Source: a virus. From it: a stretch of DNA of 46,089 nt. Where the stretch lies: the IMG/VR virus record IMGVR_UViG_3300031521_000113, positions 1 through 46,089 of that record; one strand, written 5' to 3'. The notes beneath the pieces were generated by a model. The model saw nothing but the letters and a program-made list of their open reading frames with translations, made no database searches and was not told the origin of the DNA. This document shows positions 1 through 46,089 of this stretch, in pieces; position 1 is the stretch's first letter, and every line of letters starts with the position of its first letter. The position numbers and the translations under genes are program-made.

Positions 1-1258
1 GCATTATGTTTACCCGTTCCCTATCTGCCTGCAACATTGTAGCTATTTCACCTGAAGATTTACCCAATGCTTTAGCAACTGCGTCCTGTTGAAATGGGTC
101 TAACTGTTCAAAATTAGACTCTTGAGCCAGCCTTAAAATTTCTTTATTTAATCCTGCTATGTCTCTATTATATGACAACTCACGAGCTTTTTGTAAATTT
201 AAAGATTTGCCTAACAATACGCTGGCTTCCATTTCACTCTTTACGCTCTCGGTGAAACTTAATAATGTTGCTGATGATTTTGTTGCCGATACTATGCTTG
301 TACCCATTAATTTCGCTTCCACTGCGGCTTTAGCAAGTTGTATGGAACTGCGTGACAAAAATTGATAACTAGATTCTGATGCTTCTGCTACATCATTCAT
401 GACAGAATCCAATGGAACTCCAACTGCGGCTGACATGTGTTGCGTGAACAACAACATATCTTTTTGGGCATCCATAGTTGTTCTACTAACCATAGACATG
501 GTTTTTAAAAATTGTGCGGAAACTTTAGTAGAAACTCCAACCTGTGCGGCCAATAACGACATATTTTTAACCATCCCATCAGTAGCCACTCTAACAGACC
601 CGATAGTATCGGCTAATGAACGAACGGAGTCGTATACGTCTTTTGCAGTAACTCCAAGACGCATATATGAAATTGCCACATTGCGAGACATAGTCTCTAA
701 ATCAACGGAATCTTTTCTTGTTAATCCTATAGATTTTCTAAACTCTGCAGCAGAAGAATCTAACTCTTGAAACACTAACCACATTTTTTCAAAAGTATAT
801 GCTAATGCTTTAGCTATTGCCAATTCAGGTTGAGTTTTCCACAAAGTTTTTAATTCTTTAAACTTTAAATAAAGTCCACCAAACTGTTTGTCCAGTTCTT
901 TAACTCCTTTGTTAAATTTATCTTGTGTTTCTTTTAACGCATTAAATGACTTTAAATCTTTTAAGTATTGTTCGGCCGCTTGTTGTTTTATTGCTAATGA
1001 ACTTTTTTCGAGTTTCAATACTTTGTTTTTGGACTCCAACATTTTCACCTCTGCATTAATTAATGTATCGCCAGCCGATGATTGTCCTTTAAGAGTTTTT
1101 AAAATGTCAATCTCAACACTGTTAAATGTTCTAGCCAAAGAAATACTTGCCTTGGTTCTATTGGCAATAGTCTCCAACTCATTACGAATATTTCTTATAT
1201 TCGTTAATGCTTCTTGTTGTAATTTCAACGAGTCAGGATTTATAGTTGGGTCTGCCAT
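1..1258 (-). CDS. Tail tape-measure-like protein, N-terminal part (runs off left edge)
   Basis: An open frame of about 419 codons runs leftward from the ATG at 1258 (MADPTINPDSLKLQQEAL) to the window edge without a stop. It is truncated by the window, not broken. The first roughly 150 residues are charged and helical with coiled-coil character (repeated LKxLK and ELDK patterns). The rest is helical and Ala/Ser/Val-rich with small-residue stretches such as SATKSSATLLSF, typical of tape-measure proteins that set tail length and occupy the tail tube. It is the gene after the gp26 and gp51-like genes, and in T4 the tape measure gp29 belongs to the same baseplate-hub cluster. A TATTTAT motif lies 25 nt upstream. 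The family call rests on composition and position, because no catalytic motif is visible. A large hub or other tail protein is the alternative. Confidence 0.65.
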   Translation of the reverse strand, partial: MADPTINPDSLKLQQEALTNIRNIRNELETIANRTKASISLARTFNSVEIDILKTLKGQSSAGDTLINAEVKMLESKNKVLKLEKSSLAIKQQAAEQYLKDLKSFNALKETQDKFNKGVKELDKQFGGLYLKFKELKTLWKTQPELAIAKALAYTFEKMWLVFQELDSSAAEFRKSIGLTRKDSVDLETMSRNVAISYMRLGVTAKDVYDSVRSLADTIGSVRVATDGMVKNMSLLAAQVGVSTKVSAQFLKTMSMVSRTTMDAQKDMLLFTQHMSAAVGVPLDSVMNDVAEASESSYQFLSRSSIQLAKAAVEAKLMGTSIVSATKSSATLLSFTESVKSEMEASVLLGKSLNLQKARELSYNRDIAGLNKEILRLAQESNFEQLDPFQQDAVAKALGKSSGEIATMLQADRERVNIM

Positions 1259-1283
1259 ATGAGTTTATTTGTATTCCACAATT

Positions 1284-1290
1284 ATAAATA
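1284..1290 (-). promoter_or_regulatory. TATTTAT motif before the tape-measure gene
   Basis: The sense strand reads CTATTTATAA, 25 nt before the ATG at 1258. At this distance an ordinary promoter with a short leader would fit. Confidence 0.4.
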
Positions 1291-1358
1291 GTAAAAATCA
1301 AAGGTTTTGAGCGGTATTTTAAACTTGACAAGTTATTTTAATATGATACTCTCCAAAC

Positions 1359-1595
1359 ATGGAATACATAACATCATTGTTTTTGGTACTTCTGTTTATA
1401 GGCCTTGTATCATCGTTTATATTCGTATCAATCATATCCGCACACTCGGCAATGTTTGATGAATGGAAATATAACTTCTCAAAAGAAGGATTGAAGTTTA
1501 GAATAAAAAAAGTTATTTTCTTTGTCACCATCTATGCAGCAATTTACGCAACTTTTAACACGTTGCGTAAATGGTTGAATGATACTACTAATTAA
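1359..1595 (+). CDS. Small predicted two-span membrane protein
   Basis: This 78-residue plus-strand frame lies in an otherwise empty 333-nt gap between minus-strand tail genes. It has two hydrophobic segments, roughly residues 3-29 (starting ITSLFLVLLFIGLV) and 51-66 (KVIFFVTIYAAIYATF), separated by a charged amphipathic loop. Its stop overlaps the stop of the convergent gp51-like gene. I do not recognise a family. Size and topology would suit a holin, holin regulator or superinfection-exclusion protein, but nothing sequence-specific supports one of these. No convincing ribosome-binding site precedes the ATG. A 70-residue minus-strand frame over the same bases looks less protein-like. If this gene is not real, positions 1259-1591 hold only the upstream motif of the tape-measure gene. 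Confidence 0.45.
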   Translation: MEYITSLFLVLLFIGLVSSFIFVSIISAHSAMFDEWKYNFSKEGLKFRIKKVIFFVTIYAAIYATFNTLRKWLNDTTN

Positions 1596-1822
1596 CCTCT
1601 TGGAATGTTAGGTCTGGCCACAGGTTTTGATTTTTGTGTCATATCCGAGTCTTTACCCTTCGCTGCTTCATTTTCTTTATTTCGCTGTTCAATCAGCATT
1701 CGTAAATAAAAATATCTCAAAAAAACAGGCATAGAATACACTTCATCATGAGTAAAACCACCATTACTATTGTATATGATAGTAAATATCTCTTGATGAA
1801 TTCTAACCTTATCTTCAGGCAT
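1592..1822 (-). CDS. gp51-like small baseplate-hub assembly or tape-measure chaperone protein
   Basis: A 76-residue protein starting MPEDKVRIHQEIF. I chose the ATG at 1822 over a TTG one codon upstream. It overlaps the end of the gp26 gene by 8 nt and precedes the tape measure. The core (FTHDEVYSMPVFLRYFYLRM) resembles small T4-like phage proteins between the hub protein gp26 and the tape measure, in the place of T4 gp51, a catalytic hub-assembly factor absent from the finished virion. The C-terminal 25 residues are polar, charged and probably disordered. T4 gp51 itself is much longer, so homology is positional and tentative. A tape-measure chaperone is an equally good description. Confidence 0.5.
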   Translation of the reverse strand: MPEDKVRIHQEIFTIIYNSNGGFTHDEVYSMPVFLRYFYLRMLIEQRNKENEAAKGKDSDMTQKSKPVARPNIPRG

Positions 1823-2669
1823 CAAGGTCAGGCCATAGAAAGGATGCCCCTATGGGCATATCTAACCTCCTCTCAAGGCTACATTCAGAACATGTAAAAT
1901 TGAAAGTCATATCTACATCAGGATTATTATCCTTCATATGTTTACGGAGAGCCAAACTATCTCTCGCGGTAAGTCTCTCTTCTATAAATCGTCTAATACC
2001 AGCTCTATCAGGACTTCCATCAACAGATGTAATTAGATATTTCAGCCGTGTTGTTATTTCAGCCGTGTTTTCTTTTGAAAATTTCTTTAATTGTGTCAAT
2101 TCCGATTCAATTGATTGCTCATCTACTTGATTTAAAATTTTATACGTTATTGATACTCCTGAATTTGGTAGTTTATACGTAAAATTGTTCTGTCCTTTGG
2201 TGTGTTCATCAAAATTAAATTGCTTATATGATAGTTCAGACAAATTTATTTTAGTCTTATTCACCGCAGAACATTGTGGACATGTGATAGATACGTTATA
2301 ATCATCTCCATATGCCAATCGTCTAATAGCAATAAATATTGCGTTTTTATCAGGAATTAAAATATCTTCAATTCTTATGGATTTGTCAATGATTACTGAC
2401 TCCATTAGTTTATCCAAAACTTTTCCTTTCTTAATAAGTTCTTGATTAGCCAACAAATCTTCTTCTCTAGCAGTCATCTGTTTGATTTCAACTTCACCTG
2501 ACGAAAGAGGATGTCCATCTGGATAAAACCAACCTTTGGTTGGCAACGGAATCACTTCACTTGGATATTTCATTTCTTTTTTTTGTGGAACGTCAGATGG
2601 TTGTTTTGCAACAAAATCTGGAATATTGGTCTGACGACGAATTGGAATTGTTTGATTATTATCTGACAT
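1815..2669 (-). CDS. 26: Baseplate hub protein, T4 gp26-like
   Basis: A 284-residue protein. After a polar N-terminus comes the family signature: a YPSEVIPLPTKGWFYPDGHP segment, GEVEIKQMTAREEDLLANQ, and a helical region ending DKNAIFIAIRRLAYGDDY (about residues 108-126). Two CxxC knuckles follow, CPQC near residue 134 and CSEC near 261, together able to bind one zinc. The C-terminus ends in FLWPDLDA. In T4, gp26 is part of the baseplate hub assembly pathway. It is followed with an 8-nt overlap by the gp51-like gene and then the tape measure, the expected hub context. A good Shine-Dalgarno sequence (AAAGG) lies 12 nt before the ATG. Confidence 0.8.
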   Translation of the reverse strand: MSDNNQTIPIRRQTNIPDFVAKQPSDVPQKKEMKYPSEVIPLPTKGWFYPDGHPLSSGEVEIKQMTAREEDLLANQELIKKGKVLDKLMESVIIDKSIRIEDILIPDKNAIFIAIRRLAYGDDYNVSITCPQCSAVNKTKINLSELSYKQFNFDEHTKGQNNFTYKLPNSGVSITYKILNQVDEQSIESELTQLKKFSKENTAEITTRLKYLITSVDGSPDRAGIRRFIEERLTARDSLALRKHMKDNNPDVDMTFNFTCSECSLERRLDMPIGASFLWPDLDA

Positions 2670-2717
2670 AACGAATTTTACCTTTCATGGTAATATATAG
2701 TGAACCGTGTAAATTTT

Positions 2718-3026
2718 TTAATCTTTACTATAAAAGGCTTCTAATAATGCTTTATCACTATCTGATAACCCATACGGAACTAAATCTCCACCAGCATACT
2801 TTACAGGAGTTTCACGCATAGTATTCGTAGTGTATATACTATCGTAAGGTAACGTTACTATTTTTTTATTATCTATTATTGAACTTACGACAGTAATCGG
2901 TTTAACTGGTGCTTTTATCTTAATTGTCTTTTTAGGAAGAGTTTTAAGTTTATATAAAATAAGATATACACAGCCGACTATTAACACCGGTTCGATTATA
3001 GCTACGAGCAATATAATTAATAACAT
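2718..3026 (-). CDS. Small membrane-anchored protein of unknown function
   Basis: A 102-residue protein with one strongly hydrophobic N-terminal segment (about residues 1-25, MLLIILLVAIIEPVLIVGCV). A basic stretch follows (LKTLPKKTIKIK), then a polar tail ending SDSDKALLEAFYSKD. The pattern suggests a single-span membrane protein with its tail in the cytoplasm (positive-inside rule), or an uncleaved signal anchor. Its ATG overlaps the TAA of the upstream nucleotidylyltransferase-like gene (TAATG), so the two are translationally coupled. It precedes gp26. No family is recognised. A spanin subunit or membrane-associated injection factor is conceivable, but there is no lipobox and no direct support. 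Confidence 0.6.
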   Translation of the reverse strand: MLLIILLVAIIEPVLIVGCVYLILYKLKTLPKKTIKIKAPVKPITVVSSIIDNKKIVTLPYDSIYTTNTMRETPVKYAGGDLVPYGLSDSDKALLEAFYSKD

Positions 3027-4306
3027 TATGCAATTGTTGATGTTGGAGGTGTCGGTGAAGATAACTGTTTGTTCACAGAATCAATAGCATCTCTGTTATT
3101 CTTTTTCTTGAATCTATCGTAATTTTTAACAGTGGTAGCATAATTATCTCTCTGTTGTTTATCTTGCTTGTCATTTGCTTCCAATTCTTTTTTCTGTTTT
3201 ACCAATGCTATTCTCTGGTCGTTTCTATCTTTAGCTTGTTGGGCGGCTGATTTTGTTTCTGCTCCTAATGTATCAGACATACCATTAGTTAAATTTGGTG
3301 TTGTGGTAGTATCTGTTGTAGACGAATAATCCTCATCAACAAGTTCTTTTAAAATTGTATAAACAATTTCTTGTAACTTTCTATTCTTGTTATATATACT
3401 AGAATCAGCTTGAGGATTTGGAGTAGTTACAGCCGGACGAGGTTCTGTCGTCTTGGTCATGACGTTAGTTGAGGATTGATTTGATGGTTCATCATCAGCA
3501 TAAACAACTTGATGTGCATTTCTAAACTTATAAACCAATAGTTGATACAACCCAACATCGAACCAACCAAACACCCATCTAAAAAATTTCTTTTTTTGTT
3601 CATCGTTGTATCTATCAGACCCCAACGTGTTTCTTATATTAGTAGTTGAAATTGCATGTCCTTGAATTTTAGAATCATCTACAATAATAACATATGCGTG
3701 TTCTTCAAACGGCTTTAAACTTTTTTCATTGCCTTTATACGGTTGAAGATATGATGGTTCATTCTTAGAATTTAACCAAACCTCTATGCTTTGTTCTTGA
3801 TGCTGTTTATTCTTTTTTTCAAACGCAGAATCAACATCCTCCGGGTCTTCATTATCTGATTGTTGTTTTACCACGTCTGGCGTAGACAATTCTTCATACA
3901 ACTCGTTTAGTTCACGTCTAACTTTCGTTGACATACCAGACGTACCATCTGTTTTTTTCTTTTTTACTGAAAATAATGATGCTTCTTTTTCATTTAAAGC
4001 TATTACCACGACCGTTCTGTTAGCGGAAAATTTATGTAAAATTTCTTGGGGACGCCATTCCTGGCCTTTACCAGCATCATCGGTAGGCAATGTCTGAACT
4101 TTAATGATATGACTTGCAGGTACACCATGTCTAACCCAAATCTGTTCCTTGTCACCAAAATTTAGAGGCGCCTCTGGAATCGGTTCTCTATCAGTCGTTG
4201 CAATGAAAGTATCACTGCCGACCAAAGATTTCAATTTCTTATACGCTTCTAAATGTGACCTGTCAGCTGGCTGGAAATTTCCTGGATATATACCAATCTT
4301 TTTCAT
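3026..4306 (-). CDS. NadM/cytidylyltransferase-like nucleotidylyltransferase with degenerate HxGH motif
   Basis: A 426-residue protein. Residues 1-130 look like the Rossmann-like nucleotidylyltransferase fold: GIYPGNFQPADRSHLEAY stands where the phosphate-binding HxGH motif belongs, followed by DTFIATTD and a proline-rich loop. A later ISTTNIRNTL segment corresponds to the ISxTxxR motif, followed by FFRWVFGWFD, also typical of phage members. Enzymes of this fold make NAD, CDP-alcohols or CoA precursors from NTP. Here the first His and the Gly of HxGH read as Asp15 and Ser17 (D-R-S-H), so activity is doubtful. Residues about 130-190 are a charged insertion. The C-terminal 150 residues are low-complexity, Thr/Gln/Lys-rich, and contain LQEIVYTILKELVDE, like the targeting-type helices found elsewhere in this window. 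It lies in the baseplate cluster, suggesting a virion-associated role. Confidence 0.65.
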   Translation of the reverse strand: MKKIGIYPGNFQPADRSHLEAYKKLKSLVGSDTFIATTDREPIPEAPLNFGDKEQIWVRHGVPASHIIKVQTLPTDDAGKGQEWRPQEILHKFSANRTVVVIALNEKEASLFSVKKKKTDGTSGMSTKVRRELNELYEELSTPDVVKQQSDNEDPEDVDSAFEKKNKQHQEQSIEVWLNSKNEPSYLQPYKGNEKSLKPFEEHAYVIIVDDSKIQGHAISTTNIRNTLGSDRYNDEQKKKFFRWVFGWFDVGLYQLLVYKFRNAHQVVYADDEPSNQSSTNVMTKTTEPRPAVTTPNPQADSSIYNKNRKLQEIVYTILKELVDEDYSSTTDTTTTPNLTNGMSDTLGAETKSAAQQAKDRNDQRIALVKQKKELEANDKQDKQQRDNYATTVKNYDRFKKKNNRDAIDSVNKQLSSPTPPTSTIA

Positions 4307-4312
4307 ATATTA

Positions 4313-4319
4313 ATAAATA
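4313..4319 (-). promoter_or_regulatory. TATTTAT motif 6 nt before the 4306 start
   Basis: The sense strand reads GTATTTATTAATATATG, with the motif 6 nt before the ATG and no Shine-Dalgarno sequence between. Confidence 0.5.
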
Positions 4320-5408
4320 CTAAAATGTTTTTGTTTCTTCTCCATGTCTCAACGATTTCCATGTTCTATGAAGAACTTCAGCAGCTAAATTTTTGGTTTT
4401 AAACTTATTGTTTGGAGATGGTTTGTATGTTATATCACCGACCGGGCCTTTAACTGTGGATATCATATATCCATCTTTATCCGATACTATAACACCTAAT
4501 GCAATGGTTCCATAGTATACGGTTGATGGAACTCCAAATCCAGTTCCTTTTGCCAACTCACCAAAATCATCAAACTGATATTGTTCTTCATCCAATTTAT
4601 TATTTAACCTTGGGTCGTTTAGAGGGTCACGAACTCGTTGAATATCGTGTGTATCATCTGATACACCATGACTTATTCCGGTACATTGACTTTGATTACT
4701 TACTTGATTATGACGTTCTTCTTTTATACTTTTAGTTTTTAACCACTTTTCTAAATATCCCAATAAATTTTTAACCGTGTCAAATTGTATGTTTACAGAT
4801 GGCAATCCCATCTCAACCGCACCTGTATGTCTATTTATCAACCATCCGGCCTTTTTAATGGGCGACCAATCTGCACCAAAATATACAGCATTTGCAAACC
4901 AAACATCACCAAACAAAATTTTACCAGACCCTTTTGTTATTTCAGGAGTACCAAATTTAACAACAAAATGTTCAGATTTAACATCGGAGGGTGTTTCGGA
5001 TTGGTTTTCATTAATTGGTTTATTTATGTAATGAAGTCTTCTTTTCAATTCTTCATCACACAATCGGTATAACCTAAATTCTCTCTTCAAATTTTCTTCA
5101 GATTGCTCGTCTCTTATATTTCTATAATACTCTATTGCTCTTTTAGCCTTTTCTCTGATTGATTTAATATTATCTAACGTCATCTTACTAAAATCAGGTA
5201 TATTTTGGTCGTTTCGATGAGCTGGCATATACGGTTTTGGATGCGTCATCTTAATATCACGTTCTGATACTTCCAATATAATCTCTCTGATTATTTGTTT
5301 TAGTGTCGATATTTTCATAATTTCATTAACTTTATCCCATTTACCATCTCTACTTTCAATTTCACCTATGTGTAATTCTGTGGCCAGGTCTTTTATAAAC
5401 TTTTTCAT
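4320..5408 (-). CDS. Unknown accessory protein with internal targeting-like helix
   Basis: A 362-residue protein. The ATG at 5408 overlaps the TGA of the preceding small gene (ATGA). Near residue 32 is a second methionine followed by KISTLKQIIREIILEV, very like the N-terminal LKxLLxE peptide of many other proteins here, so either a later start or a processing site is possible. Residues about 70-125 are helical and charged. A globular part (about 145-235) includes HFVVKFGTPEITKGSG and WLINRHTGAVEMGLPS. The C-terminus (about 280-362) has a Gly-rich segment and FKTKNLAAEVLHRTW. I do not recognise a family. It sits between the degenerate nucleotidylyltransferase and a one-module protein, and may be a packaged protein. 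Confidence 0.6.
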   Translation of the reverse strand: MKKFIKDLATELHIGEIESRDGKWDKVNEIMKISTLKQIIREIILEVSERDIKMTHPKPYMPAHRNDQNIPDFSKMTLDNIKSIREKAKRAIEYYRNIRDEQSEENLKREFRLYRLCDEELKRRLHYINKPINENQSETPSDVKSEHFVVKFGTPEITKGSGKILFGDVWFANAVYFGADWSPIKKAGWLINRHTGAVEMGLPSVNIQFDTVKNLLGYLEKWLKTKSIKEERHNQVSNQSQCTGISHGVSDDTHDIQRVRDPLNDPRLNNKLDEEQYQFDDFGELAKGTGFGVPSTVYYGTIALGVIVSDKDGYMISTVKGPVGDITYKPSPNNKFKTKNLAAEVLHRTWKSLRHGEETKTF

Positions 5409-5659
5409 TTTGAGTTTAACGGGACGTGTCTATGCTCGTATGATAATTTTTGTAACATGTCTATTACCCTTACCCATCCAAGTTTATATAATTCTCCCTC
5501 TGGATAATTAGAATGAATGCCTTTAAGCGTAAGATATTTATCTGCCCACATAGGATGATTCCACCCATGAGGAACACCATAGAAATTTCCAGATGGGTCA
5601 ATCCAAAATCGTCTAGCGTTAAGGTTCCCAAGGCCAAATTCAGATGGTAACTTTTTCAT
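5405..5659 (-). CDS. Single-copy WxxPxGxF-module protein
   Basis: An 84-residue protein. I chose the ATG at 5659 (MKKLPSEFGLG) over a GTG 15 nt upstream, because the ATG lies 4 nt after a TATTTAT motif. Residues about 17-70 carry RFWIDPSGNFYGV, HPMWADKYL and LYKLGWVRV. The same module (W-x-(D/S)P-x-G-x-F, H-x-x-(W/Y)A, L-x-x-LG(W/F)-x-R) occurs three times in the gene at 34870-36624 and once at the N-terminus of the CCA-adding-type enzyme at 27322. Its function is unknown. It sits directly upstream of the 362-residue accessory gene with a 4-nt overlap. Confidence 0.6.
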   Translation of the reverse strand: MKKLPSEFGLGNLNARRFWIDPSGNFYGVPHGWNHPMWADKYLTLKGIHSNYPEGELYKLGWVRVIDMLQKLSYEHRHVPLNSK

Positions 5660-5663
5660 GTAT

Positions 5664-5670
5664 ATAAATA
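5664..5670 (-). promoter_or_regulatory. TATTTAT motif 4 nt before the 5659 start
   Basis: The sense strand reads ATATTTATATACATG, with 4 nt between motif and ATG. This supports the ATG at 5659 as the start. Confidence 0.55.
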
Positions 5671-5714
5671 TCACGTAAAATTTAATGAAGGATTGTATTT
5701 TACGTATATAAACA

Positions 5715-5750
5715 AATTCTCCTTACCATTTTACAATAGTAAGGAGAATT
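5715..5750 (-). terminator. Possible terminator hairpin after gp19
   Basis: AATTCTCCTTAC (5715-5726) pairs with GTAAGGAGAATT (5739-5750), a 12-bp stem with a 12-nt loop. The T-tract after it on the minus strand is weak (TTTGTTTATA), so it may be a processing or attenuating hairpin instead. Confidence 0.55.
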
Positions 5751-5773
5751 GTCAAAGGATAATTTACGTTGTT

Positions 5774-6265
5774 TTAGTATTGGAGGATAGCGTAGTCATA
5801 ACTAACCGTGATGTTTATCATCAACGGGTCACCAGTATTTGACCAATCAACCGATTGGAAGTCGCCATTGGTCACGAAGGCGCCAACAAGCGTCCATTCT
5901 TCGGCCTTATCACCAACAGGGCCTAGAGTGTTCAAAGTAATGTTCTTTTTATAGAAATCCATATAACCATCACGTCCGGTTACTGATTCATGTGACAGAC
6001 GAATCCATTCCATTACGGCTTGTGCGCCGGATGGGACGATTGCGTCATAAAGTTCCATTGTCACAGGTTCCCAAATAGACTTACCTTTGTAATATCTTTG
6101 GAGATTGATGTGGTCAAGAGCTTTACGTTCTTGTGTAATCTTTGGTCTGTCGGTCTTCTTTAACAAGAAAGAAGGAATGCCATCAATATACAAAATGAAA
6201 CGATTTTGAACCTTCGGTTCATACGATGTATAGAAGATTTCATTTGAATTTAATAAGTCTGCCAT
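5774..6265 (-). CDS. 19: Tail tube protein, T4 gp19-like
   Basis: A 163-residue protein, the same length as T4 gp19. Features are KVQNRFILYIDGIPSFLLKK near the N-terminus, WEPVTMELYDAIVPSG in the middle, and a C-terminal GDPLMINITVSYDYAILQY strand ladder, typical of tube proteins that stack as hexamers inside the contractile sheath. A Shine-Dalgarno sequence (AAAGG) lies 7 nt before the ATG. A hairpin at 5715-5750 downstream may end the transcript. In T4 gene 19 follows gene 18, but here they are separated by about 8 kb of accessory genes and two homing endonucleases. Confidence 0.85.
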   Translation of the reverse strand: MADLLNSNEIFYTSYEPKVQNRFILYIDGIPSFLLKKTDRPKITQERKALDHINLQRYYKGKSIWEPVTMELYDAIVPSGAQAVMEWIRLSHESVTGRDGYMDFYKKNITLNTLGPVGDKAEEWTLVGAFVTNGDFQSVDWSNTGDPLMINITVSYDYAILQY

Positions 6266-6357
6266 ATAATACCTTTGTTATAAATTGTTAATGTTGTCAT
6301 ACAATATAATAAATAAAAAGAAAATAAAATATCTTTACACATTTTTTAACATATATA

Positions 6358-7944
6358 ATGTATGACTATGAACCAATAGAACTTAATATGGCAAGACCAA
6401 GAAAAAATCCACTAACAATAGATAAGATATGTCCAACATGCAATAAGACATTTACCATTTCTTATAGGAAAAATAAACAAATATTTTGCTCTAAAACATG
6501 CGCACAACACAATCCTTCGGTATTGGAAAAAATGGAAAAAAGTAAACAAAAGACATATAATGAAAAATATAATGGCTTGCATCCGATGCAAACAAAACAG
6601 ACAGTAGATAACTTTAAAAAATCATTATTTAAAAACCACGGAGATAACTATTTTAAAGAATATTTAGTTGAAAAAACAAAAGAATCTAAATTAAAAAAAT
6701 ATGGCAACGCAAACTATAACAACATAGAAAAAGTAAAACTCACTTGTTTAGAAAAGTACGGGGTAGATAATTTTGTAAAAACGGAAGAATATAAAGAATT
6801 GTCAAAAGATACTTGTTTAGAAAAGTATGGAGTTGACCACCCATCAAAATCTGAACAGTATAGAAATTCCCATTATAAAAATATGTTCAACAAATTTGAG
6901 AATGATGAAGATTTTAAAAATTTTGAACCGCAATTTACATTGGCAGAATATCAGGGAGTTACACACGGAATACAAAAATACCCATTTAAATGTAAACGAT
7001 GTAACAACACTGAATTACATAAAATAGGAGATGGATTTTTCCCTATTTGTGTAAACTGCGACAAACTTCAGTCGTCTTTTGCGCAAAAAGAAATATATGA
7101 CTTCATAAAAGAATTATTGGGTAATGATGAAATTGTATTAATGAATGACCGAACTGTAATATACCCAAAAGAATTGGACATATACATCCCATCTAAAAAA
7201 TTGGCCATAGAATATAATGGATTAATATGGCATTCAGAATATATGGGACAAAAAAATAAAGTATATCATTTAAACAAAACAAAATCTTGTATTTTTAAAG
7301 AAATTCAATTAATTCATATTTTTGAAAACGAGTGGAAGTTTAAAAAAGAAATCGTAAAATCAATATTACGATACTCTACGGGAAGTATTTGTGATAGAGT
7401 ATATGCAAGAGAATGTGAACTACGTGAAGTGTCATATCAAGATGCTTCAATATTCTTACAAAACAATCATATTCAAGGTGATGATAAAAGTGCGATTCGA
7501 TATGGATTATATAAAGATAATATGTTAGTATCTATTATGACATTTAAAAAATCAAGATTTGATAAAAACTATGAATATGAAATTTCAAGATTTTGTAACC
7601 TTATAAATTTTGGAGTTGTTGGTGGAGCAAATAAATTGTTTAGTCATTTTATGAAAACTATATCACCAACATCTGTAGTATCATATAGTGATAGACGATA
7701 TTTTAATGGAAATGTATATACTAAATTAGGATTTACATTCTCAAATATAACTACCCCAAATTATTATTATATAACAGACAAATTTAAAAATGTTAAAAAT
7801 AGAATGTCATTTCAAAAACATAAACTTAAAAAAATATTACCTATATTCGACGAAAATATATCAGAATGGGAAAATATGAAAATTAACGGATTTGATAGAA
7901 TCTGGGACTGTGGTCATTCAAAATGGATATTAAGAACAAAATAA
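6358..7944 (+). CDS. Free-standing homing endonuclease with DUF723-like repeats and a Vsr-like nuclease domain
   Basis: A 528-residue plus-strand protein inserted among minus-strand genes beside the tail tube gene. Residues about 20-45 form a zinc knuckle (CPTC, then FCSKTC). Next come repeated short units of the form KYGxxNxxxxE (KYGNANYNN, CLEKYGVDN, CLEKYGVDH), as in DUF723-type DNA-binding regions. A second zinc-ribbon pair (CKRC and CVNC, about 214-234) precedes a PD-(D/E)XK/Vsr-like core with ELDIYIPSKKLAIEYNG and HSE. A C-terminal domain contains YSDRRYFNGNVYTKLGF. Such proteins cut phage DNA at conserved genes and spread by copying. The start could instead be Met11 (6388, MARPRK). It is convergent with the following gene, overlapping by 15 nt. 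Confidence 0.85.
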   Translation: MYDYEPIELNMARPRKNPLTIDKICPTCNKTFTISYRKNKQIFCSKTCAQHNPSVLEKMEKSKQKTYNEKYNGLHPMQTKQTVDNFKKSLFKNHGDNYFKEYLVEKTKESKLKKYGNANYNNIEKVKLTCLEKYGVDNFVKTEEYKELSKDTCLEKYGVDHPSKSEQYRNSHYKNMFNKFENDEDFKNFEPQFTLAEYQGVTHGIQKYPFKCKRCNNTELHKIGDGFFPICVNCDKLQSSFAQKEIYDFIKELLGNDEIVLMNDRTVIYPKELDIYIPSKKLAIEYNGLIWHSEYMGQKNKVYHLNKTKSCIFKEIQLIHIFENEWKFKKEIVKSILRYSTGSICDRVYARECELREVSYQDASIFLQNNHIQGDDKSAIRYGLYKDNMLVSIMTFKKSRFDKNYEYEISRFCNLINFGVVGGANKLFSHFMKTISPTSVVSYSDRRYFNGNVYTKLGFTFSNITTPNYYYITDKFKNVKNRMSFQKHKLKKILPIFDENISEWENMKINGFDRIWDCGHSKWILRTK

Positions 7945-9408
7945 TGAAAACCCTTTGGATTCCATGTCAGTCATAATAGATTCTACCGATTCATCTATAC
8001 TATGCGCAGTCAATCGATTATCATCCATTTCCGTAGTTTCACTTCCATTAGTATAAAATTCCATTTTTTTATGTTCTGGATATTTTATATTAACATTCTT
8101 CTCTAACCAATATTCGACACTTTCTTTTTCATCTTCATTTGGGTCAGGAAACATACTCCACCAATATACAGTGTTGGTTGTTCTCTTATATCTCCATAAT
8201 AATGACTCTGTGCCGAAATGCCATTGATATTCTCTTGGTAATGTTTGTTGCCAATTAGCATGAGTGACTTCATTATCTTCTACACTTCTACCAATAGTTT
8301 TAAAAGTTTCTCTATTTACAAATCCTAAAAATAAATTTGATTTTTTATCCAACATTTCATCAATTTTATGAGCCGATAAATCCGAAGTTCTTATGTTTCT
8401 AGGGTCGGATATTCCAAATTTCTCTTTTAAATATTCACTTACTGAAAATGCTTGTCTTTCGGACGGTTCTTCATTCCAATGAATTGTATTTGTTTTTGAT
8501 TTATATCTCCATTGAAGAGTATTATCATCCAGATACATAAAATCTGGATATTTTGTCATTAGATGTGGATGAGTTATATTTCCATTTCCTACCGAATCTT
8601 TTTCTGCCACAATCTCTAAATTGTTATTTATCCATCCGACTACAAGATAATTGTTTACATCTTCATTTAATTTAGTTGTATCGGTCTTTGGTTGTATATT
8701 ACCATTTTCTGGCAAACTTACTTGTTTATCATACACTGTATTTATAGTATCTTTGATTTGTTTTAATACACCACTTTTTCTCAACGCTTTAAACACAAGA
8801 TTTTCGGTACAAAATTCTCCACCACTTGAAAGTCCTGTATCTCTATAATTTCTTATGGCTTTCATCAACTCTTTCAATTTATCTATATCATTGGTTTCAA
8901 CCAGTCTCTTTACCTTTTCTTGAATAGTCTTGAATTTTTCTCTAATTTTATTGGCATCCAAATCCAATTTTTCATGAGTTGGTTCTTGTACCCACTTACC
9001 TTCAAACAAAGAATATATAGCAGCTCCTTCTCTTGACAATGAAGCATTGCTATTTGGTTCTCTTACGTCTTGAAGATACACTTCAACAGGATGTTTCTTC
9101 ATTTCTATATCATGTTCTGTATTCCATTTAAATCCTAGAGAATCCATAAACTTTCTGGCATATTCTTCGTTGATTTTTTCTCCAGCAATATCGATTACTA
9201 TATGTAAGTCGATATCACTAGTTGGAGTCCAGTTGTAATTGGCGGAAGACCCAATAAACAAAATATCCTGTATTTCACCTTCTAAATCCGTAGAATTATA
9301 AAAATCTTCGGCTACTTTTAAAAGATTTTCTCTAACTTCTGGTTTAATCGTCTTATCGTTATTCCAGATGTTAGGGTCTAGTGTATTATTATAGATTCTA
9401 AGTTTCAC
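7930..9408 (-). CDS. Pol-beta-fold (MNT-like) nucleotidyltransferase with two C-terminal WRYK modules
   Basis: A 492-residue protein. It starts with GTG, directly after the TAA of the upstream gene. No ATG occurs before the catalytic region, so GTG is the likely start. Residues 50-70 (LFIGSSANYNW, then SDIDLHI) are the GS...DxD signature of minimal nucleotidyltransferases, with Asp65 and Asp67 the probable metal ligands. Such enzymes transfer NMPs to antibiotics, proteins or RNA; the acceptor here is unknown. Residues about 140-240 are helical. Two copies of a module follow (about 275-335 and 385-450), each with a His-led start, (L/S)LxWRYKxxTNT, a Trp-rich strand and VxxYLxEK. A third copy occurs in the ART/protease polyprotein at 30823. 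The C-terminus has several short (L/S)xE stretches. Confidence 0.75.
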   Translation of the reverse strand: MKLRIYNNTLDPNIWNNDKTIKPEVRENLLKVAEDFYNSTDLEGEIQDILFIGSSANYNWTPTSDIDLHIVIDIAGEKINEEYARKFMDSLGFKWNTEHDIEMKKHPVEVYLQDVREPNSNASLSREGAAIYSLFEGKWVQEPTHEKLDLDANKIREKFKTIQEKVKRLVETNDIDKLKELMKAIRNYRDTGLSSGGEFCTENLVFKALRKSGVLKQIKDTINTVYDKQVSLPENGNIQPKTDTTKLNEDVNNYLVVGWINNNLEIVAEKDSVGNGNITHPHLMTKYPDFMYLDDNTLQWRYKSKTNTIHWNEEPSERQAFSVSEYLKEKFGISDPRNIRTSDLSAHKIDEMLDKKSNLFLGFVNRETFKTIGRSVEDNEVTHANWQQTLPREYQWHFGTESLLWRYKRTTNTVYWWSMFPDPNEDEKESVEYWLEKNVNIKYPEHKKMEFYTNGSETTEMDDNRLTAHSIDESVESIMTDMESKGFSLFCS

Positions 9409-11280
9409 TTATTTTCCAGTTGCGTTCATTTGTGATGCGTGTTTCATCATTTGTTTAGCTGTGAGTTTAGCATCCTGTTCGTCGTCAGTATAATAAGTTT
9501 TGTTCTCATCTCGTTTACCGTTTGTCATCCATTTAACCACCCATTCTCCTGTAGCAGAGTTTTTGATTGGTTTTGATATTACATGTTTAGCAACGTTTCT
9601 AGGAGTTATAAAATTTGTAATTTGTTGTTGGACGGCAAAAGGGTCTGATAATCCCGATTCATTCTTTTGTGATTTTCCACCTTTTTTCTTTTGTAGTTGT
9701 ACTTGTTTTAAATACTCAATTATAGCATCATACGCACCTATGTTAAGTTTTTGAGAAATAACAGTTATCTTATTTATCTCTTCTGCGGGTAAAGATTGAA
9801 CAAATTTAATCATTGCGTCATAATCTCCCAACACCTCATTTACATGAGATTTATTTTCATATTGTGGTTCTGGTTGGTCGGCTCCATATTTCTCATATTC
9901 TCCGACTTCTTGGTCATCTTCAGGATGTTGTGGATAATAGGCTGGCTTCTTATATCCTTGAACAGACTGAATAGCAAAGAAATGATAACCACCTTTAGAA
10001 ACTTCTTTAGCTACATCATCAATCATACTATCATCATCCAACTCAACTTTACCACGATTTCCACTAACTGACATATAATATGTGTAAGCATCTCCATTAG
10101 ATACACATTCAATCCAAATCCAATCTAAACTATGGCCTGTTTGATTATCATAAGAGAAAAATACTCCCGTACCTTCTTTTAATCCATGAATTATTTCTGA
10201 CACTTGTCTTTCATCTTTTGGTAGTGGTTGTGGATTCCAATCTGATGCTTCATTTAATTTATCATGAACTTCATCCCCATTTACGTCGTTTTTACTATCC
10301 CACATTTCAGATACAAGTTCTTTGATAACAGATTTTAAATCTTGTTTTGAAATACCTTCTTTTACTGATGACATTTCTGTGTTACCATGTTTTTTCAAAT
10401 CTGAATCACTTTGAAACTTTATTCTCCATCTTTCACCAGGAATATGTTTAGGGTCTTTCTTCATGTCTTTATCGTGAACATATCCTACGCCTTCTTGAAA
10501 CGGAACATCATCTGAGTTTGTGTCTTTATGTTGTTTTGGTTCCAAATTATCAGGCCCAATTATATAGACCCTTTCGTCGGAATGTTCCGCTACGTTAAAT
10601 TTTTCTTGCTCTCCTTCGGCTTCTTCACGAGTATTACAAACTTTATGAATTACAATGCTACTACCCAAACAAGCATCTGTAGATTTACAATAAACCGGAG
10701 CTTCGACCAACACTACAAATTTTCCTTGTTTAGCCAATTCTTTAGCTTTTTTGGTAGCATTTTCTCTTGGAGTTGTGGTCTGTGAATGGGCAAATGCACG
10801 TTGATAATCATTTGTATATCCATCTCCATATTCTTGGTCGAAGTTTTCTTTAATCATAGATGTCAATTCTGATAACTCAATGTCATCGGTTCTAGGGTTT
10901 CCTAACTTTTTTCTTTTTTTCAACTCACGATACAATCTTTCTAAATCTTTTTTCTTTTTTTCTTCTCTGGCTTGTGTTTTATAAAATTTATCCAACGCCT
11001 TAGCTATCTTTACAAATTCTGTACCTTGAGTATATGTGTCAGGTTTTTTAGGGACATCCAAAGGTAAAGACATTTGTGTCTTGTTTGTACGATTTAAAGG
11101 CAAAGTCAGTTGTTTCTCCCTAGGTTTACGGCGTGATGGAAATTTTGATTGTACAGTAGGTTCGTCCACCGCAGGTTGCATAGGCGGTTGCGACGTAATA
11201 TTCTTTTTCTTTTCTTTGTTCAACCATTTCTTAAAAAAGTTTCCAAAAATTTCTTTTATTTGTTCTTTGTTTTTATTCAT
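9409..11280 (-). CDS. Long charged protein of unknown function, probably virion-associated
   Basis: A 623-residue protein with a very basic N-terminus (about residues 1-120, many KK and RK pairs, and QLTLPLN and QMSLPLD repeats). The middle part is hydrophilic and holds targeting-like helices (LTSMIKENFDQEYGDG near 140 and LKSVIKELVSEMWD near 320). A globular segment (about 355-440) contains HSLDWIWIECVSNGDAYTYY. The C-terminal region has FITPRNVAKHVISKPIKN, WVVKWMTNGKRDENKTYYT and an alanine- and lysine-rich tail. I recognise no catalytic motif. A basic, partly disordered chain with several (L/I)xE sites fits a DNA-associated internal head protein processed by a prohead protease, but that is inference. 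Its ATG overlaps the upstream nucleotidase gene's TGA. Confidence 0.6.
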   Translation of the reverse strand: MNKNKEQIKEIFGNFFKKWLNKEKKKNITSQPPMQPAVDEPTVQSKFPSRRKPREKQLTLPLNRTNKTQMSLPLDVPKKPDTYTQGTEFVKIAKALDKFYKTQAREEKKKKDLERLYRELKKRKKLGNPRTDDIELSELTSMIKENFDQEYGDGYTNDYQRAFAHSQTTTPRENATKKAKELAKQGKFVVLVEAPVYCKSTDACLGSSIVIHKVCNTREEAEGEQEKFNVAEHSDERVYIIGPDNLEPKQHKDTNSDDVPFQEGVGYVHDKDMKKDPKHIPGERWRIKFQSDSDLKKHGNTEMSSVKEGISKQDLKSVIKELVSEMWDSKNDVNGDEVHDKLNEASDWNPQPLPKDERQVSEIIHGLKEGTGVFFSYDNQTGHSLDWIWIECVSNGDAYTYYMSVSGNRGKVELDDDSMIDDVAKEVSKGGYHFFAIQSVQGYKKPAYYPQHPEDDQEVGEYEKYGADQPEPQYENKSHVNEVLGDYDAMIKFVQSLPAEEINKITVISQKLNIGAYDAIIEYLKQVQLQKKKGGKSQKNESGLSDPFAVQQQITNFITPRNVAKHVISKPIKNSATGEWVVKWMTNGKRDENKTYYTDDEQDAKLTAKQMMKHASQMNATGK

Positions 11281-11774
11281 ACATATATCTTTAGTTGATT
11301 AATGGTCTTTGACGTTGATGTATGTAAAATACCAATTCCGCCTTTTTTATTCCATTCCTGAATTACTATAGGTGTATCGTCTATAATTATATCTCCAGGC
11401 TTTGAATAGTGTCGTTTTTTGTGTTTATTCGCAACCAAAATGATATCGTCCGAATGTAGTGAGGGTATATTATGGCGTAACCACGCAGTTTTGCCTTTTG
11501 TTGTTTGGTTATTTATCTTATCTTCCTTACCTAATGCGCTTAGAATTTTAACATTTAAGAAGTTATGAATCACAAAACTCCACAATTCTTTACCGTCAGA
11601 CATCCAAGGCAACTCTAAAAAGAACTTAGCTTTACCGTAGGCATCAATTTGTGGCCACAATTCTTCATCTGATAAAGTATCAATAGACTTACCTGTGATA
11701 TTATAAAACCCACGGTCAAAATCTGCTAAAACTCCATCCATATCAACATAAACAGTTCTTTTATAGTCTTCCAT
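11277..11774 (-). CDS. HAD-family 5'(3')-deoxyribonucleotidase-like protein
   Basis: A 165-residue protein. The N-terminal VYVDMDGVLADFDRGF is HAD motif I, with nucleophile Asp11 and acid/base Asp13, in the form used by cytosolic 5'(3')-deoxyribonucleotidases (NT5C type). A cap region follows (LWPQIDAYGKAKFFLELPWM). Lys/Arg-rich segments (KTAWLRHNIP) and IIIDDTPIVIQEW give the later motifs, the latter with the metal-binding acidic pair. Such enzymes dephosphorylate dNMPs and could adjust nucleotide pools during infection. A TATTTAT motif lies 5 nt before the ATG. The stop overlaps the next gene's start. Confidence 0.8.
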   Translation of the reverse strand: MEDYKRTVYVDMDGVLADFDRGFYNITGKSIDTLSDEELWPQIDAYGKAKFFLELPWMSDGKELWSFVIHNFLNVKILSALGKEDKINNQTTKGKTAWLRHNIPSLHSDDIILVANKHKKRHYSKPGDIIIDDTPIVIQEWNKKGGIGILHTSTSKTINQLKIYV

Positions 11775-11779
11775 GTAGT

Positions 11780-11786
11780 ATAAATA
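11780..11786 (-). promoter_or_regulatory. TATTTAT motif 5 nt before the nucleotidase start
   Basis: The sense strand reads CTATTTATACTACATG, with 5 nt spacing and no Shine-Dalgarno sequence. Confidence 0.55.
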
Positions 11787-11820
11787 GATTTATGAAATTA
11801 AAATAACTTGACAGTATTTA

Positions 11821-11940
11821 TTTTATACGTACTCTGGTAATACCTATTAAATACCTGGTAATGCTAAATTAAAATGTACCTTATAAAATAGTACCTTGGT
11901 ACCTTTTAAAGTACTTTAAGTTAATTAATGTACTTAAAAT
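11821..11940. repeat. AT-rich spacer with clustered GTACYT and TACCT repeats
   Basis: The spacer upstream of the nucleotidase gene contains many near-copies of GTACCTT/GTACTTTA and AATACCT. Examples are atgtaccttataaaa, tagtaccttg, a GGTACC palindrome and aaagtactttaag, then ttaatgtacttaaaa. Several units are self-complementary. The function is unknown. An operator array, recombination remnant or weak hairpins are possible. No gene is visible in it. Confidence 0.4.
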
Positions 11941-12147
11941 TTAAAACTTTGTAATTTTTAAGTAGGAAAAGGCGAGAATTTTTTCTTCTAAGTAAGCTAC
12001 GTAATCAGGGTATTCAATTGAGTCATATTCAGTCCAGGCGCTAGAGCTTTCAGGTTGCCCATAATCTGGACCCGCTAGTACATGTTCTATATTATTGTCA
12101 TCGTAAGGAACAAATACAGAGTCATTAATTGAATTTTTACTATTCAT
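11941..12147 (-). CDS. Small hypothetical protein
   Basis: A 68-residue acidic protein (MNSKNSINDSVFVPYDDN). Asp/Glu/Tyr residues are frequent (SAWTEYDSIEYPDYVAYLEE) and the C-terminus AFSYLKITKF is hydrophobic. No family is recognised. A TATTTAT motif lies 12 nt before the ATG, supporting expression. The ORF ends next to the repeat-rich spacer. Its acidity and small size would fit a DNA-mimic or inhibitor protein, but nothing specific shows this. Confidence 0.45.
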   Translation of the reverse strand: MNSKNSINDSVFVPYDDNNIEHVLAGPDYGQPESSSAWTEYDSIEYPDYVAYLEEKILAFSYLKITKF

Positions 12148-12159
12148 ATCTTACATTAT

Positions 12160-12166
12160 ATAAATA
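12160..12166 (-). promoter_or_regulatory. TATTTAT motif before the 12147 gene
   Basis: The sense strand reads CTATTTATATAATG, 12 nt before the ATG at 12147. Confidence 0.4.
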
Positions 12167-12211
12167 GTTTTCCTGTAATCCTAATTCGTAAAACTACCAA
12201 AATAGTTTTAA

Positions 12212-13177
12212 CTATTTATACATTTCCCAGAAATCTTTAAAGGTTGGAATTGTACCTGTATAAGTTTTTATAGAGTGACCATCAGGCCAGTATATTAATT
12301 CAGAAGTATCAACATCCATTTTATAAATTCTTAAATCTTTAGATGGCAGTTTACTTTTTACAACTGCTCTAAATTTTCCTCTTGAATAAGAATCAGCATA
12401 ATCTCTATCAAAAGTTACATAGTCGCCTGGTTTTATTTGATTTGCCGGAGAATTTGTACCTCTCCAAACTATTACTTCATCAGGAAACTTTTCAGTTTTA
12501 AAGCCGGCAAATTGTTGTATAAAAATAGTTGTTGATGTATCTTCTGATGGTAATTTTATATCTGATAATTTTGGAAGTTTATCAATTCCTGAATTATAGA
12601 ATGTCTCGCCCATGGCATGTCTATAAAGCCGTTCAAATATTTGTTGTATTTCTTCTTCTGATATTTGTCTTATATCCACGTCTCTAGCTGAAATTTGAGA
12701 GTTAAACAATTCTTTTTTTGCTGCTTCATATGATTTGCGTTGAACTATATGTTTCAGTATAAACAGCGGGTCTTGTGTATTAATTTTACGCATCATTCTC
12801 GAATACACTTGTTGTTCTAATATTTCCAAACTTGGGATGATATCGTTATTGAAAAACTTATAATTGCCATCATCGTCATTAGGATATAATTGATTTACTA
12901 TCTTTTCCTTAAGTCGTTCTAGGTATGTGGTATTGTCCATCCACAAAGAAAATTGATACGGACTAAATCTATCTTCTTTATCCATTACTTTCCAAACGTT
13001 ATAAATGAAAAGCTTTACAACAGGTTTGATTTTTTTATTTGTAGACGATTCCACTGCTGCGGATTCCCATACGTTTGACGGTTCGATGTTGGAATTCCAC
13101 AAATCCGATTGTTCTATATTAGAATTCCAAATATCGGAATTCCAACCTTCAACAATCAAATGTTTCAACTTAATCAT
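12212..13177 (-). CDS. ADP-ribosyltransferase-like protein with capsid-targeting-type N-terminus
   Basis: A 321-residue protein beginning MIKLKHLIVEG, the N-terminal peptide shared by many accessory proteins here. Residues 11-38 are three degenerate copies of a ten-residue unit led by WNS (WNSDI, WNSNIEQSDL, WNSNIEPSNV). A helical middle part (about 50-200) is followed by a C-terminal domain with an ART-like pattern: EVIVWRGTNSP (Arg239 as the NAD-binding Arg), GDYVTFDRDYADSYSRG in place of the STS strand, and DVDTSELIYWPDG near the end. The catalytic Glu is not certain. By analogy with T4 Alt, which is packaged and modifies host RNA polymerase, this could be an injected ADP-ribosyltransferase. 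Its ATG overlaps the stop of the SymE-like gene. Confidence 0.6.
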   Translation of the reverse strand: MIKLKHLIVEGWNSDIWNSNIEQSDLWNSNIEPSNVWESAAVESSTNKKIKPVVKLFIYNVWKVMDKEDRFSPYQFSLWMDNTTYLERLKEKIVNQLYPNDDDGNYKFFNNDIIPSLEILEQQVYSRMMRKINTQDPLFILKHIVQRKSYEAAKKELFNSQISARDVDIRQISEEEIQQIFERLYRHAMGETFYNSGIDKLPKLSDIKLPSEDTSTTIFIQQFAGFKTEKFPDEVIVWRGTNSPANQIKPGDYVTFDRDYADSYSRGKFRAVVKSKLPSKDLRIYKMDVDTSELIYWPDGHSIKTYTGTIPTFKDFWEMYK

Positions 13178-13350
13178 GCTTGCGGATTTTCTTCTCTTTG
13201 AATAGTTAATTTACCCTGTTCAATGTTTACAGAGACATAATCATTTGGTTTAAATCCTGCTTCTTCTAACCATTTTCCTTTTAATCTAATTTGTGTAGGT
13301 ATGGACATGCCAGGACGTTCTACTTTTAATCTTCGAATTAGTTTACTCAT
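13174..13350 (-). CDS. SymE/AbrB-like small DNA- or RNA-binding protein
   Basis: A 58-residue protein starting MSKLIRRLKVERPGM. The core IPTQIRLKGKWLEEAGFKPN followed by DYVSVNIEQGKLTIQ is the SymE-toxin pattern: RLKGxWLExAGF, then a short strand pair, an AbrB-type swapped-hairpin half. E. coli SymE is an SOS-induced toxin once described as an mRNA interferase and later linked to nucleoid condensation. A phage copy might be a toxin, a DNA-binding regulator or an antitoxin-like AbrB protein. The TGA overlaps the ATG of the ART-like gene (ATGA), so the two are probably co-translated. A TATTTAT motif sits 4 nt before the start. Confidence 0.7.
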   Translation of the reverse strand: MSKLIRRLKVERPGMSIPTQIRLKGKWLEEAGFKPNDYVSVNIEQGKLTIQREENPQA

Positions 13351-13354
13351 GATA

Positions 13355-13361
13355 ATAAATA
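13355..13361 (-). promoter_or_regulatory. TATTTAT motif 4 nt before the SymE-like start
   Basis: The sense strand reads ATATTTATTATCATG, with 4 nt spacing. It also supports the small SymE-like gene being real. Confidence 0.55.
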
Positions 13362-13365
13362 TAAT

Positions 13366-14163
13366 TTACTTAATTGAATGTTTAAATTGTTTGTTTGTGT
13401 TTTCCCATATTACCTCTACATCATAATTAGCATTTTTAAGTGTTTCTATTCTCTTTTTGTCTTTATTCCATATTTCTTGTGAGGTAAGATGGACAAGTTT
13501 ATTATAATAATCAGGTTTACATTTCAAAGGATTACAATGCCAATAATCACCATAACATTCTATCACCTTGTTTATTGAAGGTATGAATATATCAACTGAT
13601 TTTTGAACGTCGTGAAGATATACCTCAAGTTTAGCATCGGGATACTGATTTAATATTTCAGAATATACACGCTTTTGAAATTTTGATATTCTGATTCCAT
13701 TAGACATACATTGAGGAAGATATACAGCATACGGGACACCATATTTAGTCATCATAGTTGTTTTATACTTTTCCATATTATTGTAATCCGAATCACCATA
13801 CTTTATAAACTTTGTCTGTTTAACTTTCTTTTGACATTCTTCATTATTCCAATGATTTTTTTCTGATAATCCCCAGTTTTTAAGTTTTTCGATTTTTTCT
13901 TTAGATGTTCTGTTACACTCATTAGAACAATATTGTGTTGGTTTTCCTGTTAGTTGATGTAGTATATTTTTGTATCTTTCAAATGATTTACCGCACTTTA
14001 AACATTTAACAGATTCTCGATTTTGTGACTTACGCCATTCATACATTGCCATTTTGTTAATGAATCTTTGTTTTCTATGCTTATAATCAACTTCGAATTC
14101 TTCGCCTGTCCATTCACATATTCTTTTAATTTTTTCTGGATTTCCAAATTGTGTTATATTCAT
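13366..14163 (-). CDS. Free-standing homing endonuclease, Vsr-like
   Basis: A 265-residue protein located directly downstream of the tail sheath gene. It has a zinc-binding pair (CLKCGKSFERY, then YCSNEC), a KYGDSDYNNMEKYKTTMMTKYGV segment (given here only as its landmark) like the DUF723-type repeats of the endonuclease at 6358, and a C-terminal Vsr/PD-(D/E)XK-like core: VDIFIPSINKVIECYGDYWH, then W-x-x-D-x-x-R and VEVIWEN. Very-short-patch-repair-type homing endonucleases of this kind are common beside phage structural genes. It is shorter than the first one and lacks that protein's C-terminal domain. A TATTTAT motif lies 30 nt upstream. Confidence 0.8.
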   Translation of the reverse strand: MNITQFGNPEKIKRICEWTGEEFEVDYKHRKQRFINKMAMYEWRKSQNRESVKCLKCGKSFERYKNILHQLTGKPTQYCSNECNRTSKEKIEKLKNWGLSEKNHWNNEECQKKVKQTKFIKYGDSDYNNMEKYKTTMMTKYGVPYAVYLPQCMSNGIRISKFQKRVYSEILNQYPDAKLEVYLHDVQKSVDIFIPSINKVIECYGDYWHCNPLKCKPDYYNKLVHLTSQEIWNKDKKRIETLKNANYDVEVIWENTNKQFKHSIK

Positions 14164-14201
14164 AATCTCCGGTCGGTAAAATGTTATTATCTAATAAATA
14201 C

Positions 14202-14225
14202 AAAAGAAAGAGGCGAAAACGCCTC
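14202..14225 (-). terminator. Intrinsic terminator downstream of the tail sheath gene
   Basis: A perfect 6-bp GC-rich stem, GAGGCG/CGCCTC (14210-14225), with a 4-nt loop. On the minus strand it is followed by TTTCTTTT. It lies 47 nt past the gp18 stop and separates gp18 from the homing endonuclease. Confidence 0.85.
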
Positions 14226-14271
14226 AATCTTTGATTTCTTATTAACGTATAAATTGTTTATTTACAATATA

Positions 14272-17200
14272 TTATGCGCTTGGGAACTGGGCCCCCGTGG
14301 GCAAAATATTGAAATCTAACACAATAAATTCAGCGGTCTTTGTTGGCTTCAAATAAATCTGACCATACAAGATGTTTTGGTCGATGATATCTGCTGTGTT
14401 ATTTGTGTCATCCATTTTTACATAGAAAGCATATAAACCAGCTCTCTGTTGAACGGATTCCAAATAAGGATTTACAATACTCAAGAATTTGTTGCGTGTT
14501 GCGGCAACGTTCTGTTCAAACACCAAGTATTTGGATGTTGAAGCAAAGAACTTCTTAATGTTAATCATCAATCTACGAACATTGATTCTGTTCAAAGCGC
14601 TGTTATTGTTCTGTAGAGTTTTTTGACCCCACACAACTATGCCTGAACCAGGAAACGCTGCGATTGGATTGACTTTTCCTTCATATAGAGTGTCACGTTC
14701 TTCGTGAGTTGTTCTATCTGTTACTTGTGTTGCGATTGGAATACCACCACGATTCAAACCTGCTGGGGCGAACCATTCGGCCGCTACTTTATCATTTGCT
14801 GCGTAAACTCCTGGCAACACAACTGATGGTGGAACTGTTACAATGATGTTATTGTTTGTATCAAGAATCTTGACCCAAGGATAATATCCAGCAGCGTAGT
14901 TTGTATCAAATTCTGCGGCATAAGAAACAACTTGGTCAATTTGACCTGTTGCTGGATTACCGCTGTCAGTATACAAATCCATTATGTAGAAACAATCTCC
15001 ACGTGATTCACACATATCAACAATCAAGTTGGTGATGTATGGATGATGTTGATGGATAATGCCAGGAACAACAATTAAGTTAAGGTCATATTGGTCAGGA
15101 TTACCAACTGCGGCAATTGCCTGAGCATATGCGATTGAACCTGCTGAACTTACGTTTGTGCAATTCAAACCTTGTGTATTGCCTGGAGTTATTGCTCCTC
15201 CAACGTTAATTGGAACGGCTGGACTTTGACCATCAAAACCACCTTGGAATCCAAATACAAACCTTCTCATTTTTACATAAGTTGATTCATTGACGGCGTC
15301 ATATGTTGTAGGAACGACGTTACTTCCACTTAGGAAAGAGCCGGTTCCAACGTTATACAATTCATAATCATCATCCAAAGCGAATACAATATTTCTTCCA
15401 ATACTGTTATATGTTCCACCGTTTGAATCAAATGATGGAATTGGAGACAAATATTCAATATTATCTGCGGCAGCGCCTACACCTGTCGTTGTTTGTGGGT
15501 ATAGTGAGAATAATTCTGAATCCGCTCCTGTTGGAGCATCATTGAATGTAATACCGGATGGGAATTTGCCAGGAGCCAATCCATAAACTGATGCTTTAGT
15601 GTATTTCATTGTAGGACTCCAAGCTCCCATAGAACCATTTGTAGGAACCACGAATGCTTCAAATCCATAAGGAATGGCGGACACTGGATAATTGTTAGTT
15701 GTCATCTCAATACGAATGTTCTGACTGTTGTTTGAGTATGTTCCAAATTCAATTACCTTACCTTTGTAATCGATGTAGTTGTATTTATCACCAATTCTAC
15801 GAGCTATGAAGTTCGAAGAATTTGGGTCAAGATTCAAGTTATTATATGATTCAACAATCACAGGACGTTTATCAGTATCACTGAATTTACGAAGTGTTAA
15901 TGTGAACGAACCATAATCACTACCAGCGACTTGTCCGGCCAATTTCACATTGCTAACTTCAACTTTAAATTGAGTGTTAGTATATGTTCCATCAGCAAGA
16001 GTTAACACTCTAAACAATTCATATCTTGTGGCAGAACCACTTGGTTGCCATGGAGCTACTTTTTGAGACACGACCCAAGGAGTAACTGCGTTTGTAATAG
16101 AAAATGCGCTATCACCGTTTGTTAAATCACGGGAATATGCATCAGTAAAGTTCATAGGTTCTCCTGCAACAGAAGCTGAAGGAAGAGCGGCGCCTACAAT
16201 CAACCATTGTGTTTTTTCAGAAATAACCTCAGATACAGCGTTTTCATAAATCTTATACAAATAAGCAGCTTCAATTTTTTGACCTGATACTTGTTTGTCT
16301 GGATTACCAGCTGTAGGGTCGTTACCAAACACATTGGTTATGTAACGTGTGTTACTACTATCCAATGAAAATTGATAAACACCATAAGGAGTCGTACTGT
16401 TACTGTTTTTGAGTGTCAAACTGAAGTCCGTAGGGATATCACTTACTCCACCTTCTGAACTCCAGTTTGTAATAGGATTGGTCAAGGATAATGTAGAACC
16501 ATTAAATCCTGGTGCAATCAAATTTTGAATACCACCAGCTTGTGTATCTGCCAACACTGTTAATAATCTATAATCAGCTCCAGATTGAGTTACCCAAGCT
16601 CCGTTTGGTAGAACACATGGGTCAAATGATGCTGTTCCTACTGGCGTAAAATCGGTATATTTACCAAATGCTCCAGTTACAACACCTGCTAATTGAATAA
16701 TTGGGAATCCACAAGTTCCAAGGTTTACGTTCAAAGATGCGCTAATCAACTGAACAGTTCCAAATGGATTTGCGGCCGTTGGAAAACTGACTGTGATTGG
16801 ATTTGTCAAACTGGCTGAGAACGTTCCGTTTGATATAGAAGCGGAAAATTGTGATTGACTTACGTTTGCTTGAGCAGTCAACGTTGTTGCTGACATTCCC
16901 AAAGTAATCGTTTGTCCACTGTATAGAATACTTCCGCTTGGAGATGTTGGGCTAAGAGCCGTATCATCTGCTGCAATTCCATTAAAAGTAATCGTAACTG
17001 ATGCGGATGTGATTGACATCGTTTTGCTGCTAGTATTAGCAAACGAGATACTTTCACTATATTGATTTGCTGCGCTACCAGTAAAATAGACATATGAGCT
17101 TCCACTGTTCAAAGCACCCATAGAACCGGTTCTATTGTAAGTACCCTTGATTGCCCAAATACCAAATGGATATTTCTGTTGATAACCTGTTAGACCACCA

Positions 17201-17481
17201 ACACGCACCACAGTTACCAATCCTTGTTCCTGAAGATACTGACCGGCCGTATATGGGCCGTAGTAAATTCCATCTGGAACACCAAATTGGTTTTGTAGTG
17301 TGTTTACATTAGTAAACATCGTAGGTGAAAAGGCCGGGCCTTTAGCGAATGGGGCTACTACAACACCCCCGATGTCTGCAACGCCTGCTGCTACACCCGT
17401 TAGGTCGTTCTCGCGTGTGAAAACTCCTGGCGAAACGATATTCCTATCTGGCGAAAATGATGAACCTTCTTGAATTGGCAT
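14272..17481 (-). CDS. 18: Contractile tail sheath protein, T4 gp18-like, enlarged
   Basis: A 1069-residue protein, against about 659 in T4. The N-terminus NIVSPGVFTRENDLTGVAAG is the sheath signature, followed by VVVAPFAKGPAFSP and QYLQEQGLVTVVRVGG. The C-terminal roughly 300 residues contain the conserved core: a RGDCFYIMDLY segment, AAEWFAPAGLNRGG, VWGQKTLQNNNSALNRINVRR, FFASTSKYLVFEQN, and the end GQIYLKPTKTAEFIVLDFNI. The extra length lies between (about 110-700) as Ser/Thr/Ala-rich beta-type segments, probably surface domains. Sheath subunits contract around the gp19 tube to drive injection. There is a Shine-Dalgarno sequence (AAAAAGGA) 9 nt upstream, a TATTTAT motif 69 nt upstream and a strong terminator downstream. 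Confidence 0.95.
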   Translation of the reverse strand: MPIQEGSSFSPDRNIVSPGVFTRENDLTGVAAGVADIGGVVVAPFAKGPAFSPTMFTNVNTLQNQFGVPDGIYYGPYTAGQYLQEQGLVTVVRVGGLTGYQQKYPFGIWAIKGTYNRTGSMGALNSGSSYVYFTGSAANQYSESISFANTSSKTMSITSASVTITFNGIAADDTALSPTSPSGSILYSGQTITLGMSATTLTAQANVSQSQFSASISNGTFSASLTNPITVSFPTAANPFGTVQLISASLNVNLGTCGFPIIQLAGVVTGAFGKYTDFTPVGTASFDPCVLPNGAWVTQSGADYRLLTVLADTQAGGIQNLIAPGFNGSTLSLTNPITNWSSEGGVSDIPTDFSLTLKNSNSTTPYGVYQFSLDSSNTRYITNVFGNDPTAGNPDKQVSGQKIEAAYLYKIYENAVSEVISEKTQWLIVGAALPSASVAGEPMNFTDAYSRDLTNGDSAFSITNAVTPWVVSQKVAPWQPSGSATRYELFRVLTLADGTYTNTQFKVEVSNVKLAGQVAGSDYGSFTLTLRKFSDTDKRPVIVESYNNLNLDPNSSNFIARRIGDKYNYIDYKGKVIEFGTYSNNSQNIRIEMTTNNYPVSAIPYGFEAFVVPTNGSMGAWSPTMKYTKASVYGLAPGKFPSGITFNDAPTGADSELFSLYPQTTTGVGAAADNIEYLSPIPSFDSNGGTYNSIGRNIVFALDDDYELYNVGTGSFLSGSNVVPTTYDAVNESTYVKMRRFVFGFQGGFDGQSPAVPINVGGAITPGNTQGLNCTNVSSAGSIAYAQAIAAVGNPDQYDLNLIVVPGIIHQHHPYITNLIVDMCESRGDCFYIMDLYTDSGNPATGQIDQVVSYAAEFDTNYAAGYYPWVKILDTNNNIIVTVPPSVVLPGVYAANDKVAAEWFAPAGLNRGGIPIATQVTDRTTHEERDTLYEGKVNPIAAFPGSGIVVWGQKTLQNNNSALNRINVRRLMINIKKFFASTSKYLVFEQNVAATRNKFLSIVNPYLESVQQRAGLYAFYVKMDDTNNTADIIDQNILYGQIYLKPTKTAEFIVLDFNILPTGAQFPSA

Positions 17482-17645
17482 GGCTTATATTCCTTTTTCT
17501 ATTTATTGTGTTTATATTTGAGAGTCAATATCCTCATAATTTAACTAAATATAAATAGAATCAAAAATTTGGAAAAGATAATGAATTATAAAATTGTTAG
17601 TGATTGAACCCCTTAATAACAACCACATTTATTCCGTCCCAATAG

Positions 17646-17927
17646 TTATAACTTTTTATCGGAAATAAATGTTCCAGCCTTTAAATCGAGAGAACCCTCA
17701 CCATATTTTTTCAATAATGTTTCTATTAGAGAGTTTTCTTCTTTTTGAAGGGTCGTCCACTCTCCTTCCAATATTACTTCTTGTTCGGAGATATATTTCA
17801 AGGTTTTTTCAGTTTGTATTTTTTGAAGATACAATTGTCCAAATTGAAACATTTTTTGTTGGAATTTGTTTTGTAACGTTTGAACTTCTGTGAGTTCGCT
17901 GTCAGTCATTTTTATTTGTTCATTCAT
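17646..17927 (-). CDS. Small coiled-coil protein
   Basis: A 93-residue protein, almost entirely a predicted long helix with heptad-like spacing (MTDSELTEVQTLQNKFQQ through ENSLIETLLKKYGEGS), ending in a short beta-like tail GTFISDKKL. Such short coiled-coil proteins are frequent in T4-like genomes, but no function is established for this sequence. It lies between the sheath gene and the fibre gene and could be a fibre or sheath chaperone; that is guesswork from position. The 164 bases between it and gp18 hold a TATTTAT motif (minus strand, 17551-17557) and nothing else I can recognise. Confidence 0.65.
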   Translation of the reverse strand: MNEQIKMTDSELTEVQTLQNKFQQKMFQFGQLYLQKIQTEKTLKYISEQEVILEGEWTTLQKEENSLIETLLKKYGEGSLDLKAGTFISDKKL

Positions 17928-17967
17928 AACTTGTTCTTTATATATACATCAAAATTTATACACAATT

Positions 17968-19893
17968 TTAATTTATTTTTTCTACGTTGACTCTTAATCG
18001 TCTTATTTGTGTAGCGTTTGAAGGAGTCCCATTAGTACATTGAACTGTACAATCTAATTGACCTGACGTAGGAACATAAACAATATAGTTTAAAATTGTA
18101 TCACGGTTTTCATAGTCATATGAACCTACGAAATCTCGGTTTGTTCTATATGCGGTTCCGTTAACTCTAAGAGCCGTATCTATATCTACCGCAGGCTTAT
18201 TTGTCGATAAATCACCAATATTATATTGATAACAAACTCTATAAATTCCGGGAGGTACATTAACCATTGAATTTGAAATTTGAGCTATGTTTGTTCTTAT
18301 ATATTGAATAAAATACGGAGTTCCTGCATGCGAATCAAAATAATCATAAACTCCGGCTCTAGCATATGTTATTTTTTCTGCTCCGAGTGGCCCCGTGTTA
18401 TAGAATAAAATCCAACGTTTTGATATAAAATCATATTGCATATGTCCACGCCATATGTTTGTAGATTCAACTGTAAGACCGCCATCAGACGGAATGCCTA
18501 CCGGAGAACAATACGGATTAGATTCGTCTTTTTGCCAAGGGCCTGTCAATGTGTTTGAGTATGCATATCCAATTGCACTTATGTTTGGCTCTGTTCCTGC
18601 TGAAGTAGGCCGAGTGTTTCCGGCATTGTAAACCATCATATATGTGTTATCTGAACAGAGACGTATTTGTGTACCACCCATCCATCCATAATCCCAACTT
18701 CCTGTGTTTCCTGGAGTCATCACATCAACATAACTTTTTGTAAACACAGCACCAGGATTGGATGCGGTAGCAGATAACATACGAACCGCTAGTCCATAAG
18801 TCGGTACAGCTCCTGCAGGAGCTCCCATATACCACATGTAACACTGTCCATTTTTATAAATGGCATAAGGTGTATCCGTTGTATAATCATCCAACGACCC
18901 ACTTGCGCCTCTTGGGATAGTCTTAGTTCCAATCGTCCACGGCCCTGTTAAGTTTGATGATGAAAAATGAGAAATTTCTTTATCGTTTGGCCCGCCGTTA
19001 TAATAAGCGGCATATCCATGATAATATCCGTTTATGTTTTGTGGAACTCCGTTTTCATCAACCAAGAATACGAATTTATGATACAAATTAAGAGATGTTA
19101 CTTGAACAGGAGTAGACCACGGCCCTTCTAGTAATGAGGCAGTTATATAGAATGTTGAGACAGGAGTTGGAGTTGTACAGAAATAATACAATATCCATAT
19201 GTTGTTAGTGGTATCATACACAGTAAACGCATCACCGAATATTGAAATTCCATCTCCAACCACAACGTTACCAGTTGGCCCAAACCACTGTCTAGTTGGA
19301 CTTTTTACAAATAAATTAGCATTGGCTGTTCCTGCTAAATAACTGGATGTTAACGACCAACTCGATGTAATTGGATATGTTGAACCTGTTGTTAAAGATG
19401 TTCCGCCGCCGCCGCCATTTAATGCGAATGATGCAGTTAATGCATAAGAAGCTGATACGGATGGATTACCTGGAGCATAAGAAGCTGACAAAGCATAAGA
19501 CGATGTCAATGCATAACTTGCAGAAACCGATGGTGACCCTGGAGCATAAGATGCCGATGTAGCATAACTAGAACTTATAGATGCGCTAGAAAATGATGAA
19601 CTAACGGAAAAATTATTAGGCGTAGATGGAGCCCACGAGGCCGTTAATGCATAACTTGCAGAAACTGATGGTGACCCTGGAGCATAAGAAGCTGATAAAG
19701 CATAACTTGAAGAGTAGGAACTACTCGCCCAAGAGGCGCTGTTGCCATACATAATTGATGACGTAAATCCTAATGATGATGTTGTAAAAATAAAAATGGT
19801 GTCGGGTGTCAAACCAATTGTTTGTTCGGTAAGTCCGCCAGCAACCTGTCTTGTATAGACAGAAGCGTTTGATGGGTAATATACTATTGCCAT
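17968..19893 (-). CDS. Tail fibre with SASYA repeats and a GH43-like beta-propeller domain
   Basis: A 641-residue protein. Residues about 50-185 are repeats of the type SASYAPGSPSVSASYALT, ending ALNGGGGGTSLTTGSTYPIT, which probably form a trimeric fibre shaft. Residues about 200-520 resemble the five-bladed propeller of glycoside hydrolase clan F/J-like enzymes: repeated blades end in LxGPW (LLEGPWSTP, LTGPWTIG, LTGPWQKD), with DTPYAIYKNGQCYMWYMG and RGHMQYDFISKRWILFYNTG. The last 100 residues (about 530-641) form a separate beta domain. A role in binding or trimming a host surface glycan is likely. The catalytic acids cannot be fixed by eye. The repeat and linker are nearly shared with the fibre gene at 21065. 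Confidence 0.75.
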   Translation of the reverse strand: MAIVYYPSNASVYTRQVAGGLTEQTIGLTPDTIFIFTTSSLGFTSSIMYGNSASWASSSYSSSYALSASYAPGSPSVSASYALTASWAPSTPNNFSVSSSFSSASISSSYATSASYAPGSPSVSASYALTSSYALSASYAPGNPSVSASYALTASFALNGGGGGTSLTTGSTYPITSSWSLTSSYLAGTANANLFVKSPTRQWFGPTGNVVVGDGISIFGDAFTVYDTTNNIWILYYFCTTPTPVSTFYITASLLEGPWSTPVQVTSLNLYHKFVFLVDENGVPQNINGYYHGYAAYYNGGPNDKEISHFSSSNLTGPWTIGTKTIPRGASGSLDDYTTDTPYAIYKNGQCYMWYMGAPAGAVPTYGLAVRMLSATASNPGAVFTKSYVDVMTPGNTGSWDYGWMGGTQIRLCSDNTYMMVYNAGNTRPTSAGTEPNISAIGYAYSNTLTGPWQKDESNPYCSPVGIPSDGGLTVESTNIWRGHMQYDFISKRWILFYNTGPLGAEKITYARAGVYDYFDSHAGTPYFIQYIRTNIAQISNSMVNVPPGIYRVCYQYNIGDLSTNKPAVDIDTALRVNGTAYRTNRDFVGSYDYENRDTILNYIVYVPTSGQLDCTVQCTNGTPSNATQIRRLRVNVEKIN

Positions 19894-19949
19894 ACGATAT
19901 AATTATAAACGATAGGAGAATTATACAAAGTTAAAATATTATAAATCTA

Positions 19950-20654
19950 TTAATACCCAAATCTTGATTTTGTTGTATTATACATATTAGCAATTTCGGA
20001 TGTCGATAATCCTCTGTTGTAAACTAATACTATTGCAATATATCCATTAAAAGGTTCTGTTCCGTTTGATTGTGATGACCCAACAGACAAATTACTTGTT
20101 GTAACAACGTTATGTCCACCTGGAGAATCGCTTCCAATAACAACATTATTTGAATAAATTTTTCTTGATGTTCCATTATACGTAGCAACTATATTATACC
20201 ACTTGTTTGTAGCAGTAAAATTTTCGGCAGTTAAATCTATTCCCCACCAATAGTTTGTAATAGTGGTTCCGCCAAGTTTTAATGCGGTTACTTGTCCGGC
20301 GCTTCCAAAAGTTCCCCATCCTATTATTCCATGACTTGAGGCATCATTAACGGTAGGATACACCCACGAAAAAATTGTATATAAAGTATTGCCAGATGGT
20401 ATATTAGACGGCGAACTAAATAATATATTATTTGTTCCATTGAAAGATAGTGCGCCTCCACCAGAATTTATAAATGTCGGAGAGTTAGTTAATATTCCGT
20501 TGTTACCATACGGCCCCAAATCGAACCATGTAGTTCCTGATTTATAATTGGCTCCATCCAAATATAAAACAACACCATCAGTAATAATAGGATTGACCGT
20601 AGCTGACGTGTTTAATGGAAATCTTCTTCCTGTTCTATGTAAAATAATACTCAT
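19950..20654 (-). CDS. LamG/concanavalin-A-like lectin-domain fibre protein
   Basis: A 234-residue protein. After a short N-terminus (MSIILHRTGRRFPLN) the rest is one LamG-like jelly-roll: GVVLYLDGANYKSGTTWFDL, GNNGILTNSPTF, GGGALSFNGTNN, YTIFSWVYPT, WYNIVATYNGTSRKIYSNN, PFNGYIAIVLVYNRGLS and EIANMYNTTKSRFGY. This order is typical of laminin-G/pentraxin-like carbohydrate-binding domains in phage adhesins. It is encoded between two SASYA-type fibre genes, so it is probably a fibre tip or capsid-decoration lectin. The first residues may attach it to the virion. Confidence 0.8.
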   Translation of the reverse strand: MSIILHRTGRRFPLNTSATVNPIITDGVVLYLDGANYKSGTTWFDLGPYGNNGILTNSPTFINSGGGALSFNGTNNILFSSPSNIPSGNTLYTIFSWVYPTVNDASSHGIIGWGTFGSAGQVTALKLGGTTITNYWWGIDLTAENFTATNKWYNIVATYNGTSRKIYSNNVVIGSDSPGGHNVVTTSNLSVGSSQSNGTEPFNGYIAIVLVYNRGLSTSEIANMYNTTKSRFGY

Positions 20655-20655
20655 A

Positions 20656-21015
20656 TTATGGTAGAAAAATTCTGTTTACAAATCCATCAACATTTATAAA
20701 ACTTCCGCTAGTAGCATATGCAGAAATGGTCAATCCGTTTTGTATAAGTTTTCCATCAACTAATAAAGTTCTTCCAGATTGACTAGGAATTGCAGAACGT
20801 ACTACATCATTAGGTTCGATTATTCCACCCCACTGAATAGTTAAGGTTGACGTTATCAGAGATTCATTATACGCATAAAGATATACTTCATCGAGTGAAC
20901 TAGTTCCAGATAATGACGTATGAATTGGAGTCGATACCGAACCAGTAATTCCGGTAATTAATATTTGTTTACCGTTAATTGACGAACTCAATGGTAATTT
21001 TGAATATGTTGCCAT
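20656..21015 (-). CDS. Small beta-rich virion or fibre-associated protein
   Basis: A 119-residue protein rich in Ser, Thr, Ile and Val (MATYSKLPLSSSINGKQILI, then STLTIQWGGIIEPNDVVRSA, and the end GFVNRIFLP). The sequence suggests a small beta-sandwich. It ends 1 nt before the lectin gene begins, so the two are coupled. Proteins like this accompany phage fibres as connectors or decorations. No specific family is recognised. Confidence 0.65.
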   Translation of the reverse strand: MATYSKLPLSSSINGKQILITGITGSVSTPIHTSLSGTSSLDEVYLYAYNESLITSTLTIQWGGIIEPNDVVRSAIPSQSGRTLLVDGKLIQNGLTISAYATSGSFINVDGFVNRIFLP

Positions 21016-21064
21016 AGATTATATATACTCTATTATAAAAATGTTTTATTGTTTTATTTTCACA

Positions 21065-22798
21065 TCATGAAAATACTTGAACCATTAATATGTCAGTCGT
21101 TCCGCCTGTTCCACCTCCATTTAAAGCAAATGATGCTGTTAATGCATAACTAGCAGAAATAGACGGCGACCCTGGAGCATAAGATGCAGACACGGCATAA
21201 CTAGCAGAAATAGACGGCGACCCTGGAGCATAAGATGCAGACACGGCATAACTTGCCGATATTGAAGGTGAAACTGGGACGTAACTTGCCGATAAAGCGT
21301 AAGACGATGTTAAAGCGTAACTTGAAGAAATTGATGGTAACGATGGGGCGTAAGACGCACTCACAGCTTGCGATGCCCAAGATGCAGTACCAATTAAATT
21401 TACTCCTGAATTTAAAGCCGTAATTGATGGAACATAAAATTGTCCTGACGGATTTACATATGATAGTAACGTACTTGATACATCCTTCCATTCCGTTAAG
21501 TTTGTTGTACTTTGACTAACGTTTGCCTCAATAACCAAATGAGTTGGATATAATGTACGTATATAAGCAGATTGATTCTTAACAAGTATTGTTCCGGGTG
21601 TATAAGCTCCATTTTCAAAATCATCCTGTCCTATTAACCAACCTCCTGTCGAACCAAGTACGCCTTCAATTAAGTTATTTGCAAGAAACCCAACTACTGC
21701 AGCGGTCGTTGAACCCATAACAAAGTCGTTACCTCCGCCGCTGAAAAATCCACCAGCTTTTGTTCCGGATGTATTTCTAACACTAACTCCGTCTGTTGTT
21801 GCTTGTGCAACAACTTCAAGACTTTTTACTGGAGTTGAAGTGTTAATTCCAAGTCGAGTATTTGAGTTATCCCATACTAAGTTAGATGTAGATTGAAATG
21901 GACTTGTTCCGTTTCCAAATGGAATACGTCCTGATGTTAATGATGATATACCAGTACCTCCGTTAGTAACAGGAATTACACCGTTTATATATGACGATGA
22001 TATTGCATAACTTGATGTAATAGGATATGTTGAACCCGTTGTCAAAGATGTTCCGCCTCCACCATTCATTGCAAATGACGCAGTTAATGCATAACTTGAA
22101 GAAATTGATGGACTGCTAGGGGCATATGAGGCGGTCAAAGCATAACTGGCGCTAATAGATGGATTGCCTGGAGCGTATGACGCCGATAAAGATGTAATTG
22201 AATAACTAGAACTTGTACTAAATGATGCTGAATTTACCCAACTAGATGAAATAGAAACTGCCGACCATGAAGACGTTATGGCTAAACTAGCCGTTAAAGA
22301 AAATTCACTATCCAAAGAAAATTCTGATGTTAAGGATGATTGTGCAAATATTGTTTGACTTGATGTAATTGGATAAAATGATGCCGTTACAAGTTGTGGC
22401 GTTGACCACGACGAACTATTTGAGTAACTTGCAGATAAACTATTAGATGCAAAACTAGAACTTGTACTAAATACTGTTGTTAGGGCCCAACTTGCTGTTA
22501 TTGGATACGTCGATGCGGTAACAAGACTTGTTCCTGACCCAGCATTGATAGCATAAGAAGCTGTCTGAGAATAACTAGATGAAATCGAGAATGATGCGGA
22601 TGTTGATGCGCTTGTCACAGGCGGCGGATATAGAGCATAAAACGACGAAGATGTATCAACATCCAAATCGCCTGCCGAATTTATATGAATTAATAAACTT
22701 GAACCAGAAAAGTGATTTTCTCCGTAATACGTGTTTGTAGCATCACGTTGTAAGATAACAACATCTTTGGAATTTGGATTTGTATTGATTATAGCCAT
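21065..22798 (-). CDS. Long tail fibre protein with SASYA-type repeats
   Basis: A 577-residue protein. The N-terminus MAIINTNPNSKDVVILQRDA probably mounts it on the baseplate. Repeats (about 55-265 and 450-560) are built from SASYALTASYAPGSPSIS units. Between them (about 270-440) is a globular segment with VIPVTNGGTGISSLTSGRIP, FGNGTSPFQSTSNLVWDNSN, RLGINTSTPVKSLEV and TKAGGFFSGGGNDF, a common fibre motif set (GGTGxxS and LGIxTxxP). There is no intramolecular chaperone signature. The C-terminus ends in ALNGGGTGGTTDILMVQVFS. A Shine-Dalgarno sequence (AAGG) is 7 nt from the ATG, and a TATTTAT motif is 21 nt upstream. Confidence 0.8.
   Translation of the reverse strand: MAIINTNPNSKDVVILQRDATNTYYGENHFSGSSLLIHINSAGDLDVDTSSSFYALYPPPVTSASTSASFSISSSYSQTASYAINAGSGTSLVTASTYPITASWALTTVFSTSSSFASNSLSASYSNSSSWSTPQLVTASFYPITSSQTIFAQSSLTSEFSLDSEFSLTASLAITSSWSAVSISSSWVNSASFSTSSSYSITSLSASYAPGNPSISASYALTASYAPSSPSISSSYALTASFAMNGGGGTSLTTGSTYPITSSYAISSSYINGVIPVTNGGTGISSLTSGRIPFGNGTSPFQSTSNLVWDNSNTRLGINTSTPVKSLEVVAQATTDGVSVRNTSGTKAGGFFSGGGNDFVMGSTTAAVVGFLANNLIEGVLGSTGGWLIGQDDFENGAYTPGTILVKNQSAYIRTLYPTHLVIEANVSQSTTNLTEWKDVSSTLLSYVNPSGQFYVPSITALNSGVNLIGTASWASQAVSASYAPSLPSISSSYALTSSYALSASYVPVSPSISASYAVSASYAPGSPSISASYAVSASYAPGSPSISASYALTASFALNGGGTGGTTDILMVQVFS
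21144..21245. repeat. Two perfect tandem 51-bp repeats in the fibre gene
   Basis: Positions 21144-21194 and 21195-21245 are identical, and a third, diverged unit starts at 21246. Each encodes 17 residues with the SASYAPGSPSISASYAV pattern. Identity at the DNA level points to recent unit duplication by slippage or unequal recombination. Confidence 0.9.
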
Positions 22799-22819
22799 CT
22801 ATTGCCTTATCATTGTTTA

Positions 22820-22826
22820 ATAAATA
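22820..22826 (-). promoter_or_regulatory. TATTTAT motif before the long fibre gene
   Basis: The sense strand reads ATATTTATTAAAC, 21 nt before the ATG. An AAGG Shine-Dalgarno sequence lies between, so this one would have a normal leader. Confidence 0.4.
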
Positions 22827-22846
22827 TAAGACTACCAAAATTATTG

Positions 22847-23821
22847 TTATATGGAACCAGACGTATTTAAAGGATTTCCTTGAACTATTGGGGGTGATAT
22901 AATTGGAATATCTTTTTGTAGATTTGGATAATTCTGATTTCTCCATTTTTCGGATGACGGGCCGGCCGGATTAAATTCATTCATAACTGTTTCTTGACGT
23001 ATAATGAGTTTTTTTGGTGTAAAGAACTTATGAGCAGTTGTTTGTTTTCCAGAAAGTTTATCCATAACATCAGGAAGTATGTATCCATTAACAGTTAAAT
23101 CAAATTCGCTTTTAACAAGTCTATCGGTGTCAACTTGTAATTCTACAGTATGAGAAACCGATTCCATCTTTGTTCTAAACCTTAATCCTCGTAAATCTCC
23201 CCAATAGTCTCCAGTATTAAAATTAAACTTTTCAACCAATGTATTCATTTGTTCAATATATTCAGTCCAAAGAATAAAATGATACGTAAATACCATATGT
23301 TTTGGCATTATAATATCATAGACTTCGTTTACAGGAGCATTCTGACCAATTAAAATGTTAAATTTTGTATATCTATTTTTTTCTGAATGCAACTGAATTA
23401 CTGGATAGTTTAGATACCGATTAAACATCATCATTTGTTCATCTTTTTCAGATGAAGTTCTTTCAAGAACTATTGCAGGTAAAATTAACTTTCCAGTATA
23501 ATCACGAATAACACCATCTTTTTGAATAGATTTCCATTTTTCAGGAGAGGCAAAATAAAACGGAACTTTAATTTGGTTTCCTTCATCAACCACCGTCATT
23601 TGAAACTTTTCTAATTGTTTCATTATGGCAGTATCAACATCTATGATTGAGACTGTGTTGTCTTTTTGTTTATCAGTGTCACGTCTAGTTTGATACGCAC
23701 GATTTATATCAGTCTTTTTTTCGCTTAGATTTAAAGACTGTTGGGCAATTTCCTGACTTAAATCCCCCTTTACATTACCAATGTTAGGAACGGGATTGTT
23801 TGGGTCGCCTGTCCATGCCAT
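22847..23821 (-). CDS. 15: Tail sheath stabilisation/completion protein, T4 gp15-like
   Basis: A 324-residue protein (T4 gp15 is 272). The order of landmarks matches gp15: an N-terminal helix with MKQLEKFQMTVVDEGNQIKV then PFYFASPEKW; ILPAIVLERTS; a segment before PKHMVFTYHFILWTEYIEQM; LVEKFNFNTGDYWGD; and a late KSEFDLTVNGYILPD strand, like the EVNGWMYPP of T4 gp15. In T4, gp15 caps the tail and joins it to the head through gp13/gp14. The proline-rich C-terminal tail is variable. Its neighbours, the gp14-like and gp13-like genes upstream, support the call. Confidence 0.72.
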   Translation of the reverse strand: MAWTGDPNNPVPNIGNVKGDLSQEIAQQSLNLSEKKTDINRAYQTRRDTDKQKDNTVSIIDVDTAIMKQLEKFQMTVVDEGNQIKVPFYFASPEKWKSIQKDGVIRDYTGKLILPAIVLERTSSEKDEQMMMFNRYLNYPVIQLHSEKNRYTKFNILIGQNAPVNEVYDIIMPKHMVFTYHFILWTEYIEQMNTLVEKFNFNTGDYWGDLRGLRFRTKMESVSHTVELQVDTDRLVKSEFDLTVNGYILPDVMDKLSGKQTTAHKFFTPKKLIIRQETVMNEFNPAGPSSEKWRNQNYPNLQKDIPIISPPIVQGNPLNTSGSI

Positions 23822-23822
23822 A

Positions 23823-24062
23823 TTATTTTACCACCTTTTGATTTTTTAAAATTAGAAGAGCTTCTTTACATGCTTTATCAAACATATCATGTGAAGGAGA
23901 TTCCGCTCTAAAATTTGTTTTAATTATATCATATGCATAACCAACATCGGTGGTAGACTGGCCTTCTTCCATTAAAGTATCTTTAACAGTTGAAACCATA
24001 CTCATAACCCAATTGTTCCAATTGTTATTCACAGATTCTATTAATGATTTTAATTTTATCAT
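23823..24062 (-). CDS. Small protein with capsid-targeting-type N-terminus
   Basis: A 79-residue protein starting MIKLKSLIESVNN, the shared N-terminal peptide, with a possible (L/I)xE cut after Glu9 (L-I-E). The remainder (WVMSMVSTVKDTLMEEGQS and DMFDKACKEALLILKN) is helical and acidic-to-neutral. The function is unknown. It is wedged between the gp14-like and gp15-like genes with a 4-nt overlap upstream (ATGA) and 1 nt downstream, so it is translated with the neck genes, in agreement with a virion or internal-head location. Confidence 0.65.
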   Translation of the reverse strand: MIKLKSLIESVNNNWNNWVMSMVSTVKDTLMEEGQSTTDVGYAYDIIKTNFRAESPSHDMFDKACKEALLILKNQKVVK

Positions 24063-24532
24063 ACTTGTCTATTTACTAGGCTTAATTTACTTAATCTTGA
24101 ATAATGAGTATTAACAATAATAGATAATGACTTATCTGCTATACCTCCTAAGAATTGTTCTTGAACGACATTATCAATTTCATGATATCGCTTGTTAAAC
24201 TCTACAATATCACCGACTTCAGGATATACATTAACCAATTTTAAATTGTCTTCTCTAAACTTAAATACAACGGTTTGATTTCTATCAGGGCCAAATTGGT
24301 CATAAGAAGTATCAATATCGGCTCTATCGATAAGACATGTACATTCAACTCCTGGCCAAAACATTTTACCATTTTGGGGATTGGATTCCCCATAGATATT
24401 AATGAGAGTTTGTTCTGGACAAATCTTATAGATGAAGATTTCAGTCTGTATGACATCACCCACAAGTTCTGCATTAAAACTTGCAACAAGTTTCAAATCT
24501 CTCGGGCTGAAAAATCTGCCTAATAATCCCAT
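24059..24532 (-). CDS. 14: Neck protein, T4 gp14-like
   Basis: A 157-residue protein, shorter than T4 gp14 (256). It carries MGLLGRFFSPRDLKLVASFN at the start, a central CLIDRADIDTSYDQFGPDRN, and YPEVGDIVEFNKRYHEIDNV, which parallels the GDLIYFP...FEINWVEP strand pair in T4 gp14. The order upstream of the gp15-like gene also fits a head-to-tail connector. T4 gp14 sits on the gp13 ring at the portal exit. The assignment is by motif order and position, so other head-completion proteins cannot be excluded. Confidence 0.55.
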   Translation of the reverse strand: MGLLGRFFSPRDLKLVASFNAELVGDVIQTEIFIYKICPEQTLINIYGESNPQNGKMFWPGVECTCLIDRADIDTSYDQFGPDRNQTVVFKFREDNLKLVNVYPEVGDIVEFNKRYHEIDNVVQEQFLGGIADKSLSIIVNTHYSRLSKLSLVNRQV

Positions 24533-24534
24533 AA

Positions 24535-25002
24535 TTATGATTGTTGACCGTGAATTTTAATTAATTCATTGGCTAATTCACGGATTCTTTCAAACGCGAA
24601 TTCTTCTCCTTGTCCTCTCGGTTGACTAATTCTTGTCATACATTTTAAAATTTCTTCGCCAATTTGAACTTCTTTTTTCTCTGTTGGGTTTGACATGTCT
24701 GTTTCTGGATTTGTTTGTATACCTGCTTCTTTTACAAATTTAGCATCATTTTCGTTATCTTGATATCCATATTCTTTTGCTAAAATTCTGGCTTCATCCA
24801 ATGCCACACGTTTTGCTGTGGTTATATCTTTAATATATCCCATTCCAACCGCCTCAACTCGATGATATGAGATTGGAGTAGTTCCAGCATTCATGAAAAC
24901 TTTCTTTAGTCCTGAGGCAACTAATGATTCGTTCACGTTTGTACTTTCTTTAAGCAATTTAAATTGATTGCCTCCGACATTTTCAAATAATATTGTTTTC
25001 AT
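24535..25002 (-). CDS. Unknown protein of the neck gene cluster
   Basis: A 155-residue protein starting MKTILFENVGGNQFKLLKES, which again contains an FxLLKE stretch close to the targeting-type peptide. Residues about 30-80 (SLVASGLKKVFMNAGTTPIS, then AVGMGYIKDITTAKRVALDE) form a mixed alpha/beta core. The C-terminal half is acidic and helical (IGEEILKCMTRISQPRGQGE). No family is recognised. The gene runs on from the 25006 gene and into the gp14-like gene with 2-3 nt spacers, so it is part of the neck operon. Confidence 0.6.
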   Translation of the reverse strand: MKTILFENVGGNQFKLLKESTNVNESLVASGLKKVFMNAGTTPISYHRVEAVGMGYIKDITTAKRVALDEARILAKEYGYQDNENDAKFVKEAGIQTNPETDMSNPTEKKEVQIGEEILKCMTRISQPRGQGEEFAFERIRELANELIKIHGQQS

Positions 25003-25005
25003 AGT

Positions 25006-25497
25006 TTATTTATCTTCAAAGTAATTGTCTTCTGTGTCTGGAAAGTCTTGGTCATTATTACCTTCTTTTTCCAAAATTTCATCTTCGATTTTATCCTTGT
25101 TAGTTTGAATATAATCGTTAACAGCTGTTTTCAATGTTTCAAATTGTTCACGTGACAATTTACTGAAATTATTAATTTCTTTGTGTTGTCCTTGTTCTGA
25201 AGTAATTGTGACAGATACAAAATCCCAATCAATCAGGTTTACTTCTGAACTTTCTGCTGGTGAAGATTTTTCAGGTGGCCCAAACATTCCTTTTGCTTCT
25301 GTTCCTGGTTGTGAGTCATATTCAAAACTCACTGTAACTATAACACCATCGGCATCAGTAGTTAATCCAGGAATTACAAGAGAATCAAATTCGATTTCGT
25401 AATCATCAAAAGTTCCAGACGATGCTTCATTTAATTGTTTTTTATACATCTCTTTTAAAACTGTTTTGATTAGTGGTTTAAGTTTATTTGTTTTCAT
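25006..25497 (-). CDS. Unknown acidic protein with targeting-type N-terminus
   Basis: A 163-residue protein. I chose the ATG at 25497 (MKTNKLKPLIKTVLKEMYKK), 1 nt after the stop of the gp13-like gene, over a TTG 9 nt upstream. The N-terminal LKPLIKTVLKE is a variant of the shared LKxLLxE peptide, followed by QLNEASSG, another (L/I)xE site. The body (about 30-130) is beta-rich (FDDYEIEFDSLVIPGL, then VIVTVSFEYDSQPG). The last 40 residues are very acidic. No family is recognised. The N-terminus and the neighbouring genes suggest a packaged or virion-internal protein. Confidence 0.6.
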   Translation of the reverse strand: MKTNKLKPLIKTVLKEMYKKQLNEASSGTFDDYEIEFDSLVIPGLTTDADGVIVTVSFEYDSQPGTEAKGMFGPPEKSSPAESSEVNLIDWDFVSVTITSEQGQHKEINNFSKLSREQFETLKTAVNDYIQTNKDKIEDEILEKEGNNDQDFPDTEDNYFEDK

Positions 25498-25498
25498 A

Positions 25499-26698
25499 TT
25501 ATCCAATGTATATAAATAACGGAACTCGTTTAAGTGTTTCTTGCATTTGTTCCGCTTGTAAGGCCTGATTTTCCATTAATTGTTTTTGACTGGCTGCAAC
25601 TAACGTTTCTCTTAATTGTGTAATTAAATCTCCTTTTTCTTGTTGGGCTTCGTTACGCATTTCTGCGCCGTCTAATGTTACTTCTGCTCCAGGTATAGGA
25701 ATAGATTGATATTTTTGACGAACCATTCCTAATATTTCCTTACATAAAGCCAAGAAATATTTACGAATCCACTGTTTACCAACCGAATTAATTGTACTAT
25801 AAGTGATGTTATTATATGGAATGTTAGCATAATCTGCAACGCTTCCGTTTGGTGCCGATAACGAACCGCTTATTCTATCATTACGAACCATATAGTTAAA
25901 ATATACTTTAAATGAATACGTAGGGATTGGAAATAATTTTAATTTGTTGTTAGTCAATTCGAACGAATATGCAGATTTACGAACCATATCGTTAAACTCA
26001 ATAGCCTGCATACGAAGTAAATCTTCGAAAATTGGAGTCATTAAGAATTGAACTGCGGGAGAGTATGAACCGAATCCCATTTCGTTTAATACGTTAGAAT
26101 AACTCATTCCAGTCATACTCATTGGGTCATAAATACGGGCTGATGCAGGAGGGAAGTCGTGGAAAATTCTCATAACTTCAATACGATTACAATTTTCAAC
26201 CTCATTTGCCCAAAGTTCTTGTAAATCATAGGTTTGTTGTAATGGTTTTGTAATAACAAATCCCTTTTTCCAATCAGCATAACCACCAACACCGACTTCT
26301 CTTCCATATCCTTTTGCAATTTCAATTACGTAAGGTAAGTTATCCGCAGCCACCGAACGTCCTGTCAAATTTCCTAAAGCAGAAATGTTTTGACCTTGGA
26401 ATGTCAATAAATAATTCTGAATATTCATTTGGTTTACTTGTGCGGCATATTCATTTACAGCTTCTTCAAATGCTGCGTAAAAGTTAACATCCAATAATTC
26501 TATGTCAACGATTGGGTATCCCAATCTATATGCCGCCCATATTGCCGAAGATTGTGCATCCGCCTGAAAGTCCAAATCAACATCGTAAAATCCATAAGGA
26601 GTACGTTTAATGACCACGGAACCACTTCCTGGCCATCTTACTCTATCCTGGTCAACAAGAGTTGTTGGGTTTGTTATTGGAGTTGTTACATCGCTCAT
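25499..26698 (-). CDS. 13: Neck/head-completion protein, possibly T4 gp13-like
   Basis: A 399-residue protein, conserved in many T4-like phages. Landmarks are WAAYRLGYPIVDIELLDVNF near the N-terminus, RIFHDFPPASARIYDP in the middle, FEDLLRMQAIEFNDMVRKSA, TNNKLKLFPIPT and, late, NSVGKQWIRKYFLALCKEIL followed by GAEVTLDGAEM. The end PLFIYIG follows an amphipathic helix. It is the first gene of the neck cluster, upstream of gp14- and gp15-like genes, as gene 13 is in T4. T4 gp13 (309) is smaller and the similarity is not obvious by eye, so gp13 is inferred from order. It is clearly a structural protein. Confidence 0.5.
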   Translation of the reverse strand: MSDVTTPITNPTTLVDQDRVRWPGSGSVVIKRTPYGFYDVDLDFQADAQSSAIWAAYRLGYPIVDIELLDVNFYAAFEEAVNEYAAQVNQMNIQNYLLTFQGQNISALGNLTGRSVAADNLPYVIEIAKGYGREVGVGGYADWKKGFVITKPLQQTYDLQELWANEVENCNRIEVMRIFHDFPPASARIYDPMSMTGMSYSNVLNEMGFGSYSPAVQFLMTPIFEDLLRMQAIEFNDMVRKSAYSFELTNNKLKLFPIPTYSFKVYFNYMVRNDRISGSLSAPNGSVADYANIPYNNITYSTINSVGKQWIRKYFLALCKEILGMVRQKYQSIPIPGAEVTLDGAEMRNEAQQEKGDLITQLRETLVAASQKQLMENQALQAEQMQETLKRVPLFIYIG

Positions 26699-26724
26699 AG
26701 TGTTATACGTCTCTATCTATCCAA

Positions 26725-26731
26725 ATAAATA
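26725..26731 (-). promoter_or_regulatory. TATTTAT motif before the gp13-like gene (divergent region)
   Basis: The sense strand reads ATATTTATTTGG, 26 nt before the ATG at 26698. The lysozyme motif lies on the opposite strand in the same 78-nt spacer. Confidence 0.4.
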
Positions 26732-26764
26732 TAGAAACTAAGGTCGTTCCTTCCATTTTCTATC

Positions 26765-26771
26765 TATTTAT
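26765..26771 (+). promoter_or_regulatory. TATTTAT motif 5 nt before the lysozyme start
   Basis: The sequence reads CTATTTATTACTTATG. It is the first element of the plus-strand accessory operon, with 5 nt spacing and no Shine-Dalgarno sequence. Confidence 0.55.
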
Positions 26772-26776
26772 TACTT

Positions 26777-27325
26777 ATGATTAAACTTGGAAAAATTATA
26801 AAAGAGATTATGGATGCAATTCCACCAAATAATGTACAACAAGCGCAATCTAATGTTATTTCGTCTGATTTCGTAAATCACATAAAAATGGTGGAAAACG
26901 GGCAAAAAGTTGGTTATGATAAAATTAAAAATTTATGGTTCCCTCATAAATCCGTTGAAGGAGGATTTCCGACGATAGGATATGGTCATAAAATACAATC
27001 TTCGTCAGAATTAAATTCTATGAATAAGGGAATTACTGATAAAGATGTGGAAAATCTTTTAAAATCAGATTTATCTATAGCTAATAAACATGTCCACGAT
27101 TATATTAAAAACAGATATAAAGTGGATATACTGTTAACACAAAAACAAAATGAAATGTTAACTGATTTTGTATTTAATTTGGGCGGATTGAAAAAATTTC
27201 CAAAGTTTGTAGATGCTGTGTTAAGAAATAAATGGGATGTCGTAAAACATCAATATATCAGAAATTCTTCTGGAAAAGAACTAAAAGGCAGAAATAAAGC
27301 ATTTTACGATAGATTTTTAAAATGA
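26777..27325 (+). CDS. GH24-type lysozyme with targeting-type N-terminus
   Basis: A 182-residue protein. Residues about 35-70 hold the muramidase signature: Glu in MVENGQKVGYDK, then KSVEGGFPTIGYGHKIQ, where the Thr before IGYGH corresponds to T4 lysozyme Thr26. The C-terminal lobe has QKQNEMLTDFVFNLGGLKKF and YIRNSSGKELKGRNKAFYDRF. It cuts peptidoglycan for lysis or entry. The N-terminus MIKLGKIIKEIMD resembles the shared packaging-type peptide, so a virion-borne lysozyme is possible; no signal peptide is visible. It is the first gene of the plus-strand operon, 5 nt after a TATTTAT motif, with a 4-nt overlap into the next gene. Confidence 0.8.
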   Translation: MIKLGKIIKEIMDAIPPNNVQQAQSNVISSDFVNHIKMVENGQKVGYDKIKNLWFPHKSVEGGFPTIGYGHKIQSSSELNSMNKGITDKDVENLLKSDLSIANKHVHDYIKNRYKVDILLTQKQNEMLTDFVFNLGGLKKFPKFVDAVLRNKWDVVKHQYIRNSSGKELKGRNKAFYDRFLK

Positions 27326-29154
27326 AAATAAATCGATTTCCAACCTATTTTTGGTTATCTCCACAAGGAGATATTATCGATTTGGATGTAATGTTGCATC
27401 GTACATATATTGTAAGATTAGGATTTGCTGAAATGGAAAATGCCTATGATGCCCATTGGTTTAGAGGTGTCACATACAGACATTCATTTAATTCTGTTTT
27501 TTTACGTGGTAAACATGATTTAGACAAACAACAAAGAGTTAAATTAGAAGAGTTGTTTTTTGAAGACACATCTATTAGTGATATAGAAATGGAGTATGAA
27601 AATGGAAAAACAAAAATTATTTTTTCAAAAAATATACAAAAAGAGTCTATAAATAAAAAAGTTGATATTTCTAGTCGTGTAGTGTACAATAAACGGTTTA
27701 TGAATGAAATAAAACAGTTAATTATGGAAGGGGTTCGTGAAAAGGCATTGGAAGACTTTATCAAAAAGTCCATTATCGGAACGGAATGGCAAGGTAAAGT
27801 TTTTATTGCCGGTGGCTACGTGCGTGATGAATTCATGGGCAAAGACCCAAAAGATTTAGATTTACTTGTTAATGCTCCTAATGGCGGAATTGAATTTGCC
27901 AAATGGCTGACCAAAAAGGTTGGCGCCTACAAAGGTGGCCAAACCGAAGAAGACCCAGGTTCAAATCCTGTCATTTTTCCACGATTTGGAACTGCGAAGT
28001 TCAATCTTCGTGGTGTTATACATAAAGGTATTGATTTATCTGATATGGACATCGAATCGGTAATGCCCCGTAAGGAACAATACACTGCTGGTTCAAGAAA
28101 GCCAACCGTAACAGGCGGCGAACTAAAAGATGATGTCGAACGTCGTGATTTTACTGTTAATAGTTTGTTAAAAGACTTGTCCACAGGAGAAATCCTCGAT
28201 TTGACTGGTATGGGCAAATCTGATATCAAGGCAGGCATTGTCCGAACTCCGTTAAATCCAGATAAGATATTCACAGACGACCCACTTCGTATGTTACGTG
28301 CGATTCGTTTCGCTGTAAAATATCAATGGAAACTGCCAATGTTTATGTTGAGAGGTTTAAAGAAAAACGCTTCACAACTACCAAACATATCTCAGGAACG
28401 TATTCGTGATGAATTGAATAAAATGTTAGTTACTGGAACACCTGATAAAGCCATTAAAATGCTTAAGGTCACAGGATTGCTTCCTTATGTAATTCCTGAA
28501 TTAATACCTGCGGTTAAAATGGTACAAAACAAACATCATAAAGCTGATGTATTTCAGCATACGTTAGATGTATTGGGCAAAACCCAACCAGTTCTTGTAC
28601 AAAGATTGATGGGATTGTTTCATGATATCGGTAAGACTGTTACTAAAACTGTAGACCCTGCTACTGAAGGCGTTCATTTTTATGGTCATGAACTTGCCGG
28701 CGAACGTATGGTGGAAGTAATAATGAGCAGACTGAAATACCCACGGGAATTAATTGATGCAGTTAAGTTGGGAGTAAGAAACCATATGCGATTGAAACAA
28801 GCAGGGGATGAAGGTGTAAAAATGAAAGATAGTACATTAACTAAGTTTCGTAACGAAATGGGCGACCAACTGGAAAATGTATTAAATTTAATGCATGCGG
28901 ATAATATTGCACATTCTGAAGCATCATCCATGCCTAACCAAATTTCTGGTATTCGTCAGCGACTTGAGAAACTTAAAAATGTTCCACTTAAACCTAAGAT
29001 GCCAATTTCAGGTAAGGATTTGCAAGAAATAGGCTTAAAACCTGGGCCAATTTTTAAAGAAATAATGAATTCTATAGCAGAAGCCTGGTATGAGAATCCT
29101 GGTTTGACGAAAGAGGAAGCATTGGAAATTGCCAAAAAGATTGCAAAATTATGA
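27322..29154 (+). CDS. CCA-adding tRNA nucleotidyltransferase/poly(A)-polymerase-type enzyme with HD domain and N-terminal module
   Basis: A 610-residue fusion. Residues about 8-55 are a WxxPxG-type module (FWLSPQGDIIDLD, then LHRTYIVRLGF). Residues 127-136 read MNEIKQLIME, like the shared cleavable peptide, directly before the enzyme. Class II tRNA nucleotidyltransferase motifs follow: FIAGGYVRDEFMG (164-169 GGxVRD), DLD at 178-180, a further acid near DMD (241-243), RRDFTVNSL (274-282) and DDPLRMLRAIRF (319-330). An HD-type phosphohydrolase region has FQHTLDVL (His413) and LFHDIGK (434-435). The enzyme would rebuild or add CCA ends on tRNA, while HD domains in bacterial homologues remove 2',3'-cyclic phosphates. 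The (I/L)xE site near Glu136 could release the enzyme after packaging. Confidence 0.9.
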   Translation: MKINRFPTYFWLSPQGDIIDLDVMLHRTYIVRLGFAEMENAYDAHWFRGVTYRHSFNSVFLRGKHDLDKQQRVKLEELFFEDTSISDIEMEYENGKTKIIFSKNIQKESINKKVDISSRVVYNKRFMNEIKQLIMEGVREKALEDFIKKSIIGTEWQGKVFIAGGYVRDEFMGKDPKDLDLLVNAPNGGIEFAKWLTKKVGAYKGGQTEEDPGSNPVIFPRFGTAKFNLRGVIHKGIDLSDMDIESVMPRKEQYTAGSRKPTVTGGELKDDVERRDFTVNSLLKDLSTGEILDLTGMGKSDIKAGIVRTPLNPDKIFTDDPLRMLRAIRFAVKYQWKLPMFMLRGLKKNASQLPNISQERIRDELNKMLVTGTPDKAIKMLKVTGLLPYVIPELIPAVKMVQNKHHKADVFQHTLDVLGKTQPVLVQRLMGLFHDIGKTVTKTVDPATEGVHFYGHELAGERMVEVIMSRLKYPRELIDAVKLGVRNHMRLKQAGDEGVKMKDSTLTKFRNEMGDQLENVLNLMHADNIAHSEASSMPNQISGIRQRLEKLKNVPLKPKMPISGKDLQEIGLKPGPIFKEIMNSIAEAWYENPGLTKEEALEIAKKIAKL

Positions 29155-29699
29155 TTAAATTAAAAACATTATTAAATGAGGAATTTTCAAGAAAGGATTT
29201 TAGTAAAGCATTTTTTTTAGCGTATAGTTCCATTTTTGATATTGATATGAAAGATATTGGATATTTTAAATCCGAGTATCTTCTTGCGCCTTCATATGCT
29301 CATTTATATTTTACACTTGGTATTAAAATCATATATAAAGCAAAACCATATTGTATATATCATAAATTTTTATATTATAAATTTCCAAAAGAAGAGATGG
29401 TCGGTTTAACATCTGAAGAGTGGATGCAAATGTTAAAGTATGCTGATAAATTTCCACCTCAAAATATTGATAGCGAATCAATACGAAAACCAAATAAATT
29501 ATTTGTATTTTGGACAGGTGTATATCAAGGAGAAGATTTTTTTCATAGTGATTTTATTGGAGAAGAAACTAAGGGACTTCATAGTATATCCGATGTTGTG
29601 GAAAAGACAAAAGAAATTATTGATAAATCCGATTCGGATAATGATACCACTGATGATATAGTTCCTATAATTCCAAATAGTAAATTAGTAACAGTATGA
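29151..29699 (+). CDS. Unknown protein with capsid-targeting-type N-terminus
   Basis: A 182-residue protein starting MIKLKTLLNEEFSRKDF. The peptide MIKLKTLLNE ends in (L)xE, with a possible cut after Glu10. The rest is aromatic-rich (about 30-70, MKDIGYFKSEYLLAPSYAHL, then HKFLYYKFPKEEM) and contains EEWMQMLKYADKF and LFVFWTGVYQGEDFF. The C-terminus is acidic and probably disordered. No family is recognised. It is translationally coupled to both neighbours by ATGA overlaps, in the operon of packaged-type enzymes. Confidence 0.6.
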   Translation: MIKLKTLLNEEFSRKDFSKAFFLAYSSIFDIDMKDIGYFKSEYLLAPSYAHLYFTLGIKIIYKAKPYCIYHKFLYYKFPKEEMVGLTSEEWMQMLKYADKFPPQNIDSESIRKPNKLFVFWTGVYQGEDFFHSDFIGEETKGLHSISDVVEKTKEIIDKSDSDNDTTDDIVPIIPNSKLVTV

Positions 29700-30826
29700 T
29701 TAAACTAAAGTCATTAATTTTGGAATCAAAACAAAGTATAATCAATCTTGGTTATCCTGAAATTATTGCATCTTTATTTTATGAAAAGTTTGGAAATATT
29801 GCATATATCATTGCAAATTGGTATAAACAGTATCACGCATCACAGTTAGGTAAAGATTGGTTTCTACAAGCTCACCATAGAAGTTCTGGAAATTTTGGAT
29901 TATTTGATATGGTAGGTATGTATTATTCCACAGATACCGTTGAACATTATTCGAAAGAATCGGAACGTCTCGGATTAAGTAATGATGATTATGTTGAATC
30001 TGAAATGGATGTTAATTATTTAAAAAAACAACGAGAGTTATGGAAAAATGAAATAAAAGAAAATTTATTTAAATCATCATTTTTTACGGCTAATACCATA
30101 ATAATTGACATAGAATCCGGTAAATTAAAGAACTTAGCTCCATACAAAGATTTAAAGTTTTGGGAGGCTGCATTGAAATATGACGAACGTCGTGTGTTTA
30201 GTGAAATGACTCCGCTTCGAGTTTATAGCAATGGATATAAATGGATAAATGTTGGAAAACGATGTCATCTGTTAGGACATTACATGGCTAATTGTGGAAG
30301 CGCAGGATTGATGAGTTGGGATGCAGATAGAACATTATTAGGGTTATTTGACGTAAATAACAAACCACATGTGGTAGTTACATATTCTCCAAATGAAAAA
30401 CGTATAAGTGGCGACGAGGGTCCAGGATATTCTGAAGTAAAGTCAATATATCATGAATATGTTCTGGATTTAGCAAATTATCTAGGAGTGAGTTTTGATG
30501 CTAATAAGAGTAAATCTAAATTTTTACAATTAAAATATCGTTTAAAAGATAAAGCAAGTAACATCAAACGATTAGATAAGTATTGTGATACGTTTAACGA
30601 ATATTTTAGTTTTAACATCGGAAACAAAGTTTATTATACCAATGGAGATTCTATTATTTCAGCTGACGATATGAAAACGTTAAGAGACGCCATAAAAGAT
30701 AAAAAAATTAAGTTGAAACAGTATCCACGAAATATAATAAGAGCTGCATTTAATCGTTATAACGTTCCAGATATTCAACAGTTAGGGATTAAATACTATA
30801 ACGTATATAACCTCAATGATTTATGA
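29696..30826 (+). CDS. PcfJ-like protein with capsid-targeting-type N-terminus
   Basis: A 376-residue protein starting MIKLKSLILESKQ. The N-terminal half is helical. Residues about 190-275 hold a recognisable block: GKRCHLLGHYMANCGSAG, DRTLLGLFDVNNKPHVVVTY, GDEGPGYSEVKSIYHEYVLD. This order (a small-residue H/C-x-N-C(G/V)-(S) turn, then a strand with RxLLxLxD and a conserved polar tail) resembles PcfJ-like proteins of conjugative elements and phages, which occur as modules in polyvalent proteins. The function of PcfJ is not settled. The last 100 residues are an AT-rich lysine-dense helical region. It is coupled to its neighbours by ATGA overlaps. Confidence 0.55.
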   Translation: MIKLKSLILESKQSIINLGYPEIIASLFYEKFGNIAYIIANWYKQYHASQLGKDWFLQAHHRSSGNFGLFDMVGMYYSTDTVEHYSKESERLGLSNDDYVESEMDVNYLKKQRELWKNEIKENLFKSSFFTANTIIIDIESGKLKNLAPYKDLKFWEAALKYDERRVFSEMTPLRVYSNGYKWINVGKRCHLLGHYMANCGSAGLMSWDADRTLLGLFDVNNKPHVVVTYSPNEKRISGDEGPGYSEVKSIYHEYVLDLANYLGVSFDANKSKSKFLQLKYRLKDKASNIKRLDKYCDTFNEYFSFNIGNKVYYTNGDSIISADDMKTLRDAIKDKKIKLKQYPRNIIRAAFNRYNVPDIQQLGIKYYNVYNLNDL

Positions 30827-32760
30827 TAAAATTAAAATTGTTATTAGAAAATAAAAATATTATTGTTGGTATAATAACTGACGATGATGAAATAATTTCT
30901 CATAAAGATGCTATAGACCACACAGAAGTGATGATAAAAATGCGTCATGTCACATATGGAAAAGGTTTAAAAAATAAATGGAGATACAATAAATCAAATA
31001 AAACTCTTTATTGGTGGGATATGCCTAAAAAAGTAGATAGTGAACTAGTAATAGACCATCTTAATAATAAATACAATCAACAAGTTGTAAATATATCAGT
31101 AATTGAGACATCAGATTCTCAAGCCGAATACATGAATCGATTTAATAAAGCGCACGGACTGTCAGAAAGTATAAAAACAGAGACAGTTACTATCTATCAA
31201 GGTAGAAATGTATACAATAAAGGTACACGATATTTCACGACAAAAAAAGAATGGGCCCAAAATTACACACAGTCGGGTCGTGAAAATGAAATTACTATAG
31301 CAAAAATTAATCCAAAAGTAATTTACCAAAAACAACCACTTCCAGAAGCAACCGACGAATCTATGATGGAAAAAGCCATAGAAGAAGCAAAAAAGTTAGG
31401 ATATAAAGCAATATGGTTAGATGAAGGTGTTAGAGAACCACATTCCATTTTTGTCATGGATATGGGGGTTGTAAAGATTATTAAACCTTCGACTATAAAA
31501 GAAGATTCTAATGAGATAGATTCGCAGTCATCTAATGACACTTTTAAAATGTATCATGGTGGAAAACGTTGGAATGTCATTCCAAGTGAGATTTTACCTA
31601 GTAAAAAAAATAGATATGAAGGTGGTGTAGGAATTTATCTTACTAACAATCTTAATACAGCAATAAAATATTCAAAAGGAAGTAGAGTCGTCCAGTTAGT
31701 GGAAATAGATAAAAATTTTAAAGATATAACAACTGTAGATATACCTCTTGATAAATTGTTAATATTTTTAAAAGGATTATATGGATTAAAACATAGAAAA
31801 GAAATCATGTCTGATATAATAAATTTTTCCAAAAGAACTAATAAATCTAATATTCCTGCTGAAATACTAAACAATTTAATTGTAAATTATGAAGCAGGAG
31901 CGGGAAATATAGGAGTTGAAATATCTAAATATTTTGTTGAACTTGGTATTGATGCTTGTATTCAAAAAAATCATGGTGATGAAATTTGGTTGATTATATT
32001 TAATCCAAAAATAATAAAACGTGTTAGTGTTATAAATCAATCAAAAATAACATCTAACGATTTTGATATGTTGCTTGTTCCAATTAATGAAGGTGTTATA
32101 TTGATAAACAAAGATGATAAAAGTGATATAGACAAATACATCAGTGACATGGAAAGGTTAGTTGTAGATTATTTTAATAGAAACAAATATGGCGTGGATT
32201 CTGACAGTTTAATAAGTTTCATGCAGAATGTATCTAACAATTTACCATCAAATGATTTTCCATTTAAAGTTAGATACATTTTTCGTGGAAATAATGCTGA
32301 GGGATATTATGATAAAGACACCAAAACTATCATAATTGTTGTTAGCGCTTTTACTGAGTGGGAACTTGGATTTAATAGTGAGTATGAACAAATTTATAGA
32401 TGTTGGTCTGTAAATTTTAAAAAAATATCACGTGTGTTTATGCATGAATTTACACATTATATTCAAGATGTTTATCGCCAGGAAAAGTCTGGTGATTATA
32501 AACTCCCATCTAATTGGTCAAATAAGTCAAAATATTACAAACGTGGATGGGAACAACAAGCGCATGCTATTGCATATTTGGAAAAATTAAAACAGGATTT
32601 AAATACCGAAAATCCTAAAACGATTTTGTTAAATTTAAAAAAGACAGGACTTCTTAATCAAGAACTTTTAAATAATTTAAAAAAATCTGATTATAAATCA
32701 TGGAAAGCTATTATGAAACAAGTCATAATGACAACGATTGCAGATATAGAAAATAAATAA
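30823..32760 (+). CDS. Polyvalent-type protein: two ADP-ribosyltransferase-like domains plus HExxH metalloprotease
   Basis: A 645-residue protein starting MIKLKLLLENK, the shared packaging-type peptide. Residues about 40-85 are one WRYK module (NKWRYNKSNKTLYWW) as found twice in the gene at 7930. Residues about 120-220 look like an ART-PolyVal-like domain: TVTIYQGRN (125-128 YQGR), RYFTTKKEWAQNYTQSG, KLGYKAIWLD, SIFVMD. A second such domain spans about 240-405: FKMYHGGKRW, GVGIYLTNNLNTAIKYSKGS, LGIDACIQKNHGDEIWLIIF. The C-terminal zincin has FMHEFTHYIQDV (HEFTH 541-545) and a downstream WEQQAHAIAYLE with Glu577 as the likely third zinc ligand. Polyvalent proteins of this design are thought to travel with DNA into the host. 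It is coupled upstream by ATGA. Confidence 0.75.
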   Translation: MIKLKLLLENKNIIVGIITDDDEIISHKDAIDHTEVMIKMRHVTYGKGLKNKWRYNKSNKTLYWWDMPKKVDSELVIDHLNNKYNQQVVNISVIETSDSQAEYMNRFNKAHGLSESIKTETVTIYQGRNVYNKGTRYFTTKKEWAQNYTQSGRENEITIAKINPKVIYQKQPLPEATDESMMEKAIEEAKKLGYKAIWLDEGVREPHSIFVMDMGVVKIIKPSTIKEDSNEIDSQSSNDTFKMYHGGKRWNVIPSEILPSKKNRYEGGVGIYLTNNLNTAIKYSKGSRVVQLVEIDKNFKDITTVDIPLDKLLIFLKGLYGLKHRKEIMSDIINFSKRTNKSNIPAEILNNLIVNYEAGAGNIGVEISKYFVELGIDACIQKNHGDEIWLIIFNPKIIKRVSVINQSKITSNDFDMLLVPINEGVILINKDDKSDIDKYISDMERLVVDYFNRNKYGVDSDSLISFMQNVSNNLPSNDFPFKVRYIFRGNNAEGYYDKDTKTIIIVVSAFTEWELGFNSEYEQIYRCWSVNFKKISRVFMHEFTHYIQDVYRQEKSGDYKLPSNWSNKSKYYKRGWEQQAHAIAYLEKLKQDLNTENPKTILLNLKKTGLLNQELLNNLKKSDYKSWKAIMKQVIMTTIADIENK

Positions 32761-32764
32761 ATTT

Positions 32765-33838
32765 ATGATGACTCTAAAAGAAATGTTATTGGAAAGACAA
32801 GTTAATCAATCTGAACGGTTGGGTTGTTTGATGGCTATGATTGATGAAGATGTAGCAAAAAAGATTTTAGATTTTAATAAAAAGCTCATTCATGATGATG
32901 ATTTATATCATGAATTTGATGAAAATGGTAAAGATGAATATGGTAGAGAAGACGAATGTCATGTAACTGTTCGATATGGATTTGTCGAGGATTTAAATGA
33001 ACTTGAAGTAAGACAATTATTAAAAGGACAAAAAGAATTTTTGATTGAAGTTAACGGAGTAGATACCTTCAACACCAATCCAAAATATGATGTAGTTAAA
33101 TTCAATGTGTCTTCTCCATTGTTAAAACGATTAAATGACTTATCAGGTATATATCCAAACAAATCAAACTTTCCTGATTATCATCCACATCTAACTTTAG
33201 CATATGTAAAAAAAGGTAAGTTTCCACATAAAAAGAACATAAGCATAAAAATACCTGTAAAATCAATCTGTTATTCTCCTATACGTGGTAGCAAATCATA
33301 TTTTAATTTAACTGAAAGTGTGTCAGGAATAGATTCTCGAATTGAAAAATTAGAACAAGAATGGGAAAGACTTGACTCAACAGGAACAGGTGGAATAAAA
33401 CAAAAAGAAATTGGACAAGAAATAGAGAATTTGAAAAATCAAAAAAAGATAGTTCAGCCAAATAGTTTTGTGGATGTAAATAGAGCAAAGGAATTGTTTG
33501 CGCAGATGCGACATTCATTGAATGAAATTAAGTTAACAAAAGATGATGCACAAGAAATACTTCATAAATTAGGAGTATTAGATGATACTCCAGATTTACA
33601 ATCGGATTATGGAATTACACAAGAACAATCTCACTTACTTCTTAACACTATTCCTTATAATGGTGGAGAATGGAATATTCCAGATTGGGCCATTCCTGCT
33701 GTAAAAGGAGAGATAACTGACCATGTATTGGTTCTTAGAGACATAGCGCAAGATGCACGAAACGGGGGCGAAGTAGGACAGGCATTAGCAATAAATCGAC
33801 AGGCGAATAGATTGGAATCTTTAATTAATACGGTCTAA
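32765..33838 (+). CDS. 2H phosphoesterase-type protein with targeting-type N-terminus
   Basis: A 357-residue protein starting MMTLKEMLLERQ, whose TLKEMLLE matches the shared LKxLLxE peptide. Residues about 20-165 form a 2H phosphoesterase domain with the two paired motifs: CHVTVRYGF (His66, Thr68) and HPHLTLAYVKKG (His142, Thr144), and a Gly/Pro-rich close KSICYSPIRGSKS. 2H enzymes act on 2',3'-cyclic or 2'-5' phosphodiesters of RNA ends or cyclic nucleotides; phage Acb1 anti-CBASS proteins belong to this superfamily. A coiled-coil linker (about 185-225) precedes a C-terminal helical domain (about 235-357) with TKDDAQEILHKLGVLDD and DWAIPAVKGEITDHVLVLRD. The substrate is not known. Confidence 0.75.
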   Translation: MMTLKEMLLERQVNQSERLGCLMAMIDEDVAKKILDFNKKLIHDDDLYHEFDENGKDEYGREDECHVTVRYGFVEDLNELEVRQLLKGQKEFLIEVNGVDTFNTNPKYDVVKFNVSSPLLKRLNDLSGIYPNKSNFPDYHPHLTLAYVKKGKFPHKKNISIKIPVKSICYSPIRGSKSYFNLTESVSGIDSRIEKLEQEWERLDSTGTGGIKQKEIGQEIENLKNQKKIVQPNSFVDVNRAKELFAQMRHSLNEIKLTKDDAQEILHKLGVLDDTPDLQSDYGITQEQSHLLLNTIPYNGGEWNIPDWAIPAVKGEITDHVLVLRDIAQDARNGGEVGQALAINRQANRLESLINTV

Positions 33839-33853
33839 TAATATACACTACGA

Positions 33854-33860
33854 TATTTAT
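33854..33860 (+). promoter_or_regulatory. TATTTAT motif 5 nt before the second 2H gene
   Basis: The sequence reads ATATTTATAAGAGATG, with a weak purine run (AAGAG) within the 5-nt spacing. Confidence 0.5.
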
Positions 33861-33865
33861 AAGAG

Positions 33866-34867
33866 ATGAAACTAAAGACTTTACTTCAAATTAACGAATG
33901 GATATCTCATGGTATTGCGGTAAACAGGTCGCCGGATGATAATTTATATCCTACGCCTGGTGGTATGAATGATGGGAATCCACATTGGAATACAAAAGAT
34001 AGTTTCGATGTAAATAGTTCGAATATAGCCGAAGGCAAAGGATGGAATGATGATGTTGAGGATTGGGATGGTATTGTTGAGGGTGATGACTGGTTTTGCT
34101 ATATGGAAGGCAACGATTGGCATAACAAACGGTCTGGGGCATCAATTTACATCAATGAGGACGATAAACCACATAAGATGTGGATTAAGATAAAAACGCA
34201 CGGGTTACGCAAAAAGGGCGATACTAACGAGTCATATAAGGACAGAATTAAAAAACATACAAATAAAGTGGCTCGTTCTTGGATGTCAGCAGCAAAAGAA
34301 ATCCATAATAACACGGATTTGAATGAAGTTGGAAATCCAATTCATATATCTTGGAAACAAGCGTTTAAAGAAGCTTTAAACAGCCCAAAAGTCAAGTTAT
34401 ATGTCGCCGAAGTAGGAGAAAAAGAAATAACTCCATTAGCTGACCCTATCAATTTTACTCCCAGAATTGGAGAATCAAATATGCAAAAAATAAGTTATTC
34501 CGCGATTGTGTTAACTGAGGCCGACCAATCAAAATTGAAGTCTATGTTTAAAGACCAAACGCCTGATGGTTGGACGGTCTATGCTCATCATATGACAATT
34601 AACATGGGAGAATTACAACCACAACAAAAACCGGATTTAGGAAAATCGGTTGTATTAACTTGTACACACATTGGAACATCAGATAAATGCATAGCATTGA
34701 GAGTTAGTGGATATTTTTCAACTAATCAGACTCCACATATAACTTTATGTGTAAATACGATGAATGGTGGCAAACCTGTAGATTCTAACAAGATTACAAA
34801 CTGGCAAACCTTATCACAACCAATTACTGTAAATGGTATTGTTACGGAAATTCCATCAAAAAGATGA
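33866..34867 (+). CDS. Second 2H phosphoesterase-like protein
   Basis: A 333-residue protein starting MKLKTLLQINEW, a variant of the shared peptide. The N-terminal part (about 15-100) is acidic and Trp-rich (DDVEDWDGIVEGDDWFCYME), and about 100-165 is basic and helical. The C-terminal domain (about 195-333) has two H-x-T motifs, AHHMTINMG (His232, Thr234) and PHITLCVN (His281, Thr283), spaced 49 residues apart, with YSAIVLTEAD before the first and VNGIVTEI at the end. This is the two-fold pattern of 2H phosphoesterases and of tRNA-ligase cyclic-phosphodiesterase-like repair domains. A TATTTAT motif lies 5 nt before the ATG. The stop abuts the convergent SWIM gene. Confidence 0.6.
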   Translation: MKLKTLLQINEWISHGIAVNRSPDDNLYPTPGGMNDGNPHWNTKDSFDVNSSNIAEGKGWNDDVEDWDGIVEGDDWFCYMEGNDWHNKRSGASIYINEDDKPHKMWIKIKTHGLRKKGDTNESYKDRIKKHTNKVARSWMSAAKEIHNNTDLNEVGNPIHISWKQAFKEALNSPKVKLYVAEVGEKEITPLADPINFTPRIGESNMQKISYSAIVLTEADQSKLKSMFKDQTPDGWTVYAHHMTINMGELQPQQKPDLGKSVVLTCTHIGTSDKCIALRVSGYFSTNQTPHITLCVNTMNGGKPVDSNKITNWQTLSQPITVNGIVTEIPSKR

Positions 34868-34869
34868 TG

Positions 34870-36624
34870 TTAATCGTAATATGTGACGTTAAATGGCCCT
34901 TGTTTTGCTACATCATCTATCGCTTCAAACAAATTACTTTTTCGAGTTGAAGATATTTTAGTTTTTAAGAATCTACCCAATGCTACCAAATGTTTACAAA
35001 GTCCTTCACCATAGTCATATGCCGGTTTTGGTTTTCTATTAGCTGCTCCGTTTAAACTATCAGGTCCAACTTGACTTGCGTTTTTTGCTGCATCGTTATA
35101 AGCAAACCGATACATGAAATCTGGACATTCACAATCTACTTTACACTTCATTTTCATGGCATCACTTCTTTGTCCGACGTTACCCTTTAAGAATGTTATT
35201 GACCCTCTAAACGGTTTGTCCGTCACAGTTGTCTGTGGGTTTGATTTATATCTAAAATTCCATTGTTCCTTGCCTTCTTCAACACTCACAGGAAGAGAAC
35301 GTGCGGTAACGTTTGCCGCACGGTCTTTTCGTTCTGGTGTGGTCAATTTAAGAAGGTCGGTATACGACATATCTTCTGAAATATTTTCTTCTAAATCTTT
35401 TGAGAGTGAGGTTTCTTTATTTGTGTTTTCATCTTGAAGATAATCACAATGTTCCTCAATTGCCAAATCTCTCAATTCTTTTAATTGTCTTGAACTTAAC
35501 GCTCTTTCTGTACTATACTGAAAACTTAACGTCATTTCTCCTTGATAATTGTATTTAACAACTCTAACGAATCCGAGACGAAACATCATTCTATATATGT
35601 CTTTAGTAGGTGCGTATCCCATATTTTTTAGATATTTTTCAGCCCAATATCTATGTTCTTCAAATGACACAGGATGTAATTTATAATTCGTATCCATCCA
35701 CCAAAATTTCATTCCTACTGTAGTTTGTTCTTTTAAAACGGATTCTTCAAAATCGGTTATTTGTTTACTTGTTTCACAATCAATTATTTTGGTGATTCTT
35801 TTTTCTATTGCCAAATCTTTTAATGCTTTCATCCTTTTTTGATTTGGAAAATCTAAATTTTGATTCCATCCTTTATATCTAAAATAAATTACATCATCAC
35901 CAAAAACCAGTCTCATAAACCCTAATTTATAAAGTTCATTATAAGCATCGCCAGGGTCGTGATTTCCTAATTTATCTAATACCTTCTCAGCATATGCTAT
36001 ATGTTCTTCATAACCGACTGCGTGAAATTTTCCATCTGGGTCCAACCAACCACCATATACATCATTATAATCATGCGAGTCATCATCTACATCATACCGA
36101 GATTCATTCATCGATTTATGTAACTTTATAATCTCCTTGATTATTTTTTTAAGGTTTGATTTTTTAATTGTCTCTAATGCCATAAATTTGTTTCCTTGCC
36201 CAAAGTTTTCATAGATTGGAAGTGTTCGTGTATCTCTATCTCTTTTAACTCCTGTTGCTCCTTTTTCAATTCCCAAATCTTTTATTTGTTTTAATAAGTG
36301 ATTCGAAATTTGGCGCCCTTTTTCATAATCATAATCAATTACTTTCTCATCTCCATCCTTATAAATTCCAATTCTTGCCCAGCCCAAGTTTAATAATTGA
36401 TAATATGGCGAGTTACCATGTTTATCAGTTTTCCATTTATCTACATCTAACGGAGATAACTTGAGACTGTTAATAAGATAGTTTCTTGCCCAATCTACAT
36501 GAGACTGACCTTCAACGCTATAAAATTTTCCTTCCGGACTCATCCACCAAAATGAACCTTCTCGACTTTCTGGTTGACTTGGTGGTATGAATTTTAATTC
36601 TATTAACGACTTCAACTTAATCAT
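34870..36624 (-). CDS. Three-module WxxPxGxF protein with C-terminal SWIM zinc finger
   Basis: A 584-residue protein starting MIKLKSLIELK. Three copies of a module occur at about 24-120, 180-265 and 296-385: (F/G)WW(M/L)(S/D)PxGKF or the variant FWWMDTNYKLHPV, then EEHxxxAxxYL and L-x-x-LGW/F-x-RV. The first two end in DLxIEK-type helices and the third in DLAIEEHC. Between modules lie LKKIIKEIIKLHKSMNES and ESVLKEQTTVG, so packaging-type helices with (L/I)xE-like sites separate the modules. The C-terminal region (about 420-584) has YTDLLKLTTPERKDRAANVT, WNFRYKSNPQTT and a SWIM finger: CKVDCECPDF (Cys498, Cys500) with LCKHLVAL (Cys543, His545). SWIM fingers bind nucleic acid or protein. It is convergent with the second 2H gene. 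Confidence 0.7.
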   Translation of the reverse strand: MIKLKSLIELKFIPPSQPESREGSFWWMSPEGKFYSVEGQSHVDWARNYLINSLKLSPLDVDKWKTDKHGNSPYYQLLNLGWARIGIYKDGDEKVIDYDYEKGRQISNHLLKQIKDLGIEKGATGVKRDRDTRTLPIYENFGQGNKFMALETIKKSNLKKIIKEIIKLHKSMNESRYDVDDDSHDYNDVYGGWLDPDGKFHAVGYEEHIAYAEKVLDKLGNHDPGDAYNELYKLGFMRLVFGDDVIYFRYKGWNQNLDFPNQKRMKALKDLAIEKRITKIIDCETSKQITDFEESVLKEQTTVGMKFWWMDTNYKLHPVSFEEHRYWAEKYLKNMGYAPTKDIYRMMFRLGFVRVVKYNYQGEMTLSFQYSTERALSSRQLKELRDLAIEEHCDYLQDENTNKETSLSKDLEENISEDMSYTDLLKLTTPERKDRAANVTARSLPVSVEEGKEQWNFRYKSNPQTTVTDKPFRGSITFLKGNVGQRSDAMKMKCKVDCECPDFMYRFAYNDAAKNASQVGPDSLNGAANRKPKPAYDYGEGLCKHLVALGRFLKTKISSTRKSNLFEAIDDVAKQGPFNVTYYD

Positions 36625-36628
36625 GGAT

Positions 36629-36635
36629 ATAAATA
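36629..36635 (-). promoter_or_regulatory. TATTTAT motif 4 nt before the SWIM-module gene
   Basis: The sense strand reads ATATTTATATCCATG, with 4 nt spacing and no Shine-Dalgarno sequence. Confidence 0.55.
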
Positions 36636-36648
36636 TCCAACAATTAGG

Positions 36649-37404
36649 TCATTTCATTAGTTTTCTTCGTTCTCTTAGAATAGTGGCTTTAGAAGTTCCG
36701 TATTTTGATTCTAATTGTGGAATAGTATATATTCCGACGAGTATGTCTTTATGTAATTTTTTGCGAATTTTATTGAGATGATGTTTTCTTTCTGATATTC
36801 TTTTCTTTATTTCATCACTCATTGGGCCCCGTTTTTTACCTTTCATACCGTTATCATATGAATAGTTAATTTTTCGATTTTTTAACATTTCATTACGTTT
36901 TTTAAATTCGTTCAAACCTTCTTCCGTTCCGTATTTTGCAATGAACCAATCTAAGGTGTAACGGCCTATGGATTTAGTTTTCATTTTACCAACTGTATTT
37001 TCGGTATGTTTTTTACCGAACATAGGATTCAATTCACCTAAATTTATTAATCGCATTTTTTCTATAAATTTATCACGATTTGGATTATAAGTTATATTAT
37101 CGCCTCCTTCTGCTTTTGGACATATGTTATACCCTATTTCTCTTTTGTATGACTTTAATGTAGAAAGATAATGGTTTTCACGTTCAAAAAGAATTTCCTG
37201 TTTTTGGTCGGTTTCTTCGATAACTTCAAATATGAATTTGTCTTCTCCATATTTGTTCCACGCATTTTGAAGTTTTGGATTTATATGATATCCACCACGA
37301 AGATATTGTTTATGGTCATCCCAACGCAAATCTATATCTTTTGAACTTCCAATGTAAAATTTATCATTAACTAAATTTGTAATTTTATATATTCCACTTT
37401 TCAT
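36649..37404 (-). CDS. GIY-YIG homing endonuclease with NUMOD3-type motifs
   Basis: A 251-residue protein. The N-terminal nuclease domain reads MKSGIYKITNLVNDKFYIGS (GIY and YIG motifs), then DLRWDDHKQYLRGG (conserved Arg/His), HINPKLQNAWNKYG, KFIFEVIEE (catalytic-type Glu) and NHYLSTL, YNICPKAEGG. DNA-binding motifs follow: LGELNPMFGKKHTENTVGKM (NUMOD3-type), GMKGKKRGPMSDEIKKRISE and a C-terminal helix-turn-helix, YTIPQLESKYGTSKATILRE. It lies directly downstream of the major capsid gene, a classical site for phage homing endonucleases. The upstream 130 bases hold the gp23 terminator. Confidence 0.92.
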   Translation of the reverse strand: MKSGIYKITNLVNDKFYIGSSKDIDLRWDDHKQYLRGGYHINPKLQNAWNKYGEDKFIFEVIEETDQKQEILFERENHYLSTLKSYKREIGYNICPKAEGGDNITYNPNRDKFIEKMRLINLGELNPMFGKKHTENTVGKMKTKSIGRYTLDWFIAKYGTEEGLNEFKKRNEMLKNRKINYSYDNGMKGKKRGPMSDEIKKRISERKHHLNKIRKKLHKDILVGIYTIPQLESKYGTSKATILRERRKLMK

Positions 37405-37485
37405 AATAAAAATAATTATATCGAATTTTATGGAAAAGTCAAGAAAATTTTTAACAATTTATTAGTTAAACAAACGCAAAAAGAA

Positions 37486-37511
37486 AGAGCCACATTTCTG
37501 TGGCTCTTTTT
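37486..37511 (-). terminator. Intrinsic terminator after the major capsid gene
   Basis: A 9-bp stem, AGAGCCACA/TGTGGCTCT (37486-37507), with a TTTC loop on the plus strand. On the minus strand it is followed by TTCTTTTTG, and on the plus strand by TTTTTG, so it may work both ways. It lies about 28 nt past the gp23 stop. Confidence 0.88.
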
Positions 37512-37534
37512 GTTATAAGTCGTTTAGGTTTAGA

Positions 37535-39319
37535 TTATACTGTGTCCAAATCGGCAATAAGTACCTTGCCATAAAACTCTGGCCTTACAATTTTCTTCGC
37601 GTAACGGGTCATAACACCACGTCTTGGCGTGAAGTTCACTGGGTCATACACCAATGGTGTTTGAACGAGTGGGATGTAAGGAGCATATACTGCGCCTGTT
37701 TCGAGGAAGTTATTTCCACGGAAGCCCAACAAGATGACGTTATCGGTCATATATGGGTTTTTGTAAACTTGGAAGCGACTTGCGAAACTACCAACACGGC
37801 TTACGCCCATGGCAAATTTGGCCTGGTCACCGTCAGTATTTACAACGAATCCTGGGATAGATTCCAAGATAGTTGACACTGTTGGGGAGACAACCATAAA
37901 GTTGGCGCCACCACGAAGGGTCAATTGATGAATTCTGTTAGATACCTTCTGAATCTTGTTACCAAGAGTCTGATACCAAGTTGCCTTGGTGTAGTATCCA
38001 CCTGTTCCTGCGACGGTCTGAGTTACCTTGGCATAGCCTGTTCCACTTGGAACGATTTCGGTATTCAAGGCTGCGCTCCAACGTTCAGTATTGATTGCTG
38101 GTGCGGATGTAATCAACATGTCCAAGATTTCCAAATCAATTTCCATAGAAACGTATTCGGAAAGAAGGGCGGTCAATTCTGCTTCTGCATCAATGCTGTG
38201 GTAAGCATTCAAGTCTTGAGCAAGTTCAGGTGTCCAAACTGCTTTCAACTTACGTGTCTTAGCCACGATTGGCTCGCTGTTCAATTGGAGGTTAACTTCT
38301 GGAATACCGATGTCTTTGTTAAGACCCGTATCAGTTGTTGACTTACCAGTTGGATTCACGAAACCGTTGTCGAATCCTGCGCCGCCGTTGCTGTTATTAA
38401 CGTTATCTTCGAAATCACCACGGTCTGATGGGGAAGGTTGTGCGTTGTAAACAATGTTCAATCCAGTTGAACCACTTGGAAGAGCGGAAGCTGAAATGAC
38501 GAACTGAACTTCGCCGGTTGAAGCAACAAACTTCGTAAACGATGGGAAGTATGTTGGTGCGGCAGCAATAACTGAACCAGTTGTTGCAATTCTGTATGGA
38601 ACGAATGAACGAACTGCCAAAGCATCAAAAGGATTACCGAGAGCGGTAGATACCGATTGGAAGTTTGTGGTAGTAAGTGTAATCAACTGACCGGCAGCCA
38701 ATGAGGCGGAAACACTGTTCACAGCGCTTTGAACGGAACCTGATGCTCCGGTTTGTGTGTAGTAGTTATTCAACCAGTTAATGTCTTCCATTGTTGATGT
38801 TGCGGCAGATGCGGAAACCGTTGCCGTTTTATCATTCAATGTGTAACCAAAACGGCCTGCGCCATAAAGACCACCAACTGCGGAATCTGTTGAACCGAGT
38901 TTGATTCCTGTTCCACCGAACAATGATTGATAATATGAACCGGATTGGTCTGCTGGAGCTCCACCTTGGGCAGTACCATACTTGAAATCCAAGTAAAATA
39001 CCAAACCAGAAGGAAGGTTCATAGGTTGTACTGATACGAATTCCTTAGCTGCGAATTCGGCGAATACACGACGAACGAGTGGGAGAGCTACGCCGGCCCA
39101 TTGTTCTGAGTTTGCGGAAGTTCCTGTTGCTGTTGCTTCTTCAATCAATTGTTTAGCTTGATTTTCGAGCAAGATAGACATGTTGGACTTCTCGATATCA
39201 CTCTTAATGCCTTCAAGTAGACCTGTCTTATCCCATTTGGTCACAAGACCACGGGTTTCTTGCATCAAACGAGCTTGAGGATTTAGAGTATTTGTCAATA
39301 ATGACTTTATATTTTCCAT
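37535..39319 (-). CDS. 23: Major capsid protein, T4 gp23-like
   Basis: A 594-residue protein (T4 gp23 is 521). The N-terminal propeptide (MENIKSLLTNTLNPQARLMQ...) includes LLENQAKQLIEEATAT, where an (I/L)xE cut by a gp21-type protease is plausible near residue 60. The mature part has the gp23 signature VRRVFAEFAAKEFVSVQPMN and LPSGLVFYLDFKYG. Later landmarks are KTRKLKAVWTPELAQDLNAY, IDAEAELTALLSEYVSMEID, NRIHQLTLRGGANFMVVSP and FGMVTRYAKK-type C-terminal residues RRGVMTRYAKKIVRPEFYG. It forms the hexameric capsid shell. The upstream AAGAG is a weak Shine-Dalgarno sequence. The terminator downstream and the scaffold gene upstream fit a capsid operon. Confidence 0.95.
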   Translation of the reverse strand: MENIKSLLTNTLNPQARLMQETRGLVTKWDKTGLLEGIKSDIEKSNMSILLENQAKQLIEEATATGTSANSEQWAGVALPLVRRVFAEFAAKEFVSVQPMNLPSGLVFYLDFKYGTAQGGAPADQSGSYYQSLFGGTGIKLGSTDSAVGGLYGAGRFGYTLNDKTATVSASAATSTMEDINWLNNYYTQTGASGSVQSAVNSVSASLAAGQLITLTTTNFQSVSTALGNPFDALAVRSFVPYRIATTGSVIAAAPTYFPSFTKFVASTGEVQFVISASALPSGSTGLNIVYNAQPSPSDRGDFEDNVNNSNGGAGFDNGFVNPTGKSTTDTGLNKDIGIPEVNLQLNSEPIVAKTRKLKAVWTPELAQDLNAYHSIDAEAELTALLSEYVSMEIDLEILDMLITSAPAINTERWSAALNTEIVPSGTGYAKVTQTVAGTGGYYTKATWYQTLGNKIQKVSNRIHQLTLRGGANFMVVSPTVSTILESIPGFVVNTDGDQAKFAMGVSRVGSFASRFQVYKNPYMTDNVILLGFRGNNFLETGAVYAPYIPLVQTPLVYDPVNFTPRRGVMTRYAKKIVRPEFYGKVLIADLDTV

Positions 39320-39366
39320 ATTTTTCTCTTTTATTTATTTATTTTTTTTGTTTTTTGCTCACTCGA

Positions 39367-40938
39367 TTACTTCTTTGTAGAAGCAGTCTTCGGTGTCTCT
39401 TTAATTCCAGCGAGCTTCTTGAATCTTAGAGCCATCTCGTTGCCTTCAGTAATTAACTGACTTGGTTTCGTAGATGATACCGGCTTTGATGCGAATCCTT
39501 CGGTAATCTGTTTCGCGTATCCCTTTGTTGCTACAGTCTTTACAGATTGAGCATTACGGGATTTCGTTACTTGCGTACCGAAATTAAGAGACTCTGCCAA
39601 TAAGGCATAGGCCAGTTTAACTTCACGAACATTCTTTGTTAAGTCAAATGATTCGACAATCTTCATACGATATGGGTCGTCCAAAACACCTGCGAATTCT
39701 TTAAACAACTTGTTCGTATAGAGTAGTTTAGCATTCAACAGATTGACTTCATTAATTTGTCCACGGAGGAACTCAATAGTAGAGTATGCTTCTTTCAAAG
39801 CTACCTTGTATTGTTCTGCCACAGGCTTGCCACCGACGGCACCTGTTCCAATGTTTCCGTTACCACTGATATTATGATTCTTTCCCTTGATTTGATGTTT
39901 AGAAGCATCTTGAGGAGCAGTAGGATATCCTTTTACACCACCGGATTTATGCGTACCATTTTTGTCGCTTGCGGAATATCCAGTTTTAACGGATTCGTCT
40001 ACGTCTTTTTCTTCTTCCTCATCTTTGTCTTTCTTACCATCTTTTTTCAACCAAGGCGGAAGTTTACCTTCAGATACTTTTCCTTCCTCTTCCTCTTCTT
40101 CAGACTCTTCGTTAAGAGCGGCTAACAATTCTTCAAGATTGATGTTTTCATCTTCATCTGGAGTTTGTTGAACTGGAGCTGGAGGAAAACCTTGTTCGCC
40201 ACCTTCTTCTCCACCTTGTTCGGCACCTGGGAATCCACCTGCATTCATACCTTGTGGAACTTGTTGTTCGACACCTTCTTCTCCGCCTTCTTCGTCGCCG
40301 AGATTAATATCAACTTCTCCACCTGCTTCTGGGTCTGCATTGATATCAACTTCTGGCGAACCTTCTTCTCCGCCTTCTGGGGCTGGAGCTGGAGGAAAAC
40401 CTTGTTCGCCGCCTTCTTCTCCACCTTCTGGGGCTGGAGCAGCTTGCATTTGAGTTGGGTCTTCTGGTTGTCCTTGTTCTTCATCGGCAACTTCATTTTC
40501 CAATTCTTTAATAATTTCATCCAAATCTTCGGATGTAAGTCCTGCTTCATTCATTGTTCCTTCTTCTTCCTCTTCGGCAGTTTCGTTAACTTTCTTACCG
40601 AGTTTTGGAACACCCTTTGGGCCTAATCCGGCTTGAACGGCTTTAAAATCTACGTCACCTGCGCCGCCTTTTGGCTGCTTAGGATTACCTTTGGAAACGG
40701 CTTTGGTTGATGGGCCTTTTGCTTCTCCGCCTTTACCAGAAACCTGGTTTGGGGCCTCAACTTCGTTCATTTCTCCTTCTTCTTCTTCTTGCGCTTCCTC
40801 TTTAAGTTTATCAGCAAACATTGCTTCAAAACGAGGAGCGAAGGCTTCTTCGAGAGCGGCTTTAGCATTGGCGAGGGAAGTTGCCCTTACTGCCTTTGCA
40901 TCTGCAATCGCTTCTTTCAATAGTTCGCTATTAATCAT
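39367..40938 (-). CDS. 22: Prohead core scaffold protein, gp22-like, with acidic repeat insert
   Basis: A 523-residue protein upstream of gp23. The start MINSELLKEAIADAKAVRAT, LANAKAALEEAFAPRF and DKLKEEAQEEEEGEMNE are core-scaffold-type helices. About 100-320 is a low-complexity Glu/Gly/Pro region with repeats (GGEEGGEQGFPPAPAP) and a short KKDGKKDKDEEEEKD run. The C-terminal part (about 375-470) contains YSTIEFLRGQINEVNLLNAK, LYTNKLFKEFAGVLDDPYRM and NVREVKLAYALLAESLNFG, typical of the conserved scaffold coiled coil. Many (L/I)xE sites suit cleavage by a prohead protease after assembly. T4 gp22 is about 269 residues, so this is nearly double, mostly in the acidic insert. Confidence 0.75.
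   Translation of the reverse strand: MINSELLKEAIADAKAVRATSLANAKAALEEAFAPRFEAMFADKLKEEAQEEEEGEMNEVEAPNQVSGKGGEAKGPSTKAVSKGNPKQPKGGAGDVDFKAVQAGLGPKGVPKLGKKVNETAEEEEEGTMNEAGLTSEDLDEIIKELENEVADEEQGQPEDPTQMQAAPAPEGGEEGGEQGFPPAPAPEGGEEGSPEVDINADPEAGGEVDINLGDEEGGEEGVEQQVPQGMNAGGFPGAEQGGEEGGEQGFPPAPVQQTPDEDENINLEELLAALNEESEEEEEEGKVSEGKLPPWLKKDGKKDKDEEEEKDVDESVKTGYSASDKNGTHKSGGVKGYPTAPQDASKHQIKGKNHNISGNGNIGTGAVGGKPVAEQYKVALKEAYSTIEFLRGQINEVNLLNAKLLYTNKLFKEFAGVLDDPYRMKIVESFDLTKNVREVKLAYALLAESLNFGTQVTKSRNAQSVKTVATKGYAKQITEGFASKPVSSTKPSQLITEGNEMALRFKKLAGIKETPKTASTKK
40175..40425. repeat. Near-identical 41-bp repeats in the scaffold acidic region
   Basis: Positions 40175-40215 and 40385-40425 differ by one base and lie 210 bp (70 codons) apart. 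They encode the GGEEGGEQGFPPAP element twice. The bases between them are shorter degenerate versions, so the acidic insert of the scaffold has grown by duplication. Confidence 0.85.
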
Positions 40939-41116
40939 ATTTTTGGTTTTTGTGTTTCTGGGCTTATTAGAAGCTCAATGAAGTTTACGTTTATTTAACG
41001 TGGCGGCAAAAGATTGCTGCATTTCTGATAATAAGTAGTGGCAGATTTTGTAAACATATAAAAATTTTAATGATATTTATTACTGTAAGTATAAAACAAT
41101 ATAAATTTTAACTATT
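40939..41116. promoter_or_regulatory. Divergent spacer between scaffold and 41117 gene
   Basis: This 178-nt intergenic region separates two divergent genes. It holds one TATTTAT motif on the plus strand (41074-41080, 36 nt before the 41117 ATG) and an AT-rich core. No such motif is seen close to the scaffold start. The scaffold and capsid genes are therefore likely to be driven by another element here that I cannot define. Confidence 0.45.
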
Positions 41117-41854
41117 ATGCCTGCTCACAGCGAGAAACAAAAAAGATTTTTTCAGGCCGTCAAAGGCGCCAAACACAATCCTAATGCTCCGGAACATCTT
41201 AAAAAAGTTGCCGGCTCTATGAGCGAGAAGGATATTGATGATTTCATTAAATGTGAATCTGAGTTTAAAACTAAAAAGGCAATTCTATCAGTTTTAAAAG
41301 ACATTGTTGAACCGATGTATTTAAATGAGAATGAAGATATAGAACAATCTTCACAAGACCCAGTATCAAATACATTTCATGTAAAAGCTGAATGGGCAAC
41401 ATATATTAAACCATATATTGGCCAACCATTATCTACAAAAGAAACAGAAGCATTAAACAATTTTAAAGAAAAACAACCTACTACTGTTGCAAGAACTGAA
41501 ATTTGGTATAACACAACTGACACATTTGGTATAAGTCATACAACCGTAATTAAAAAAATGAAGGATAGTGGACAGTTTTCTTTTACTGCTTTTCAAAAAC
41601 AGGAACGCCCTACACCGGACGAAGAAAAGACCGCAGATGACCAACAAGGCGGAATGAACGCAGTCAGTCCAACGGATATGCCTCAAGGAGAACTTCCTCC
41701 TGGAGCTCCTACTCCACCAGCAACTGACCAACAACCAGCAAAACAAGAAGAATCTGAAAAAGATGATATCATAGTAACCAAGTCGGTTCTATTTAAAGAT
41801 GATATCAAAGGTGCATCTGTATTAGTTGATTTCCTTAAAAAACTAGATTTATAA
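41117..41854 (+). CDS. DUF3008-like N-terminal protein of unknown function
   Basis: A 245-residue protein. The start MPAHSEKQKRFFQAVKGAKH is the small basic KQ(K/R)RF(F/M) motif seen at the start of DUF3008-type and related phage proteins. It is followed by APEHLKKVAGSMSEKDIDDF and KKAILSVLKDIVEPMYLNEN, another LxxLKDIV-type helix ending in (L)NE. About 85-150 is a helical core (FHVKAEWATYIKPYIGQP, then TTDTFGISHTTVIKKMKDSG). About 155-220 is Pro/Gln-rich and disordered, and the last 25 residues are helical again. No function is known. It is divergent from the scaffold gene, so it may be under capsid-region control. Confidence 0.6.
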   Translation: MPAHSEKQKRFFQAVKGAKHNPNAPEHLKKVAGSMSEKDIDDFIKCESEFKTKKAILSVLKDIVEPMYLNENEDIEQSSQDPVSNTFHVKAEWATYIKPYIGQPLSTKETEALNNFKEKQPTTVARTEIWYNTTDTFGISHTTVIKKMKDSGQFSFTAFQKQERPTPDEEKTADDQQGGMNAVSPTDMPQGELPPGAPTPPATDQQPAKQEESEKDDIIVTKSVLFKDDIKGASVLVDFLKKLDL

Positions 41855-41855
41855 T

Positions 41856-42164
41856 ATGATTAAGTTAATGGAATTATTACACACTCTTCATACTGAAAAT
41901 GAAGAGGGGTTGACTCCTGTTGATAATTGGCGAGCGACTGACGCCATGTATCTTGAAGATATGGGATTTAAAAACGATGGGATTTATTATTATGCCTTAA
42001 AGAAACCGGCAATAAGAATTAGTCATAAAAAAGGTGAAGGTTTTATTATAGAAGATAATGATAATAAACAAAAACACAAATTTCCTAAATTCAAAGAACT
42101 TGAAGAATTTTTTGCTAATTATAAACAAAAATTTGATAATACCCCATATGAAGATAGAAAATGA
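41856..42164 (+). CDS. Small protein with targeting-type N-terminus
   Basis: A 102-residue protein starting MIKLMELLHTLHTENEEG, where the MIKLxxLL pattern again appears with a later Glu. The body (about 20-100) has GFKNDGIYYYALKKPAIRIS and a lysine-rich end. No family is recognised. It follows the 41117 gene by 1 nt and overlaps the start of the homing endonuclease gene (17 nt), whose insertion probably happened at this gene's 3' end. Confidence 0.55.
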   Translation: MIKLMELLHTLHTENEEGLTPVDNWRATDAMYLEDMGFKNDGIYYYALKKPAIRISHKKGEGFIIEDNDNKQKHKFPKFKELEEFFANYKQKFDNTPYEDRK

Positions 42165-42801
42165 ACAATATAAAAGAAATTGTCCTAAATGTGGAAAGGA
42201 ATTGAGTTATACTCAAAAAAGTAAATTAAATCTATCCATGAGAGAAAACAGAAAATGCAGGTCTTGTGTTAGTAAATTACACAAGCATACAGAAGAAGCC
42301 AAACAGAAAATCTCTAATGCTCAAAAGGGTGAAAAAAATCATATGTATGGAAAAAGACATTCCATTGAAGAGAATATAAAAAATTCAAATATTCAAAAAG
42401 AAAGATATCTTAATCCAGAAGCAAGAAAGAAAACTTCTGAAACAACAAAATTAGCATTAAATAAACCAGAAATTAGAAAGAAACATTTAATTGCTATGGC
42501 CGAAACAAAATATTTAGGCCGTAAAACTGATAAAGGTCAATTAGAATTCTTAGAAAAATGGAATAAATTAGGATTTAATTTTATCCCAAATTATCAAGTT
42601 CATACAGATTTAGATTTATTTTATATTGACGGATATGACCCAAATCATCAAGTTGTAATGGAATATGATACAAAATACCATAAACGATTGGGTCAAAAAG
42701 AAAAAGATTTGGTAAGACAGCAAAAAATCATTGAAATTCTTAAACCAAAAAAGTTCTGGAGATACAATTCAGAAGACAAACAATTTAAGAGTATTTCATA
42801 A
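42148..42801 (+). CDS. Homing endonuclease with zinc finger and NUMOD3 repeats
   Basis: I chose the ATG at 42148 (MKIENEQYKRNCPKCGKELS), because an upstream in-frame ATG at 42058 would add residues that only shadow the previous gene. The protein has 217 residues: a zinc finger (CPKCGKELSYTQ, then CRSCVSKL), NUMOD3-type repeats (HTEEAKQKISNAQKGEKNHM), a helical linker, and a C-terminal restriction-fold-like part with LDLFYIDGYDPNHQVVMEYD and LVRQQKIIEILKPKKFWRYN. The acidic residues of DxxxxxVVMEYD could be the PD-(D/E)XK pair. It is a free-standing homing endonuclease inserted among accessory genes. A different C-terminus distinguishes it from the other three. Confidence 0.75.
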   Translation: MKIENEQYKRNCPKCGKELSYTQKSKLNLSMRENRKCRSCVSKLHKHTEEAKQKISNAQKGEKNHMYGKRHSIEENIKNSNIQKERYLNPEARKKTSETTKLALNKPEIRKKHLIAMAETKYLGRKTDKGQLEFLEKWNKLGFNFIPNYQVHTDLDLFYIDGYDPNHQVVMEYDTKYHKRLGQKEKDLVRQQKIIEILKPKKFWRYNSEDKQFKSIS

Positions 42802-42810
42802 ATTCAAACC

Positions 42811-42817
42811 TATTTAT
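42811..42817 (+). promoter_or_regulatory. TATTTAT motif 7 nt before the 42825 start
   Basis: The sequence reads CTATTTATAACCTATATG, with 7 nt spacing and no Shine-Dalgarno sequence. Confidence 0.5.
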
Positions 42818-42824
42818 AACCTAT

Positions 42825-43367
42825 ATGAGTAAATTCACAGACAATCTCGAAGTAAAACAATTTAGCCTTAAACAAATCGTCGAAAATCTCGGAAAGATTC
42901 CGGCTGATGGAGGGGCAAAGTTTGGTAACGACCAACAAAAACTATCTCCACAACAAAAGAAAGATTTGATGGAGAAGGTTCGTAAATTTAATGAATATGG
43001 TAAGGTCTTGCGTTGTGAAACTGCTCTCATGGAAATGTCAAAGACATTGGCTGAGATTGGTCAGATGGCTGAATCGTATGCTATGACAGAATCCGGCGAC
43101 TACTTTCAAGCCGAAACTGTTAAGAGAGATTTCAATGATGTGAAGAAGATTACCAAAGATTTTTCAAAACTTTCAAGAGAATGTTACGGCGGACTTCAGC
43201 AATTGAATGCTCTATATGAAGATATGGGCCGTAAGATGGAAAGATACTTTGAAATTTCTTCATTGGATGAAATTGCAGCTGGAACAATTCCTCAACAAAC
43301 GGCGTCGTCTCCTGCTCCTGTGGTCGGTGAGGTCGCACAAGAAGAGGAAGAAGAACCAATGATGTAA
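42825..43367 (+). CDS. Conserved-looking helical protein of unknown function
   Basis: A 180-residue protein (MSKFTDNLEVKQFSLKQIVE), mostly helical and well expressed in style (GC higher than its neighbours). About residues 40-75 (SPQQKKDLMEKVRKFNEYGK) and 95-150 (QAETVKRDFNDVKKITKDFS, then GGLQQLNALYEDMGRKMERY) look like long helices. The tail is Pro/Glu-rich, ending EEEEEPMM. T4-like prohead core or head-associated proteins can look like this, but no motif is decisive. A TATTTAT motif lies 7 nt before the ATG and a strong terminator follows. Confidence 0.6.
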   Translation: MSKFTDNLEVKQFSLKQIVENLGKIPADGGAKFGNDQQKLSPQQKKDLMEKVRKFNEYGKVLRCETALMEMSKTLAEIGQMAESYAMTESGDYFQAETVKRDFNDVKKITKDFSKLSRECYGGLQQLNALYEDMGRKMERYFEISSLDEIAAGTIPQQTASSPAPVVGEVAQEEEEEPMM

Positions 43368-43397
43368 TTAAACAATATTTAAGTTCAGGGATGGGCG

Positions 43398-43435
43398 GAA
43401 GACGGACGGCTTAATTGTCGTCCGTCTTCTTTTTT
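43398..43435 (+). terminator. Strong terminator after the 42825 gene
   Basis: A 13-bp stem with one G-U pair: 43398-43410 pairs with 43417-43429, loop TTAATT, followed by TTTTTT. It ends the plus-strand operon. The convergent minus-strand gene at 43411-43986 uses the upper arm and loop as its last codons and stop. Confidence 0.92.
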
Positions 43436-43986
43436 ACAGGCCAAACATACGGAATATTATCCGGCTCATTCCATTTAAATTGAGCATAAAAGTTTGTCGG
43501 AATAGTAAGTCCCTGACCCAAGGCAAAACTTTCAAGTCGAGTAATATCATCAGATTTAAATGTATTCTTTATTGGATAACCATTTTTTACAAGCCAATCT
43601 ACGATGCTTCTGACTTTTAAATGTTTTTTAAGAACGGAACAGACGGCATCAACTCTACCTTTGAACATTAATCGAGAACGATGACTTGCGTGAATTTCTT
43701 CTCTACCAAGCCAGGGAGGGTTCGTTCCAATCACAGGCGGTTGAATCGTTCTACCTTTAAAACCACGTCGAATACATTCGTTTGAAATGGCAAATATATA
43801 TCCACGCAAAGAATCTTCATAACCTTTCCATTGTAAAACTGCTGGATGGTTTGCCCACCCTTTTGCCATCGGGTTTTGAAGAACTTTGAGTATTTGTTCT
43901 GCTTCTGTTTGTTGTTTTCTCAAACGAGAATCATCAAGAATGATTGCAGAGTGGTCAAATCCGGCATATGGTAAAAATGTTTGCAT
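43411..43986 (-). CDS. MSMEG_6728-like protein
   Basis: I chose the ATG at 43986 (MQTFLPYAGFDHSAIILDDS), giving 191 residues. Upstream Mets would overlap the previous gene. The pattern QTFLPYxxFxxSAxxLDDxRLxKQ, then WANHPAVLQWKGYEDSLRGY and TNPPWLGREEIHASHRSRLM, matches a family I recall from actinobacterial genomes as MSMEG_6728-like, sometimes grouped with pyrimidine-dimer DNA glycosylase-type proteins; I cannot verify the function. The C-terminal third (about 125-190) has a helical domain and FYAQFKWNEPDNIPYVWPVK. The last residues, KKKTDDN, are encoded by the terminator arm. Confidence 0.55.
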   Translation of the reverse strand: MQTFLPYAGFDHSAIILDDSRLRKQQTEAEQILKVLQNPMAKGWANHPAVLQWKGYEDSLRGYIFAISNECIRRGFKGRTIQPPVIGTNPPWLGREEIHASHRSRLMFKGRVDAVCSVLKKHLKVRSIVDWLVKNGYPIKNTFKSDDITRLESFALGQGLTIPTNFYAQFKWNEPDNIPYVWPVKKKTDDN

Positions 43987-43993
43987 GATGTTA

Positions 43994-44350
43994 TTATACA
44001 TCATGTATATCATCTGTCAACTCCATTTTTTTATTCTTCTTTTTCTTTTTTCGTTCTGGCAATTCGGTTATGAACGTCCCAATATTACTTTTGATATGAG
44101 TTTCGTTTTTTGTATCATACCCAAACGTCCAACATCTATCCCTTGTATCAGATTGAAAGAATACTGCAGGACTTCCTTTTTCATCATAACCTTGGAAAAA
44201 TCCTACAACCAATTCTTTTGTTCCGCCAACATCAATTTCACTTTCGCCAACGCATACAAGAAATAAATCTGATAAAGTTGAAATCTCTTTTGTGGATTTA
44301 AACTGAATTCCAATACTTCTCCAATTTCTAATAAGATGTTTGTTAGTCAT
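43994..44350 (-). CDS. Small hypothetical protein with lysine-rich tail
   Basis: I chose the ATG at 44350 (MTNKHLIRNWRSIGIQFKST) over a TTG 24 nt upstream. The 118-residue protein is alpha/beta in character (LSDLFLVCVGESEIDVGGTK, ELVVGFFQGYDEKGSPAVFF), with a highly basic KKKKKNKK stretch and an acidic end. No family is recognised. Its stop is 7 nt before the start of the MSMEG_6728-like gene, so the two are probably co-transcribed. Confidence 0.55.
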   Translation of the reverse strand: MTNKHLIRNWRSIGIQFKSTKEISTLSDLFLVCVGESEIDVGGTKELVVGFFQGYDEKGSPAVFFQSDTRDRCWTFGYDTKNETHIKSNIGTFITELPERKKKKKNKKMELTDDIHDV

Positions 44351-44379
44351 AATTAATCGACGTATGGCAGTCAAACGTT

Positions 44380-44958
44380 TTACTTTGTTTTATTATGAAT
44401 ATCTTTCCAGTGTTTAACAATCCACTGCGCCATTGACGGATTTTTTTCGTTTATGGAATCAAAATAATCAGCAAGATAATCATTATAAGAAATCTGTGGG
44501 TCGGTTATTATAAGTGATAATTCAGAATCTATACCTAATTCTTTAAATTTATCAAATACAAATATTACATAAAGATTTGTTTTTAATCTTGAGAGTTCTA
44601 GCAATTCGACTATTTTTGGATATTTTAATTTAATTATTCTTTCTATAGAAACAGAATGAACACCTTTCATAGTATGTCCACTTCTTCCTCTAGCTATTAG
44701 ATATAGATTTTCTAAAGTAAGAAATTCTTCATAAGACATATCGTGAATTTTTTGTTCGATTCTATTTGCTTCATCAGGAAAATTACGTAAATATTCTCTT
44801 TTTTGTTTAATGAGTCTATCTTTTATTTTTTGAATCTCATCGAGTATATCTTTATCTTTATAAAGTTGTGAAAGCAAATATTTTATTTTAAATCTCAACG
44901 CATCGTGAGTATAATTCTTTCTAAACTCCTTTTCTAATTGAATTATGTCTTTTTTCAT
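44380..44958 (-). CDS. Hypothetical helical protein
   Basis: A 192-residue protein starting MKKDIIQLEKEFRKNYTHDA. It is almost entirely helical and charged (KIKDRLIKQKREYLRNFPDE, EANRIEQKIHDMSYEEFLTL). A middle LYLIARGRSGHTMKGVHSV resembles a turn between helices. The C-terminal third reads LIITDPQISYNDYLADYFDS, then MAQWIVKHWKDIH. No family is recognised. A TATTTAT motif followed by AGGGG is 5 nt before the ATG, so the start is well supported. Confidence 0.55.
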   Translation of the reverse strand: MKKDIIQLEKEFRKNYTHDALRFKIKYLLSQLYKDKDILDEIQKIKDRLIKQKREYLRNFPDEANRIEQKIHDMSYEEFLTLENLYLIARGRSGHTMKGVHSVSIERIIKLKYPKIVELLELSRLKTNLYVIFVFDKFKELGIDSELSLIITDPQISYNDYLADYFDSINEKNPSMAQWIVKHWKDIHNKTK

Positions 44959-44963
44959 CCCCT

Positions 44964-44970
44964 ATAAATA
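44964..44970 (-). promoter_or_regulatory. TATTTAT motif 5 nt before the 44958 start
   Basis: The sense strand reads ATATTTATAGGGGATG. The 5 nt between motif and ATG are a Shine-Dalgarno-like AGGGG, but too close to the ATG for the usual spacing. Confidence 0.5.
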
Positions 44971-45038
44971 TAACTAAATCATTTAATAAATATTTTAATT
45001 CCGGAACCAAAATAATACGTGTTGTATCTTTATTTATA

Positions 45039-45560
45039 TTATTTCCAATAAGTTCTTAGTTTCATTAATATTTTACCGAGATTGTTTTCTCCACCTTTTT
45101 TAATATCGACTCCCCAAAAAACATCCGACCAGTGATTCTTTTCTTCGAGAAATTTATCACCCGTTTCAATAAGTTTTTGACGTAAAGGTTTATTTCTGTA
45201 AAACTTATCAAATAGAATTACAGACATAACATCATATTTTCTGGAATCCCAATCTTCAGGAGATACGTCTAACAATGGATGTTTCTTCCATTCTCTCTTT
45301 GATTTTTCTGGCGTACACTGCTGTAGATGTTGACGATAGTCTGTATCTAACTTTGCGGCTTGATAAGCGTTTTCAGATGATGGATATAACAATCTTTCAT
45401 AGAATACAGGACACGGATGAAAATTTGAAAGCCATTTGAAGTCTCCAAAGAAACCTTTGATGTTATTTTCATCGTGTATGGCATACAATTTCCAATCACC
45501 AAATTTGTAAAATTGTTTACCTTCGACAACCGGAACCTCGTTGAACATTAAATCGTTCAT
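45039..45560 (-). CDS. NADAR-domain protein (YbiA-like)
   Basis: A 173-residue protein. After a short N-terminal part, IKGFFGDFKWLSNFHPCPVF and YPSSENAYQAAKLDT are the NADAR signature (F-x-WLSNF-x-P, Y-x-S-x-E-x-x-YQAxK). Later, VFWGVDIKKGGENNLGKILM matches the conserved WG-x-x-x-x-G-x-N-x-LG-x-x-LM motif. NADAR proteins act on ADP-ribose/NAD-related or riboflavin-intermediate substrates, and some remove ADP-ribose from guanine bases in DarT1-type systems. The length is typical. The adjacent genes are unrelated, but the window also encodes several ADP-ribosyltransferase-like domains. Confidence 0.85.
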   Translation of the reverse strand: MNDLMFNEVPVVEGKQFYKFGDWKLYAIHDENNIKGFFGDFKWLSNFHPCPVFYERLLYPSSENAYQAAKLDTDYRQHLQQCTPEKSKREWKKHPLLDVSPEDWDSRKYDVMSVILFDKFYRNKPLRQKLIETGDKFLEEKNHWSDVFWGVDIKKGGENNLGKILMKLRTYWK

Positions 45561-45563
45561 AAA

Positions 45564-45755
45564 TCAAATTATATATCTGTGGAATATTCTTCCTTTTGAC
45601 CGTTTTATTTGACGATAATTTACGTTCGGAATATGTTTGTTATACAGATAAATTGTCTCACACAAACATTCACATTCTTTAGATGTTGGAATTTTTATAC
45701 CCTTATACGTAGGATGTAAATCACATTGTAAAATTACAATAAATTTATTATTCAT
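45564..45755 (-). CDS. Small hypothetical protein
   Basis: I chose the ATG at 45755 (MNNKFIVILQCDLHPTYKGI), giving 63 residues. An upstream TTG or ATG would run into the previous gene's end. Features are a hydrophobic start strand, KIPTSKECECLCETIYLYNK with three Cys (possible metal site), and a basic C-terminus IKRSKGRIFHRYII. No family is recognised. It sits 3 nt before the NADAR gene. Confidence 0.45.
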   Translation of the reverse strand: MNNKFIVILQCDLHPTYKGIKIPTSKECECLCETIYLYNKHIPNVNYRQIKRSKGRIFHRYII

Positions 45756-45777
45756 AAATGGAAAAAAAGGGCTTATT

Positions 45778-46089
45778 TTATTTAGAGTGGTATCCTTCGT
45801 AGATTCTATGATAAAGTTCATTTACCTTCTCATAGTTCACATTCTTTGGAAGCGTCGTCGTCTTATATGCTTCATCCAATTTTACCTGTGCGTCTTTAGC
45901 AAACTGAATAACTTGGTCATAAGACCATTCGCCGTTCTTGATGGCAAGAATTTCTTTCCAGTCAGGACGTTTGACATAAACCTTATGTTCATTTAAGATT
46001 TCCAATCCCATTTTCATTAAACGAACTAGGTGTGATGCGTGTTTCGTATCATAACCTGACTTTACTTCAAGTTCATGTCTGGCAGGATT
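45778..46089 (-). CDS. RlaP-type Pol-beta nucleotidyltransferase, C-terminal part (runs off right edge)
   Basis: The open frame has no stop upstream and continues past the window edge, so only the last 103 residues are seen (the frame reads ARHELEVKSGYDTKHASHLV before the internal Met). The pattern GYDTKHxxHLVRLxxMGLEI, then VKRPDWKEILAIKNGEWSYD and DEAYKTTTLPKN, is the C-terminal part of the RlaP/YcgL-type family (RNA-repair-associated DNA-polymerase-beta-fold nucleotidyltransferase). The catalytic GS-DxD part would lie to the right. The family is often linked to RNA repair loci; its exact reaction is unclear. Confidence 0.75.
   Translation of the reverse strand, partial: NPARHELEVKSGYDTKHASHLVRLMKMGLEILNEHKVYVKRPDWKEILAIKNGEWSYDQVIQFAKDAQVKLDEAYKTTTLPKNVNYEKVNELYHRIYEGYHSK

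Follow-up and report, generated by a model that had tools for sequence, protein, structure and literature searches.

A short N-terminal peptide resembling the T4 capsid targeting sequence precedes diverse predicted enzymes in an uncultivated Gp23-type phage

Introduction

The internal proteins IPI, IPII and IPIII and the Alt protein of phage T4 share an N-terminal capsid targeting sequence (CTS), a 10-residue peptide with hydrophobic side chains at positions 4, 7 and 8 and an (L/I)xE motif at positions 8–10. In IPIII, targeting involves residues 4 and 7 and processing involves residues 8 and 10, and L/I-x-E is the motif after which gp21 cuts (PMC9026906). The ip genes of T-even phages were earlier found by means of such a signal, and an anti-defence role has been shown for Ip1–3 (PMC12373910).

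Here, we analyze a viral DNA of 46,089 nucleotides (the window) in which many unrelated genes begin with a peptide of the MIKLKxLLxE type, referred to below as the tag. Its invariant positions 4, 7, 8 and 10 are the targeting and processing residues of IPIII. We consider it likely that the tag serves as a capsid targeting sequence like that of T4, that the tagged cargo is cut by an S77 (gp21-type) protease and injected, and that some fused cargo is also cut at internal joints.

Results

A common start on unrelated proteins

The initial annotation had listed eleven near-identical starts on unrelated proteins. Translation confirmed a MIKLKxLLxE-type start at every listed position, and the tagged genes extend from 12212 to 42164, outside the range of 23823–36624 originally given for them.

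The plus-strand cargo operon opens with a phage lysozyme (26777–27325; PF00959, 1.1e-10) that starts with MIKLGKIIKE (26777..26806). It is followed by ORF 27322–29154, a tRNA CCA/poly(A) polymerase with an HD domain (PF01743, 7.6e-19), which carries an internal tag, FMNEIKQLIME|G (residue 136; 27697..27729), at a predicted cleavage joint; the same internal tag opens stand-alone homologues (MRISLKSILLEG in L173, MIKLKMLLNEG in G005). MIKLKTLLNE (29151..29180) begins ORF 29151–29699 (182 aa), and MIKLKSLILE (29696..29725) begins ORF 29696–30826 (376 aa), which had no Pfam match, gave one identical fragment in a search of viral contigs for relatives, and yielded a low-quality structure prediction from a single sequence (pLDDT 34–35). 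MIKLKLLLEN (30823..30852) opens the multi-module ORF 30823–32760, with an N-terminal domain, an ART-like module, an ART-PolyVal module and a part in which a HEFTH metalloprotease-type motif was read directly; these modules occur separately in relatives, and the match to PF18760 (0.00024) fell below the cut-off. MMTLKEMLLE (32765..32794) precedes a 2H phosphodiesterase/Acb1-like protein (ORF 32765–33838) with matches above the cut-off to PF13563 (6e-8) and PF23474 (Acb1; 5.7e-7), and with tagged homologues in G001, G003 and G005. By profile, this protein is a predicted Acb1 anti-CBASS nuclease with putative catalysis, as it passes the curated Acb1 cut-off (29.8 bits for PF23474 versus 27), with the broader 2H family scoring higher. 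MKLKTLLQINE (33866..33898) starts ORF 33866–34867, for which PF08302 (0.00028) was below the cut-off; homologous starts read MKLKTLLQIIE or MKLKTILLLGE.

On the minus strand, MIKLKHLIVE (13148..13177) begins ORF 12212–13177 (321 aa), and the tag is kept in its homologue L211 as MIKLKYLLSE. No relatives of this ORF were found in viral contigs, and its resemblance to ART proteins, seen by eye, makes it a candidate, as structure prediction with two sequences was of low quality (pLDDT 34–35). MIKLKSLIES (24033..24062) starts ORF 23823–24062 (79 aa), where L7-I8-E9 also fits (L/I)xE; a homologue is internal in L301, and the joint there reads HIKE. A longer form of the tag, MKTNKLKPLIKTVLKE (25450..25497), begins ORF 25006–25497 from an internal ATG of ORF 25006–25506, and the homologue in G001 begins MKKEQLKILVREVLKE. 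Finally, ORF 34870–36624, which starts with MIKLKSLIEL (36595..36624), combines a SWIM-like module with three W-x-x-P/D-x-G modules, and in relatives these modules occur apart and tagged.

ORFs 30823–32760, 27322–29154, 32765–33838 and 34870–36624 each combine multiple disparate domains in one polypeptide, as polyvalent proteins do. As to the variety of domains that had been proposed behind the peptide, the lysozyme is borne out by its profile match, the ART-PolyVal match is below the cut-off, and the last module is SWIM-like. Tagged proteins formed about 140 sequence clusters, and a set of 379 tagged ORFs gave 190; these counts are approximate because clusters from the looser regular expression take in chance matches such as terminase. 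Their families include ART, 2H/Acb1-like, CCA polymerase, Nudix, zeta/PNK, GNAT and lysozyme; PADLOC returned scattered single matches on tagged cargo and no defence theme. In L118, MKLKKLIEQLE stands ahead of the normal start of a SOD and is a possible tag.

Cut-site motifs in the capsid propeptide and at fusion joints

The Gp23-type major capsid protein (37535–39319, minus strand; PF07068, 1.8e-72) has an N-terminus, MENIKSLL, in register with the tag and a predicted propeptide cleavage site, IEE|A, at residues 59–61 (39137..39145), a motif conserved in relatives. Among 80 relatives collected via the capsid protein (27 distinct site sequences), the site almost always conforms to [LI]xE|[AS], with Glu in 80/80 and Ala or Ser at P1' in 79/80. 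Judged by sequence motif alone, the capsid protein would be matured at (L/I)xE as in T4.

Helices similar to the tag had also been reported inside other proteins, and all were recovered: IKQLIME (27322), LKELVDE (4306), LKQIIRE (5408), LKSVIKELVSE (11280) and LKKIIKE (36624). These internal copies mark fusion joints between tagged modules, a point that the initial annotation had missed. In ORF 30823–32760, the predicted joint LSE|S (residue 115; 31159..31167, plus strand) lies ahead of the first ART-like module and reads GLSE|NIKGKLTVYHGT in relative G005, and the stand-alone L205 begins MIKLKSLLSE|NIKGKLTVYHGT. Candidate joints in the same protein are IKE|D (residue 227; 31495..31503), ahead of the ART-PolyVal module, whose stand-alone homologue begins MIKLKEVLEDLGNTFQMYHGG, and INE|G (residue 423; 32083..32091), after the ART module. 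ORF 32765–33838 has a predicted joint LNE|I at residue 254 (33518..33526, plus strand; SLNE|IKLTKDD), and the stand-alone homologue L039 begins MIKLQHLLSEAVGVFLLTKDD; ORF 33866–34867 has IGE|S at residue 203 (34466..34474, plus strand), ahead of a phosphodiesterase-like module, and the stand-alone homologue L017 begins MIKLRPLIGE|VMINRTISYSAV. In ORF 34870–36624 (minus strand), LKKIIKE (residues 158–164; 36133..36153) lies between modules 1 and 2, LKE (residues 297–299) precedes module 3, and LEENISE (residues 411–417; 35374..35394) precedes the SWIM-like module.

A first count of joints ([LI]xE within ±8 residues, 59/133 versus 26.0 expected) was discarded, as a truncated portal ORF had been counted as tagged, and the test was repeated under a stricter definition of the tag, with untagged joints as control. 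In a joint window that was narrowed after the first look, and among joints partly related to one another, [LIV]xE was present at 30 of 50 tagged-module fusion joints, compared with 3.8 at random positions and 39 of 450 untagged joints (9%); (L/I)xE is short and has many unrelated occurrences inside these proteins. Residues matching positions 4 and 7 of the tag were at background level at the joints. Retention of the cut-site motif with loss of the targeting half suggests that such cargo is made as polyproteins, which the prohead protease would cut.

These results also bear on an alternative explanation, that the peptide is a plain docking helix for the prohead or another phage structure, in which the glutamate is part of the helix, no cutting occurs and fusions stay whole. 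Several internal copies do retain the full helix (LKQIIREIILE, LKSVIKELVSE), but joints that lose the helix yet keep [LIV]xE, together with the near invariance of [LI]xE|[AS] in the capsid propeptide, make this explanation improbable.

Association with head genes and the prohead protease

Several head genes carry related starts. A probable scaffold (39367..40938, minus strand) adjoins the capsid gene and begins MINSELLKE|AIADA, an order and N-terminus common to G001, G002, G037 and G045. On the plus strand, a conserved neighbour of the head genes has the tag-like start MIKLMELLHT (41856..41885), with no Glu at position 9 or 10, and a conserved, probable head-core protein (42825..43367) has a tag-like FSLKQIVENL near its start; 75 homologues of it were found, and homologues start MIKLKxLLNE. 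The S77 protease gene was not found on the 46-kb fragment, was present in 13/13 larger relatives, and by synteny with G001 is placed just past the right end, so that the fragment probably stops 1–2 kb short of it. The capsid and protease genes of G037 are separated by four tagged genes.

The initial annotation had asked whether the tag might be equally common in phages that lack a gp21-type protease. Among the tag contigs listed of at least 20 kb, 22 of 47 encoded Gp23 and 28 of 47 encoded S77, versus 2 of 20 for each (one match below the cut-off) among contigs with a scrambled pattern; two of the latter, G067 and G070, showed a mild excess of tags with no detectable S77 or Gp23, and may be fragments or diverged. 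SPbeta and Staphylococcus phage K had no tag excess, nor did the T4-like phages HTVC008M and Syn9, and the tag is thus not shared by T4-like phages in general.

Membranes can be bound by short amphipathic helices at the N-terminus, and the peptide might be a localisation signal that directs proteins elsewhere than the head, for instance to the membrane, the tail or a replication compartment. We regard this as very unlikely, since the capsid propeptide and the genes that lie between protease and capsid bear the tag as well, and the tag is associated with S77/Gp23 contigs. The proposal that the peptide is an address tag for packaging and injection is partly supported: it agrees with the CTS register and key positions, the protease in larger relatives, the same helix on capsid propeptide and head-core genes, its absence from phages with other head types, and the many unrelated enzymes behind it; targeting, cleavage, packaging and injection themselves we infer.

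Frequency and conservation of the motif

Multiple counts place the motif well above chance. First, the pattern hydrophobic-x-x-hydrophobic-hydrophobic-x-E was found at 6 of 50 N-termini in the window, compared with 0.5 (maximum 3) in shuffled N-termini, and the internal core occurred in 6 copies versus 0.5 in block shuffles. Second, 100 of 1,100 genes of the 80 relatives matched the motif, versus 10 after shuffling. Third, when 2.9 million viral contigs were searched at the DNA level, at least 120 stretches matched MIKLKxLLxE, with at most three per contig among the matches listed, where 105 of 139 occurrences were true ORF starts and the 139 proteins were alignable solely across the motif. 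By contrast, a scrambled pattern of matched composition gave 38 stretches, never more than one per contig, with 4 true starts. In the search across related genomes that the initial annotation had suggested, many unrelated domains stood behind the tag. A cultured relative, Microcystis phage Mel-JY01, carries the tag in MIKLKSLLQE|IISDRVWHLTT and in two paralogues. As a positive control, our regular expression retrieved T4 IPII, IPIII, Alt and gp24.

Tagged genes had Leu at position 4 (100%) and Leu or Ile at positions 7 (97%) and 8 (90%), all of which were used in selection. Glu-10, which was left out of the selection, was present in 65% of tagged genes versus 7% of other genes; Glu-9 or Glu-10 is not clear in some tagged genes (41856 and parts of the C5 family). 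Motif codons vary between copies, indicating that the signal acts at the protein level and ruling out a DNA-level or promoter origin. An 'ATGA' start/stop overlap at the opening could partly account for 'MI', not for L4, L7, L8 or E10.

A translation or composition effect, in which A-rich starts and ATGA overlaps (present in several operon genes) favour M-I-K-L-K in an AT-rich phage (GC about 34%), is refuted as a sufficient cause by the Glu-10 enrichment and by the rarity with which the scrambled pattern marks a gene start. The conserved L7 and L8 with varied codons and the absence of the tag from equally AT-rich phages also make it scarcely credible.

Discussion

In the mechanism we propose, residues 1–7 (M-I-K-L-K-x-L) would fold as a short amphipathic helix by which diverse proteins dock on the assembling prohead core, and residues 8–10 ((L/I)-x-E) would be cut by the S77 prohead protease, freeing mature enzymes inside the head for injection with the DNA. 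The tag would be a swappable module ahead of unrelated domains, frequently in several neighbouring genes in a row, and in fused cargo the joints would retain only the (L/I)xE cut site, at which the protease would split the polypeptide into several enzymes. We give an even chance to the more specific idea that effectors are made as tagged polyproteins, cut in the head at (L/I/V)xE joints, and that the targeting and processing halves evolved apart. In the literature searched, we found no description of protease-cut cargo polyproteins and no virion proteomics of the named relatives.

If the proposal is correct, a ten-residue motif would allow the proteins injected at time zero to be read from sequence alone in a large group of uncultivated Gp23 phages, among them anti-CBASS-like, ADP-ribosylating and RNA-repair enzymes. 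It would also offer function hints for many hypothetical proteins, supply additional targeting peptides for use where phage heads deliver proteins, and predict protease-cut cargo polyproteins.

Four described systems invite comparison. Polyvalent and head-packaged proteins (PMC5512222, PMC9503650) combine ART, 2H, Nudix, GNAT and metalloprotease-type parts in injected multi-domain effectors, as is predicted here; the inference there drew on MuF/portal fusions and gene context, and autoproteolysis was suggested, whereas in this phage the cargo is marked by a tag and we propose that the prohead protease does the cutting. The ejection proteins of SPN3US and phiKZ (PMC5694885) are injected, processed by a prohead protease and cut after glutamate, as we propose here, but their propeptides are mostly far longer (up to >100 residues) and no single short tag is found on many unrelated enzymes. 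The other two belong to the T-even phages. Their ip hotspots (Repoila 1994; Silas 2025, PMC12373910) similarly contain diverse proteins known by a common leader, and the T4 CTS is common to proteins whose mature parts are unrelated, in a phage group that also has a gp21-type protease and a Gp23 capsid. The consensus here is MIKLKxLLxE rather than MKTYQEFIAE, the predicted cargo is far larger and enzymatically more varied, tagged cargo lies in operons, processing sites are retained at joints of fused cargo, and the mature parts include recognisable enzymes of predicted function instead of small GmrSD inhibitors. The earlier claim of an arsenal that goes further than the T4 internal proteins known so far is sound for the cargo, but not for the principle or for signal-based gene finding, both of which earlier work on T-even phages had already settled (PMC12373910; PMC9026906). 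Compared with the known T4 mechanism, the novelty lies in the lineage, the scale and joints predicted to be cleavable.

Conservation of the N-terminal tag

Judged from its sequence, the 46,089-base record is a piece of a T4-like phage genome, encoding a Gp23 capsid protein (37535-39319; PF07068, 1.8e-72) and a T4-type baseplate protein (1815-2669). The closest named capsid relatives are those of Microcystis phage Mel-JY01 and Flavobacterium phage immuto (~50% identity), with that of Rhodothermus phage RM378 (36% identity) also among the nearest; uncultivated relatives attain 251-369 kb. The window also encodes a NADAR protein (45039-45560), a pyrimidine dimer glycosylase (43411-44013), and, next to the capsid gene, a GIY-YIG homing-type endonuclease (36649-37404).

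The initial annotation described near-identical MIKLKxLLxE-type starts on unrelated proteins, and every N-terminus it quoted was found in the window. Across 80 loci retrieved via the capsid protein, 100 of 1,100 genes matched the strict tag pattern, compared with a mean of 10.0 (maximum 19) after shuffling of N-terminal residues. Four whole larger relatives gave 29 matches versus 5.1 shuffled (G001), 13 versus 3.2 (G002), 15 versus 3.0 (G003), and 19 versus 4.5 (G005). Glutamate occupied residue 10 in 65% of 85 non-redundant tags, picked irrespective of that residue, versus 7% of 2,594 other genes; another 16% of these tags had glutamate one position earlier, at residue 9, which suits the motif as L7-x-E9, and the two classes can overlap. 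Applied to T4 as a positive control, the pattern picked up IPII, IPIII, Alt, and gp24. SPbeta, Staphylococcus phage K, and contigs G059, G060, G068, and G077 served as negative controls and had no tag excess. The MIKLK form was absent from HTVC008M and Syn9, which are T4-like, and the tag expansion is thus lineage-specific. Mild excess occurred in two contigs with no detectable S77 protease or Gp23, G070 and G067 (loci L364-L373 and L380-L383), which may be diverged relatives or fragments; in G070, MLKLSNLLTE precedes sequence similar to the 2H/Acb1-like protein of the window.

Correspondence with T4 capsid targeting and processing

Mutagenesis of the T4 IPIII tag assigned residues 4 and 7 to targeting and 8 and 10 to processing, and gp21 cleaves after L/I-x-E (PMC9026906). 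The same four positions are those conserved in the tag of this lineage. Capsid proteins of the relatives begin, as a rule, with M-x-x-[IV]-K-x-L-L and carry [LI]-x-E/[AS] (slash, boundary) near residue 61, with the glutamate invariant in 80 of 80; this site is the predicted counterpart of the gp21 site in T4 gp23. An S77 protease was present in all 13 of 13 larger relatives. Gp23 or S77 was also far commoner on contigs picked by the tag pattern only than on scrambled-pattern contigs: among the matches listed, Gp23 occurred on 22 of 47 versus 2 of 20, and S77 on 28 of 47 versus 2 of 20 (one of these two below the cut-off). In G037, another relative, four tagged genes sit between the capsid and protease genes. 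G001 shares the gene order of the window around scaffold, capsid, and NADAR and has its protease ~1.6 kb past NADAR, so the window probably stops just short of the protease gene. We infer that the tagged proteins are packaged, cleaved, and injected, and infer likewise the role of each enzyme; a search turned up no virion proteomics of the named relatives.

Predicted cargo and upstream sequences

Seven + strand genes run from 26777 to 34867, six initiated by the tag and the seventh carrying it internally; among the products are a lysozyme, a CCA/poly(A) polymerase that also has an HD domain, a protein resembling ART-PolyVal, and, above the Pfam cut-off, a 2H/Acb1-like phosphodiesterase. The tag is the sole common part of 139 representative tagged proteins from relatives, whose Pfam matches include ART-PolyVal, zeta toxin/AAA, GNAT, PolyA_pol, 2H/Acb1, Nudix, Mom, and M23, among others. 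A superoxide dismutase in one locus (L118:2452-3084, - strand) has the tag-like N-terminal extension MKLKKLIEQLE. W-N-S-D/N-I/L units repeat straight after the tag at 12212-13177 (- strand) and in G001 (23969-24880). A recurring module without a Pfam name, W-x-[SD]-P-x-G-x-[FL]-x-x-V-x-x-H (34870-36624, 5405-5674, and 27322-27700), occurs in tandem, singly behind tags, and, in cyanophage Syn9 (149735-150883), behind a start like that of the T4 capsid targeting sequence.

A TATTTATA-like box, usually 11-15 nt ahead of the start codon, was seen in the window at 26764, 33854, 36635, 42810, 5670, 11787, 12167, and other positions, and in relatives. The 100 bases preceding the gene contained such a box for 33% of tagged genes versus 11.5% of others, and for 0 of 32 capsid genes. 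It may be a promoter yielding very short or leaderless transcripts.

Internal tags at fusion joints

Tag-like helices reported inside other proteins by the initial annotation are indeed present, and they mark joints between modules. In the protein encoded from 27322, for example, the internal IKQLIME/G is the tag with which stand-alone CCA homologues of relatives begin. The part of each tagged protein following the glutamate was searched against all ORFs, and residues just ahead of each match inside larger proteins, which were outside the query, were scored. [LIV]xE, with the glutamate at -2 to +1, occurred at 30 of 50 non-redundant joints and in 16 of 20 partner families. Randomly drawn internal positions gave 3.8 (sd 1.8, maximum 10), and among joints in untagged proteins the motif was present at 39 of 450 (Fisher 2e-16, a P value to be read in light of a scoring window narrowed after a first look and of joints that are partly interrelated). 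Tag positions 4 and 7 were at background level at joints, and thus the processing half is retained and the targeting half lost, as would be expected if the site is cut.

Relation to known systems

The T-even ip genes, of which Ip1-3 counter GmrSD, were discovered via their signal sequence (PMC12373910), so the principle of finding genes by such a signal is not new here. Packaging in the head had also been proposed earlier, from context, for ART, 2H, and Nudix proteins (PMC9503650). The tag system therefore appears kin to a known kind, and what it would add to known systems is the predicted cleavable joints within its cargo.
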